NCBI GenBank assembly: GCA_963555705.1
Contig: OY743171.1
Coordinates: 15,809,352 to 15,873,351 of the forward strand
Reading direction: 5' to 3'
DNA from: Ligustrum vulgare
Lineage: Eukaryota > Streptophyta > Magnoliopsida > Lamiales > Oleaceae
DNA: 64,000 bases
Shown: positions 1 through 64,000 of the stretch, piece after piece
Position numbering within the stretch: position 1 is the first letter of the stretch
Layout: every line of letters starts with the position of its first letter
Made by a program: the position numbers and the translations under genes
The notes under the pieces: generated by a model
Told to the model about the DNA's origin: nothing
What the model saw: only the letters and a program-made list of their open reading frames with translations
The model's database searches: none

Positions 1-64
1 TATTCATCAAATTATTGGTCTGACGAGCTAGGGTGTCATGTATCAAGTTGGCACCCAAGACCAC
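1..64 (-). pseudogene. Exon fragment of a Tat-type antisense accessory ORF, cut by the window edge
   Basis: The minus-strand reading is nearly the same as the start of exon 3 of the antisense gene at 39869-41231: both share GANL, HDTLARQTN and LMN in order. The exon would begin at 64, right after a TAG splice acceptor (65-67), the same relative position as the acceptor before exon 3 of the other copy. A second related retroelement or a relocated copy therefore lies just left of the window. Only about 21 codons are visible, so whether the gene is intact cannot be judged. Confidence 0.55.
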
Positions 65-92
65 CTACCAAAAAAAAATATACGTATAACGT

Positions 93-147
93 CCCCCAGC
101 TCGCCGCCGAGCTGGGGGTATCGCGCCCAGCTCTCACCCGAGCTGGG
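93..147. repeat. Two adjacent GC-rich hairpins
   Basis: Bases 93-103 pair perfectly with 108-118 (11-bp stem, 4-base loop). Bases 126-133 pair with 140-147 (8-bp stem, 6-base loop). Both stems contain the core CCAGCTC/GAGCTGG. They stand out in a region that is otherwise A/T. They lie inside the putative intron between the exon at 1-64 and the leader at 248. Function unknown. Confidence 0.7.
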
Positions 148-159
148 TGCATTACATTA

Positions 160-162
<3 letters not shown>

Positions 163-201
<39 letters not shown>
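163..201. repeat. (AT)n microsatellite
   Basis: About 39 bases of uninterrupted AT dinucleotide repeat, directly after the GC-rich hairpins. Confidence 0.95.
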
Positions 202-202
<1 letters not shown>

Positions 203-247
203 TCATACAATAAATAAATACAAAAGAAAAAGGGGAAGAAAACTTAC

Positions 248-321
248 CAAGTAGTGAGAGAATTTTTGCAAGTGATGTGGAGAAATGGGAGAGGGAAGCG
301 AGGCCTTAAGAAATATTTATA
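248..321 (-). promoter_or_regulatory. TATA box, leader and splice donor for the edge gene
   Basis: On the minus strand a consensus TATAAATA box lies at 321-314. It is followed 60-70 bases later by a strong splice donor (TTG then GTAAGTT, cut between 248 and 247). The matching acceptor is at 65-67, before the exon at 1-64. This gives a plausible promoter, a short non-coding first exon and a roughly 183-base intron. Basis: sequence motifs only; transcription is inferred. Confidence 0.4.
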
Positions 322-645
322 GAGGTATCCCATGTTTTTCATGCATACGTGATTTCATCTGTACTGTGTAAAATTCATCTGTACAGTTAAAAATCACTCA
401 TGCTTGAAAAGGGGGCAACTGTAATGGGTATAAACCCAAGTGTTAATGGATCTCTTTTGGGCCTACAATGATAAAAAAAAAAATCATTGGACTAGAAATC
501 GAAGTCCAATAATCCAATAATAAGATGCCATAGTTAAGAACAATTGGAATCCCACTAATTGGACCACAAATAAGGGAAAATGAATATATAAATGTTAATT
601 CTTAATTGGCCCCATGAATCCTGCAAAATTGGACTAGACTTTAGG
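322..645. other. AT-rich spacer with no gene seen
   Basis: No ORF, repeat or structured element is recognised. The last five bases (641-645, TTAGG) are the left target-site duplication of the retrotransposon that follows; the matching copy is at 18139-18143. Confidence 0.7.
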
Positions 646-2302
646 TGTAACGCCCCGAGTTCCGAGGAGCGCGGGAGCGTCACTTTTCTAAATTCTTGAA
701 TAAACTTTATTGCGGAAAATGAATTAAATATTAAATAGTACATTTATTGGATATAAGTTTAACGATAATTCAGATTAAATAAAGAAATTCTTACAAACTT
801 ATAAAAAAATGAAAATTCTTGATAAAATGAAATGTTTATTTCGAAATCTACGACTTTCAAAAAAATAATATCCAAATTATATTCTTCGCCATTGCCCATC
901 ACTCGTCTCCGTCACCGAAATCTGCAAATTTGTTAAAACAACGGGGTGAGCATTTCAAAAATGAAATACTCAGTAGACTCAACTCCAATAATTAATCTAT
1001 AAGATAATTTGACAAGTAATCATGCAAATAATGTAGTGATGTTCTTTTCTTATCCATAAGCATCATAAAATGAGTGCAAATGAACACATTCTTTTCTTGG
1101 CATCATGCTAGCAGATAAGTTATGACATGCATAACATAAATTCTCAAATTTATCTCAAACGAGATATTCTTTTCTTTTCTCATGCAATTAAGCATACAAA
1201 ATCACACAAATCCACATAATCACGTGCAATTATAAAATAAATCAATTAGTGGGGGCGAGTCTACCTTTAACGTTACAAATTCTCAAAGATTTTGGAGCGG
1301 GAAGTACGTCAATCTCTTAATTCTCCAAATGATTCGTCTAGCCAAGAAAATTAAATTAAATTAGTATCTTGAAATTTACAGTTTTGAAATAAAACTAAAG
1401 TTTGGGATTTAAAATAAATAGTTTTAAAAACTTGGGACTAAAATGGAGTTTTTTTTTTCGAAAATTAAAGGACTCATTTAAAATGCTGCTTAAAATAATC
1501 AGGGACTGAAATAAATTTTTTTGGAACTTAGGGCTGAACTCTAGCTACTTAAAATATTTTAGGGACTGAAACAATTTAAAACGACAAATTAAGGACCTAG
1601 AAGCAATTTTTTTTTAAAAAAACAAAGTTATATAAAAATATATATATACATAACACACACTCTCTCTTCTCTATCTAATACCGACAGAGAGAAGAGAGAC
1701 GGAGAGTGAGGGGAGGGTGGACGCCCTCCTCTCCGATCGATCGCCGGTGCAGAGAAACGACAGTGGGGAACCTGGGTGAGCAAGAAAAATGGAGTTTTTG
1801 GGTGCGATTTTTGAGGAAAATCGAGGCTCCGCCCGTGTGTTCTCCGGCGAAAATTTACGACTGAGGTATGTAATAGGCTTCTGAGGTTGTGGGTTTGTAT
1901 ATTTGTGCCTTTAATTTGAGTTTTAGGGAGTTAGGGGAGACGGCTGTGGTGGCGGTCGAGGTGTGGATTGCGGATGCTGGGAAAATTGATATTTGGTTTT
2001 TGATTTGGGTTGCTATTTGGCTGGTTCTATGGTTTCATGGTGGTAGTACCGCAGGCTAAGTGCTGCGGCTTGTTAGCGTTTGGCGGTGGTGGTAGTTGCA
2101 GGCAGATTGGTGGTTGGGTTGTGACCTTGATTTGGAAGTGGTGGAATGGGTTTGCGGAGAATTAACGGAGATGCAGAGGCAATGGCGGTTGGCTGAACGA
2201 CGTACGTGAATTTTAAGTAACGGGTTAAATTATAGCGACGCGGTTCTTAGTAAATAAAATACTTATTTTAAAAATAAATTCCGAAATTTCACGGTCGCTA
2301 CA
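646..2302 (-). repeat. LTR A (3' LTR of the minus-strand chromovirus)
   Basis: It starts TGTAACGCC at 646 and ends GGTCGCTACA at 2302, about 1657 bases. It matches 7976-18138 with the nested element removed, but lacks two blocks present in that copy: about 445 bases (17586-18027 in the other copy) and about 26 bases near 1743. The large difference is most simply a deletion in this copy. The microsatellite-like CT/GA tract at 1665-1705 is present in both. Confidence 0.93.
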
Positions 2303-3099
2303 ACCTTACCCCCTTAAAATAATTTCGTCCTCGAAATTTATGACTTACTTGGTCCAAAATATCTGGATACTTGGCCATAATTTCTTCTTCTTTTTCCCAT
2401 GTAGCCTCATCGCTACTTTGTCTACCCCACTGGACTTTAACTAGAGAAATTTCTTTATTTCTTAGGACATGGACTTTTCTATCAATGATGCATATGGGTG
2501 CCTCTTCATAATGTAGATTCTTCTGAATTGGGATTGACTGAAAGTTCACCACATGACTGGGATCGTGAACATATTTTCTCAACAAAGAGATGTGAAAAAC
2601 ATTTTGTATAGCTGAGAGTTCGGGTGGCAATGCTAAACGATAAGCCACGTTACCTACTTTCTCCAATATTTCAAAAGGTCCGATAAACTGAGGCCTTAAT
2701 TTCCCTTTCTTGCCAAAATGAATAGTACCCTTCATAGGAGAGATTTTCAAAAACACTTTCTCTCCAATCACGAACTCCAAGTCTTTTCTCCTCTGATCGG
2801 CATAGCTTTTCTGTCTGTCTTGGGCAGCTTTAATTCGCAATCTGATTTTCTCGATAGCCTCTACAGTCTTTTCAATTAACTCGGGACCCAATAACTTCCT
2901 CTCACCAACCTCATCCCAATATACCGGCGATCGACATTTTCGCCCATACAGTGCTTCATACGGTGCCATACCAATGGTAGCCTGAAAACTGTTGTTGTAA
3001 GCAAACTCCACCAATGGAAAGTGAGCTTCCCAATTGCCGCTTAGGTCCAGAACACAGGCTCTAAGCATATCCTCTAAAGTCTGAATGGTGCGCTCAGAT
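2298..3099 (-). pseudogene. Chromovirus integrase C-terminal half with chromodomain-like tail
   Basis: After an in-frame TAA stop at the integrase signature (HPQTDG then stop then SERTIQ; usually a CAA glutamine codon), the frame stays open to a TAG inside the LTR at 2298. The order visible is the end of the integrase core (FAYNNS, YEALYGRKC), the GPFEI and VFHISLLRKY segment of the C-terminal domain, then a chromodomain-like stretch (VKVQW, DEATWE, YPDIL). This tail is known in chromoviruses to direct insertion. The ORF ends by reading through the polypurine tract, as in related plant elements. Only the upstream stop prevents a continuous pol. Confidence 0.88.
2303..2320 (-). other. Polypurine tract of the chromovirus
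   Basis: Read on the minus strand, a TTTTAAGGGGGTAAGGT purine run lies directly against the LTR. The same tract is found before the 3' LTR of the nested element (15225-15241), which shows the two are relatives. Confidence 0.8.
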
Positions 3100-4340
3100 T
3101 ACCCGTCTGTCTGCGGGTGGTAAGCGGTACTAAAATTTAATTTAGTCCCCATAGCCGTGTGTAAGCTCTTCCAAAATCTCGAAGTAAATCTCGGATCCCT
3201 ATCTGAGACAATATACGCTGGAATCCCGTGAAGTCGAACGATCTCCCTTATATAAATCTGGGCCAAGTGATCTATACTGAGAGTCATCCGCACTGGAAGA
3301 AAATAGGCTGACTTTGTAAGTCGGTCTACAATAACCCAGATTGCGTCATGTCCCCTCACTGTTCTTGGTAAGCCTGTTACGAAATCCATGGAAATTTTCT
3401 CCCATTTCCATTCCGGAATGTCTAATGGATTTAGCAGTCCTGGCGGTCTTTGATGTTCAGCATTGACCTGCTGGCAGGTCATGCATCGTGAGACGAACTT
3501 GGCAATACACCCTTTCATATTCCTCCACCAGAATGTGGTACGCAAATCTCGGTACATCTTTGTTCCTCCTGGGTGAGCTGCATATGGAGCTGAGTGGGCT
3601 TCCCTCAATATTTCATTCCTGATCTGATCATCTTTCGGTACACACAGGCGACCCTTGAATAATAGTGCCTTGTCAATTCCGATTTCAAAATCTGCTCTCT
3701 TGCCAGTTCCAACTTCGGCTTTGATCTTCTCCAAAAACTTATCACTTTCTTGAGCCATCACGATTCTGCTTCTCAAATCTGGTTTAACTGTCAAATTTGC
3801 CAATCTGCTAGAACTTTGGATTCCTGGGTTTCTTACTTCAATTCTCAAGTTCTGAAAATCCCGAATCAACCGTTCTTGTACTGTTCCCAAAACTGATAAT
3901 TGACCCACATCCTTTCTGCTTAGTGCATCTGCAACCTTATTAGCCTTGCCCGGGTGGTAAAGAATGGTACAATCATAATCCTTCACCAGTTCCAGCCATC
4001 GACGCTGTCTCATGTTCAATTCCTTCCGAGTGAAGAAATACTTGAGGCTTTTATGGTCGGTGTAAATCTTGCATTTACTCCCATATAGGTAATGCCGCCA
4101 AATCTTAAGAGCGTGTACAACGGCGGCCAGTTCTAGATCATACATCTGATAGTTTTTCTCGTATGGCTTCAACCGTCTCGAAGCATAGGCAATCACTTTA
4201 CCTTTTTGCATCAACACACATCCCAAACCATGTTTCGAGGCATCGCTGTATATCACAAAACCCTCAGATCCATCCGGCACTGCTAACACTGGTGCTGAAA
4301 CCAGTCTTTTCTTCAATTCCTGGAAGCTTCGTTCACACTG
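3100..4340 (-). pseudogene. Chromovirus RNase H and integrase N-terminal and core region
   Basis: After the TAG at 4341-4343 (following KFQWT), the same frame continues with the RNase H ([45 protein letters not shown]). Next come the integrase zinc region ([17 protein letters not shown]) and the core with catalytic aspartates in SMDFVTG and VSDRDPRF. The frame stops at 3100. Together with the flanking ORFs this is one polyprotein broken by single stop codons, not frameshifts. Acts as cDNA-synthesis and insertion machinery in the parental family. Confidence 0.9.
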
Positions 4341-5737
4341 CTATGTCCACTGGAATTTTACACCCTTTCGTGTCAACTGAGTCATGGGACCCGCTATCTT
4401 AGAGATACCCTCTATAAATCGCCGGTAATATCCAGCTAGTCCCAAAAAGCTTCTTACATCACCGACATTCACTGGCGTAGTCCAATTACTCACTGTCTCC
4501 ACTTTTGACGGATCAACTTCGATGCCATTGACTGTAACAATATGACCCAGAAAGCCTATCTTCTCAAGCCAAAATTCACATTTCTTAAATTTGGCGTATA
4601 ACTTTTCTGCCCGTAGTGTCTCCAACACGATTCTCAGATGTTCTGCATGCTGCTGTGAATCATTAGAATAGACTAGAATATCATCAATGAAGACAATAAC
4701 GAACTTATCCAAGTACTGATGGAAAACCCGGTTCATCAAGTCCATAAATACTGCAGGTACGTTCGTAAGACCGAATGGCATCACCATGAACTCATAATGT
4801 CCATATCGAGTCCTAAACGCTGTCTTTGGTATATCCGCAGACTTGATCTTCAATTGATGGTAACCGGACCTTAAGTCCATCTTTGAAAATACCGCAGCTC
4901 CTTTCAGTTGATCGAACAAATCTTCGATTCTGGGCAGGGGGTACTTGTTCTTTATCGTCAACTTGTTCAATTCCCGATAATCAATGCACATTCTCATACT
5001 GCCATCCTTCTTCTTTACAAATAGCACAGGTGCTCCCCACGGAGACACACTTGGCCTAATAAAGCCCTTCTCTAGCAGTTCTTCCAGTTGGACTTTCAAT
5101 TCTTGTAATTCTTTTGGTGCCATACGATACGGGGCTTTCGAAACAGGGGCAGCTCCCGGCACTAAGTCAATAGTAAATTCCACTTGCCTATCAGGCGGAG
5201 TACCAAATAGGTCTTCTGGAAATACATCTTGAAAGTCACACACAACTGGCACTGACTCCAATTTGATTTCCTCGACAGACTTTCCTTGGAGGTTAACCAA
5301 ATAACTCTGACAGTTTCCCTTAGCAATCAGCTTTTTGGCTTGCATAGCCGAGATAAGGCGAGGGAGTGCTTTAACCTTTGAACCATAAAATCTGAACACC
5401 TCATCCCCATTCTTCCGAAATACTACTTCTTTCTCATGGCACATGATCGCGGCACTGTTAGAACTTAGCCAATCCATTCCTAGGATAATGTCGAAGTCCT
5501 TCATCGAAATAATATTCAGGTCTGCCTCAAGCACTGTCCCATCAAAATCTATTCGTACAGCCTTGACTATCCTACTAGTATTAAGAATTTCTCCTGACGG
5601 TAAGCTTACTTCAAGCACACTACCAGTTATTCCACCCACTAAATTCAATCTAGTTAAGCATGAGTCGGAAATAAATGAATGTGTAGTACCCGAATCTACT
5701 AGGACGTATACGGGAATACCAGAAACAGATAAAATGC
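4341..5737 (-). pseudogene. Chromovirus protease and reverse transcriptase
   Basis: Starting at the predicted splice acceptor (5738), the reading gives an aspartic protease ([12 protein letters not shown]). The reverse transcriptase follows, with [53 protein letters not shown], the catalytic FIDDILVYS, then FLGHIV and [13 protein letters not shown]. Lengths and order are those of a plant chromovirus pol. A TAG after QWT ends the ORF at 4341. An ATG at 5748-5750 lies inside the putative intron, so start-codon use and splicing give alternative N-termini. Confidence 0.92.
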
Positions 5738-5828
5738 CTGTTATCGTCATTCATATTATTAATTCGAGCTATGCATGATACATGAAATTAAGTAATTCAA
5801 GTATATGAATGTTGAAATAATGGTATAC
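5738..5828 (-). other. Putative 91-bp intron between gag and protease
   Basis: The gag frame reads DSDVIAG up to a donor (GCAG then GTATAC, boundary 5829/5828). An acceptor (ATAACAG, boundary 5738/5737) restores the frame as [20 protein letters not shown], exactly the junction expected for a continuous chromovirus gag-protease. Unspliced, the segment contains in-frame stops. The alternative is an insertion that only looks like an intron. Spliced introns in plant retrotransposons are known from Ogre elements; here splicing is inferred. Confidence 0.55.
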
Positions 5829-6837
5829 CTGCAATCACGTCGGAGTCCTCAACGGCCTCCATGGCGAATACCCTAGCCTTCCCTTTCCTGTTCTGGTCAA
5901 TGTTCTTCTTCTGGTCCGAGCCTTGTGCAGGTGCTGCGTTACAATCTCGAGCAAAGTGGACCGGTTGGCCACATCGGTAACAAACCACTTTGTTGCCAAA
6001 GAGGCATTCTCATTTATGTGTCTTCTGGCACTTCGGACATGGTGGAAGGAAACTGATCACCTGACCTCTGCTAGGTCCTGTATTCTGTCTCTTATTGAAA
6101 TTCTGGTTCCTGTTCTGATGATGACCATGCCATTTCCGTTTACCTTGCTGCCCTTGATTGTTCCGATTGCCTTGAGTGCCAATATTTGCACCAGCAAAAG
6201 CCACAGCCTGAGCTTTCTTCACAACTTCTCGGTAAGTGGGCAGTTCATGCGAGCCAACAATCTGCCTGATATCCGAACGCAGACCTCTCTCAAATCGGCG
6301 TGCCTTCTTAACTTTGGTTTCCACTAGATGTGGAGCATACCGTGACAGTTCCTCGAACTTCCGTTCATAGTCAGTGATGTCCATCTCACCCTGAACTAGT
6401 TGTAAAAATTTGGTCTCCTTGTGGTCTCTGAGGGCTTGTGGGAAGAACTTGTCTTTGATCTCTTCCTTAAACTCTTCCCAGGTCAACGCTGCCTGCTCCT
6501 CTTCGGTCCTAGTCCGTGATGCGGACTCCCACCAAAAGCCGGCCCTACTGATCAACATAAATTCTGCACAAGTAACCTTCTTGTCCTCAGGGCAAGAGAT
6601 ATGCTTGAAAATCCTCTCGATCCCCTGTAACCACTCCTCTACGGCCAATGGATTGTCCCCGCCATCAAAAGTGGACGGACGATACCTCCTGAATTGTTCG
6701 ATAACTGGCACTGAGGAACCTGTTGGGGCCTGCCTCAAATCCTGAACTGCCTGCAGTAGATCCCTAATGATATTGGCCTGGTTTGGGGGATCCTGCCTTG
6801 GAGCAGTCTGACCTTGGTTGGTCTGATTCGGTGCATC
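5829..6837 (-). pseudogene. Chromovirus gag (capsid and zinc knuckles)
   Basis: The frame opens just after a TAA at about 6838-6840. It reads a capsid-type domain (FRRYRPSTFDGG, AVEEWLQGIERIF, ALTWEEFKEEIKDKFFP), then a basic N/Q/R-rich segment, then two zinc knuckles. A first C-x2-C (CPKCQKTHK) is followed by a TGA at about 6008-6010, and a second knuckle (CYRCGQPVHFARDC) continues in the same frame. The second knuckle has V where G is usual. The stop between the knuckles and the missing initiator make this copy unable to give full-length Gag-Pol. Confidence 0.87.
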
Positions 6838-7085
6838 TTAAGCGCCGAGACATTTTCCTTTATCACGTAAGACAAATAGATTTATTATTTCTTGATAGGA
6901 AAATACAGACAACCAATCATCTCATACATTCAATCTTAATAACAACGTGAAACATAGCTCGTGAAATAAATGAATCTCTTTATTAATAAATAAAATTCCT
7001 CAATGAGGATACATTATTATTTCAGGAATGAGAAAAACTGTTGAAAAGGAAAAATGCCAAAACACCTATCACTAGTCCTATCCCA
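6838..7085 (-). other. Spacer between the pre-gag ORF and gag
   Basis: Stops occur in all minus-strand frames. It may be a second intron or an untranslated link between ORF1 and gag; no convincing donor and acceptor pair was identified by eye. Confidence 0.4.
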
Positions 7086-7562
7086 CTAAATATGACTATT
7101 GATAGGGGTAGTCCCAGGCGTGCCAGGTGTATAATCTGGGGCACCGGGTGAGGCACTTGGTGAACCTGGGGAGTAGTCTGGTGATTCTGAAACATAACCT
7201 TGTAACCCAGGCGTATAATCATAGGTCCCTGACTGAGCATCAGATATTTCATCTGGCTCCTCCTCGTCATCCGATATTACTATCACTTCTGGTGTGAATG
7301 CTGGCGCTGGTGCAGGGACTCGGAAACGATCCCATCGCATTACAAATTCGTCGCAGACAGTCTGGAAGCTCATGTCTTCTCCCAGACGTCTCTTTGCATC
7401 ATCATAAAATGCGAACGCCTTAGTCTTCTTATTTTTTGGGAATGACAATATAAGTTGGAGGATGAACTGAGCGTCGGTCATCCTAAATCCGCTAGCCATG
7501 AAGTGATGGCGCATGTCGCAGAAGCTAAGAATGTGGTCTGAAATCCATCTAGATGGTGCCAT
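7086..7562 (-). CDS. Pre-gag ORF1 of the chromovirus, 158 aa
   Basis: The ATG at 7560-7562 (MAPSRWISDH) is the first AUG after the PBS in element orientation. The N-terminal about 85 residues look globular, with an acidic stretch after (SDDEEEPDE). The C-terminal part is a low-complexity P/G/S/Y region with repeats related to YSPGSP and YTPGTP. I do not recognise a family. The same start region, including about 30 bases upstream, is preserved in the nested element at 11955-11990, so it is an old part of this lineage. It could be the N-terminal end of Gag if joined by splicing, or a separate leader protein. Confidence 0.6.
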   Translation of the reverse strand: MAPSRWISDHILSFCDMRHHFMASGFRMTDAQFILQLILSFPKNKKTKAFAFYDDAKRRLGEDMSFQTVCDEFVMRWDRFRVPAPAPAFTPEVIVISDDEEEPDEISDAQSGTYDYTPGLQGYVSESPDYSPGSPSASPGAPDYTPGTPGTTPINSHI

Positions 7563-7960
7563 GTCTAAAATCGAATTATGCAAAGTCCAGTTAGGGTTTC
7601 ATTATTTATTTAATTCTAAGGACGAAATATTTTATAAAAAATGTCTTAAATCGTACTAATTCCCATTATGCTCCAAAACTCGTTTCTTTCTTTCTTTCTC
7701 ATTTTTCGGATACTAGTTTTTCTAATTCTTTCTCGTCTTCTCTTTTCTTTTCTTTTCTCGTCAAATTCTCAAAACATTTATTCTCAAGTATCCGAAATAA
7801 ATCAATAAAGTAAACATACTAAACTTCGTTACCTTCGGAGTCGGCGGAAAATGATGACAATGGCAAAAGTCGTCAAAACATTATTTTCTATTATTTTTAG
7901 AAAAAATTATTTTCTTGTTTAAAAAAATTTTTTTTTGCAAGTCCACAGAAACGTTGACCC

Positions 7961-7972
7961 GCTCTGATACCA
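7961..7972 (-). other. Primer-binding site (initiator tRNA-Met)
   Basis: On the minus strand TGGTATCAGAGC, the standard complement of the 3' end of plant initiator methionine tRNA, lies three bases inside the 5' LTR. Confidence 0.9.
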
Positions 7973-9353
7973 CGCTGTAACGCCCCGAGTTCCGAGGAGC
8001 GCGGGAGCGTCACTTTTCTAAATTCTTGAATAAACTTTATTGCGGAAAATGAATTAAATATTAAATAGTTCATTTATTGGATATAAGTTTAGCGATAATT
8101 CAGATTAAATAAAGAAATTCTTACAAACTTATAAAAAAATGAAAATTCTTGATAAAATGAAATGTTTATTTCGAAATCTACGACTTTCAAAAAAATAATA
8201 TCCAAATTATATTCTTCGCCATTGCCCATCACTCGCCTCCGTCACCGAAATCTGCAAATTTGTTAAAACAACGGGGTGAGCATTTCAAAAATGAAATACT
8301 CAGTAGACTCAACTCCAATAATTAATTTATAAGATAATTTGACAAGTAATCATGCAAATAATGTAGTGATGTTCTTTTCTTATCTATAAGCATCATAAAA
8401 TGAGTGCAAATGAACACATTCTTTTCTTGGCATCATGCTAGCAGATAAGTTATGACATGCATAACATAAATTCTCAAATTTATCTCATACGAGATATTCT
8501 TTTCTTTTCTCATGCAATTAAGCATACAAAATCACACAAATCCACATAATCACGTGCAATTATAAAATAAATCAATTAGTGGGGGCGAGTCTACCTTTAA
8601 CGTTACGAATTCTGAAAAATTTTGGAGCGGGAAGTACGTCAATCTCTTAATTCTCCAAATGATTCGTCTAGCCACGAAAATTAAATTAAATTAGTATCTT
8701 GAAATTTACAGTTTTGAAATAAAACTAAAGTTTGGGATTTAAAATAAATAGTTTTAAAAACTTGGGACTAAAATGGAGTTTTTTTTTTTCGAAAATTAAA
8801 GGACTCATTTAAAATGCTGCTTAAAACAATCAGGGACTGAAATAAATGTTTTTGGAACTTAGGGCTGAACTCTAGCTACTTAAAATATTTTAGGGACTGA
8901 AACAATTTAAAACGACAAATTAAGGACCTAGAAGCAAATTTAAAAAAAAAACAAAGTTATATAAAAATATATATATACATAACACACTCTGTAGCGACCA
9001 AGAATTTTTACGCGATTAATAATTATTTTAATGGAAAATCGTGTCGCTACTATTTCACCCATTTTTATTAAGTTAACGCCACGACGTATTCGTATAGCCA
9101 AGTCAAGAAATAATCGAGATCGTTCGATTTTAAATTAAATTCCGAATTTCTAAAAATATCTCCATTCTCTTGATTTAAAGTATATTAAGTCCAAGTACTT
9201 AATTCAATGTTATCCCAATATTTATTTATACAAAAATTATTTTTATTATTGAAATTAAGAAAATATATGCAAGCATGAGAGGTTCCATTATATATAATAA
9301 TTATGAGAATCTTAATTTAATAAATATGGAAAAGTATATGAATGAATTATATA

Positions 9354-9705
9354 CTCCATTATATGTAATCATGAAGAGCATAATATTTGTATAAATATGG
9401 AAAAGTATATGAATGAATTATATACTCCATTATATGTAATCATGAAGAGCATAATATTTGTATAAATATGGAAAAGTATATGAATGAATTATAGACTCCA
9501 TTATATGTAATCACGAAGAGCATAATATTTGTATAAATATGGAAAAGTATATGAATGGTTGATAAGATTCCATTATATGTAATCATGAAGAGCATAATAT
9601 TTGTATAAATATGGAAAAGTATATGAATGGTTGATAAGACTCCATTATATGTAATCATGAAGAGCATAATATTTGTATAAATATGGAAAAGTATATGAAT
9701 GGTGC
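9354..9705. repeat. Tandem repeats in the nested LTR (about 83-bp units)
   Basis: About four to five copies of a unit containing AAATATGGAAAAGTATATGA, a variable ATTATATACTCC or GGTTGATAAGACTCC segment and ATTATATGTAATCATGAAGA. The same array is repeated in the 3' LTR at 15606-15957. Confidence 0.9.
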
Positions 9706-9927
9706 TTTACTTTAAGAAAAGGATGTGTTAAAATTAATAGAATTGAATGATTATGTTTACAATATGCCAACTTTATACATCTATTTAAACTCATCTCTTT
9801 TACACACAACTCTACACATATACACTTATTTCCAATCTCTTGACAAAATCCACAAGTAAGAGAAATTCAAGGTGGTCAAGAAAGTTTTGGTCCATTTACT
9901 ACTACACTTCATTTTAATCTTTTAAAA

Positions 9928-10250
9928 GGTAAGTATATATTATGTTTTTATGAAAAGTAAGTATGTTTTTATGAAAGGTAAATACACCTTATGTTTTTAT
10001 GAAAAGTAAGTATGTTTTTATGACAAGTAAGTATATCTTATGTTTTTATGAAAAGTAAGTATGTTTTTATGAAAGGTAAATACACCTTATGTTTTTATGA
10101 AAAGTAAGTATGTTTTTATGACAAGTAAGTATATCTTATGTTTTTATGAAAAGTAAGTATGTTTTTATGAAAGGTAAATACACCTTATGTTTTTATGAAA
10201 AGTAAGTATGTTTTTATGACAAGTAAATATATCTTATGTTTTTATGAAAA
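9928..10250. repeat. Short-period tandem array in the nested LTR
   Basis: Alternating units of TATGTTTTTATGAAAAGTAAG and variants with GGTAAATACACC or CAAGTAAGTATATC form a higher-order repeat of about 96-100 bases. Repeated at 16180-16502 in the other LTR. Confidence 0.85.
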
Positions 10251-10764
10251 TGTTTGGATCATTGCTATGAAATCAATCTCACAAGATTGTTATGGGTTCC
10301 ATATGATATGTTTATGATTATGCTAAGGGGACCGGAGTTTAGTAGCGCTACACATAAGAATTCTTGCCATTTAAGTTCGGTAAAATTCTTGTGTCTCCCT
10401 ATGTTTATGAGTATTTCGATCCTATCCTATGTTATGATGAAAATGATCCATATGCTTTCAAAAGAAAATTTATGCTTGGTATACTTACTGAGATTTTATA
10501 AATCTCACTCCACGATATTTACCATTTTCAGATAATTGAAGGTTCGAGGCGGTCAACATGGAAGTGGCAAAAGTGGTTAAGATTGATGAGATAATTATGT
10601 TGAACTTTATGTAAGAAAATTATGTTCTATTTTTATTCATAAATAAAATTATGGGATTCTAATTATTCTTTTGAATAATTTTACATTTCTATTTAAGTCT
10701 CGATAATATGATATGAGTCACTTTTAGTGGCACTCGAATGGTCGAGAATTCGGGTCGTCACAGT

Positions 10765-10776
10765 TGGTATCAGAGA
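10765..10776 (+). other. Primer-binding site of the nested element
   Basis: TGGTATCAGAGA, 11 of 12 matches to the initiator tRNA-Met complement, two bases after the 5' LTR. Confidence 0.85.
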
Positions 10777-10819
10777 CAAGAGTTTTAAAAACGATTCTGT
10801 AGATTTTTGAAATTTTATT

Positions 10820-10861
<42 letters not shown>

Positions 10862-11586
10862 ATTCACGTGAACAGTAAAACGACGTGCTATTCATGATGA
10901 ACAGTGAACGAAATCACTATTCAATTAAAAAAAAAAAATTTGAATTTTCACATGTCAAGTATGGTTATGATTTTGAAAAGTATGATGAAATTTGATGTGC
11001 GAATTTCAAGGACAAAATTCATTTTAAGCAAGGGAGTTTGTAATGTTCTGAAAATTTTATGGAATATAATTAGTTAGTGATATGATGTTTATATTGATGT
11101 CTTTGATAAATTTCTAGAAGTTCGGGGACTAAAGGAAAATAAGATTTGACGATAAAATTTTATTTGGGTTAATTAGGCCCAATCTTATGTAAAGATGCGA
11201 AATGATTAATAATAATTTTTTTTTTAAAATATTTTAACTCATCACTCTACTATGTCACTCTCCACGTATTGACTCCTCGAACCAGGTATGTTATATGCTT
11301 TGCAAGTCATTTACGATTTTATTAAGACATGTTAAGTATGAAATATTCATATGTTATGAATCTTTAAGTGAAATATACATGTTGAGTATGATATGAATTG
11401 ATAGAAGCCTAAATTTTAATTTATTCATTTTAATGTAGAATCATGAGACATAGAGGATATTGATATGAATTTTGGTTCATATTAAGCTTAGTAAGATTGA
11501 CTCAATTAGAAATTAAGTTGGGTTGTAACTTTGGCCCAAAATATATGGAATAATATATTAAACAAACAAAATTGATAATGAATTGT
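10777..11586 (+). other. Leader of the nested element, no coding sequence seen
   Basis: Contains an A-tract at about 10826-10859 and short repeats of an ACAGTGAAC/CTATTCA type at 10861-10925. The rest is AT-rich sequence without a recognisable ORF. Confidence 0.5.
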
Positions 11587-11868
11587 ACAATAATTTATCC
11601 CTTTATCACTACCTTTGTGTAAAAATAAGGGAAAAACTGTGGATGGTTATTAGTACTTCCTCTTCAAGTTTCAATTTTCGGTTCAATAATTTATCCCTTT
11701 ATCACTACCTTTGCTTAAAAGCAAGGAAAAACTGTGGATGATTATTGGTACCACTCTTCAAGTTTCAATTTTCGGTTCAATAATTTATCCCTTTATCACT
11801 ACCTTTGCTTAAAAGCAAGGAAAAACTGTGGATGATTATTGGTACCACTCTTCAAGTTTCAATTTTGA
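11587..11868. repeat. Three tandem copies of a roughly 94-98-bp unit
   Basis: Each unit contains AATAATTTATCCCTTTATCA, then ACTGTGGATG, and ends CTTCAAGTTTCAATTTT. Copies two and three are almost the same; copy one is more diverged. A short inverted repeat (CCTTTGCTT with AAGCAAGG) lies inside each later unit. Confidence 0.85.
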
Positions 11869-11949
11869 AAAAAAAAAAATAAAAATAAAAAAAAAATATG
11901 ATTTACGAATGATTTTCAAAATAATCTTTGTCGTCAAGTTTAGAAATGA

Positions 11950-12060
11950 TGAGCCCTAAATGGACTTTGCATAATTGATTTTAGACATGGCACTAAGTAT
12001 GAGAAGTCAACAGAAAGGACTAGATAATATTTTCGAATTATTCATCGTTTAGATTAAACG
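11950..12060 (+). pseudogene. Remnant of the retroelement pre-gag start
   Basis: The stretch GACTTTGCATAATTGATTTT followed by AGACATGGCA (ATG at 11987) matches, in the same sense, the ORF1 start of the outer element (7590-7555, minus strand). Homology stops soon after the ATG. This marks where the gag-pol body was lost or replaced. Confidence 0.65.
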
Positions 12061-12610
12061 AGAAATAGAAAGTCAGTTTTATGAAGTTATGATGAGATGT
12101 TGAGATTATAAGTGATATGATTTTATTGAGATTTTTATGAGAAGAATTATGAAGTTGGAGATTTAAAGTTTAGGCTCTTAATTATTGAGAAATAAGGACT
12201 TGATATGGTGATATTAGAAATTATGATTTGAAATTTCTATGTTGAGGAATTATGAATTGATTTTCTGGAATATTTATGATGATATTGAAGTTTGATGAAA
12301 TTGTGATCAAATGTACAATTAGTTATTATTGTGAGTTATGAAGTATGCTTACGATTTGGATAAGTCCAAATTTCAAAGGAAAACTCTGCCTAGAATTTTA
12401 TCGTTTGGAGTTAAGAGCATAGTATGGTATGCAATCACTAAGAGAATTGAAGTTAGACATACAAGTTCATTTACATCACAAACGAGATTTAGTAGATGAT
12501 AACAGAGATATTATTATTTTCTCATAAGGAGAACACACAAGAGTCACCCTAGAAAGGAAATACATGAAAACACGCAAAAGCAAAAGAAAGCAACATGGGA
12601 AATTCCTCAA
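12061..12610 (+). other. Unassigned interior sequence of the nested element
   Basis: AT-rich, no ORF. A few phrases (for example 12380-12420) could be decayed pol, but I cannot place them. The transition to the antisense gene cassette lies at about 12500-12600. Confidence 0.35.
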
Positions 12611-12612
12611 AT

Positions 12613-12756
12613 TGAGAGGTGTGTTTCGAGAGTAAGAATACTCCGTAATCTACCACCTGGAACCTTTGAGGTACACACAAGATTTAAACATTAAGGAAAT
12701 CCTAGGAAATTAGAGGGGTGTCTCGAGAGTAAGAATACTCCGTACTCTACCCCCAC
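12613..12756. repeat. Direct repeat pair with stem-loop downstream of LOG
   Basis: Two copies (12613-12657 and about 12711-12756) share CGAGAGTAAGAATACTCCGT and flanking GAGGTGT and CTACC elements. In the second copy AGAGTA pairs with TACTCT around an 11-base loop; in the first copy the 3' arm has one mismatch. They lie just after the stop codon of the LOG ORF on its strand, so they could form its 3' end structure. Confidence 0.7.
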
Positions 12757-12768
12757 CTATTCTAAGAT

Positions 12769-13422
12769 TCATAAAGTTAAGTTTACATTAACCGGACTCC
12801 ATTTTCGCTTGATTCCCCTTCCTTGCGACCAATCTATCTTAACCCCTGCTGGATCTTGTATTGAGATATATGACTGCAGCTTATCCAGTAGTTCATCAAT
12901 AGTAGGAGCAGAAATAAGGAGCCTTCTGGAAAATGGAGAGATGAATCCCTGTTCCACAGCATAATCAAGAAAGGTTAACAAGCCATCAAAGAAATTGTTA
13001 ACATTCAGAAGCCCAATAGGCTTAGTATGGAGATCTAGTTGAGCCCACGAGGTAATGTTAAAGATTTCTTCTAAGGTACCAAAACCTCCGGGCAGGGCTA
13101 TAAAGGCATCAGAACCATATAGCATACAAGTTATGCGTTCATGGATGGATAAGGTTTGAACTTCATGCCCTCGTGTTTTTCCTGCAACATCTACCAAAGG
13201 GACAGGTATGACACCGATTACTTTTGATTTCTCTGCAAGAGCAGATTGGGAAACACAACCCATTAGACCACTGCTACCACCCCCATACACAAGAGTGATA
13301 CCTTTTTCCCCCAGTTTCTTTCCAAGATCTACGGCCGCTTCTAGATAACTGAAGCCTTTCCCCACTTTTGATCCACAAAATACACAAATAGTTTTGATCT
13401 GTCGAAGTTTTGGTGCTTCCAT
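12769..13422 (-). CDS. LOG-family cytokinin riboside 5'-monophosphate phosphoribohydrolase, intronless
   Basis: The 217-aa ORF (ATG at 13420-13422, TGA at 12769) has the usual length of plant LOG proteins. Visible landmarks are ICVFCGS near residue 11, LVYGGGSSGLMG near 44, VIGVIP near 68, HER in place of the usual MHxRK arginine-lysine pair near 93, the catalytic PGGFGTLEE near 111, WAQL and GLLNVNNFFDGLL. LOG enzymes release free cytokinin bases from their nucleotides in the cytosol or nucleus. Plant LOG genes normally carry several introns; this copy has none and sits antisense in a retrotransposon, so it looks like a captured retrocopy or virus-borne gene. A CTTTAAATAG box lies about 75 bases upstream. 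No disabling change is seen, apart from the K-to-I change in the HERK-type motif. Confidence 0.9.
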   Translation of the reverse strand: MEAPKLRQIKTICVFCGSKVGKGFSYLEAAVDLGKKLGEKGITLVYGGGSSGLMGCVSQSALAEKSKVIGVIPVPLVDVAGKTRGHEVQTLSIHERITCMLYGSDAFIALPGGFGTLEEIFNITSWAQLDLHTKPIGLLNVNNFFDGLLTFLDYAVEQGFISPFSRRLLISAPTIDELLDKLQSYISIQDPAGVKIDWSQGRGIKRKWSPVNVNLTL

Positions 13423-13496
13423 CTTTGATAGTATAGAAGAGAAAACTTACGAAGAAGATGTGATTTTGGGATGCCTGAACTATGAAATATGTTTGG

Positions 13497-13506
13497 CTAT
13501 TTAAAG
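13497..13506 (-). promoter_or_regulatory. TATA-like box upstream of the LOG ORF
   Basis: On the minus strand CTTTAAATAG lies 75-85 bases before the LOG start codon. Nearly the same motif precedes the neighbouring cysteine-rich ORF. Upstream (13540-13585) are two TTTTGAC motifs on the plus strand, one fitting the W-box core TTGACT. The role is inferred. Confidence 0.45.
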
Positions 13507-13612
13507 CCGGAAAAACTTACTGTTTTTCATTGATTCTGAAAAAGTAAAGATTTACTTTTGACAAAATCGGCCAACTTTTGACTGTTTTACCAAAGATATC
13601 ACCTTTCGGTGA

Positions 13613-13705
13613 TTTATTTCCAGCTTTATCAAACCTCGAGAAAGGAAAATATATTTATTTCCAGCTTTATCAAAACTCGAGAAAGGAAAATATATTTTAT
13701 TTCCA
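13613..13705. repeat. Tandem 41-42-bp repeat in the spacer between the two antisense ORFs
   Basis: Two near-complete copies of TTTATTTCCAGCTTTATCAA plus ACTCGAGAAAGGAAAATAT, with a third truncated copy. They lie between the end of the cysteine-rich ORF and the LOG promoter region and could be promoter duplications, a feature seen in some viral and transposon promoters. Confidence 0.8.
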
Positions 13706-13759
13706 AAACGCGTGAAAGAAAACAGCAAAATATTTTAAATGTGTATCAAGAGATTTACC

Positions 13760-14311
13760 TTATATCATTGATGAACTGCCAGAAGCCTCATTTTGTAAAA
13801 CAGACTGGCAAACAGGATCTTTTGCTATTATATTTTGGAGACTATAACGATTTTTGTCCCCGTTAAACTGAGCGTATAAGGAGAAAAGTTCACGTTGCAC
13901 ATAACCACTTGGGTGCGTCTCAAGAGTCAGTCGAATATCATCCAAAGACTCCTTACTCAGTCCACCCTTTATGAATTTGATTTTATCATCCCGATTAGTA
14001 GAAGAATATCCTACTGTTTTGCAACGAGTATCACAGTTCCAACGAGCACATTTGTAGCAACCATTCAGCCTTTTTGCTCTTCGTTTCTTTGCGAAGGTGC
14101 TTTTGCCTAAACCAGGCATGTGCTTTGGAAATGTCATAGGTAATTCACCAGATAGTCGAACCTTTGCTTCGATCAACCAGCGAACATCTTCTGAAACACC
14201 ATGAGCCATCAGCAACCTCAATCTTTCGAGTCTTATTCGATAAATTTTCCTCAGATCATTCATTGGAAGACTGGAATAATACTTGCGAATGTTTGTAAGA
14301 ATGATATCCAT
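13760..14311 (-). CDS. Basic cysteine-rich protein resembling plant RNA-virus nucleic-acid-binding proteins
   Basis: The 183-aa ORF starts at the ATG at 14309-14311 and ends with TAA at 13760. Residues 66-83 give GxSxxAxxRRA followed by C-x2-C-x4-C-x3-C (CYKCARWNCDTRC). A basic run directly before a short zinc-finger-like cluster is the signature layout of the cysteine-rich nucleic-acid-binding proteins of carlaviruses and relatives (Betaflexiviridae), where such proteins act in silencing suppression or host gene control. The cysteine spacing here is shorter than usual. After it come FIKGG and a polar tail. It reads the same way as LOG, 337 bases upstream, with its own TATA-like box. An integrated viral gene is the best guess; an unrelated plant zinc protein is possible. 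No stops or frameshifts are present. Confidence 0.55.
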   Translation of the reverse strand: MDIILTNIRKYYSSLPMNDLRKIYRIRLERLRLLMAHGVSEDVRWLIEAKVRLSGELPMTFPKHMPGLGKSTFAKKRRAKRLNGCYKCARWNCDTRCKTVGYSSTNRDDKIKFIKGGLSKESLDDIRLTLETHPSGYVQRELFSLYAQFNGDKNRYSLQNIIAKDPVCQSVLQNEASGSSSMI

Positions 14312-14344
14312 GTTTTGATGGATCTAACCTCTTCCCAGCATGAA

Positions 14345-14355
14345 CTATTTAAAAG
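14345..14355 (-). promoter_or_regulatory. TATA-like box upstream of the cysteine-rich ORF
   Basis: On the minus strand CTTTTAAATAG lies about 34 bases before the start codon, closely matching the box before LOG. Such short spacing would give a very short leader. Confidence 0.45.
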
Positions 14356-15039
14356 CATTAAGGATCGGAGGAAATCCGCGTGATATTGATTCCAGCAAGA
14401 AAGCGCGGAATAGAATAATGGAAAAGAGGGAACAAGAGTTATGCGCCGTTTACTTTCTTGATAAAAGGAAGATTTGATGATGACGGGATTTGAGATATGG
14501 AATATTTTCTTGGATTTTGGGTACTGATATTTTGATATAATAATCAAGGTATAGAAATAATACGGGGATACGTGAAAGTGAAATAAGGACTGTATTGAAT
14601 CAGGATTAATAAGTTTGTGCAAGTGAAAGGAATACCTTACGGGAAATGTTATGATATTTGAGTTAAGAATTTTAATTATTTGGGAGATATTTGTTTATTG
14701 AATTTTGCAGAAATTTTGGGTTACAAATATTGGAAAGATAAACTGATGATTATGTTGATATGTGAATAACATGTTTGGGTATATTACATAGAGAATATTC
14801 AGGTAATCGTTTTAATTATTTTGGGATATTTGGTGATAAGAAGAAATGACAAATTATTATGGTATGATATGTTAGTAAAGATTTATTGAAATTTTAGAGA
14901 TATTAATACGAATATTTGAGGTTACATGATACGATGATAAGTGACAGGTTACATGAGTACTACAAGATATGATGAAATATCACATACGATTGGGAATTTT
15001 CATTTTGATTCAGAAGAATTTATGAGTAGACATATGTCT
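14356..15039. other. AT-rich interior of the nested element
   Basis: An open frame on the minus strand (14260-14622) has no recognisable domain and overlaps the promoter-like box, so it is not called. The rest shows no structure. The right boundary of the antisense cassette probably lies near 14630-14650. Confidence 0.4.
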
Positions 15040-15200
15040 ATTATTGATAGAAAAGTTCATGTCTTAAGAAAACAAATTGATGCATTTAGTCAAAGTCCAG
15101 TGGGTTAAATATGGTTGGGTTAAATATGGTAGCGATGATGCTACATAAGAAGAAGAAGAAGAGATTCTGATTAAGTGTTCAGAAATCATAAGATCAAGTA
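15040..15200 (+). pseudogene. Remnant of integrase C-terminal chromodomain-like tail
   Basis: Interrupted reading matches the tail of the outer element's integrase: IDRKVHVLR, QSPVG (for KVQWG), SDDAT and a run of glutamates before the ILIK segment. A short internal duplication of GGTTAAATATGGT is present. It ends at the polypurine tract (15225-15241), so the 3' end of a normal pol was kept when the interior was replaced. Confidence 0.65.
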
Positions 15201-15224
15201 AGTTTAATTTCGAGGACGAAATTA

Positions 15225-15241
15225 TTTTAAGGGGGTAAGTT
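15225..15241 (+). other. Polypurine tract of the nested element
   Basis: TTTTAAGGGGGTAAGTT directly before the 3' LTR start at 15242, preceded by CGAGGACGAAATTA as in the outer element. Confidence 0.85.
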
Positions 15242-17014
15242 TGTAGCGACCAAGAATTTTTACGCGATTAATAATTATTTTAATAGAAAATCGTGTCGCT
15301 ACTATTTCACCCATTTTTATTAAGTTAACGCCACGACGTATTCGTATAGCCAAGTCAAGAAATAATCGAGATCGTTCGATTTTAAATTAAATTCCGAATT
15401 TCTAAAAATATCTCCATTCTCTTGATTTAAAGTATATTAAGTCCAAGTACTTAATTCAATGTTATCCCAATATTTATTTATACAAAAATTATTTTTATTA
15501 TTGAAATTAAGAAAATATATGCAAGCATGAGAGGTTCCATTATATATAATAATTATGAGAATCTTAATTTAATAAATATGGAAAAGTATATGAATGAATT
15601 ATATACTCCATTATATGTAATCATGAAGAGCATAATATTTGTATAAATATGGAAAAGTATATGAATGAATTATATACTCCATTATATGTAATCATGAAGA
15701 GCATAATATTTGTATAAATATGGAAAAGTATATGAATGAATTATAGACTCCATTATATGTAATCACGAAGAGCATAATATTTGTATAAATATGGAAAAGT
15801 ATATGAATGGTTGATAAGATTCCATTATATGTAATCATGAAGAGCATAATATTTGTATAAATATGGAAAAGTATATGAATGGTTGATAAGACTCCATTAT
15901 ATGTAATCATGAAGAGCATAATATTTGTATAAATATGGAAAAGTATATGAATGGTGCTTTACTTTAAGAAAAGGATGTGTTAAAATTAATAGAATTGAAT
16001 GATTATGTTTACAATATGCCAACTTTATACATCTATTTAAACCCATCTCTTTTACACACAACTCTACACATATACACTTATTTCCAATCTCTTGACAAAA
16101 TCCACAAGTAAGAGAAATTCAAGGTGGTCAAGAAAGTTTTGGTCCATTTACTACTACACTTCATTTTAATCTTTTAAAAGGTAAGTATATATTATGTTTT
16201 TATGAAAAGTAAGTATGTTTTTATGAAAGGTAAATACACCTTATGTTTTTATGAAAAGTAAGTATGTTTTTATGACAAGTAAGTATATCTTATGTTTTTA
16301 TGAAAAGTAAGTATGTTTTTATGAAAGGTAAATACACCTTATGTTTTTATGAAAAGTAAGTATGTTTTTATGACAAGTAAGTATATCTTATGTTTTTATG
16401 AAAAGTAAGTATGTTTTTATGAAAGGTAAATACACCTTATGTTTTTATGAAAAGTAAGTATGTTTTTATGACAAGTAAATATATCTTATGTTTTTATGAA
16501 AATGTTTGGATCATTGCTATGAAATCAATCTCACAAGATTGTTATGGGTTCCATATGATATGTTTATGATTATGCTAAGGGGACCGGAGTTTAGTAGCGC
16601 TACACATAAGAATTCTTGCCATTTAAGTTCGGTAAAATTCTTGTGTCTCCCTATGTTTATGAGTATTTCGATCCTATCCTATGTTATGATGAAAATGATC
16701 CATATGCTTTCAAAAGAAAATTTATGCTTGGTATACTTACTGAGATTTTATAAATCTCACTCCACGATATTTACCATTTTCAGATAATTGAAGGTTCGAG
16801 GCGGTCAACATGGAAGTGGCAAAAGTGGTTAAGATTGATGAGATAATTATGTTGAACTTTATGTAAGAAAATTATGTTCTATTTTTATTCATAAATAAAA
16901 TTATGGGATTCTAATTATTCTTTTGAATAATTTTACATTTCTATTTAAGTCTCGATAATATGATATGAGTCACTTTTAGTGGCACTCGAATGGTCGAGAA
17001 TTCGGGTCGTCACA
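15242..17014 (+). repeat. 3' LTR of the nested element
   Basis: 1773 bases, matching 8990-10762 with about two visible substitutions (G to A near 15286, T to C near 16043). All tandem arrays and their copy numbers are the same in both LTRs. Confidence 0.95.
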
Positions 17015-18138
17015 CACTCTCTCTCTTCTCTATCTAATACCGACAAAGAGAAGAGAGACGGAGAGTGAGGGGAGGGTGGATGCCCTCCTCTCCGATCGAT
17101 CGCCGGCTGCAATGCCGGCGATAATACCGCCGGTGCAGAGAAACGACAGTGGGGAACCCGGGTGAGCAAGAAAAATGGAGTTTTTGGCTGGTTTTTGGGT
17201 GCGATTTTTGAGGAAAATCGAGGCTCCGCTCGTGTGTTCTCCGGTGAAAATTTATGACTGAGGTATGTAATAGGCTTCTGAGGTTGTGGGTTTGTATATT
17301 TGTGCCTTTAATTTAAGTTTTAGGGAGTTAGGGGAGACGGCTGTGGTGGCGGTCGAGGTGTGGATTGCGGATGCTGGGAAAATTGATATTTGGTTTTTGA
17401 TTTTGGTTGCTATTTGGCTGGTTCTGTGGTTTCGTGGTGGTAGTACCGCAGGCTAAGTGCTGCGGCTTGTTAGCGTTTGGCGGTGGTGGTAGTTGCAGGC
17501 AGATTGGTGGTTGGGTTGTGACCTTGATTTGGAAGTGGTGGAATGGGTTTGCGGAGAATTAACGGAGATGCAGAGGCAATGGTGTGAAGTGTGATTGTGT
17601 GGTAATTTTGGAGGTTGGGTGGTGATGCTGATTTCGTGTCATCAGATTATGAATTTCAGATTGATCTTGCTGGAGGTAGAAATTACCTGTTCTGGGAATG
17701 CTGAATTCGTGAGTATCAGAATAATGGTGATCGGGAATATAATGGTTGGATAGGTAGTGATGGAGTTGGATTACAATTACATAACCTCGTCAGATAAACA
17801 TGGGTTAAGAAATTGATGAGGTTGAATTTGGGTAAATCACAAAATTTTCAGGATAATTATGAACTCGAACTGATAATTTGGATAATTTAGAATTTAAAAA
17901 GAGAATAAGCTAGAATTTAAAATTTGGATAAACATTGGATTTTAAAAAAATAGATTTTGAATTTATTGGACGAAAAAAATCAAGTTGGACTGAAATTTTT
18001 TATTTTCGACTCAAAATTTATAACTTGGCTAAACGACGTACGTGAATTTTAAGTAACGGGTTAAATTATAGCGACGCGGTTCTTAGTAAATAAAATACTT
18101 ATTTTAAAAATAAATTCCGAAATTTCACGGTCGCTACA

Positions 18139-18399
18139 TTAGGAAAGATTGGTAGTAATAAAGTAATTGCCTAGTAATCCGATCTGTAACTAAGGAAAGA
18201 AAGAGGAGTACTGGCTAAAATCAAGAGAGTTAACGTATAGGGAAAGTCATTACATAAAAGGGAGAAATCTGACCTCAACCTCAAGACACGAAAAAATAAA
18301 AGAAAAAAAGAGAATATATCAACACCGCCTAAAGACATTGTTAGTAATTGAGATCCTCGATTTACCGGCATATTTTGAATCGAATTGGATGCTGCCCAG
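18139..18399. other. Target-site duplication and spacer
   Basis: 18139-18143 is the TTAGG duplication of the chromovirus. The rest is spacer leading into an older decayed element; no gene seen. Confidence 0.6.
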
Positions 18400-19107
18400 G
18401 TATGTTTCAATGCCCAAAAGAGTTCTTCTACCAATAAGAGTCCTTTTGAGATTGTTACGGGCCATCAATCGTTACTCCCTCATTCTATATATCTGAACTC
18501 CAGTACCAAGTCTCCTCAAGCAAGGAACTTCTCTCAAGAATAGAAATGAAATATTGAAATTGCTCGAAGCTATCTTGAGAAAGCTCAGAAACGATACAAG
18601 AAGTCTACTGATCTGAAGCGTCATTTTGTTGAAATCAATGTAGGAGCTTTGGTGATGGTTAAACTTCCTGACAGAAATTGTTACAAGCTCACCAGAGAGA
18701 GAGACTGAAGGTTGGTTCCAAAATACATAGGGACATTACCTATCGTGAAGAGAATTTGAAAAGTTTCTTACAGAGTAGAATTCCCCTCTTGGTGGAAAAT
18801 TCACAATGCTCTCCATGTATGTGTTCTTAAGCCATACTTTGTAGACAAAGAGGATACATCCAGAAATGACGAAGTGACCTATGTTTGAATTGAAGAAAAT
18901 TGGAAGAGGGTTGTTAAAGCTATTCTTGATCACCGAGTTACCCGAGCTTCCAGAAAGGATCTTCGAGAGTATTTGGTCAAATGGAGCGGATGCAGCAGTG
19001 ATGGGATACTTAGAAAGAGAAAAAGACCTTGGAGCCTTCAAGCCTCTTATTGAAGAATATCATGAACTGATGGTGTCGAAGACGTCGCCAAAATAGATGG
19101 GGGAGAA
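18400..19107 (+). pseudogene. Decayed chromovirus integrase C-terminus and chromodomain
   Basis: Reading across stops and shifts gives NKSPFEIVTGHQ, AQKRYKKSTDLKRHFVEINV, GALVMVKLPDR, LVPKYIG, WWKIHNALHVCVLKPYF and a chromodomain (VKAILDHRV, REYLVKWSG), ending in frame with EREKDLGAFKPLIEEYHE and a stop at 19096. This belongs to a different chromovirus lineage (Reina-like) from the outer element. Several stops and at least one frameshift make it non-functional. A purine-rich tract precedes the LTR start at 19108. Confidence 0.8.
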
Positions 19108-19396
19108 TGTCAAGGACTGCAGCTATTATTTAGTCCCTTGACCCACTCCCAGCCGCAGTTTGCCCAACTTTAGCCGCACTTTGTAAATATTTTTGTAATT
19201 AATATAATTCCCTTTTAATTGTAAAAAATTTATTATGATTCTTCAGTTTTTTAATGTCTACTCCTGTCACTGAGGTTTTTTCTTTGAAGTCTATTATAGG
19301 GGGGTAATAGAATTTAAAACTTTCAAGCTTTTGTTGTCCACTCCCTATACCAATATTTGTAATTCACTGCTTTCATCAATCAATTTAATTTATTGC
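19108..19396 (+). repeat. Truncated LTR copy, part of a roughly 361-bp tandem duplication
   Basis: Starts TGTCAAGGACTGCAGC after a polypurine tract. The block from about 19036 (end of pol plus LTR start) is repeated from about 19397, so pol end and LTR start occur twice in tandem. Confidence 0.75.
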
Positions 19397-19468
19397 TTTC
19401 AAGCCTCTTATTGAAGAATATCATGAACTGATGGCACCGAGGACGTCGCCAAAACAAATGCGGGAGAA

Positions 19469-20640
19469 TGTCAAGGACTGCAGCTATTACTTAGCCTCTT
19501 GACTCTCTTGTAGCCACAGTTTGCCCAATTTTGGCTAGGGATGGAAACAAGGCCGGGCGAGGTCAGCTCGGCGTGCCCCATGCCCCACCTCGTCTCGGAT
19601 AATTTGCCCTGCATCCACCCCATGCCCTGCTTAAAGGTGGGGCGGGTCAAAGCGGGGCAAGGCGTAGGGCGGGGCAGGTCGACAAATCGCTCCATTTAGT
19701 AAACTATTCTTATTAGTGGGATGATGCGAGTTTCATAAAACTAATCTATTTTGAATCAAAACCAAATAACAAGCTTCACATAGACACAAAAGGGTCCCTA
19801 CTTAATGGTAAAATTAGTTGTTGCCATTATACACTGAATCAATAAAATTGCTTGAAGAAAGTAATTAGTCATCTACATTGCAGTTTTTCTTGCTTTAACT
19901 AACAATATTGGATTTGAGAGATATATAGTAAACTACACTATACTAAAGAAGACTGAATTATTTTCTTTACGATATTGACTTATTTTTTTTGATCTTTCTT
20001 GTTTGCCTTATGCTTCCATAATTCATTTCTATGTTCAAAGTCATTCCACCGAATGAACAATTTTGTCTTACCATTCACTAAAAATGGAGGAAATGCAGAA
20101 TAAAATAAAGATTGAGAATAAAAATAGTGAATGATTCGTTAATTTTCACACGGCATTGATTTATTAATTAGTCAAGTATACCTTTTTTTTTAAATGGAGA
20201 ACATGGTGGGGTGGGGCGAAATAGGGCGAGGCAGGGAAAAATAATCACTGCCCCATTTAGATCGGGGCAGAGCTTTTTTGCCTCGTATCCGTGCCCACGG
20301 ACCCTTTTATGTGGGGGCGGTTTTGCCATCTCTGACTTTGGTCGCACTTTGAAAATATTTTTGTAATTTTTGTAATTTCCTTTTAATTGTAAAAAAATTA
20401 TTATGATTTTTCAGCTTTTTAATGTCTACTTCAGTCACTGAGGTTTTTTCTTCGAAAACTATTGTAGGGGGTAATAGAATTTAGAATTTTCAAACTTTTG
20501 GTGTCCACCCCCTGTACAATAATTGCTGCTTTCATCAATCAATGTAATTTACTATGTTCTACAATTAAATTTCAATGCATTCAAATTCTCTCTTAGTTTT
20601 ATTCAATTTGTAATCAAATTTTCTTTCGTCTCGGAACAAG
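19469..20640 (+). repeat. Second LTR copy with a hAT insertion
   Basis: Same TGTCAAGGACTGCAGC start. The LTR is split by the hAT element at 19536-20334, then resumes with the sequence seen at 19170-19390. The exact 3' end is not clear; similarity to the first copy ends near 20545. Confidence 0.65.
19536..20334. mobile_element. Non-autonomous hAT-type element
   Basis: Terminal inverted repeats TAGGGATGGAAAC and (complement) CAGAGATGGCAAAAC, GC-rich subterminal tracts rich in GGGGCGGGGC-like motifs on both ends, and an imperfect 8-bp target duplication (ATTTTGGC at 19528-19535, ACTTTGGT at 20335-20342). About 799 bases, no transposase ORF. Confidence 0.75.
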
Positions 20641-22499
20641 CGAGAAAAGGCGGAAGGTAGTCTAACGAAGCAGACTACTGCTGCACGGTGCCCCTTTCTG
20701 TACTAAGAAGAAAGATGCCCTGTGAAACTTGGCCTATGTCAGTGTTGGATCATTAAGTCACGTAGGGCTCAATTTCTATTAGGGTTATCTTGAAGAAGAA
20801 AACCCCCACTAGCAGAAGAATTCTCCTTGATAGAAAGATAATTCCCACAAAGGACTATACATACATACATACATATATACATACATACAATGTATATATT
20901 TTTTTTCCCCTAGAACAAGGAGACTAAAATTAACCCCTATAAATAGGGATACCTCACAATGTTGTTGACTTGGACATTAAAATAATATTAAAATATATTT
21001 AAAAAATATAAAAAATACAAAACTCGGGTCAAAATAGGGTCCGGGTCGATCGGGTTTCTTGTATCGACCAGATCGTTGATCGAGTTTGACTGAACATGGT
21101 TTTAGGTGTCATCGGTCCGATATTTTGGCTCTAGTGGCAATTTTTCTTGTTGACCCATATTTTCACACTTATATTACCCTTTTATTACGTATTCATATAC
21201 CTGATTGGCAATGAGAACATTTCTCGAAGCCTTTTTTGTAGATATTGGAAGACATTGATCAAGTTTACAACATCAAAACATACATCTTCATTAGAATTCA
21301 GTTTCGTATTTTTTGTAGCAACACAAAGAAACAAAATTGTAAAATGAAGTAAAAGTTTAGAATAGAGTTTGCAATTTAGCTCCGTTGATAAGATAAAACC
21401 AAATTATCAAATGAGAAAGGTAAACCATAACCTATCTTTGATACATATTTAAAGCTTATTTTTCTCGAAGCTTACCTTCAATCACATATTCTTTCAATAA
21501 AATATTTTAAACGTAGATTTGTAATTTTTTTTCTATTTTTTAACCAAACTTTTTTATAAAAATATTATTTTTACAAAATTTGTTCTTAAAAATCTATATC
21601 ATAAATAAATGTCCTAAAGTGCTTCGCAAGATCTTCCCAAGTCTGTTTGACTAAAAGACTTGTATTTTATGAAAAACCTTTAGGTAAAGTTGCTCCTTTG
21701 GGAAAAAGAGGAAAAAATCTAGCTAGATTCTCCATATCCGTTTTTATCCTGTGACTATTTAGGATGAACTTTTCCCTATGGGTTAAGTTACAAACATAAG
21801 AAATAAACTATTTGGCAAAATTAAACGCCTAAATTGCACCGCAAATACAAAATTGTAACCCACCATTAGAATTAGAAGAAACATAAAAATTTCCCATATC
21901 CCACAACCAATAATGATGCATTTTCCCTCTCCTTCCGCGTAAAGACGAAAAGATGAAAAAAAATCCATAAAACATTCTAGGGTAAAAAAGAATAGCCTTA
22001 AAAGCTAAGAAAACGAGCACCACCTTAACCATCGAAAGGCTTAGGTGCGAAAGGCTTAGGTGCGAATAAGTCGGGGCATAAACCTTGAAAAATGATTCTT
22101 GAGTCATGAGTTTCAAGGTGCTTAATGAACAAGTGAACATCATAACACACTCACGCGGATGGGTGTTGATTGGAAATCGGTGTGGGCCCCCATTTACACA
22201 AGGTGGGTGGTGTTTTGATGGGTGTGAACCCACAAGTGGGTATGTTAATATGCCCACTCGTGAGCATAATAACATTTCTAGCTTAATGAAAGCCTTTTAA
22301 GTAGCACACATTGGGTTTGGAGTAGAAAATCATATATTAATGAACCTGTGACATTCAAAATCAGATTCAAGAAACAGACATGAACATGTATATTCAAGAA
22401 AACAGATCACCAAACCTTAATCTGGAACCTGGCAAACATATCTTACATTTAGGTCCATCCTACATAAATTAATCTACTAGTCGAGTATTTTTAGCACAA
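20641..22499. other. Intergenic spacer without a gene
   Basis: Holds a CATA/TACA microsatellite at about 20856-20890, a GGGTC/GATCG-rich patch at 21018-21110, short repeated words at 22039-22065 (GCGAAAGGCTTAGGT twice), and the presumed 3' flank of NF-YA. No ORF has recognisable similarity. Confidence 0.6.
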
Positions 22500-22521
22500 A
22501 ACCTCTAAAACTGAAATGACA

Positions 22522-22543
22522 GAGCCAAGGATGAATTGCCAGG
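22522..22543 (-). promoter_or_regulatory. miR169 target site in the NF-YA 3' UTR
   Basis: On the minus strand the site reads CCTGGCAATTCATCCTTGGC plus TC. From CAATTCATCCTTGGCT it is complementary to the conserved plant miR169 with one internal mismatch. It lies 30-50 bases past the stop codon, the standard place in plant NF-YA transcripts. Cleavage is established for the family and inferred here. Confidence 0.85.
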
Positions 22544-22572
22544 CTGCTGAGAGCCTTGCATGTTATGACTTC

Positions 22573-24861
22573 TCACCGGACAATGGAAGCATAATGCATA
22601 TTTCCGTAGGACACGAGGCCACTGCTGCCTTGCATGGAAACGGCCACATTGGGCTGGATACTCGAAAACTTGCTGCCCGGCTGTGAGAAAACAACATCAC
22701 CATTGCCGATCCTTGTACTTTCAATCGGAGTTCCATTCTTGTTAGCTTCACCATGAAGTGACGCTCCCGTACCCTGGGAGCTGGACGAATGAGTTGAGTC
22801 GGGGTGTTGAGGCTTCTTTGTGCTAAGAAAGCGTCCACCAGAACCTCTAACTCTGCTTAGTGCGTGAAGATGTCGAGACTCATGCAGATATGGCTGCATA
22901 AACTACTAAAAGAATGAGAAGTTAAACATTCAAATTCGCACCATGACAAGGAAGCCACTACTTACTTTCCTATTTTTAATGAGTTTGTTTTGTGCTTCGA
23001 GCTTCGCACGTGTCTGTCTCCTTCTGAGTATTCCATGATACTGTTTAGCATTGACATATATGGGACCATCCTCTGAAATATCAACAGGAAGTGGCACCCG
23101 AGTAGAGGCTGCCCCCATAAATTGGGGCTGAATCTGATCAAGAATTTCGAAAATAATGAAATATAAGCAGAACATCAATTGAAATCAAAACAAGATTTCC
23201 TGCTTTAATGTAAATGTTTGGAAAGAACATAAGTGCAAGAAAATGAAAATGAAAATTGCAAGGCCAAAAACTCAACAAACTTCAAGTTAAACAAGAAAAC
23301 AATTAGTAATTTAATACCGTGCCATTCAATGATGATTTCTAAAAATAAAACGAAACAGCAAATAATAACAATAAAAATTTCCACAAATTTATGATATAAT
23401 GCATTTACCACAGCATGAGGTCCATAGGTAGTGTATAACCCGCTGAGGTAGGGATCAGAGTACGCATAAGGAACCTGCATCAGCAGAAAGTTACCTTCAC
23501 TCGTGATTGTTACCGGCCTTTTTTTTTATTTTTATTTATAAAGGAAAAAAAAAAAAATTCATGTGGAAGCAGCAACTTGCCATTGATTGACTAATTTCGG
23601 CTTGTGAAGTGCCGATGAAAGAATCTCGACTGCCCAGAAATAAAGTCGGTACCACTTCTTGCCCATGTTTTCCATAGCTTTGATCATGCACTAAAACCGA
23701 TTGAAAGGGAAGCAGTAAGTTCTAAAACGAGCAAGTCTCTTAATTTGACATTAAAGTAAGTGTAACTTTCAAAACAAGCAACTTTCTTTAGTTAAAAGTA
23801 AGAAAAAAATAACAACAAAACATATTTCACATTTGAAACTAAAGTAACTTTTACCTTTTTACAAGCTCAACCAAACATGTCAGTAGGTAGCAAGAGTGAA
23901 AAATAGTGAAGATTGTTTGTAACTAACAAATGAAATATAAAAAAGAAAATTTGAAGCAAGTCAATACCACCAGAGTCCGGCGAAGCACGTTGATCCTGAG
24001 AACTTGTCTTTCCCATGGTAGCCACTTTGTGATAAGAGCCAGTTGATCGAGTCGAGGACAAGTGTTGTCCTTGGAGTTGAAAACTTAAACGATGAGAAGG
24101 ATATTCTACTTTGGAACAGAGATTTTTGGGTGATATCTCAGAGAACTTCTCGTGCAATTTCTGCCAAGATGAGCAATTTATAATGCAATTATTGCAAGTA
24201 TTAAACAGAAAGAAAACTGTTCAACAATAGTCTTGGATAAGTTCTGTGTGTACAGCCATTACTTAGTGAAGTAGCCAAATCCCGAGGCATAACTCATAAG
24301 CTTTGAACGCAACGAGAAACAATTTTCAGTTCACATTAGGCATTAGCTACTTGAGAAAAAGATAACATGAATACATTTGGTTGCATTGATCATTTTTAAG
24401 ATAGAGTTTATATAGGGGAGTGTAAACTGGCATTTATGAATCAATTCGAGGAATGACAAGAATAGAATGTTACATGAAATCGAATTTCCCGAGGCACAAA
24501 TTACACAAAATAGTGAAACATTATTACCAATTTAACCCGTGTCTAACATTCTCCAGATGAAAACAGAAAAAAGGTCGTCATAGAAAAACTTAGAACAAAA
24601 CTCCCTTTCGTTTCCTAATAATGAAGTTGCTGATTGAGCAATCATCCCTCCTAAAGAAAAGGGGAAGGGAATAGAAAAGCCAAAACTGAGCAAACAAAAT
24701 GTACTACTATGTTGTAGAATGTAGATTACTCCAAATAAAATAAAATCATTGGCTATGGCATTTTCACGCTTCAATATCCAAGCCAACATTTATCAGATGA
24801 AAATTGACATTTCTGAGCACCTCGCAACTTGTACTAACTAGAAGTCCAATTATCCAGTCAT

Positions 24862-24896
<35 letters not shown>

Positions 24897-25453
24897 CCAT
24901 TGCAACAAAGGATTCGAGTGTATACAATCAAAAATCCACAGGACCACAGGATATCATCTCTATGATATAAACTATCAATCTACTCGAGCAAACCAAAAGC
25001 AATGTCTAAACAATGAACTATTACATTTCAAGTATCTGGAAGTCACCAAAGCAAAAATCGAATAAAGCAGCAAAAAAAATCCCGAACACCAAAACGGGCA
25101 GAAACCACTCAAATTTAGCTTAATAGATTATTAAACACAACACAATTGATTCAATTAAGAAGCTGGTGAATTTTCTGTTTAATATGCGACCTTACAATTA
25201 ATGAAGTAATCACCTAACAAGAACTGATTACCTACTCAAATAGATCATCTTTGGCTTAGAATGGGGTTAACTTCAAAAAGTCTAAAGAGAAAATGAAATC
25301 TCGACAGCCAAACAAAACTGTACAAAGGGTTCATGGATACCAAAAATTTCTATCCATCTTGCCCGAAACAAAAAAATCCTACACAAGAAAACTAAAGAGT
25401 TAGCTTTAAATTAATGCCTAGTAAATAAAAAATAAAATTACCTCAATACACAT
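22573..25453 (-). CDS. NF-YA: NF-YA subunit of the CCAAT-binding factor NF-Y (six coding exons)
   Basis: Coding exons on the minus strand are 25453-25442, 24160-23968, 23690-23581, 23474-23409, 23133-22966 and 22893-22573, giving about 289 aa. The core is complete: subunit-association helix YVNAKQYHGILRRRQTRAK then PYLHESRHLHAL and the DNA-binding RGSGGRF. Upstream pieces typical of the family are LSFQLQGQ, KHGQEVVP, GTSQAEISQSM and PYLSGLYTTYG. NF-YA inserts into the NF-YB/NF-YC dimer in the nucleus and contacts CCAAT. One residue is odd: S where R or K is usual (HALSRVRG). The start ATG at 25451-25453 is chosen because its exon ends at a GTAAT donor in the right phase; a longer start at 25639 stays open in frame. 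Intron 3 has a GC donor. An NF-YA3/8-like type is likely. Confidence 0.88.
23475..23580 (-). other. Probable GC-AG intron of NF-YA
   Basis: Exon 3 ends QSM at 23581 and the intron begins GCAAGT (23580-23575), the consensus of the rare GC donor class. It ends TGATGCAG at 23475 and exon 4 starts VPYAYSD. No GT donor keeps the frame at this spot. Confidence 0.6.
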
Positions 25454-26160
25454 AATTCTTTCTTCCCCATTGAGGATGTAAAAGAGGAACTTCGTAGTAT
25501 TCAAAGCAAAAGAAAGAAAAATACGCAGAAAATCACAAATTAAAAGCACAGTCCAATCTAAATGCAAGCGTTGTCTCCCAACACTATAAGGAACAAGGCA
25601 TTTTGCCTCTGTGAGACTAGGCGGCGGGATTTGAGGCATAAATTATAATCCTCGAACAACAGTGAGCTGTACATCATCATGTTCAAACTCCACATGCTTT
25701 CGAGAATCTTCAATTAAAATTAAATTTATTGAATTAAGTAAGAGAATCAAAACCCATAATCCCATATCCTAAGATTTAATTTACCATAGAAAAAAAAAAT
25801 GAAAAAAACAAATTTATATCTGAAAAGTTACTCAAAAGTTCGTCCCCAGTATACAGAATTACCAGTAGCATACCATACGAACCTCAAACCCCACATGCAA
25901 TCAAGAATCCAAAGCTAGATGCATATAATGAACAAATTCCGCAAACCAAAAATATGGATAGAAATTATACAACACAGGCCTACAAATTCATGTGTATGTA
26001 AGTATCTCTCTGTGTATATTGTATAGCTAGTTAAGGAAATGAGAGAGGGACCTTTGGGATCTGCTGCCAAGAATTGGAGAAACAAAGAACCCAACTGTAG
26101 GGATGAAACTGGGCATGTCCCCTCCCTTGACACTCCCCTTAAAACTAGTCAAGTCTCTCT
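25454..26160 (-). other. Probable 5' leader and promoter region of NF-YA
   Basis: The exon containing the start stays open upstream to an ATG at 25639, with more ATGs at about 25660-25690 that could act as upstream ORFs. AGTTGGGTTC and CTTGGCAGCAGATCCCAAAG-like GC-richer sequence at 26040-26160 suggests a transcribed first exon there. Exon borders cannot be set from sequence alone. Confidence 0.35.
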
Positions 26161-28139
26161 CTAAAAAGAAGTCTTTGCTACTTCTAAAATTGAATAATTT
26201 TAATTTTACATTTTTAATTGATATTTTTATGTGATATTCAAATATATATTAAATGATGTAAATAACTATTTCATCATTTATTTTTTCATCACTTAATATG
26301 TGTGCACCATATTAAAATATTACTTAAAAATATCAATTAAAAGCGTCTCACTAAAATTAACCTCTAAAATTTTCAAAACTAAACAAAAGTTTTAATCCCT
26401 ATTTGATATTAATTAAAATCTAGATCTTAATTTACCTCAAAGTTAATAATCAATCCAAATAATTTATTTCATGTGTCTTACAATTTTAAAATTATATATC
26501 TCATCAAATTTTATCAAAATCTTTTAACAATATAATTTTAACTTTCACCAAATATGAGTAAAAGACACTACCACCAACCTCAGCATCATTAATTGCATCA
26601 TATATGTATTTACGTACACGTGTAAGTATATATTTTGTCATGTAGCACTTCAAAATCTCCTTCCTATTCCATGCCAAAAAATAAAAAGTAAAAAAAATCT
26701 CCTTCCTATCCCAAGTGGGACCCACAAGAAGCTCATTCAATGCAATGGGTAGTGTGCAAGAGGAGTGAGTGAACATTTTTTATTTTTTTTATTGAAAACC
26801 ATCCTACTTGAGCCAGAATTGGACCGATAGACGTAGTCATATATGGTTGAAATTAAAATTATATTTTTAATAAATTTTAATAAAAATTGATGAAAAATGT
26901 AATTGAAAAATTGTGAATTACATATTTATATATGATTGAAATTATTTGTTAAATTTAATTTAAATTAAAATATGAATTAAAATTTATACCAAATTGAAGC
27001 ATATTTTATTATGTAGCGCTCCGCTTCCTCAAAAATACTCGGTATGATCCAAGATGGGACCAAACAAGCTTATTTTGTTCAGTAGCACTTGACTTTTCCT
27101 TTCAATCCAAGTGGGACTCACAAGAAGCTCCATCCCACGCCTAGTGGGGCTTGGTGGGGTAGAGTTTTGACATTTTCTGCCACTGCAGTGTTTGAGTGTA
27201 GAAGTTATGCTTAGCCGCCGTTTCACTATGCAAAGTACTGATTTGTTGAAAAATCTGTGTTTAAAAAAATATTGAAAGTTTGGATTAAGCCTATGTTAGG
27301 TAAAAATCATTTATATATAAACGATCACATGACACAATATCATTGATCAATTTTTATAAAAAAAATCAATATTTTTAACTGGTCAAAGATTTACCCCTAC
27401 AATTTTTAACTTTAAAAAAAATAAAATAAAAAAAATGGACCAACAAAATATTTACACGTCGTTATCTATAAATAATTATTTATACACGATTTTCCAAACA
27501 GAGGGTAAAAGATTGATTTTAAAAAAAAGATCAAGATGCAACATTTATAAATATGTGATAGTCAATGTCTTTTTACTATATATTCAATTGTTATAATTAA
27601 TAAATTATATATAATTTTACTCACCAAACCCATAAGCAATGTAGGAAAAATATTAAAATTTTACTATATATATTAATTTTTATTTTTTTGTACAACCCAT
27701 AAAGAAACACAAGAAAATCAAGACGCTCCACTACTATTTTTCTTCACAAAATTCTCTAGCCAACATGACTCAACAAAAGAGAAAAATACATGTATTTATA
27801 GAAATGTGCTTCGAATATTTCTCCTAAATTTACTTCATGGTCAACAATTCAATTCGACTTGGAGAAATTCTTTCATTGGTCAAGTAGGTAATCCAACTAG
27901 TACATGCCACCTCTAACAATTTGCCTCTAGTTTAGTTCCACTAGGACACGCAATCAATTGTCAATGTCATAATTGTTTCTCCATTAGAACTTCAATCCTA
28001 TTCAGTATAAGCAAAAGGCTACGTACGCGAGGCTAGACGCGAATGACAACGGTGCATTAAGGAATGTCTATTCAACCGGAGAATTTGGGTAGAAAGACCC
28101 AACAAAAGGAGATTTCCAGCATTCTTTTACTTTTTCAAG
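26161..28139. other. AT-rich intergenic region
   Basis: No gene seen. Two stretches (26670-26770 and 27090-27180) share CCAAGTGGGA, CACAAGAAGCTC and nearby words, so they look like two copies of an old dispersed repeat. 27290-27490 contains TATAAACGATCACATGACAC and a similar TCTATAAATAATTATTTATA block. Confidence 0.5.
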
Positions 28140-29620
28140 GAACTTATCATATTTGCACCTCATAAACAGAAATCTAAATATCTGGATCTGCTTTGAGATG
28201 TTTGGCAACATAGAAGCATAAGATTATGATCACATGTATCTCTACTAAGGATGACAGGGAAGAATCCTGTAAATTTAGTTATCCATTGAGAATTAGCAAG
28301 GAGCCTATAAAGTAAAATGACTTCTCAGCTGTATTAACTTCATCCACTCTACAAGCCAACAACATTTCATTAAAGTCCTCCATGGATCTAGGATTATGAG
28401 GATTAGTCTGAAGTTGCTCCTTATCTTCAAGCAGAGTACGTTCAATCTCGTTCTTCCAGAAGACCCAAATCTTTCCATTTGATTAGAATAAAATTCATGA
28501 ATTTTAGAACTATCAACAATAGGCTCAGCAATTCTAGTAACATCAATCTGATGTATATGTATAAGCATTTTCAACCTCTTGAGAGAGTTTGTAATCCCTC
28601 TTAGCTTCCAAATAATGACATTCTAAGCTTCATGGGGGGGGGGGGGTTTATGAATGAGATGACAGGCTTTGAAGCTTTAATATTTTCCTCTTTTAGTCTG
28701 CAATTATCTTCTTTCTCCTTGCCTTCATGCCCTACTATCATCAATTCTGGGAGTGGAATTGCTTCTCTTCATTGAAGAAGTGGATCCAGCTATCCTATGT
28801 TCCTCTTCACTAGCCAACCTTGTTACTCCTAAACCACAAATATGTGATCAATAGGGATAGAAATATCATTTTGTTCTTTAGGATTGATTTGAATTTCCTC
28901 ATTCACCCTTAACAAATCAGATTCTTCATCATTGGAATCCTTTAGACAATCAAAATAACCACTGTTAGAGTCTTCTTTGGCTAAACTCTCCTGCATTTCA
29001 TCTTTATCAGTCCCCTTCATACTTGTGTCCCTATTTTTGATTTGGAATTTTCTCCATGATTTAGTTGCCTGATTTTTTATTTTTTTTCCCAGAAAGAGTT
29101 ATCGACCTCTGGCCTAAGTGGTTGCAAAAAGTGCAGTATTTGGGTAACTCCTCATATACAATTGGTTGCCAAATAACAAATTGGTCATTAGCAATTCTTA
29201 TCTTCCAAGTTTAGGTTTCTTAACATCAATTTCTTCACAAAATTTGGCAAGATTAGTTCTTGATCTTGTAGCAGTAGATTCATCCAATTTCAGAGGGGTT
29301 CCTATTGCAGATGCTATTGAAAACAAAATGGCTTTATCATAAAAAATCACAGTCAGTCTGTGCAGTGCAATCCAGATTTGGACTATGCAGATGGATCAAA
29401 GTAACAAGTGTATTTCAATGTTCTGATAGGACAGCCTTTGATGTACCAAATACCTTTTTGAAATAAAAGAACACAATCCACAAAATAGTATGCACGAGGG
29501 ATCCAAATAAGCCTCCAAGATACAATGGAATTGAAGTTTTGTTTGATGAAGAACGCGCAATATCCGACAACAAACCTGAACACAAAGATGATAATAAATA
29601 CACAAGAGAATCTAGTATTC
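28140..29620 (-). pseudogene. Decayed LINE: DUF4283-like ORF1 region, zinc knuckle and endonuclease start
   Basis: Read with frame changes on the minus strand: GIWYIKGCPIRTLKY, LFSIASAIGTPLKLDESTA, RSRTNLAKFC (DUF4283 layout), LPKYCTFCNHLGQ (knuckle start), an acidic linker (DSNDEESDLL), then NVIIWKLRGI and MEDFNEMLLACR, matching the first motifs of the APE-type endonuclease of plant L1-like LINEs. The RT is missing. Several frameshifts and stops are present, and a poly-G run (about 28634-28647) lies inside. The 5' end is cut off near the copia insertion after 29640. Confidence 0.65.
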
Positions 29621-29639
29621 AAATCTGCAGTAATTAAAT

Positions 29640-29982
29640 ACTAGAAGTTTTTATGCAAGAGAACATATGAACTTTTATGCAAGAATATAAAGCAAGTAGA
29701 GAAGGGAGGAGGAAATTCAAGTGTATTGAATCATCCAACATTGAACCTTTTATATAGAGCATTAAGAAGTGTATTGTCAATAGATACAACCTTTACAAGT
29801 GATACAATTCTTCATCTTTTCATGAAAAGCTATGTATAATACAAAAGGTACAAGAAAAATCAATTTGAAATTCTGCCCAACAGTCATTTTAGACAACCAA
29901 GCGATCGTTTGGTTATACATCAAGCGATCGCTTGCTTTAAAGTTTCCTGAATATTTAGTAAAGATGTGTTACATATGATCGC
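29640..29982 (+). other. Presumed 5' flank or LTR of the decayed copia element
   Basis: No second LTR copy can be matched in the window. TTTATATAGAGCATTAAGAA near 29750 looks TATA-like. AAGCGATCG occurs three times with variants at 29900-29985. Confidence 0.35.
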
Positions 29983-32900
29983 TTGGTTTTAAACCCATGC
30001 GCTCACTTGGGCAAATTTTCGACACTGAAATTTTCATTCCATCTTTCTTCTTTTCAACCACCATTGCATGCTATGATTCATTTAAAAAATTCCTCCAACA
30101 CAGTCTCGCCTAACCCCACCTTTGCCTTGTGGATTATGCAAGATCAATTGCTATTGAACGCAATCATTAGCTCATTATCTCCCAACATAATCCCCTTTGT
30201 TGCTTCATCTGAATCTGCAAAGGAAGCATGGACAACACTAGCAAATACTTATGCCAAACCCTCACGCAGCGAGCCAACTTGCTGGGATTCAAAAAGGGAC
30301 GAACTTTATTACCGAGTATCTACAACTAATTAAAGGCATGGCCAATGAGTTAGCACTGATGGACACGCATATTCACACAGAAGACCCAGCAATAAAAATT
30401 CTGGATGGGTTGCCAAATGATTACAACCCTATAGCCGCAGCAGTCAGGGCAAGAGACTCTCCTATCTATTTTGATGAGCTTAATGGGAAGCTTATCAACT
30501 TTGAATCTCATCTCTCTCATGAAGCAACAAAGACATCCACACCCACTAGTGCCTACGACACATCCAAACCTCCATCCAACAATTTTCGGCCAAACAAGAA
30601 ATCTAATAATCATTAGAATCAGTCCAATAATTCCACATCACATCAGGCGACCTACTTCCAGCAAAAATCAACAAACCAGCATCCTTCAAACTCCAATTAT
30701 ATGCCTCAGCCTTATCGAGGTACATGCTAACTATGTTCTCAACAAGGGAATTCAGCCAATCACTGCCCTTATTACTCTTATATACCTACAGGAGATGGTT
30801 CTTCTCATCCATCGAGATCTCTTGTGCCTCCTCAATTTTGGTCAGGAACCCATACTGCAATTCACTCATCATAATCATCATCATCACCCTCTTGGATCAT
30901 TGATTCGGGCGTGACTCATCATGTTACTTCAGATTTTGAAAATCTTTCCATGAACTCAAGCTATGGCAACTCTGATGGCATTCAAATAGGAGATAGGTGG
31001 CTCTTCCTATTACTCACTCAGGTTCGGCACTTTTACATACCCCAACTCATAAACTTCATCTTGATGATGTTCTTTGTGTACCATCAATGTCTAAAAACTT
31101 ATTATCCATTTCCAAACTTTGTAACTCTAACCAAGTATCTGTTGAATTCTTCCCATCCTCTTATCATGCGAAGGATATTAGCACGGGGGCACCAATCTTG
31201 GACTGCCAGAGTAGGAATAGGATTTATGAATTCCTAGCACCCTCAGCTCACAAATTGCCCTTATTAGCCTTTGCTGCTATAAAGGCCTCCTCCCTAGTAT
31301 GGCATCACCGCCTTGGTCATTCGTCATCTTCTATTTTTCAGTTTTTAGTCTAGTTTGTTAGTTTACCTGTGTCTCAAGAACAATTCTCCTACTATAATTC
31401 GTGTCTTTGTCAAAAATAGCACAAATTACCAGAAATACTTTTTTTTGATGTTTGGTCATCTCCTTTACCTTCTCGTGATAATAACAAATATTATGTTGTT
31501 TTTATTGATCACTACTCCAAGTATGTATGGCTATATCCACTCAAAATAAATAAATAAAATCCGATATGCTCTCTATCTTTACAACCTTTAAACTGCTCAT
31601 TGAAAAGAAATTTCACAAACAGATACAAACTCTATACACAGAAAATGGGGGAGAATATATTGGTTTAGCCCCTTCTCTCTCGACATGGAATCTCACACTT
31701 AATATCACCACCTCATACTCCTCAACATAATGGTTTTACCGAAAGTTGACATCGTCATATTGTTGAAATTGGACTTGCTCTTCTTCACCATTCGTCTGTA
31801 CCCGTTAAGTTATGGGATAATGCTTTTTGTATAGCCACATATTTAATTAATAGGTTACCTACTCGGCTACTCCAGGTCTACACATGAAATCCCCTTTTGA
31901 AGTTTTGTTTCACTCGACTCCTAGCTATGCTAAACTTTGCACCTTTGGTTGCCTATGCTACCCCTGGTTGAGACCCTACTCCTCTCATAAGATTGAGTCT
32001 TGTTCTCGGCCTCGTGTGTTTTTAGCCTACTCAACTACTCAAAATGCATACCTGTGTCTAGATAAAACCTCCTGGCGTGTCTATGTGTCTCGACACGTCC
32101 AATTCGTCGAAACTATTTTTCGTTTTGGTTAACCAACTGCACATGACCCTACTTCCCAACTCCATTATGACTTCCATAGCTCTCCAACTCCATCTCATGT
32201 TTCCATACAGCCACCATCTATCTCCACTGTGCTGGACTCTCATGGTGCTTCTTCTATCACTGCTCGGCCAAATGAGGTGCCCCTCGCTGCTGGATCCTCA
32301 CCAACCTTGCATGTTGCATGCTCCTCTTCACTGCTCTCGCAATACCAAACTCTTCCTCATAGCCCTCGGCTACACAACTTCTCCCCGCATGTATCCCAGC
32401 CTCTGCTTCCAGCTCTATCTCCCAGCTCGCTACTACAAACATCTTGACTTAATCCCTGGCTTCACCTCCCATCCAGCATCCCTATAACACCCATGCCAAG
32501 AACCACATCTCTAAGCCTAATCCCAAATATGGTCTCTCCACTATTCTTCCTCACAACCCACACTTTGAATCGACATCTATTACCCAGGCTCTTAAACTAC
32601 CTCATTGGCGTCGTGCTATGGAAATTGATTACCAAGCTCTCCTATATAATAATACTTGGACCCTTGTGCCTCGTCAATCTTCCCAGAATTTGGTTGGCTG
32701 TAAATGGGTGTTTCGTGTCAAAAGAAAATTTAACGGTTCTATTGATCGATACAAGGCTCGTCTCGTGGCCAAAAGTTTTCATCAGAGGCCTGGTCATGAT
32801 TATTCTAAGACTTTCAGCCCAGTTGTTAAGCCTGTCACTATCAGACTTGTTCTTAGTCTTGTTGTCATGTACAAGTGGCCTCTCCGTTAGCTTGATATTA

Positions 32901-33287
32901 ACAATGCATTCCTTCGGGGCACTCTTATTGATGAAGTCTACATGGTTCAGCCTCTTGGATTTCTTGATTCTACTCATCCTGATCATGTTTACAAACTCCG
33001 CAAGGCAATTTATTGTCTTAAACAAGTGCCTCGTGCCTGGTATCTTGAATTGTGCCACTTTCTCCTTGCTCATGGGTTTGTGAATTGAACTATGGATATG
33101 AGTCTATTTATCTCCAAATCTCAGCTTGGCATAATTTATTTGTTAGTGTATGTTGATGATCTAATTATAACTGGCTCCTCTTCTACGCTTATTTAAAAGT
33201 GCATCAAGGACCTCTTAGCTGAGTTCTCCCTCAAGGATCTTGGTCACTTCTCTTTCTTTCTCGGCATTGAGGTTGTCCCAACATCTA
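29983..33287 (+). pseudogene. Decayed Ty1/copia gag-pol
   Basis: Domains follow in order through many shifts and stops: gag (LWIMQDQLLLNAIISSL, AWTTLANTYAKPSRS, YLQLIKGMANELAL, ILDGLP), protease (WIIDSGVTHHVTSD), pre-integrase (VWHHRLGHSS), integrase core (YYVVFIDHYSKYVWLYPL, TPQHNGFTES) and reverse transcriptase ([38 protein letters not shown]). The gag zinc knuckle is degraded, RNase H is absent and no LTR is identified. Pol stops abruptly at 33287, where Harbinger sequence takes over in frame. Confidence 0.88.
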
Positions 33288-33605
33288 CTGGGGACAAATT
33301 TTACGCAGTGGATTCTAGATTTGTTCACAGACGTGGTTTCCTCGGTCCATACAGGGGACCAAATGCGCAGTATCATATCCAAGAATTTCACAGAGCGTCG
33401 ACCTCACAGGAAGGACAACCAAGGAATCATGAAGAACTCTTCGACTACGTGCATTTGTCATGTAGAAATGTAGTGGAGCGATGTTTTGGAGTGTTGAAGA
33501 AAAGATTTATAATACTTCAACATATGCCTAAATATGAATATCAGACACAGATATCCATTATGTTGAAAACGATCACTGTTCACAACTTCATTCAAAAGAT
33601 CTGTT
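33288..33605 (+). pseudogene. PIF/Harbinger transposase C-terminal fragment
   Basis: The frame reads KFYAVDSRF, GFLGPYRGPNAQYHI, a Q/P-rich linker, LFDYVHLSCRNVVERCFGVL, KKRFIILQHMP and TVHNFIQ, ending in a stop next to the SINE cluster. This is the last third of a HARBI1-type DDE transposase, including the VIERxFGxLK block with its catalytic glutamate. The first two acidic residues are missing. It is joined in frame to the copia RT, so the junction is a chimera made by insertion, deletion or template switching. Confidence 0.85.
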
Positions 33606-34062
33606 GACGCCACCAGCCTCTGGGGTACTTACGGTTCGGCCAACACACGGATTGTCCACCGCATGGTGTGGATTTGTTCCACGTGAGGTGGACGCGTCCC
33701 CAGGGGGTTTCGAACCTTGGACATTTGGAATATATGAATTCCAAAGGCCTCCCTGGTAACCACAAAGGTCCAAGGTTCGAAACCCCCTAGGGACGCGTCC
33801 ATCTCGCGTGGAACAAATCCACACCATGCGGTGGACAATCCGTGTGTTGACTGAGCCGTAAGTACCCCAGAGGCTGGTGGTGTCAACATAAAAATGCACG
33901 TTTTTTATGTTGACGCCACCAGCCTCTGGGGTACTTACGGCTCGGTCAACACACGGATTGTCCACCGCATGGTGTGGATTTGTTCCACGCGAGATGGACG
34001 CGTCCCCAGGGGGTTTCGAACCTTGGACCTTTGGAATATATGAATTCCAAAGGCCTCCCTGG
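33604..34062. repeat. SINE-like repeats, family 1, three copies in alternating orientation
   Basis: Units of about 150 bases are arranged minus (33604-33760), plus (33766-33895), minus (33908-34062). Sense orientation has a Pol III B box (GGTTCGAAACC), then GACGCGTCC, TGGAACAAATCCACACCAT, GTGTGTTGGC and a tail GTCAACATAAAAA. The A box (TAGCTTAGTGG) is only present in the copy at 41374. Inverted neighbours could fold into long hairpins. Confidence 0.7.
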
Positions 34063-34077
34063 TAAAAAAGAGCCAAC

Positions 34078-37000
34078 CCGTTCACACAAGAAATCCTAGA
34101 TGAACCCCTTCCGAGAAGTTTCAAGTTGCCTAGTCTGCCGGAGTATGATGGAGCGTCTGACCCCAAAGAACACCTTGAACGCTTCGACAGTATGATGTTA
34201 CTTTACGGCTTCCCCGACGCCATAACCAGTCTAGTATTCCTAACTACTCTGAAAGGGAGTGCACAAACTTGGTTCTCTCAGTTACCCCCCAAGTCCATCT
34301 CTGGTTTTGAAAGCTTCTCCGATTGTTTCCTTAAAAATTTTGCTAGCAGCAAGAGGTATCGAAAAACAAGTGGACAATTAATGACAGTAAAACAAAAAAA
34401 GGGCGAGTCTCTCAGAAACTACATACAGCGCTACAACAAGGAAGCGTTGGAAGTCCCTAACCTTGATCCCAAGCTATCTGCAGCGATCCTGACAAATGGG
34501 TTGAGACAAGGGCGGTTTTTCATATCATTAACAAAGACTCCGCCGGTTGACATCACAGAGTTATTAGCCAGGGCTAAAAAATATATCAATGTCGAAGAAG
34601 CACAAAAGGCGAAAGAAGAAATTGAAAATCAGGCTAAGAGGAAGGATGTGAAAGAGCCAACCGGAGAAGATCGGAAGAAACAGAAAGTCCGGGATTCAAA
34701 TAGAGATTTTCGAGGCAAATATCAGAATTACACGCCCATCAACGCTTCATTACAAGAAGCTGTCATGTCGGTATCACACAAGGGCGTAGTCACATGGCCA
34801 AAACCAATAAGGGATGATGGGCGTCGCCCTGTCAACGATGCATATTGCTGGTTTCATAAGGGTCCAGGACATCGAACAGAGGATTGCTACCAAATGAAAG
34901 ACGAAGTTGAGCGCTTGATCAGATCGGGATATTTGGGAAAATTCATCATGAAGGAAAGAGATATGGAGGATAGAGGGCAACACGCCCCTCCCGAGCGGAG
35001 ATCACTTGACCGCAATGAACTTCAGAAAAACAATCCACAAGGAGGAGTTATTGCTGTCCTCTCAGGAGGACCTTCCTGCGAAGATAGTAGATCAGTAAGG
35101 AAGGCTTACCAACGAGACGTTCGCCAGAGGATTTCTGTATGGGACCGTATCGGTAACCCGGAAGTAATGCAAATAAGTGGCCAACAAGAGCAGTCAGTCA
35201 CTTTCAACGACGAGGACCTCATGGGAGTTAATTTCCCGCACAAAGATGCAATTGTTATATCAATGATGATAGCAAATTATGAGGTAAGGCGAACTTTAGT
35301 TGACACAGGCAGTTCTACGGATGTATTATTCTATCCAGCTTACAAAAAAATGGGATTGGATCCTAGACACCTGAGGACAGTGAGCACCCCTCTTGTCGGT
35401 TTCGGAGGAGGAATAGTCAGGGCCGAAGGAGTTATAGATTTGCTGGTATCTTTGGGAGAAGAACCACGAAGAAAAACAAAGATGGCAAGCTTCGTGGTAG
35501 TCAGAACTCCATCTCCGTACAATGCCATACTTGGAAGGCCAACGTTAAATCAATTCCAAGCCATCTCTTCTACCCTCCATTTGAAAGTAAAGTTCCCAAC
35601 ACCTCAAGGAGTAGGGGAGGTCAGGGGAGATCAAGCTGTAGCACGAACATGCTTCGTGACGGATATACAAAAAATGTTAGCATCGGAGAAGGAGCCTACA
35701 CCCCAGGGGAACTCTGAAAGGAGAGACAAGGAGGCACGATTTACAGTAGCGTCGGATGAAGTGTTAAAAGTTCTGGCCTTAGAAAAAAATGATGAGACCA
35801 AAAGTACAAGAATTGGTGGCCACCTCGGTACAGAGATGGAACAGAAATTGAGCGCTTTCTTGATTGAGAACCGGGAAATTTTTGCATGGAAACCTACAGA
35901 CATACCGGGCATCGATCCCTCCATCGCCTGCCACCATCTACAAGCGGATCCAGAGATAAGACCGAAGAAGCAGAAAAAAAGGTTCATGGGGGCAGAAAAA
36001 TCAAAAATTGCAGAGCAAGAAGTGGACAAACTCTTAGAGGCTGGGTACATTTGCGAAGTCAAGTACCCAGAGTGGTTAGCAAACATTGTACTGGTACCGA
36101 AAGCTAACGGTTCATGGAGGATGTGTGTTGACTTCACCGACTTGAACAAGGCTTTCCCAAAGGATCCGTTTCCGCTCCCTAGAATCGACCTACTTGTGGA
36201 CTCGACATCAAGATGTGAATGGTTGAGTTTTATGGACGCTTTTGCAGGGTATAATCAAATCCGAATGGCTCCAGAAGACGAAGAGAAAACTAGCTTCGTA
36301 ACTGATAGCAGAATCTATTGCTATCGCCTAATGCCGTTTGGATTGAAAAACGCGGGAGCCACTTACCAGAGGTTGGTGAACCAAATGTTCAAGGGGTTAA
36401 TAGGGAAGAGCATGGAAGTATATGTCGACGATATGTTGGTAAAAACTCATAAAGGGGGGTGCCACATACATGATCTACAGCAAGCTATTGAAGTCATGAA
36501 AACATTTGGGATGAAGCTTAACCCTGCCAAATGCACCTTTGGAGTACGCTCTGGAAAATTCCTAGGATATATGGTATCCGAACGAGGTATAGAAATCAAC
36601 CCAGACAAGATAAGGGCTATACAAGAGATGACAGCCCCTCGCAACATACAAGAGATCCAGAGGCTCACTGGAAGAATAGCAGCACTCAACCGATTTCTAT
36701 CCCGTGCAGCCGAAAAAGGTATGCCTTTTTTTAAAATCTTGCGAAAGTCAAAAAATTTTGAATGGACAAGTGAATGCAGTGAAGCTCTTGAGAAACTTAA
36801 ATACCATTTATCATCACCTCCCTTGCTAACAAAACCAAATGAAGGGGACCATTTGTACATCTATTTAGCAGTGTCAGAAGAAGCAGTTAGTTCAGTGCTG
36901 GTGAAAGAAGAAGGGAAGGCACAGAAACCCATATACTACGTGAGCAAAATGTTACATGGAGCTGAAGTAAGATACACCACAACAGAGAAGGTAGCATTGG

Positions 37001-37314
37001 CCCTTATCACAACGGCCAGAAAACTTCGTCCATACTTGCAATCGCACCAAGTGACAGTCCTAACCGACCAACCTCTACTGCAAACATTGGCTAAACCGGA
37101 TGTTTCAGGAAGGATGCTCAAATGGTCAATTGAATTGGGAGACTATGGGTTGGACTATAAACCGCGACCAGCTATAAAAGGACAGGCACTTGCAGATTTT
37201 ATAGTGGAATGCACGCACGGGGAAAATCAACCGGAACAACCTATTGAGCCAGAGTGGACAATACATGTTGATGGATCATCATCACTACAGGGGGCGGGAG
37301 CAGGTCTGTTCTGA
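34078..37314 (+). pseudogene. Tat gag-protease-RT-RNase H polyprotein
   Basis: From the ATG at 34126 the frame is open for 1062 codons, and it extends upstream to at least 34078 (FTQEILDEPLPRSFKLPS) where the SINE cuts it. Order: gag (HLERFDSMM, TWFSQLP, SGQLMTVKQ), a zinc-knuckle-like CWFHKGPGHRTEDC near residue 242, protease VDTGSSTDVLFY near 391, RT ([49 protein letters not shown] near 765), first RNase H (TDQPLLQTL near 978), and the start of the archaeal-type RNase H (WTIHVDGSSS). A one-base loss near 37308 shifts the frame and ends the ORF. Confidence 0.9.
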
Positions 37315-37922
37315 AAGATCCAACAGGATATATCCACAACTTTGCCCTTAGCTTCCAATTTTCAGCGTCCAACAATGAAGCTGAGTATGAAGCACTACTG
37401 GTCAGAATCAGAATGGCGGTTCAGGTAGGAGCCCGAAAGATCATTGCATATAGTGACTCCCAGTTAGTGGTGAAGCAGGTCAATGGAGAAGACGAAGCGC
37501 GCGATAACATGATGCGATTATATTTGCAGAAAGTAAAAGAAGAGTGTTCCAGACTCATATCATTCACTATTGTGCAAATCCCTCGAGAGGAGAATTTTGA
37601 AGCTGATGCTTTATCGGAATTAGGAAACTCCGCTCAATTACAGGATGGTGCCACCGTAGTTCTGCAGCAGCTCCGAAGTAGAAGTGTAGAAGAAACCCTG
37701 GTGGTGGCAAGTCAACAAGAAGAGAAATGTTGGAAGAATGATATAATTGACTACTTAACAGGAAACTATGTAGCAACTACAAAAGAAGAGATGAGAGTGA
37801 TAGCAAAGAAAAGTGCCAGGTACACCATGATTCAAGATGAACTTTACAGGCGCTCATTCACCCAACCTCTGCTGAAGTGCTTAAGCCCAAATGAAGCGGA
37901 TTACATTTTGAGAGAAGTACAT
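37308..37922 (+). pseudogene. Archaeal-type RNase H and integrase linker of the Tat element
   Basis: After the frameshift the domain continues as VLKDPTGYIHNFAL, SNNEAEYEALL, SDSQLVVKQVNGE and PREENFEADALSELGN. The extra RNase H is the hallmark of the Tat lineage. The frame then runs to a TAA after LREVH at 37923, probably a mutated GAA since the next residues (GICGGHVGGRTLA) continue the normal sequence in the same frame. Confidence 0.87.
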
Positions 37923-37925
37923 TAA

Positions 37926-38959
37926 GGCATTTGTGGTGGACACGTAGGAGGAAGGACTCTTGCTGCAAAAATACTGAGGCAGGGGTATTACTGGCCAACT
38001 ATGAAGTTAGACGCAGAAGAGATAGTGAGAAAATGCAAATCTTGTCAATTTCATGGAAACATTCATCACCAACCCGCAGCTCCTCTCCAACCGATTGCAA
38101 GTCCTTGCCCCTTTGATCAATGGGGAATAGATATCCTAGGGCCATTCCCGCCTGCCCCAGGACAGCGCACATTCCTGATAGTAGCCATCGATTATTTTAC
38201 CAAATGGGTGGAGGCAGAAGCAGTAACTAAGATCTCTGAGCATGAGGTAAAGAAATTCCTGTGGAAAAACATTGTCAGTCGTTTTGGGATACCGAGGGCA
38301 TTGATATCAGAAAACGGGCGACAATTTCAAGGATCTGGACTTAAAAGGTGGTGTGAAGAGTTCCAAATCAAACAATTCTTTACCTCTGTTAGTCACCCTC
38401 AATCAAACGGACAGGCCGAAGCAGCGAACAAGAACATACTCCGCGCATTAAAGAGAGGAGTTGAAGGCTCGAAAGGAAGATGGCCAGATGAGCTTCCGGG
38501 GATTTTGTGGGCATACCGCACCACACCAAGGACAGCCACGGGGGAAACACCTTTTTCCCTAACCTATGGAAGTGAAGCGGTTGTTCCAATGGAGATAGGA
38601 GTCCCAAGCTTGAGGGTACAATATTACGACCCAACAATGAATGAAGAGATGGCTGAGGAAAACCTAGATTTGCTGGAAGAAAAAAGAACGAAGCCGAGCT
38701 AAGAGCAGCAGCATACCGTCAGCAAATGGTGAGGTATTACGATCGAAAGGTCCAACCAAGAGCCTTTCAAAGTGGGGAGCTGGTACTGAGAAGAGCTGAT
38801 GCAATAGGACACGCGATTGGGAAACTGGATGCGAAGTGGGAAGGACCCTACAAAGTGCTAAGGATGGTCAAACATGGTACCTATGAACTCGAGGACCTAA
38901 GTGGCAAAAAGCTGGCCTGGCCGTGGAATATCCAAAATTTAAAGAAGTATTATCAGTAG
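37926..38959 (+). pseudogene. Tat integrase
   Basis: Zinc region (RQGYYWPTM, CKSCQFHGN), core with the first aspartate (WGIDILGPFPP), then LISENGRQF in place of the usual SDNG, so the second catalytic aspartate is glutamate (GAA codon near 38310), then HPQSNGQAEAANK with the catalytic glutamate region, YRTTPRTATGETPF and the C-terminal GPYKVLRMV. A second frameshift near 38690-38700 separates the last 85 residues (ending KKYYQ at 38959). Enzyme activity is unlikely. Confidence 0.88.
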
Positions 38960-39077
38960 TTTTCATTTTGAATGCTTTATTTTCCGGAGGCAATAAATAT
39001 GGATTCTCTATATCACACCCAAGGGGCTGAACTTAGCAAAACAACTAGCTCAACACGCTTGACAAAAGCACGTAAAC

Positions 39078-39480
39078 GGCCGACCACAATAAATAACTGG
39101 GTCAAACGGCCACTCAAAAATTCAAAAAAGACGGACCACAGTAAATAACTGGGTCAAACGATCACTCAAAAATTCAAAACGGCCGACCACAGTAAATAAC
39201 TGGGTCAAACGGCCACTCAAAAATTCAAAACGGCTGACCACAGTAAATAACTGGGTCAAACGGCCACTCAAAAATTCAAAAACAGCCGACCACAGTAAAT
39301 AACTGGGTCAAACGGCCACTCAAAAATTCAAAACGGCCGACCTCAGTAAATAACTGGGTCAAACGGCAACTCAAAAATTCAAAACGGCCGACCTCAGTAA
39401 ATAACTGGGTCGAACGGCCACTCAAAAATTCAAACGGCCAACCACAGTAAATTACTCGGTCACATAGGCCACTCAAGAAT
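39078..39480. repeat. Tandem repeats, about 52-bp unit, 7-8 copies
   Basis: The unit contains CGGCCGACCACAGTAAATAA, then CTGGGTCAAACGGCCACTC and AAAAATTCAAAA. Copies decay towards the right (up to about 39560). Such satellite-like blocks between integrase and 3' LTR are common in Tat elements. Confidence 0.9.
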
Positions 39481-39868
39481 GTAAACGACCAAGTACGGTA
39501 AAATATTGGATCACTACTGCCATTCAAAAATGCAAGATTACTGGGTCATTATATCCGTCCAGCATTAAACGATCCCAAATTAAGTACAATCACCAAAACA
39601 CAAAGGATCGAAAATGTTAGATTAATACTGCCATTTAAAATGCGATATAGTTAAAATCCGAGTCATTCGATGCTAAAAGATACCTAAGATACTGATTTCA
39701 TACGCCTATAATTCATGGCCGCAATCCGACAAAAAGGCGAGCCAAGTCCCTGGTACGCCCCAAATGGGGGCAACAATACCTTCGAGAGACAACTATAAGT
39801 AAAATCTTGAACTTTAGGATACATGCCGCAAAAGACAAAATGAAAACTACAATTCAACCGAGGCCGGG

Positions 39869-41231
39869 TCAATCCTCCATATTTCCACCATCAGACCTTT
39901 CCTCTTCCGCGCCGACTGGCTCACCGTCAAATTCTTCAACACGCAAGAAATCCCAATCTCCCTCTCTTTTCTTCGAAAGCTGCCTCTTACAAGCTTCGAA
40001 ACCGTTAGTATATTGAGCGGACGACGCCTCAACTATCCCCTCAAAATAATCAGGGGATGTCTTGTACACCTTAACAGCATCATCCACGAAGGACTGGAAC
40101 TCACCCGACTCACGGTATGAAGATAAAGCACGAGACACCTCAGCTTGCATTTCCAGTTCATGCGTGGCAGCCTGAGAATGGAGCTCAGACACCTCCTGCT
40201 CCAACCTTTTCTCCCTCGACTTAGTATCCTCCAACTTCTTCAGCAGCTTCTGAACCCGCTCGTCGCTATTCATCAAACTATTCGTTTGGCGGGCTAAGGT
40301 ATCGTGCATCAAGTTAGCGCCCAAAACCACCTAAAATGAACGAATAAACTGTAAATAAATAAATAAGACATCAGCGGAGAAGATTCATGCACGCATCATA
40401 CCTTGGATAAGTCGTGGTAAAAGGTTGAAACCATGTTCTCGGATGCCCAGTCCCTTACAATCTCCATGTCCTTGTCCAAAGAGAGGCCTTGAAGGAGCGC
40501 CATTGCAGTAGCAGGGCTCTCCAAATCAGAGTCGGTAGAATGCACAGTCCAATTAGGTATGAACTTCCCATGAAAATGCTGAGTGCCCTGGGGTAAATCA
40601 GAACTCCCGCCGACCTTAGTAGGAGCAGTGATGCTTTGGTAAATTGGGGGTAAACCAGACTTGTCAATAACCGAAGATGAAGACTTGGATTTTTGACGGG
40701 AGTTGCGCGACCCATCGTCGACTGCACGACTAGAGGAAGAACCGAAATTTCCACTTACAATCCTCCTCTTCATAGCCTTCGTTAATTGTGCCTGATCCAT
40801 GAGGGCAACTGCAAAAGCCACGAAGAATAAAGAATGGACGTTAGCCAAAAGAGAGGTGCAATGGTAAGTGACACAAATCAAAAAATACCAAACATCAAAC
40901 TAAAAATACCCAGAGTTAAGCTAGGATCTATCCTATCGGGAGAACTCATTCCCGCTAAAGACAATGTGGCCTCAGTAACTACTTCTGAATACTTGAACAA
41001 CTGAAGACTTAGGAAGTCCGTGAAGTGCTCTATACGGGGATCAGTGAACCTAAAAGACTTGAACTTTGCTACATTTTCACTCCAATCCTCCAAGAACGGC
41101 CAATTCACGGCTTTGACAAAGAAGAATTCGGGTTTCCAATCATGATGTGTGCTAGGAAACTTCGTTAAGAACTGCCTACCTGGTCTAGCTGAAAAATAGT
41201 AAAAACCCACGGCGTTTTTCTTAATGAAAAC
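39869..41231 (-). CDS. Antisense accessory gene of the Tat element, three exons
   Basis: Exons 41231-40910, 40808-40402 and 40330-39869 join with GT-AG borders in phase (donors GG/GTATTT and AAG/GTATGA, acceptors TTGCAG and TTTTAG). Exon 1 carries YYFSARPG, LTKFPSTHHDWK and FFFVKAVNWPF, which resemble the domain annotated as putative gypsy-type transposon (Transposase_28). Exon 2 is serine-rich with RNSRQKSKSSSS. Exon 3 is a predicted coiled coil (LLKKLEDTKSREKRLEQEV) with an acidic tail. Antisense extra ORFs are known in Tat-lineage elements; their job is unknown. All joined exons are open; only the N-terminus is lost to the SINE at 41231. A related exon lies at 1-64. Confidence 0.7.
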
Positions 41232-41542
41232 TAAACGGTGGACAATCTGTGTGTTGGCCGAGCCGTAAGTAGCCATGAGCCTGGTGGCTTCAACATATAA
41301 ACGCGCATTTTTTATGTTGACGCCACTAGCCTCTGGGGTACTTACGGCTCGGCCAACACACGGATTGTCCACTTAGCTTAGTGGTTACCAGGGAGGCCTT
41401 TGGAATTCATATATTCCAAAGGTCCAAGGTTCGAAACCCCCTGGGGACGCGTCCACCTCGCGTGGAACAAATCCACACCATGCGGTGGACAATCCGTGTG
41501 TTGGCCAAGCCGTAAGTATCCCAGAGGCTGGTGGCGTCAACA
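41232..41542. repeat. SINE-like repeats, family 1, second cluster
   Basis: Three pieces: plus (41232-41297, 3' part), minus (41308-41372, 3' part), plus (41373-41542, nearly full). The last has an A box (TAGCTTAGTGG at 41374-41384), 43 bases later a B box (GGTTCGAAACC), and the tail GTCAACAT. A/B spacing fits an internal Pol III promoter derived from a tRNA. Confidence 0.7.
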
Positions 41543-41554
41543 TCTAGGATAGCT

Positions 41555-42140
41555 AGTGAGCTGAATATAGAGAAAGGAAAGTTAGAAGTCCAAATTAGGA
41601 ACCTGTTGAGTGATCTTGAGCATAACAAGGTGCAATTCCTTGCATTTTCTAGTAGTTCTGACAAGTTAGACAATATTCTAGGAATGAGCAAGCCTGCTGG
41701 TAGTAGGGATGGTCTAGGCTTTAACAAAAATACTGCTAGTACTTCTAAGACCTTGTTTATGCCTGGTAATGACAAGCCTAAATATGTGCCTAACCATAAA
41801 TGTAGGACCCTTTGATCTAGGAATATACATCAGCATTCCTAAAACAGTGGTCCTAGGTTTGTACCTATATGCTTTAATTGCGACGAGTTAGGTCATATAT
41901 GCCCTAGATGTCATCATTTCCTGAACAGACAGATAAACATGTGGTCTAATAGGAATAATAATCAAGATTCTGTTAGTCATGTTAGATTTCTTGATGATCA
42001 AGTTATTAGGTTTACCAAATTTGTGACACAAATGTCAGGTAGGTTATATCCTGCTAAGGAACGGATGAAAAATGGTGATCATGGAAATTTGATCATCGAT
42101 CAAAATGTCCTTAAAGGTAAGAACCTAGTCATACCTAACT
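41555..42140 (+). pseudogene. Copia gag fragment (SIRE-like)
   Basis: LNIEKGKLEVQIRNLLSDLE, LDNILGMSKPAGSRDGLGF and YVPNHKCRTL, then a stop, then a zinc knuckle CFNCDELGHICPRC and RFLDDQVIR. A coiled-coil end of gag followed by the knuckle is the SIRE/Maximus copia layout. No pol follows. Confidence 0.7.
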
Positions 42141-44700
42141 AACAAGGTATTGTTTGATTGATGCATGCATTCTATTTGCTTTTCTGCTTTCTAGATAGTT
42201 ATTTCTTGCATTCCCACTTTTATTTTGTTTAGTTTAGCACATGCATATTTAAAATTTTTTTTTTCTTTTTTTTGAAGAATTCATATTGTTATACAAAAAT
42301 CATGAAAAAAAAAATTGAAATCTGAAAAGCACAAAAAACATTAAAAATTGAAAAAGTGGTTTTTGGCTCTGTTTTGAGATAGCACTTTGGATTTGCTAGA
42401 GAGTTCATCTATTTGTTTTATTTGATTATTTTCTACAACATGAAATTCAACTTAAGTAAACTAGTGTATTGTGACCATGTTTATGTTTGTTTGATGAACT
42501 GTAGCATAATTCTCATTGCTTGTTTAGGCTATTGTGGAGTACTTAGTATAGGTGTCTTTGTTAACTTATTTTAAGTTATATTAATTGGGATTTTCTATTT
42601 TCCTACATGTTTTTAATTTAATAAATTTAGTTTATTACTAAATATTTTTATTTAGTAATTTATTAAGTTTGATTAAATTACTTAAACATTTCTTGGACGT
42701 AAATTGTCTTTATCTCCTATATATTGTGATAATATTTGTTTCTTATCTTCTATGATAATGATCAAGAAATATTGTGATAATATTATGGAGATAATGTTTG
42801 TTGGTTATCTTATATGATAAGTATTGTGATAATGGTAGAAGTCTATCACTTATCTTTTGTGATAAGAATTGTAATAATATTTTACTTGGCTTGAAATTAT
42901 ATCTTTATCACTTATAAGTATTTTGATTAGATTTTAAGTCTTGTTAAAATATTCTGATTGGCCGAGTATATTTGATCACAATCTCGAAAATATGTTGGTA
43001 ATATTCTTGATAATATGTTGTGATTATTCTTGATACGCAAGCTTATCCAAGATATGGTAAGTATCTTCTTGATATGGTCAAGAATATTTCATTCTTATCT
43101 TTGCATATGGTAAGATGTGTTGGACGAAAATCTATGTAGGGAAATTCTTGATAAGGGCCGAAAATATGAAGTCCATATTTATGTTAATCACGTGATTGAT
43201 TAACTTATGGTAAGATTTTACATGATTTATCTATATCTTGGTTATGGTAAGATTTAGTTAAGAATATTTATCTTACCTTTTATTAATTATCTCTACCTTG
43301 TCTTGCAGGTTTTAGAGATCTTGTGCAATAAGGAAACTTGGGAACCAAGTAAACCTAATTGCACTATAAAGAGAAGAAATATGGGACGTGTTTTACGTGA
43401 CGTGAAAATCCAAAAAATCTTGTGGAGCTCTACAAAAATACACGTCCACCTTAAAAATATTGAAGTTAATTTTCGTGTGTGCACAAATACAAAAAGCTTC
43501 AATTGTGTTGTGACTTCAATACTCCGGGAGGAGGATTTAATCACTTAGAGAAGGAAAGTATTTCAGCGTGAAGATCAAACGGGAGGTTTGGATCGTGTTC
43601 GAACGGGAGTTCGAGGTTGATGAAAAGGTGTTGCAGATTCAAAGAAAACTACTGAAGAGTGGTGGGATGCCATCTCGTATTACATGCCACAGAAGGATCA
43701 GGGAGTGATCTATTTCTTGGATGTTTGATAAAGACTATGCGTAGATTTATCCTGTAGTTTAGATTGATCTGTATAAACTCTTTCCTTATATAGTTATTTG
43801 TTTTTGTTCGCAGGATGCGAACCGTGAGTTTTCCCTGTTAGGGTTTTTCCCACGTTAAGCTCAAATTATTGTGTTCTTGTTCATTTATAATTCCGCACAA
43901 TTCATTCTGATTGTTTACGTTTTACTATCCAGATGAATCTGCCTAAGCAAGATTCATCTGGTTCTGCGCTAAATAGAACTTAACAATTTACTGTTAACTG
44001 GTTACTGTCTAGACTAGTCTGTTTATAAAATTTAGACAACCTCAAATTCTCAGTCTTCATATACCATCTACACTGCACACACTATGATTTTGTAATTGGG
44101 ACTTAACCGCGTGTGTGAGATTTGGAATAACAGTCACTTGTTGGTAAGATGACTTTGAACATGGATTAGCCAATTTTAGTAGACCTATGCTCCATTTAAT
44201 CCCATTGTAATAAAATTGCTCAATATCTTAATGTTCTTTGTCGGATCCTATTTGACTTGAGCGATTAAGCATGTGGGGTACTTCATCACTTGTTGCCTAT
44301 GATCAACCGACTTAGGTTAATCGGCTTAAAGCTCGCCATATGAGTTATCTTTGTCATTTAATGAGGATAACTTGTACTTGAGATGAAAAATAATGAGTGT
44401 TTAATTTTTTTTTTTTAAATTCTGATTAAAGTATATGCTTATAGTAAGGGGAGTTTGAAATATACTTGCAAATGGTTTCATTTTTAATGTCCTATTTTGC
44501 ATTATTATGGTTTGACTTTCATAAGTATGAAAATAAGTTTATTAGCAATTATGTTTAGCATGTTCTTTCATTTATAGTTCCATTTGCTAAGGATTGGTGT
44601 CACATTACACACGAGTCACTTATAATATTTATTCCATTTTAACTTTAGTATGTGGGAAGAGCTTACTTTCATTGACTATACTTATGCATGCTATCAACTG
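42141..44700. other. Decayed AT-rich repeat sequence, no gene
   Basis: Contains GATAA/TTGTGATAAT-rich low-complexity sequence at 42700-43080 and a region at 43300-43900 that looks like the end of a copia LTR (GTTAGGGTTTTTCCCACGTT near 43840). At 44300-44355 lies one of three copies of a dispersed word set (CTTAAAGCTCGCCATATGAG) also found at 54245 and 54509. Confidence 0.45.
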
Positions 44701-44707
44701 CATTTTT

Positions 44708-44971
44708 ATGTATGTTCCATATTATTGCTCTACTGGATTTGAAAAAATTACCCTTCGTCATTTGTGACAAAAAAGGGGGAGAAAAATGATATATGGAAAA
44801 CAAAACATGTTGCATGAATTATATATTGTTGGGATCGTTATGTATGTTCCATATTATTGCTCTACTGGATTTGAAAAAATTGTACCCTTCGTCATTTGTG
44901 ACAAAAAAGGGGGAGAAAAATGATATATGGAAAACAAAACATGTTGCATGAATTATATATTGTTGGGATCG
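44708..44971. repeat. Tandem duplication, 132-bp unit
   Basis: The unit from ATGTATGTTCCATATTATTG to ATTGTTGGGATCGTT occurs at 44708 and 44840, nearly the same, including GTGACAAAAAAGGGGGAGAA, which resembles a copia polypurine tract. A third partial copy of the GTTGCATGAATT segment follows at about 45024. Confidence 0.85.
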
Positions 44972-45062
44972 TTGGGGAGAGACATAGATATTGTATCCTG
45001 CAGCAAACTTAGAAAACAAAACAAGTTGCATGAATTCTATGTTTGGGGTCATTGGGGAGACA

Positions 45063-46330
45063 TAGATATTGTATCCTACTGCATGAAAAATTCTAAGTTT
45101 GCAGTAAGGGAGCATTATTTATGTTTGCACTACATTGCATTCCATAGTTCATAGCTACTTGAGTTTTGATGTTTTGTAATATAAATGTTTGTTTGGTGTT
45201 TAGATTAGCGTCTATGTCATGTCTCAAACTAGAATGCTTGATTGATATTTCTTACCTTGATTATTGGTTTTGATTATATTATGCCCTTGTCTGATAAACA
45301 TAGTTTTTGAAAAAAAGTTGGGTTTTGGAAATCTAATGGTTAAAAAATGGTTTGAAAAGTAAAAAATTGTGGGCATGACTTTTTTGGATGGTTGAGATTC
45401 ATTACTGTAGAAAAAAGTAGTATTTTTTATGAGATTGTAGTGGAATCAAACAAGGGCTATGGTTGTATCACGTGCTTTTACACTGGATATTTTAGTTTCT
45501 TTGATTTCAAGAAACAAAGAATCCAAGAAACAAGACATGGCTTGGCTTAGTTAGTTTTGTTTTTTTTTTTGGTACCTTGACTTATTGTGTTATTTTGTCA
45601 CAGAATGCCAAAGGGGAAGTTTGTTAGGAATTTTGTAATTGGTAATTCTGTGAACAAAACAATGCAATAAATCAAGGTACTAAAAACAAAAACAAAAACA
45701 AAAACAAAACTAACTAAGCCAAGCCAATTCTTGTTTCTTGCATTCCCTGTATCCTGAAATCAAAGACACTAAAATACTCAGTGTAAACGCACGTGACATA
45801 GGAACAATCATAAGATAATCAAAACCAATAATCAAGGCACACAATATCAATCAATCATGATAGTTTAAGACATGACAAATTCTAATCTAAACACCAAACA
45901 AACATTTATATCACAAAACATCAAAACTCAAACAACTATGCACTATGGAATGCAAAGTAGTGCAAACATAAATAATGTTCCCCCTTACTGTAAACTTAGA
46001 AATTTTCATGTAGTAGGATACAAACATTTGTGATATAAATGTTTGTTTGGTGTTTAGATTAGCATTTATGCTATGTCTCAAACTATCATCCTTGATTGAT
46101 ATTTTGTGCCTTGATTATTGGTTTTGATTATATTATGGTTGTTCCTGTATCACGTGATTTTACACTGGGTATTTAATTGTCTTTGATTTCAGGACAGGGA
46201 ATGTAAGAACTAAGAAACAAGATTTGAGTTGGTTTAGTTAGATTTGTTTGTGTTTTTAGTACCTTGACTTATTGCGTTGTTTTGTCATGGAATGCCAAAG
46301 GGGGAGTTTGTTAGGAATTTTGTAATTGGC
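45063..46330. repeat. Large three-part inverted repeat
   Basis: A segment reads plus at 45063-45650, minus at about 45655-46025, and plus again at 46026-46330. Shared landmarks are TATAAATGTTTGTTTGGTG, ACCTTGATTATTGGTTTTGA, CACTGG or CACTGAGTATTT and ACCTTGACTTATTG. The first arm carries a MITE insertion absent in the others. The arms could form a hairpin of about 370 bases. Confidence 0.85.
45282..45457. mobile_element. 176-bp MITE with TA target duplication
   Basis: Inserted in the first arm of the inverted repeat; the empty site is visible in the other arms (TATTATGGTTG). Terminal inverted repeats TGCCCTTGTCTGAT and (complement) GCCCTTGTTTGATT, flanked by TA at 45280-45281 and 45458-45459. 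The superfamily is uncertain. Confidence 0.7.
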
Positions 46331-46900
46331 AATTCTGTGAACAAAGGACTAAATTGAACATTTGTAAAAGTTAAGGACTTAGGTGCAATTTTGTATAGTT
46401 GATAAGATATGTTCGGGTTAAGTTGAAAAGATAAGGCTGAAATTCGGAAGCTACAGATCACGCTCACCTCATGCTTGACTCCCGCTCGAGCACCTTTAAT
46501 AAAATTGGCATACGCTCGAACTACTTAGAGAAAAAGTGATCGCTCGAATCCTGCTCAAATTTCGTTCGAGCGGTCGACGACCAAAACATGCCCAAAGTCT
46601 AGTTTTAACCTATTTTTCATAGACCATATCATTCCCCTATATATACCATGCCTATACACGAAATTCAGTAAAGTTGTTGTCTATTTATCAGAGCCATAAT
46701 AAATACAAATATCCAATCTTTTGATCCTATGATTTTTGATCGAAGAACAAAATTCACCATTGTTTGAATCCATTAGTGTCTTGTGATCCAACAAATTGAG
46801 TTAGGAAAACATTACTTGTTCCTAATCTAAAACACATGTGTTCTTATAACCTTAAGTAATAATTCTTCAACTGTAACTTCAGAGGTTCTGGAGGTTGAGG
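46295..46900 (+). repeat. Copia polypurine tract and LTR fragment
   Basis: CCAAAGGGGGAGTT followed by TGTTAGGAATTTTGTAATTG at 46309; the same junction occurs at about 45608-45640. A TATATATACC box lies at about 46638. The LTR contains CGCTCGAGC words at 46480-46580. The 3' end is not clear. Confidence 0.6.
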
Positions 46901-48430
46901 AAGGTTGGATTACAAGCGTATGAAGTTTAACAAGAACGAAGAGTTTTTGGGGGATTCACTTGGAAGAGACAACAAGATATGGAAGCTACTAGAGGTATCT
47001 GTATCTTGGATTAGTAGGGGTAGATTTACGAGGTCTAGCAGGGGTAGATGGATAAATCTAACCGTAATTAGTAATTGTCTATAATGGAGGTAACTAGTTT
47101 GGTCCTGGAGTTTTTTAACTTTGGGCTTCTCCATCATCATATTGTTGTGTTTATTGCATAATATTATTTATCTCAAGGTAATTCAACTTGCGATAAATTG
47201 ACTTTTTTGAATAACCATCTAGCAAAAATCAAAGTGATGCGTTCATTATTAATTGTGTTAATTCCGCACATAAGGTTGAACTTTGGGGGTGTCCTGGAAC
47301 TTTCAACATGCATTATATTTTGTCATTCACGTTGAGATTGGATATGATGGTTATGGATGATAATTCCTATCATAGTGTACCATTCTATAAATATATATAT
47401 ATATATATAGTGTTGGATAGATATGGTACTTGGGACGCCTAATGGTCATTAAGGGTCATAAATGGTAGAGTATTGGGGGTCCAACATTAGTATGCAAGTG
47501 GTATTAGGATATCCCTTTGAGGCCTTGGGATTGTGGATAGGCATGTTGAGTGCCGTATACAAAGATCATGCCTTATTTGGATATATTATTTGCAAGTACC
47601 GTATCCGGAGTCTCGCTGGACAATCACGGATACCTTTATAAATTCTCGAGTCTTGGTAGGCGATGATGAACTTATAAACATTAAGTTGCGCTCTTGTTGT
47701 GCCCATGTTTATTAGATCTCTTATGGAACATTATAGTAGGAATGTGGGTCATATTTGCTTGGAATCCGTTAAGCACCATATATTTACTGAATATTATTGT
47801 TCTTATCATGATTTATATTGTAAATGTTGCTAAGCGAGGAAGAAATAACCCATACTAGATGGGATGTCTGATTTTTTCCGGACCTTACTTTGGTACGTGT
47901 CTCATATGTTCAGGAGTATTACACTAGATTTTATACCCCTTTTGATGAGAAAAATAAAATAGAAAATTAGAAGATTTTGAAGAATATAAAGACTTTACTT
48001 TAATTATCACTAATGTGTATGACGTTGTGACATCTCATTTTGACCACACCATCAGTGTGGAATAAGTTATGTATGTTTAAAATAAAATAGTGTTTATATA
48101 TAGTTGCATGTATAGTATGCTATGATGTCCTTCCCTAACACATGTAGACCATCGCCTTTGCCCTAAATTTTTGTAATAGTGATGGGTAACTTTCTGAAGA
48201 ATAATGGGAAATATTTTTTTATCCTATATAGGGTTGTGATATTGCTAAACAAGTGTCAGAGTTTTGCACTATAAAATAGATTTCAATAATATAATATAAA
48301 TGAAGGTAGTTCTTTTAACTTTCAACATTTTTATTTATCATTATAATTTAGATTACACGCACATTTTAAATATTCAATATCAGAATTTCACTTATAATGA
48401 TATTAATAACATAGAAAATATTTTTATTTT
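46901..48430. other. Spacer with no recognisable gene
   Basis: AT-rich, with a short TA microsatellite at 47391-47410. Part of 47400-48420 may be the LTR of the gypsy fragment that follows, but there is no second copy to compare. Confidence 0.4.
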
Positions 48431-48439
48431 GTATAAGAT

Positions 48440-49290
48440 TTAAGGACATCATGCCTTACATTGGTAGTGGTTGTAAAGTACCTTCTAGTCATTCATGATC
48501 GGTCTTCACTTGTTGACAAGTGAGATATTTAGCTACAAATTTCATAATCTCTTGTTTCATGTCTTGCCACCAGTACACGGGTTTGATCTTGTGATACAAC
48601 TTAATTGCACTAGGGTATACCGAATAAGGAGTACAATGAGCTGCATGCAGGATTTCATCTTGTAATCTTTGCATTGCTGGTATATATATCCTTTATATGT
48701 TAAGATTCCTTGAGGAGATGTGTTGTACTCTCTTGACTTTCCTTTCACTAAATTCTTATGGATTTTATCGACAAAATAAGTCGGTTTCTTATCCTTCTTT
48801 TATTCTATTTGTAAAAGTGGGCTGTCTTGCTAAAGCAATTAATATAGTGTCTCCTTTAATTCATTGGGTCTCTTTAGAATAGAAGTTTTTCTACATAGTG
48901 TGTCGGCTAAGACATTTAGTTTCTCGGGATGCTAACTGATAGTACAATCATAGTCATTTATCAGTTCCAACCAACCACGTTGTCGCATATTCAAATCCTT
49001 TAACGTGAAGAAATTCTTCAAGTTCTTATTATCAATAAAGATTTCACACTTTTCACTACATAGATAGTGGTACTAAATCTTTAAAGCAAAGACAATGGCC
49101 ATTAATTCTAAGTTACGTGTAGGATAATTCTATTCATATAGTTTTAATTGTCAAGATACATAGGCAATTACCTTTCTATTTAGCATCCAGACACATTCTA
49201 ATCCATTTTAGATGCATCACTAAGACAGTGAATCCGTCACTTCCGCGAGGTATGTTAAAACAAGAGCAGTTGTGAGGCACGATTGATAAG
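48440..49290 (-). pseudogene. Chromovirus RNase H and integrase N-terminus fragment
   Basis: Minus-strand reading shows VIAYVS, NYPTRNLELMAIVFALKI, SEKCEIFIDNKNLKNFFT, DLNMRQRGWLELINDYD, then QRLQDEILHAAHCTPYSVYP, YWWQDMKQEIMKFVAKYLTC and CQQV. Many stops. It is the downstream part of the RT at 51290-51990; a copia insertion separates them. Confidence 0.8.
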
Positions 49291-49299
49291 GTAAATCGT

Positions 49300-51001
49300 A
49301 GTTCGAAATGCAAAGGACCAGTATGGGGGTGGGAAGGGAGGCTTGATGAAGCAGAGTAAGGCCTGTTTTAACAATGTGCCTGTATCTGGATTCAGCAAAA
49401 CCATTATTTTCTGGGGTGTATGGAGGAGTTATTTAGTGTTGTATACTAGTTGAATTAAAGAGAGTTCGAAGAGATTGAAATTCACCACCACCATCAGAGT
49501 AGACACCATCAAAGTAGACAATTTTTATTTTTGCATCAAATTGATTTTCAACTTGCATTTTAAAGACAGGAAATATAGAGGAAACATCAAATTTGAAATG
49601 CAATGGGAAGAACAATATAAATTTAGAAAAATGATCCACAAAGATAACATGATAACAAAAACCATTCAAAGAGGTACTGGACTAGGTCCCCATACATCAG
49701 TAAAGATTTCTTCTAAAAGTTTTTTGACTCTTAAGACTTGAAACATGAAACGGGAGCTTGTGGCTCTTAAGTGGTGTGACCTTTCCTCCGCACTATTGGC
49801 AAGCAATCAAAGACTCATCACGAGAGTTAGATCGAGGAATTTGATTGTATGATGGTTGTGGAGTTGGGAGAATACCTGTTGTGGGATTGAAGTTAAGTTG
49901 AGGTGGCGGCGGTTATTGTGGTGAGAAGGTTGGCGCTGATGGTTAGGTGAATGAGTGTTGGTGTAGTGTATGGAGGGATTTAGAGAGACCGTGGGATAAT
50001 CAGTGTCTTTAAGGAAGATTTCATGGTCTTTGAGTTTTCCTTATAGTTCTTCAAAGGTAATTGGGGAATCACGAGTTCTAAGAGATTGAATTACCTCCTT
50101 GTATACAACACCCAATCCTCTAGTGCAATAAATGAGAAGATCATCGTCAGATAGTGGAGCTCTGAGAGAAGAAACCTCATTAGATGGTGTTTTAATTTGG
50201 AGAAGAAATTCAGATATTGGTTGAGTTCCTTTGTGGAGATTTGGTAAGTTTATCCTTCAGATGGATTATGTATGACTGTAATCGTTTAGCAACGATACGA
50301 ACAAATCTTGTCCACGCCTCATGTGAAGTGGAGATAGTGGCAATAAGTGGAATAACACTTTCAATGAGAGAGGTAATGATGGAATGAAGAATTAATTGAT
50401 CTTGGTGCTTCAATGCAGTATAGGACGGGTTTGGAGTAGTAGTATCGTTGATGGTTATAGTCTCCGGTGATGGAGGCAAAGTACCATCAAGGAATTGTAG
50501 AAGATTGAGGCCATTAAATAAGGAAGTAAATTGCAGCTTCCAAGAGAAATAATTGGTTTGTGTGAGTTACAGAGTAAGATGCATAGAGGCATTGATTTGA
50601 ATGGGAGGGGGTGTGATAGAAAGAGATGTATCAACAACTATTTGGTCACTGGATACAACATGACCATCGGGGTTAATAGGAGAGGGATAAGAATTTTCAG
50701 TGTTTGTAGACATTAGTAGTGAAAGTAGAGAAGAGGCTATTTGAAGAAGAGATTAATGGTGGTCAAAAAATTGAGGAGGCCACTGGACAGAGGTAAGTTT
50801 AGAAGATATTAGATGTTTGCTGGGAATTGGTGTTGGTCGAGAAGTGGGTTATTAGAAACAGGAAGATAATTTGTGTTTGGAAGAAATATGAACCAGGAAG
50901 AAGAAATCTGGACAGGATATTCAAAGTTAGAGAGGGACGGCTAAAGGAGAAGAGAAGGAAATTAGTTTTGCTCGTGAGAGTCTTGACTGTGCTCTGATAC
51001 C
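49300..51001 (-). pseudogene. Truncated copia element: gag and integrase
   Basis: On the minus strand from the PBS (GGTATCAGAGC, 51001-50991): gag with LKHQDQLILHSIITSLIES, STSHEAWTRF and AKRLQSYIIHLKD (50210-50479), an N/Q-rich region, then integrase (FCYHVIFVDHFSKF, FKMQVENQFDAKIK, SDGGGEFQSL, NNGFAESRYRHIVK). Protease is not recognisable, and the part after the integrase core is missing where it meets gypsy RNase H near 49290. Confidence 0.75.
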
Positions 51002-51002
51002 T

Positions 51003-51247
51003 TGATGAACATAAGTTTGAACAATGTTTTTCATATTTTATAAGAATTACAATGGTATGTATATATACAAGCAGTGTACCTAAACTAGAAGACCACAAAC
51101 AATAAAATTCAATCTATACAATAGAAGATAAAGTTTTATCTATATGATGGAGATCCTGGATGATTCATCTTCATCCTTATCACGATCACAACAACTGAAT
51201 CATCTTCGTCCTTATCAAGATAATGGCAATATGAGAAGATTGCAACA
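51003..51247 (-). repeat. Short LTR of the copia insertion
   Basis: TG...CA ends (TGATGAAC to GCAACA), 245 bases, directly beside the copia PBS. It contains CATCTTCATCC/CTTATCA repeats. The other LTR is absent, so the call rests on the ends and position. Confidence 0.5.
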
Positions 51248-51289
51248 TTAGTTATTCTGATTTATCTTCATCCTTATAATTAAGTTCTT

Positions 51290-51479
51290 GAAAATTCTTC
51301 TCATATTCCTTCGTCCATTTAAATGGGATATTCTTGCAACTAAACCTTGTAAGAGGAGTAGCAAGTTTGGAAGAATCTTGAACAAATTGACGTTAGTACC
51401 CGACTAATCCTAAGAAACTTCTTATTTCTATAGGCATAATCGAATGAGATAAATTTAATACTGACTTAGAAAATTTGTT

Positions 51480-51510
<31 letters not shown>

Positions 51511-51990
51511 TATATTATTTTCATATAGTATTTGGAGGACAATTCAGAGATGATTATCAAGGTCATTTTGAGACTTTAAATATATAATAACTTTGAATAT
51601 ATAATTATTACGTCGATAAATACTTGAAAAAATTATCTAAATGTTATTTGAACACTCGGTTAATTAGATCCATAAACACAATTGGTGCATTTTTCAATCC
51701 AAATGGCATTACTAAGAATTTGAAATGTCCATAGAGAGTACTAAAGGAAGACTTCTGAATGTCTTCTTCTAGAATTCGCAACTCAATATATCCAGAACGA
51801 CGATCAATTTCTGAAAAGACTACTGAGCCTTGGAGTTGGTATAACAAATAATCGATTCATAGAAGAGGATATTTATTTTTGATTGTGAATTTATTTAACT
51901 CATAATAATCATTTCAAAGTCACACTAATCCATCATTCCTCTTTACGAATAATACTGGTTTATCCCATGTGGATGTACTAGGTCGAATAA
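51290..51990 (-). pseudogene. Chromovirus reverse transcriptase fragment
   Basis: [52 protein letters not shown] and [10 protein letters not shown], then, past a gap, SFLGLVGYYRQF and FKWTKEYEKNFQEL. A stretch near 51480-51640 containing an AC microsatellite replaces the YIDD block. Confidence 0.8.
51479..51505. repeat. (AC)n microsatellite
   Basis: About 27 bases of CA repeats inside the decayed RT, at the point where the active-site block is missing. Confidence 0.9.
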
Positions 51991-52119
51991 TTTCTCAACT
52001 TAAGAGGTTATTTATAAGTACAATTTTGTACTTATTTTTACCATCAAAAGTGAATAAATTTGAGTTCTTTTGATTTTGCATTTATCTAAATGTAGCATAT
52101 AATAATTCACTGGAAATTT

Positions 52120-53530
52120 ACTTAAATTTAGAGTTCAACACAACAAATGGAGAACAATTTGAAGTTGTAGATTAAAAGTTATGTACATTTGAAATTCGAC
52201 CGATGTAGTTGAAAAATCATTTACGGGTAGATTGTGGGTTGTAAACCTGCAACCAACCTGTAGTTTGGTGATGTGTTAAATTCTAATGACTTCTTGTTTT
52301 TCTTCAATTATATGCAACTAATTCAATTGTTGGGACGAACGATGAAAACTAATTAGATTATTTAATTTCAATTCTCAAGTTTTGTGATTTAATTTTATGT
52401 ATTGAATTTATTTCTTTTCTTAATGCATGAATTACTTTATCACCAATTCATTAAATTGTGGGCTGTAACGGGTCGAAAGGTGAGTTAAATATCTAGACCA
52501 CATAACAAATTCTGACAATTTAATAAAAGTGTAGAGATATTAACACTATTTATTTTGCATGTGTTATGTGGTTCTTTTGTGAATTGTTATTAAACATTAA
52601 ATGCTATTTATTTTGTATGGATACGATAATTTGTAAATTACTTTTTCTGTTTGTACAAATTATAATTTTAATAAATCAATGAGAAAATATAGGTTTTATA
52701 AATAAATATTCAATAATTTTAAAAAAATATATAAATTGCATACAACAACATTTAAAAAACGTTGCAAAAAGATCTATGGTAAAATTCAGAAAACGTTGTA
52801 AAAGGGTCTATGACAACACTAAAAAATGTTGCAAAATGTTTAAGGTAAAACTTTAAAAATGCTACAAAAGGTTTATGGTAATACTTAAAAAATGCTGCAA
52901 AAGGTTTACGACAACACTTAAAAAATGTTGCAAAAAGTTTTTGCTCTACGGCAACATTGTGATTTGCAACACTCAAAAAACATTGCAAAAGCCTTTTGAC
53001 AACTTTTTTTAACATTACAAAAGACAGTTTTTGTTGTAGTGTTGTGATCATTTTATGAATTCTTCTATTTAAATGAATAATGAATACATTTAGTTAGAGC
53101 TTATTCTTATTGAATATAGAGATATATGGTTGAAATAATTAGATAAAATTAATTTAAACTTGATAGAGGAAAATTAGTTATAATTTTGAATTCAATCAAA
53201 TACTACTTTAGGAAGAAAACATGATGGAATAATATATATGATAACTAGGGTCACATCGTGACTTTCAACAACTTTGCTTTATAAGAAAAAGCTAAATCTT
53301 GATTATCACTCATATATTTTTAATTTCCTCTTTAAATCTTCATTTTAATTTAGTAAATTAAACACCAAAAATTCCACTTTTTATTATTTGTTTTAGGATT
53401 GGGTAATTTGAACTGATAGTTGGATAATACAGTCTTTGTAGGACGATAATTCATACTCTTTCAGTCCATTTTACTACTTGTTTGACTATTGTGTAGTTAC
53501 AATATTTTTACAAGTCTTTGGCATCATTGC
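52120..53530 (+). repeat. LTR-like copy 1 of an Athila/Tat-type element
   Basis: Shares long stretches with 55275-56690: AGAGTTCAACACAACAAA, TTGGAATTCGACC or its variant, TAATGCATGAATTACT, ACTTTAGGAAGAAAAC, TTTAGTCCA. Ends next to CTTTGGCATCATTG, a degenerate relative of the Athila PBS region. Carries a CACTA-type MITE and about 200 further bases not in copy 2. Confidence 0.65.
52739..53041. mobile_element. 303-bp CACTA-type MITE
   Basis: The right end reads (complement) CACTACAACAAAAACTG and the left end is a degenerate CATACAACAACATTT. The 3-bp target duplication TTG flanks it (52736-52738 and 53042-53044). The interior is made of repeated AAAAATGTTGCAAAAGGT-like units, as expected for subterminal transposase-binding repeats. 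No ORF. Confidence 0.75.
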
Positions 53531-54332
53531 TAAAATCACACTGTTCCTTTTTGTGTTTTTATTATCTTGTGTAATTATTATACACATTGAGGAGAACGAG
53601 ATTCTTTAGTTAAGGGGTGTGAGCAGTGTGAGCAAAGATCTGAGTAACTTGTTTATTTTTCTTTTATTGTTAGCTATATGGTTAATATGCTAAGTTAGAA
53701 TATATATATATAAAATCCAAAAAGATTTTTTTCATACTATTTGCATGTTTTTATGTTAGGTTAGATAGCCTTGTTGGAAAAAAAACGTAACTTATTTTAA
53801 ATTGTGTGATTTATAAATTGTAGACAGTGATGATATGCATTTAGTGATTTGAATCATGCTAGATTTTTATTTGAGCACATAGTTAACTTGATTATTGAGC
53901 AGATATATGCACATGAATAGAAAGAATAAGTTTCTAGTATGGAAGTGAGGTTAAAGACCGAACAGAAAAAAAACTAATTTATCACTTGATCTACCAGATA
54001 GATAGTTTGGGAGAGTAGAACTGATAATAATAATTATTAGGAATGTGCTGAATCCATGTGTGCAAAATCATGTGTGGAGTGATCTTGACTAATAGGTGGA
54101 AGCTTGCTAATGACAAAATGCTATAGATCTAAGCCCCATTATTTAATTTGCATAAAGTAGAAACTTGCATGAATCTTTTACCTCTCTTTGTAGTATTTTT
54201 GACTCAAGTGATTAAGTCTGTAGAGGTGTCACAAAACTTGGTAATCTATAGTCATCCGACTTGGGTGTTATTGGCCTAAAGCTCGCTACATGGGTCATCT
54301 AGTAAGATTAAGAGAGAGAAGTAACTCACATA

Positions 54333-54417
<85 letters not shown>

Positions 54418-55274
54418 ATTATTAGGACATTGTATATATCTTATACCATTCTTCGTAGCCTACTTGACTAGAGTTTTAAGCCCGTAAGGGGTATCTTAAA
54501 ATGGTGCCCTATGATCATCTGACTTAGAAGTCATCGACCTAAAGCTCGATATAAGGATCATCTAGAAATTAAACTTAAGAGAAAGAGGCATTGGAGGAAA
54601 AAAGGATGATTATTTGATATATTGCATAAAGGGAATTGAGATAACTAGTGGGTTTGAATTGTCTTGTGGATATTTGAAGGTTTAGGTACTCAAGTAAAGG
54701 AGAATCACCGCATAGTACCTAGGTAGTTGCTTTATTGGTTCGACCCACTCGTACTTGAGCAGGAGAGGTAATAGTAATTTAAGAAGCAACCTTAGAAAAC
54801 CCCGTGTTAGAGAGAAAATAACATTTTCGGAGGGGGAAGTGCATCTCATAAGAAGAAAAGCGAAATATAAACACTAAGCGTCAAACGTACGCACGAGCGT
54901 GTGTGTTTGTTTGTGTTTAGTCAACTAAATAATTGGAATGCACTTAATAGGTGATTGCGTCAAGTATGGACTGAGTCAAGACTTGTATGGCATTTTTTGG
55001 AAACTAATCATAGATTATTAGTAGTTTTGAATCCAGAAGCAAATATGACATGTTATTTAACATGTTTGATTCTTCAAGTCTCTTAGTTCATTCTTTGTAT
55101 TTTATTTGCATGATTGAGAATATTGTTTTAAGTTTTCATTACTTAATAGTGTGTTTTTTGGTTATGTTTGCTTAAAACTTGAATTTGGAAGAGATTCAAG
55201 CAAAATGAGAAAGAAATAAGTACGTGGAGAAATCAGCGTACAGATTTAAATACAGATTTCTCCATGAAACCTAT
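53531..55274 (+). other. Leader-like region between the duplicated LTRs
   Basis: No ORF with similarity. Holds two copies of a dispersed segment (54245-54300 and 54509-54562, CCTAAAGCTCG core), a third being at 44300. Confidence 0.5.
54337..54417. repeat. (GA)n microsatellite
   Basis: About 80 bases of uninterrupted GA repeats. The predicted protein across it (alternating E and R) is an artefact. Confidence 0.97.
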
Positions 55275-56690
55275 AATATGTCATTGGAAATACAATTGAA
55301 TGTAGAGTTCAACACAACAAACGGAGAGCAAAATTCGGAATTTTAGATCAAAGTTATGAACGTTTGGAATTCGACCGATAAGGCTGGAAATCAACCACAG
55401 GTTGTAAAGCGCGACCAACCCGTGGTGCTATTGTTTTTTGATGTATATCCCGGGTAGACTGTGGGTTGCAGCATGTGTCCCGTTTCGAGTCTTTTTCTAT
55501 TTTTTTAGTTTCTTGTAATTTTAGCCCCTGTTTGGTATTCATAATTAAAAAACTTTTTTTTTTCTACAATACTCAATTTTGACCACATTTTAATATTAAA
55601 ATATTCTACACATAAACCTACATATGTTCTTTCATTTTCAACCACACAATATCACATCAATTACTACTTAAAACAAAATTTTCCCCCAAAATAATATACA
55701 TCAAACACTCTTATTTTCGAGTTTAACTTGGTTGTGATTCTTATGTGAGGTGGAATATTATATAAAGATTTAATCTGAACTAGAAGGGGGGGGGGGGGGA
55801 TCTAATATTATATAATATCATACACATTAAAAGGAGAGAAATTGAATAACACAATCAAGAAAGCTTAAGCTTGAGATTTTCAACACCTGGAGATTGGATC
55901 TTGGTGCAAGAAATTCTTCTCCTTCTAAATTTAATTCCAAAACTAATGATGTATTCAATCCTAATGTTTTTTTTTTTCCTTCAATTATGTGTAACTAATT
56001 CAGTCTCGTTGAGAGGAACGATGAAAGCCTAGTTGGATGATTTAATTTCAATTCTCAAGTTTTGTTTTTTAATTTTATGTATTACATTTATTTCTTTTCT
56101 TAATGCATGAATTACTCAATCACAAATCCATCAATTTGTGGGTTGTAACGAGTCAAGATGTGAGTTACAAATCTAAAATTTTTGGCAACTTAACAAAAAA
56201 GTAGAGATACATGATTGTGGTTGTTGTGATCTTTACATGAATTCTTCTATTTGAATGCATTTAATTAGGGTTTATTCTGACGCCACCTAATTAGGTAGAT
56301 TTAATTTAAAACCAAGAGATTAAAATTAGAAAATTGTGAATTCAATCAAATAATACTTTAGGAAGAAAACTTGGGATGAAAAATTGAATAAAATAATAAC
56401 TAGGGTTAAATCGAGACTTTATAAGAAAAAGCTAAATATTGATTCTCACTCACATATTTGCAAATTCTTTCTTTCTTTCTTTCATTTCTTATTTTAATTT
56501 TTAGTTGATTAAACAAAATAACAAAACTTTTTTTACTACTAGTTTTAGGATTTGTTATTGAATTGATAGTTGCATAATATAGTCTTCGTGTGATGATAAT
56601 TCAGACTCTTTTAGTCCACTTTACTACTTATTTGCCTATTGTACACTTGCAATATTTTCCAAATAATCTTTTGGCATGGCATCGTTGCCA
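55275..56690 (+). repeat. LTR-like copy 2 of the Athila/Tat-type element
   Basis: Homologous to copy 1 but with an insertion of about 430 bases (55500-55930) that contains a poly-G run (55786-55799). Followed by TTGGCATGGCATCGTTGCCAG, a degenerate PBS-like stretch, and then gag. Confidence 0.65.
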
Positions 56691-56699
56691 GAGACAACT

Positions 56700-57089
56700 C
56701 TTTATGTGCTATTAACTTACATTAATCTTTTCGTTGTCTTTATACTTTAGTTCTCATATTTTATTTTTATAGAAAATGGTGTTCTTTGTATGCTTTGGTC
56801 GCAAGTGGAAGATCTCTAGCCTCTAGATTACGAGATTGAACACACTTTTAGATAAAGTTACAAGAAACACAATAAATAAATAAATAAATGAAAAATAAAA
56901 ATAAAATCTGCAACAAAGACTTATGGTTAAAGACCATGCCGACATAGATGTGGAATAAGAAGTTTCCACAACAGCTGCTTTTGTTTGTCAATTAGCCGGT
57001 GTACACATTTAGCCACCCGACAAAGACGAAGACGACGATGAGGGAAATCTTCCAACGACAATTTTTTATACCAGTGTAGCTCTTAATCG
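56700..57089 (+). other. Leader before the gag fragment
   Basis: AT-rich; AATAAATAAATAAATAAATG repeats at about 56870-56892. An acidic short frame (DKDEDDDEG) at 57020 may be the gag start. No clear gene. Confidence 0.4.
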
Positions 57090-57420
57090 CTCCAGCATTG
57101 TTTATCCACCATTTAGGTGGAATTAGTTCCAACTCCAAGCTATTTAGCAACAATGTGTGGTTCTTTGGAGAAGCATATGAAGACCCAAATTCTCATGTTG
57201 CTAGATTTCAAAGGATGTGCCATAATATTTATTTTGACGGAGTGAATGAAGATACTATCAAACCGCGACTATTTCTTTATACCTTAAGGATATTGCGTTG
57301 TGGTGGCTCAATTTTGAACCTAAATATGGCATTCCTACTTGGAAGGACTTCACTAGAACATTCTGCAGCCAAGATGAAGATATAAATCTCTATCTTCCAT
57401 CATATTGATGGGAAAAACTT
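57090..57420 (+). pseudogene. Athila/Tat-type gag fragment
   Basis: FFGEAYEDPNSHVARFQRMC, GVNEDTIKPRLFLYTL, then after a shift WWLNFEPKYGIPTWKDFTR and FCSQDEDINLYLPSY. This fits the first half of the retrotransposon gag domain of Athila-like elements (EDPxxHxxxF, IRLRLFPxSL, TW). At least one frameshift; cut off afterwards. Confidence 0.7.
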
Positions 57421-58739
57421 TCATGCAGCTTGTGAGGGAACACAGGCATACAGGTGCATTTCTTCAATTTATAATATAGCTAATAATAAAAGAAAAAAAT
57501 AAACAAGCTACTCGAATTTTGCACAGACCTCCAAACTTAAGAATCACATTGTCTTCAAAATGTCAAAAAACTACACAAGATAATAATAATAAAAAAAGGA
57601 ACAGTGTACTCCCATGGGGTATGGTTTGAGATTGAGTAGAACCCAATTCATGTCCAAATGATAGATATAATAACAACCTCCATTTTTTGTTTCTAGACTT
57701 GACCTTTTTCTTTAGAAGTGCAATATCAATATTAGTGATTGAAAACAAGGTTTATATATTATAATGAATTAACACGATAAAAACTTTTAGCCTCCTAACT
57801 TTTAGAAAAACAACCTAACAGAGTGTACCTTTACGTAAAAATCCTAAACTAGGAAAATAACTTTTTCATTTTGTTTCAAGGATTGAAATCTAGGTGTATC
57901 CTTAAGAATGTCTATCACGATGATAGATTTAGTCAAAAAAAAAATGCTAAGAATTGGGAAACGTGTCCTAATATCTAATACAAGCTCTAATGCAAACTAT
58001 ATGTACCGTACATACGACTTTTATCAAATACGGCTTTCCGCAGAATTCTATATGTATCTTTGAGATCGAATCCTTCCGTCCCAGAGCCATATCAATTTTT
58101 TTAGAATTTTAGAAAAAAGATTGTTTTCTTGAACAACTTTTTTTTTTAAGTCTAATTTTAGATGGAATGCAATTATTTTCTATCTTATACGAATCATATC
58201 TTTTTTCACAAACTGAACTGAATCGAGTTCAAATGACACGCATCTGGACCTAAATCCATTTTTTATCAGGTAAGATGAGAACATGGATCAAAACAAAAGA
58301 GTTTGAATTCCAAAAAGTTGGGTGGGCTTTTCATCATATGTTCATTCCCTTTGATATTTAGGGAAGATAGTTACTTGGAAAAAATTCTAAAGAAAAAGAT
58401 TAAAGTTTATAATTTTGGTTGCAACTCTTTAGTTCTTGATTTATAGTATGTAGCTCTACTTTTTGTGGCTTTCGTCATGGTGGCCTAAAACAAGCTGTTA
58501 ATGATTGGAATTGCTTATAATTGTCGGCTTTGCATGTGACCTTCTTCTTCCACTTTTATGATTATGAGATTATTGAGTTGACCTTCCTTTGGCTTCTCCT
58601 CGTACTTCAAAATTTTACCCCTATTTTATACAACTTCTTCCGACTTGAAGCAACTTTTAGGTTGATAGTATTGATTCATTTGTGAGTAATACTGAATGTC
58701 AATTGTTTGTCTTCTACCCTTAAGCCTTCCTATCCATTT
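57421..58739. other. Spacer without recognisable gene
   Basis: AT-rich. Protease or RT remnants of the minus-strand element to the right may extend in (for example near 58700), but no motif is clear enough. Confidence 0.4.
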
Positions 58740-60060
58740 TTCACATCAACCAGAGCTCATCTCGTGATAAGAAGGGTGACCAAGTATAAGAGGCATTCTA
58801 TTGTCATCTTCAATGTACAACTCACAAAGGCTACTGGAAAGATAAATTTTTCTACTCTGATTAAAACATTTTAAATGATTCTATATGGATATTTTATCGA
58901 TCGGTCAACAAAATGCGTTGTGATTGCTGTGTGTTTGAGTTCTCCAATATCCAAGTTTTTTGTTGACAAAAAAATGTATGAAATAAAACTTGCTCCTAGA
59001 TCACATAAACTCTATCAAAATCTATGTTACCAATAGTGCAAGGGATAGAGAAACTCCATGCATCTTTTAGTTTTGGTGGAATCTATTTTGTAAAATTGCA
59101 CTACACTCTTCTGTCAAGGATACAATCTCAAATCCCCTAAGATTCTTCTTTTAGATGTCATCTCTTTCATGAACATGAGGTAAAGGGGCATTTTAGAAAG
59201 AGCCTCTGTAAATGGTATGTTAATGTGCAGTTTCAAGGAATTTACCAAACTGCTTGTCTAGCATGTGCTTCTTCAAATGTTAAGGAAAGGTAATTAGTGG
59301 CACATAAGCTTTGACAGTAGTTGGAGATGTTTCTTCTGATTTATCAGCCTTATCTTGAGATATAGATGTTGATATAGCTTCATTCACAACATCTTATTCA
59401 ATAACTACTACCTGCTTTTCATTCTTTTCAAGCTTTTTCTTTCTTTTCAGCTTTTTATCTTCAAAGTGCATAAGGAAAAGGAATTGGAGGTACATATATT
59501 TTTGGTAGGACATGTTCTTTAGTAGGAATGTATGGCCAATCATCAGTAGCTACCTTAGTAAATGGAGCGTAGACTTTTTTGGTGTCAATAGTAGTTATAG
59601 CATTAATTTGCTCCCTTGGATTTGTCGTTGAATTGCTAGGTATTGTTCGTGGTGCTCTCTTTGATAATTGTCCAGCTATCTTTCCGATCTTCATTTCTAG
59701 CTTTAGTATTGATATTTGTTGATTCTGATAATTCATTTCAATTTTCTCAAATATCTTGTCCGTTCTTTGCATTTACTTTTAAAACATCTTGTCCAACTTT
59801 GTCTCTTTTTCTGCCGTGGATTGTTGGTGTTGTTCTGATTGTCTAACAATGTAAAATCTGGATGTTGCCTCCAACCTAGATTATAATTTTGAAAATATGG
59901 ATTGTATTTTTGTTGGTTATTATTTTTAACAAAGTTGACTTGTTCTTGAGTAGTAGCCAACAACATACAATTTTCAGTTGGATGATTACACCATAGTTTT
60001 TGCATAATGGATGGAGATGTATGGCATGAACCCCTTTTGTCTCTACCTTAACCAAAAGCT
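58740..60060 (-). pseudogene. Athila-like gag C-terminus and protease-proximal region
   Basis: Minus-strand reading from 60060: INAQIAALTKKVELLV, HPTENCMLLA (for a zinc motif), KYNPYFQNYNLGWRQHPDF, ISILKLEMKIGKIAGQLSKR, STTNPREQINAI, then MLDKQFGKFLE and SLTEECSAILQNR. These are the ordered conserved blocks of Athila gag and the pre-protease region. Opposite in strand to the gag at 57090, so it is a separate insertion. Several stops. Confidence 0.75.
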
Positions 60061-60120
60061 CAACCTTTTTAGTCAGAGCAGCAATTTGAGCATTTATATA
60101 TAGTAGCAAGAGCACCTATC

Positions 60121-60851
60121 TTATATACCCTAGGAGCTTACTTCTGAACTACTCGATTAGTTGGGAACATGGTGTGTGTATTTATACGTATAGTGTATGT
60201 TTGTGGGTGTAATGTGCGTGTGCATGCGTGTGTGTGTGTGTGGGGGGGGGGGGTTGGGGGGTGTAATGTATTTATGTGTACATTATTTGTTATCTAATCT
60301 TTATGTTTATGTCATGTATATACTTATATAGTGTAGTAATATTTTTATATATATGTTGTATATTTATTATGTATATAATTAAATTTATTTGCTAATTGGT
60401 TTAGAATGAACTTTTTATTAGTTTAGTTTAAATTTTAATTTTAGATTGTTGATTTTGAGTTCGTGGATGATTATATTGCAATTTTTGAATTGTTGTAGTT
60501 TTAATGAAATTTTAGAATGTTATTATTATTATTTTTTTTTATAGAATATACAATTGATTATAGACATTTGATATTGAGGAGTTGGGAATTGATGTTGGAT
60601 TAATTTTGGAGTAGTTAATAATATTGGAGTTTGACTGGAGTTGTGGTTGAGTTTTGGATATGTTGAGGTTGAATGATTTGATTTTGTTGTGACATTTTGA
60701 TTTCCTCTACAGGTTGGTTAAGTCTAATTTATAGGGGAGATTCTACCAAAATTTTCGTAGGATTTTATAAATAAAAAATGAAAATTTTAATTTTAGGTGA
60801 TTTCATTTGTTTTAATATATTGTGAATATCTTGATTTATAGGTCATTAGAT
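60121..60851. other. AT-rich spacer with a GT/G microsatellite
   Basis: TGTGTGTG followed by a poly-G run at 60228-60256. Presumed 5' flank of the CACTA transposase gene; no promoter motif stands out. Confidence 0.5.
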
Positions 60852-62283
60852 ATGGATTGAAGTTGGATGTATGAGAGACATAATACACTAGAATATGTGA
60901 AAGAAGTTGAAGAATTTATAAAATGTGCTGAGGAAAACAAAATAAAAGAAGGGGAAGAAATGATTTTATGTCCCTGTTGTGATTGTAAGAATTTGAGAAA
61001 GTTTTGTAACTCTGAGCAAGTGAAGAGCCTTTTGATTTGTCATGGGTTTAAGGAGGATTATACATGGTGAATATGGCAAGGTGAGAGTATACTTTCGAGG
61101 ACTAGCACCGGTGACAATGAGGGCTTGAGCAATAATGATGAGATTAATGTGGAGAATGATGAGAATAATGATTGGATAGATGAAATGATGCGTGACATAC
61201 AACGAGATTTCATTGAACAGCCTCATATATTTGATAACCTATCCAATGATTCTAAAAAACCTTTGTTTTCTGGTTGTAATAAATTCACAAATTTTCTTGC
61301 TATGTTCAAATTGTATAACTTGAAAGCAAAGAATAGGTGGAGTGACAGGAGTTTCACGATATTATTGGAACTTTTATAAAAAATGCTTCCGGAGGATAAT
61401 GAGCTTCCTAGTTCAATTTATGAGGCAAAGAAAATGTTGTGCCCAATGGGTATGGAGATCGAGAGGATACATGCATGTCCAAATGATTGTGTATTGTATC
61501 GGAATGAGTATAAGGACTTGCATCTATGTCCAAAGTGTGGGGCATCGAGGTATAATCAAAAGCACGACAATGATAATTAGGAGGAGAAGAAAGGCTCTCC
61601 GGAAAAGTTGTTATGCTACTTACCCGTAATACTAAGATTTAAACGCTTGTTTGCTAATGCAAAGGATGTTAAGAACATGCGATGACACACTGAAGGGAAG
61701 AAAGAAGATGGAAAACTAAGACACTCAGCCGATTCTCCTCAATGGAGGAGATTTAATAGGATGTTTCATGAATTTGGTGGCGAAGATAGGAATCTTAGGC
61801 TTGGACTATGCACAGATGAGATGAATCCGCATGGTAAAATGAGTAGTCGACATAGCACTTGGCCGGTTCTTTTGGTAATTTATAATATTCGCCCCTGGTT
61901 ATGTATATATCATGTTGTTGTTACTAATATCAGGGCCTAAACAACCGAAAAATGACATAGATGTTTACCTTGCACCATTAATTGAAGATTTAAGGCTATT
62001 TTGAAATGAATGTGTATCGGTGTTTGATGCACATAACCAAATGAATTTCACCTTACGTGCTATGATATTTTACACCATAAATGATTTTCCTGCTTATGGT
62101 AACTTGTTGGATTATACTAACAAATGAGCTAAATCATGTCCCATTTGTGAGGAAGACACGGTTGATCATTGGTCAAAAAATTGTAAGCAAAATGTGTTTA
62201 TGAGTCATCGAATTTTTCTCCATGTTCACTACCCTTATCGAAAGAAGAAAAAGGCTTTCAATGGAAAAATTGAGACCCATGGA
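60852..62283 (+). pseudogene. CACTA (En/Spm) TNPD transposase, N-terminal and central start
   Basis: MDWSWMYERHN, EEFIKCAEENK and CPCCDCKN (Transpos-associated zinc domain), then MLPEDNELPSSIYEAKKMLC, IHACPNDCVLYRNEYKDL, CPKCG, RFKRLFANAKDVKNMR, HSADSPQWRRFN, LRLGLCTDEMNPHGKM, NDIDVYLAPLI and ICEEDTVDHWSKNCKQ through stops and shifts. This is the Transposase_21 family order. It breaks off after HYPYRKKKKAFNGKIE at about 62275, where SINE-like repeats begin, so the DDE catalytic core is incomplete. Confidence 0.85.
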
Positions 62284-63396
62284 AGGAAACCCCTAAGTAA
62301 AAATCTAATGGTAGTGGATTTCTAAGAATCTTTGTACTTAACCTCTAGGTACAAGACTCGAAACCCATGGAAGGAAAAAATCCACTTCCTGGAAACGAGG
62401 CTGGCAGCTCTTGAGGACCAGGACGACCAGGGGGGAGTGGAAAGACCATGGAAGGCAAAAATCTAATGGTAGTGGGTTTATAAATATCTTTGTACTTAAC
62501 CCCTAGGTACAAGGTTCGAAACCAATGAAAGGAAAAAATCCACTTCCTGGAAACGATGCTGGTAGCCCTTGAGGACCAGGACGACCAGGGGGGAGTGGAA
62601 AGACTACGAGTACGACACGGAGAAGGCCCCCAACGAGGGAGCCAGGTAGTTACAAAAAAGGAGCCTTTTTTGTAGTGTACCTGGTCCTCAAGGGCTGCCG
62701 ACCATCTACTCATGGTCTTTCCACTCCCCCCTGGTCATCCTGCTCCTTAAGGGCTGGCAGTCTCATTTCCAGGAAGTGAATTTTTGCCTCCCCAGGGATT
62801 CGAACCTTGTACCTACGAGTTAAGTACAAACTTCATGGAATCCCTGGTACCATTAGACCAACGTGGTCTAATGGCAGTGGGTTTCTAAGAATCTTTGTAC
62901 TTAACCCTTAGGTACAAGGTTCGAAACCTATGGAAGGCAAAAATCCACTTCCTGGAAATGAGGCGGCAGCCTTTGAGGACCAAGGCAACCAGGGGGGAGT
63001 GGAAAGACCATGAGTAAGACATGGAGAAGGCCCCAGCGAGGGAGCTAGGTCGTTACAAAAAGGCACCTTTTTTGTGACAACCCGGCTCCGTCGCTGGGGC
63101 CTTCTTCGAGTTGTACTCATGGTCTTTCCACTCCCCCCTGGTCGTCCTGGTGCTCAAGGGTTGCTAGCCTCATTTCTAGGAAGTGAATTTTTGCCTTCCG
63201 CAAGATTCGAACCAGGTAACAGGATTCTAAGAATCATTGTACTTAACCCCCAGGTACATGGTTCGAATCCTGCAGAAGGCAAAAATCCACTTCCTGGAAA
63301 CGAGGCTGGCAGTCCTTGAGGACCAGGACGATCAGGGTGAGTGGAAAGACCATGAGTACAACTCGGAGAAGGCCCCAATGAGGGAGCCGAGTCGTT
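62284..63396. repeat. SINE-like repeats, family 2, six units in alternating orientation
   Basis: Units: plus 62299-62452 (short), plus 62453-62665, minus 62666-62865, plus 62862-63063, minus 63064-63220, plus 63221-63396. Sense order: TGGTCTAATGGCAGTGGG (A-box-like), GTACTTAACCC, B box GGTTCGAAACC or GGTTCGAATCC, AAAAATCCACTTCCTGGAAA, GAGGACCAGGACGACCAG, GGAGTGGAAAGACCATGAGT, ending CGTTACAAAAA. The A/B layout points to a tRNA-derived SINE. Confidence 0.7.
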
Positions 63397-64000
63397 ACAG
63401 ATTACCTAGATGGTGTTGAGACTATTGGTATTCCTAAAAAGAATCACAAGGGAAGATTCGAAGGTAAATGTACAATTGGATGCAAAACAATCTTGCCCAG
63501 TGTTGAATTGTCAGACAAAACACAACTCCATATCTTGCAACACCTAACTGAGTTTCATACATATTTAGACCAGTACATGTCCATTTTAAGGCAACACAAT
63601 CCTTCAAAAGGTGAAAGGTGGGTAACTAATCAACATAATTGCTCATTTACAAAATGATTCAAAGATCTAGAGATGAAAGAGTTGTCAAAAACGCCAAATA
63701 CCATTTCTGAAACGATAAAATGATTAGGGTATGGTCCTAGGGCACTTTTGAGGTCTTATGAAGCATGTGACATTAATGGGTATAAATTTTACACAAAAAG
63801 TCAAGATTGTAAGAGTACGATGCAAAATAGTAGCATGACACAAGTAGCATTATCAAGAGAATTTTTCGGAACCAAAGATACCAGACCAATAGATATTGCA
63901 ATGTCTTATTATGGTGTAATTGAAGATATTTGGGAACTTGATTATAAGGATTTCAAGTTTCTTCTCTTCCAATGTAAATGAGTTGATAACCGACGGGGTG
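63397..64000 (+). pseudogene. CACTA TNPD C-terminal region (DUF4218/DUF4216-like)
   Basis: After the SINE cluster: LDGVETIGIPKKNHKGRFEG, LPSVELSDKTQLHILQHL, WVTNQHNCSFTK, GPRALLRSYEACDINGYKF, SYYGVIEDIWELDYKDFKF and LFQCK. These fit the C-terminal domains that follow the transposase in plant CACTA proteins. Stops at about 63656 and 63721, and TGA at 63979. The window ends here. Confidence 0.8.

Follow-up and report, generated by a model that had tools for sequence, protein, structure and literature searches.

The locus raised the question of why two undamaged genes lie antisense in a retrotransposon whose own genes are nearly gone. The window hereafter means the whole stretch of DNA analysed, 64 kb in length, and the features of the element are listed in Table 1. 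Its two LTRs begin with TG and end with CA, and two mismatches were found over 1773 bp; from these differences, the age of the element was estimated as about 43,000-81,000 years under assumed rates. We take TGGTATCAGAG to be the primer binding site (PBS, initiator-Met type) and AAGGGGGTAAG, located directly before the 3' LTR, to be the polypurine tract (PPT). A complete gag-pol was absent, and only a gag-start scrap and a frameshifted pol-end scrap were observed; the region of the window aligned with the latter (2298-2535) carries a Chromo domain. When the LTR ORFs were set aside, the interior ORFs of at least 60 aa consisted of the two genes and one short overlap only. With its LTRs, target-site duplication, PBS and PPT and with no complete gag-pol, the element is a non-autonomous LTR retrotransposon. 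The original prediction had described a recent non-autonomous element with matching LTRs, a CACTC duplication, a PBS, a PPT and nearly no gag-pol, and all of these features were found.

Table 1 Features of the element and their positions in the window
Feature	Position	Strand	Remarks
5' target-site duplication copy	8985..8989	.	CACTC; sequence comparison
5' LTR	8990..10762	+	1773 bp; contains tandem repeats, 71 and 49 bp long
Putative PBS	10765..10775	+	TGGTATCAGAG
gag-start scrap	~11944..12000	+	chromodomain gypsy type; 90% over 52 bp vs window 7540-7620, minus strand
CRP-LOG block	12501..14650	-	GC above surroundings; approximate edges
LOG-type ORF	12769..13422	-	217 aa; PGGFGTLEE intact; C-terminal tail IKRKWSPVNVNLTL
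TATA-like box before LOG	13497..13505	-	TTTAAATAG; LOG start codon 74 nt further on
CRP ORF	13760..14311	-	183 aa; Pfam Viral_NABP and Carla_C4; Cys-rich motif; basic patch KKRRAKRL
TATA-like box before CRP	14345..14353	-	TTTAAATAG; CRP start codon 33 nt further on
Chromodomain pol-end scrap	~15008..15241	+	frameshifted; merging into the PPT; vs window 2298-2535, minus strand
3' LTR	15242..17014	+	1773 bp
3' target-site duplication copy	17015..17019	.	CACTC; sequence comparison

Neither a second copy of the LTR nor an autonomous partner with the same LTR was found within the 64-kb window. The gypsy element at 2298-7600 was considered as such a partner and rejected; its interior ends align with those of the element, but its LTRs do not.

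Subsequently, the two genes were examined. On the minus strand of the element, the gene for a virus-like cysteine-rich protein (CRP) comes first and the LOG-type gene follows. Both were intact as predicted, and both scored above the Pfam cut-offs: CRP with Viral_NABP (32.4 bits, cut-off 23) and Carla_C4 (23.0 bits, cut-off 20.9), and LOG with Lysine_decarbox (116.4 bits, cut-off 27) and LDcluster4 (43.1 bits, cut-off 26.3). LOG also retains PGGFGTLEE and the HER motif. Having the Lysine_decarbox domain, PGGxGTxxE and the upstream Arg motif, the ORF belongs to the LOG family by its sequence and is a predicted enzyme. The TATA-like box expected before each ORF was present as TTTAAATAG and may represent a putative promoter. 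This 9-mer occurred five times on the minus strand of the window (the two boxes before the ORFs, one in each LTR and one outside the element) and not once on the plus strand. The GC content of the CRP-LOG block was 31-42% depending on the part, with 31% in the spacer only, whereas that of the LTR and the remaining interior was 26-28%.

CRP had 343 relatives, and all the named organisms among the 120 matches listed were plants. Viral_NABP was matched by 35 of 37 aligned CRPs, and Carla_C4 by 32. When CRP and the CRP alignment were compared with IMG/VR, no confirmed relative was found. The AlphaFold model of CRP had a mean pLDDT of 58.4 and was too poor for use. One relative, L001, is a second gypsy fragment, possibly of Athila type, in which an integrase ORF is followed by CRP in sense orientation and then by a purine tract; no LOG was found in L001. 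Between the window and L001, the dN/dS of CRP was 0.20 (bootstrap 95% interval, 0.08-0.33) at a dS of 1.31, which is near saturation, and the differences by codon position were 49/33/76. The CRP lineage is under constraint between these two copies, as judged from this comparison at near-saturated dS. In simulations with random substitutions at 28% divergence, the CRP ORF was left open in 0 of 400. The earlier proposal that the ORFs are maintained is supported in this respect for the CRP lineage, not for the window copy itself.

The pairing of the two genes was also observed elsewhere. CRP and LOG domains were found together in 25 of 301 proteins among the matches listed (18 when a stricter regular expression was used), and CRP came first in all 25. 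By genus, these models were from Orobanche (21), Citrus (3) and Acer (1). Since the order is identical in the Orobanche, Citrus and Acer models, CRP-LOG is likely to be a recurring gene pair in the predicted proteins of these genera. Furthermore, of 21 residues read past the stop codon of the L001 CRP, 18 were identical (counted by eye) to those that join CRP to LOG in the Acer model. As a supporting comparison only, the sizes of contigs of at least 2 kb were compared between the matches listed for LOG (19 contigs) and CRP (41 contigs), with 120 matches each. Three sizes were equal (2128, 8723 and 4511) while 0.15 were expected, and three were reached in 0 of 20,000 trials. The idea that each ORF is private to the window element was ruled out by the listed relatives of CRP and LOG, by L001 and by the 25 paired models; the pair is likewise not private to this element, and the view of the original prediction is changed in this respect.

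We then considered whether the pair arose once. The distances of CRP and LOG were correlated over 12 pairs (r = 0.82), a value inflated by near-copies. No significant co-divergence was found with seven representatives (r = 0.40, p = 0.14) or with five physical pairs (r = -0.33, p = 0.77). A single ancient pair that was always co-inherited was therefore dropped as a candidate and is not claimed here. In the LOG tree, the group of the window LOG includes a paired LOG from Orobanche (100/99), although the branch is very long and the placement unsure. Two LOGs lie apart from the window group: that of Acer, which falls in with the Arabidopsis AtLOG3/8 and the bacterial LOG, and another one from Orobanche, which clusters with P0217. 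Because these two lie outside the window group, LOG may have been added to CRP repeatedly, as far as the tree indicates.

The LOG relatives were characterised by their C-terminal tail. Among the matches listed, 110 LOGs extend 6-22 aa beyond the conserved Trp; 89 of these end in LxLxL, and 93 have a basic patch. In the wider set of listed LOGs, LxLxL tails were found in 97 of 134; of the 2962 ten-residue stretches taken from other places, 4 had the pattern. The pattern is known as the EAR motif, which is of repressor type. The window LOG lacks a strict LxLxL at its C-terminus, and its tail VNVNLTL is a near miss. PGGxGTL[EG]E was retained in 106 of the 120 LOGs among the matches listed, which indicates that the enzyme core is widely preserved. 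SVHD[NS]L replaces the Arg motif in 18 proteins among the matches listed, 12 of which still end in L[DN]LSL. Two Citrus models have no catalytic stretch and keep the ends KCKLDLTLRL or KYKLDLTLGL; introns in the gene models could explain this gap. In many Orobanche copies, the core motifs are degraded and the tail is kept, suggesting that cytokinin may not be the sole function. The mobile cytokinin cassette proposed earlier is thus half supported; it agrees with the core motifs kept in the window LOG, but fits poorly with these Orobanche copies. A search of IMG/VR with the LOG alignment gave 24 loci with 24-41% identity.

Several explanations of the pair were weighed. CRP-LOG could be a passive passenger that recombined into a defective chromodomain element, brings no benefit and has intact ORFs because the element is young. 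The age estimated from the two LTR differences is too brief for decay, and the GC step at the block edges and the lack of a same-LTR autonomous partner within the window are also consistent with this explanation. The constraint on CRP and the simulations argue against it, but both bear on the lineage and not on the window copy, and we regard a passenger as rather doubtful. It seems highly improbable that this element acquired, in separate events, a LOG transcript of the host and a carlavirus gene that had become integrated, and so turned into a mobile cytokinin cassette. Both ORFs are intronless and antisense, which is compatible with independent insertions, and the window LOG has retained the core motifs; however, such a private event does not agree with the constant CRP-LOG order in all 25 paired models among the matches listed, with CRP behind pol in L001, or with the Orobanche paired LOG in the window group of the tree, unsure as its placement on a long branch is.

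The two proteins could instead be a pair of nuclear regulators, in which a zinc-finger CRP acts with a LOG-fold scaffold that no longer counts as an enzyme and that would attract co-repressors of the TOPLESS type through its basic LxLxL tail. The frequent LxLxL ends and basic patches of the listed LOGs, the rarity of LxLxL in other stretches, the tails retained by most SVHD[NS]L proteins and those of the two Citrus models, whose gap may be due to introns, all point in this direction. On the other hand, the catalytic motif is kept in most of the listed LOGs, and the tail of the window LOG falls just short of the pattern; we consider it unlikely that the enzyme role has been replaced in this way.

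The explanation we prefer, to which we assign an even chance, is that a gutted LTR retrotransposon carries, in antisense, a recurring accessory module that belongs to the Ty3/gypsy elements of plants. The predicted task of this CRP-LOG module is manipulation of the host cell and not copying of the element. Its strength was set at this level on account of the placement of the Acer LOG in the tree. The element would be mobilised by the enzymes of an intact relative, and CRP and LOG would each be transcribed from their own minus-strand promoter. By analogy with the similar carlavirus protein, CRP would bind nucleic acids in the nucleus, where it would suppress silencing or act as a regulator and thereby protect the element. 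LOG would raise the local level of active cytokinin and favour dividing cells, so that new copies reach the germ line. In most relatives, the basic tail with LxLxL may add a nuclear co-repressor function able to outlast the enzyme activity. Counting against the preferred explanation are the lack of significant co-divergence between CRP and LOG, the two LOGs outside the window group of the tree, the origin of 21 of the 25 paired models from one genus, the window tail that misses LxLxL, the absence of LOG from L001 and the dS near saturation. A broader version, which we hold only tentatively, is that flowering-plant retrotransposons share a host-manipulation module hopping between backbones, effector-like, with CRP as a silencing suppressor and LOG made a nuclear co-repressor by its LxLxL tail. 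In that version, the module follows pol in one backbone, and in the window element it is antisense and driven by separate promoters.

If the preferred explanation is true, the role of the extra ORFs can be examined by routine assays for the suppression of silencing, entry into the nucleus, LOG activity and binding to TOPLESS, and plant viruses and retrotransposons would be joined by a common counter-defence protein. Annotators would also have to be aware that transposon genes stand behind some of the 'LOG' gene models of plants. Steinbauerova et al. reportedly described in 2011 two Athila-like elements with similarity to LOGL4. LTR retrotransposons with a LOG (YgdH) domain have previously been published for Citrus and Populus (PMC9289625, citing Steinbauerova 2011). 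LOG in gypsy elements is therefore already known. Among the matches listed in the literature searches and the passages covered, there was no description of its partnership with CRP, of the tail or of the antisense relocation, nor of any CRP in a retrotransposon. For the extra ORFs that lie antisense in gypsy elements of plants, clear relatives and functions have so far been lacking, as stated in the available text (PMC7264820). Two such ORFs now have named domains, one common to plant RNA viruses and the other to the hormone pathway, and the two were found together in three genera.

Compared with known systems, as described in the accessible portions of the sources, the element resembles the Ty3/gypsy elements of Citrus and Populus in that an additional ORF encodes a LOG domain, and Citrus also has paired models; in contrast, neither a CRP partner, a C-terminal tail nor an antisense non-autonomous carrier is described there (PMC9289625). 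Retand, Grande and RIRE2 likewise have antisense ORFs in gypsy elements, some predicted to be DNA-binding or nuclear. However, these ORFs encode TRP28 or unknown proteins with no viral or LOG similarity and sit between pol and the 3' LTR, and the elements keep pol (PMC7264820, PMC11963269). In the AlkB gypsy elements of Phalaenopsis, a lineage has similarly fixed an extra functional domain that is also present in plant viruses, but the enzyme is a different one and the elements are from two species of one genus (PMC9289625). Viral CRPs are described as silencing suppressors, and one as a transcription factor causing hyperplasia. Those of carlaviruses, allexiviruses and mandariviruses share with the retrotransposon CRPs the basic stretch followed by the Cys-rich motif and the same Pfam families; they come from RNA virus genomes, whereas the retrotransposon CRPs have longer N- and C-terminal parts (PMC12172455).

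The element ended in two long terminal repeats (LTRs) of 1773 bp with two positions unlike, and CACTC abutted either side. Under assumed plant rates, this divergence corresponds to about 43,000-81,000 years. A primer site, TGGTATCAGAG, lay directly after the first LTR and a purine tract ahead of the second, and only scraps of the gag start and the chromodomain end remained of gag-pol. On the minus strand we observed an ORF of 183 aa for a virus-type cysteine-rich protein (CRP), in which Pfam Viral_NABP and Carla_C4 both exceeded their cut-offs, followed by an ORF of 217 aa for a LOG-type protein (the cytokinin-activating-enzyme type), whose nearest solved structure was Arabidopsis At2g37210. 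The box TTTAAATAG was located 33 nt upstream of the CRP start codon and 74 nt upstream of that of LOG. The matching LTRs, the CACTC duplication, the near loss of gag-pol and, as sequence, the box ahead of each ORF were all found as the original prediction had described them. The 9-mer TTTAAATAG occurred five times on the minus strand of the window: twice ahead of the ORFs, once in each LTR and once outside the element. The GC content of the block 12501-14650 was higher than that of its surroundings, with the smallest excess in the spacer.

Element and gypsy-type features in the window
Feature	Position	Strand	Content
Element with CRP and LOG ORFs	8990-17014		LTRs at both ends
gag-start scrap	11944-12000		about 50 bp; aligned to gypsy element 2298-7600, minus strand
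pol chromodomain end and purine tract scrap	15008-15239		about 230 bp; aligned to gypsy element 2298-7600, minus strand
Tandem arrays in 5' LTR	9284-9701, 9925-10250		units of 71 bp (5.9 copies) and 49 bp (6.7 copies)
Tandem arrays in 3' LTR	15536-15953, 16177-16502		units of 71 bp (5.9 copies) and 49 bp (6.7 copies)
Repeat in 5' interior	11588-11866		94-bp unit, 2.9 copies
Second Ty3/gypsy element	2298-7600	minus	gag, RNase H, integrase and chromodomain ORFs
Another gypsy element	34066-38702	plus	1082-aa intact ORF (gag, RT, RNase H) and integrase ORF

The second Ty3/gypsy element belonged to the same lineage as the scraps and had an unlike LTR; the Pfam Chromo domain of its last ORF barely passed the cut-off (25.5 against 25.1 bits). 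No other match to the element's LTR was found anywhere in the 64-kb window.

The element had been expected to be a private capture, which was not borne out. Both domains were present in 25 of 301 listed proteins (21 Orobanche, 3 Citrus and 1 Acer), always with CRP first; a stricter regular expression left 18. The LOG parts of the Orobanche and Citrus models were recognised with seeds from their own genera (the listed protein P0262, and the second half of P0289 itself). Precomputed Pfam domains backed a LOG part in 24 of these paired models; the remaining one, P0292 from Citrus, showed the CRP domain alone. When an Orobanche two-domain protein was used as the query, further paired models appeared among the 120 listed of 150 matches. 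CRP relatives gave 343 matches, and the organism names among the 120 listed were Orobanche, Populus, Xanthoceras and Acer only.

CRP was also found in L001, a second gypsy fragment, in which an integrase ORF, an intact CRP in sense and a purine tract followed one another (1-3330) and no LOG was present. Of the 21 residues past its CRP stop codon, RAFKPLLDVKLEEDVSHNHNY, 18 coincided by eye with the CRP-LOG joining stretch of the Acer model. The L001 contig is filed under a Candidatus Nomurabacteria MAG; judged by its content it appears to be plant DNA, and the plant-type retrotransposon fragment has probably contaminated the MAG. The CRPs of the window and L001 were 64% identical in amino acids across their first 171 codons (dN 0.26, dS 1.31), with 49, 33 and 76 differences at codon positions 1, 2 and 3. 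With dS near saturation, dN/dS was 0.20 (bootstrap 95% interval, 0.08-0.33); over 181 codons, dN was 0.30 and dS 1.30. These constraint figures cover CRP alone.

A LOG tree of 32 rows placed the window LOG beside P0121 (93% identity), and both grouped with P0124, P0125 (Diospyros) and an Orobanche paired LOG (support 100/99). The Acer paired LOG clustered with a Xanthoceras LOG, AtLOG3, AtLOG8 and a bacterial row (100/98). Another of the Orobanche paired LOGs grouped with P0217; the Orobanche and bacterial placements are unsure because of very long branches. Read at face value, the tree suggests that CRP gained LOG more than once, or that host and element LOGs were exchanged. CRP and LOG distances showed no significant correlation over seven representatives (r 0.40, p 0.14) or five physical pairs (r -0.33, p 0.77); over 12 pairs, r was 0.82, a value inflated by near-copies.

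LOG relatives gave 7230 matches; among those listed, the last conserved Trp was followed by a basic patch and then a leucine-rich terminus (for example KKRKLDLTLRL). The solved Arabidopsis chain had few residues beyond that Trp (aligned to 207 of 215). The extension was 6-22 residues in 110 of 120 listed relatives, of which 89 had an LxLxL end and 93 the basic patch. LxLxL, the EAR co-repressor motif, fell within the last ten residues of 97 of 134 LOG-like proteins versus 4 of 2962 ten-residue stretches elsewhere; ordinary host LOGs in the tail comparison were two Arabidopsis chains only. The window LOG end, VNVNLTL, does not fit LxLxL. PGGxGTL[EG]E was kept in 106 of the 120; SVHD[NS]L replaced the conserved Arg motif in 18 listed proteins, 12 of which kept an L[DN]LSL end, and 11 of 21 PGGYxTL proteins in later lists had Asp for Gly before Thr. 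Dozens of the 120 rows were from Reevesia, and the dozens of tailed Reevesia pubescens 'LOG' gene models among the matches listed were spread over many chromosomes; they are probably transposon genes miscounted as host genes.

Viral CRPs are described as silencing suppressors, one being a transcription factor that induces hyperplasia (PMC12172455). By analogy, the element's CRP might enter the nucleus and dampen silencing or change host transcription. Its LOG would raise active cytokinin, favouring dividing, meristem-like cells in which fresh copies could become heritable; the LOG tail may add a repressor role, and copying would be performed by the enzymes of an intact relative.

No published description of CRP in retrotransposons, the CRP-LOG pair or the LOG tail was found in the titles, opening lines of abstracts and passages of the mostly non-subscription papers searched. 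Gypsy elements with LOG (YgdH) have already been published for Citrus and Populus (PMC9289625), as have antisense ORFs of Retand, Grande and RIRE2 (PMC7264820, PMC11963269); unlike those of the element, the latter ORFs are presented, in the parts consulted, without viral or LOG similarity. Taken together, the element is real, striking and only partly new, a variant among gypsy elements with extra ORFs.
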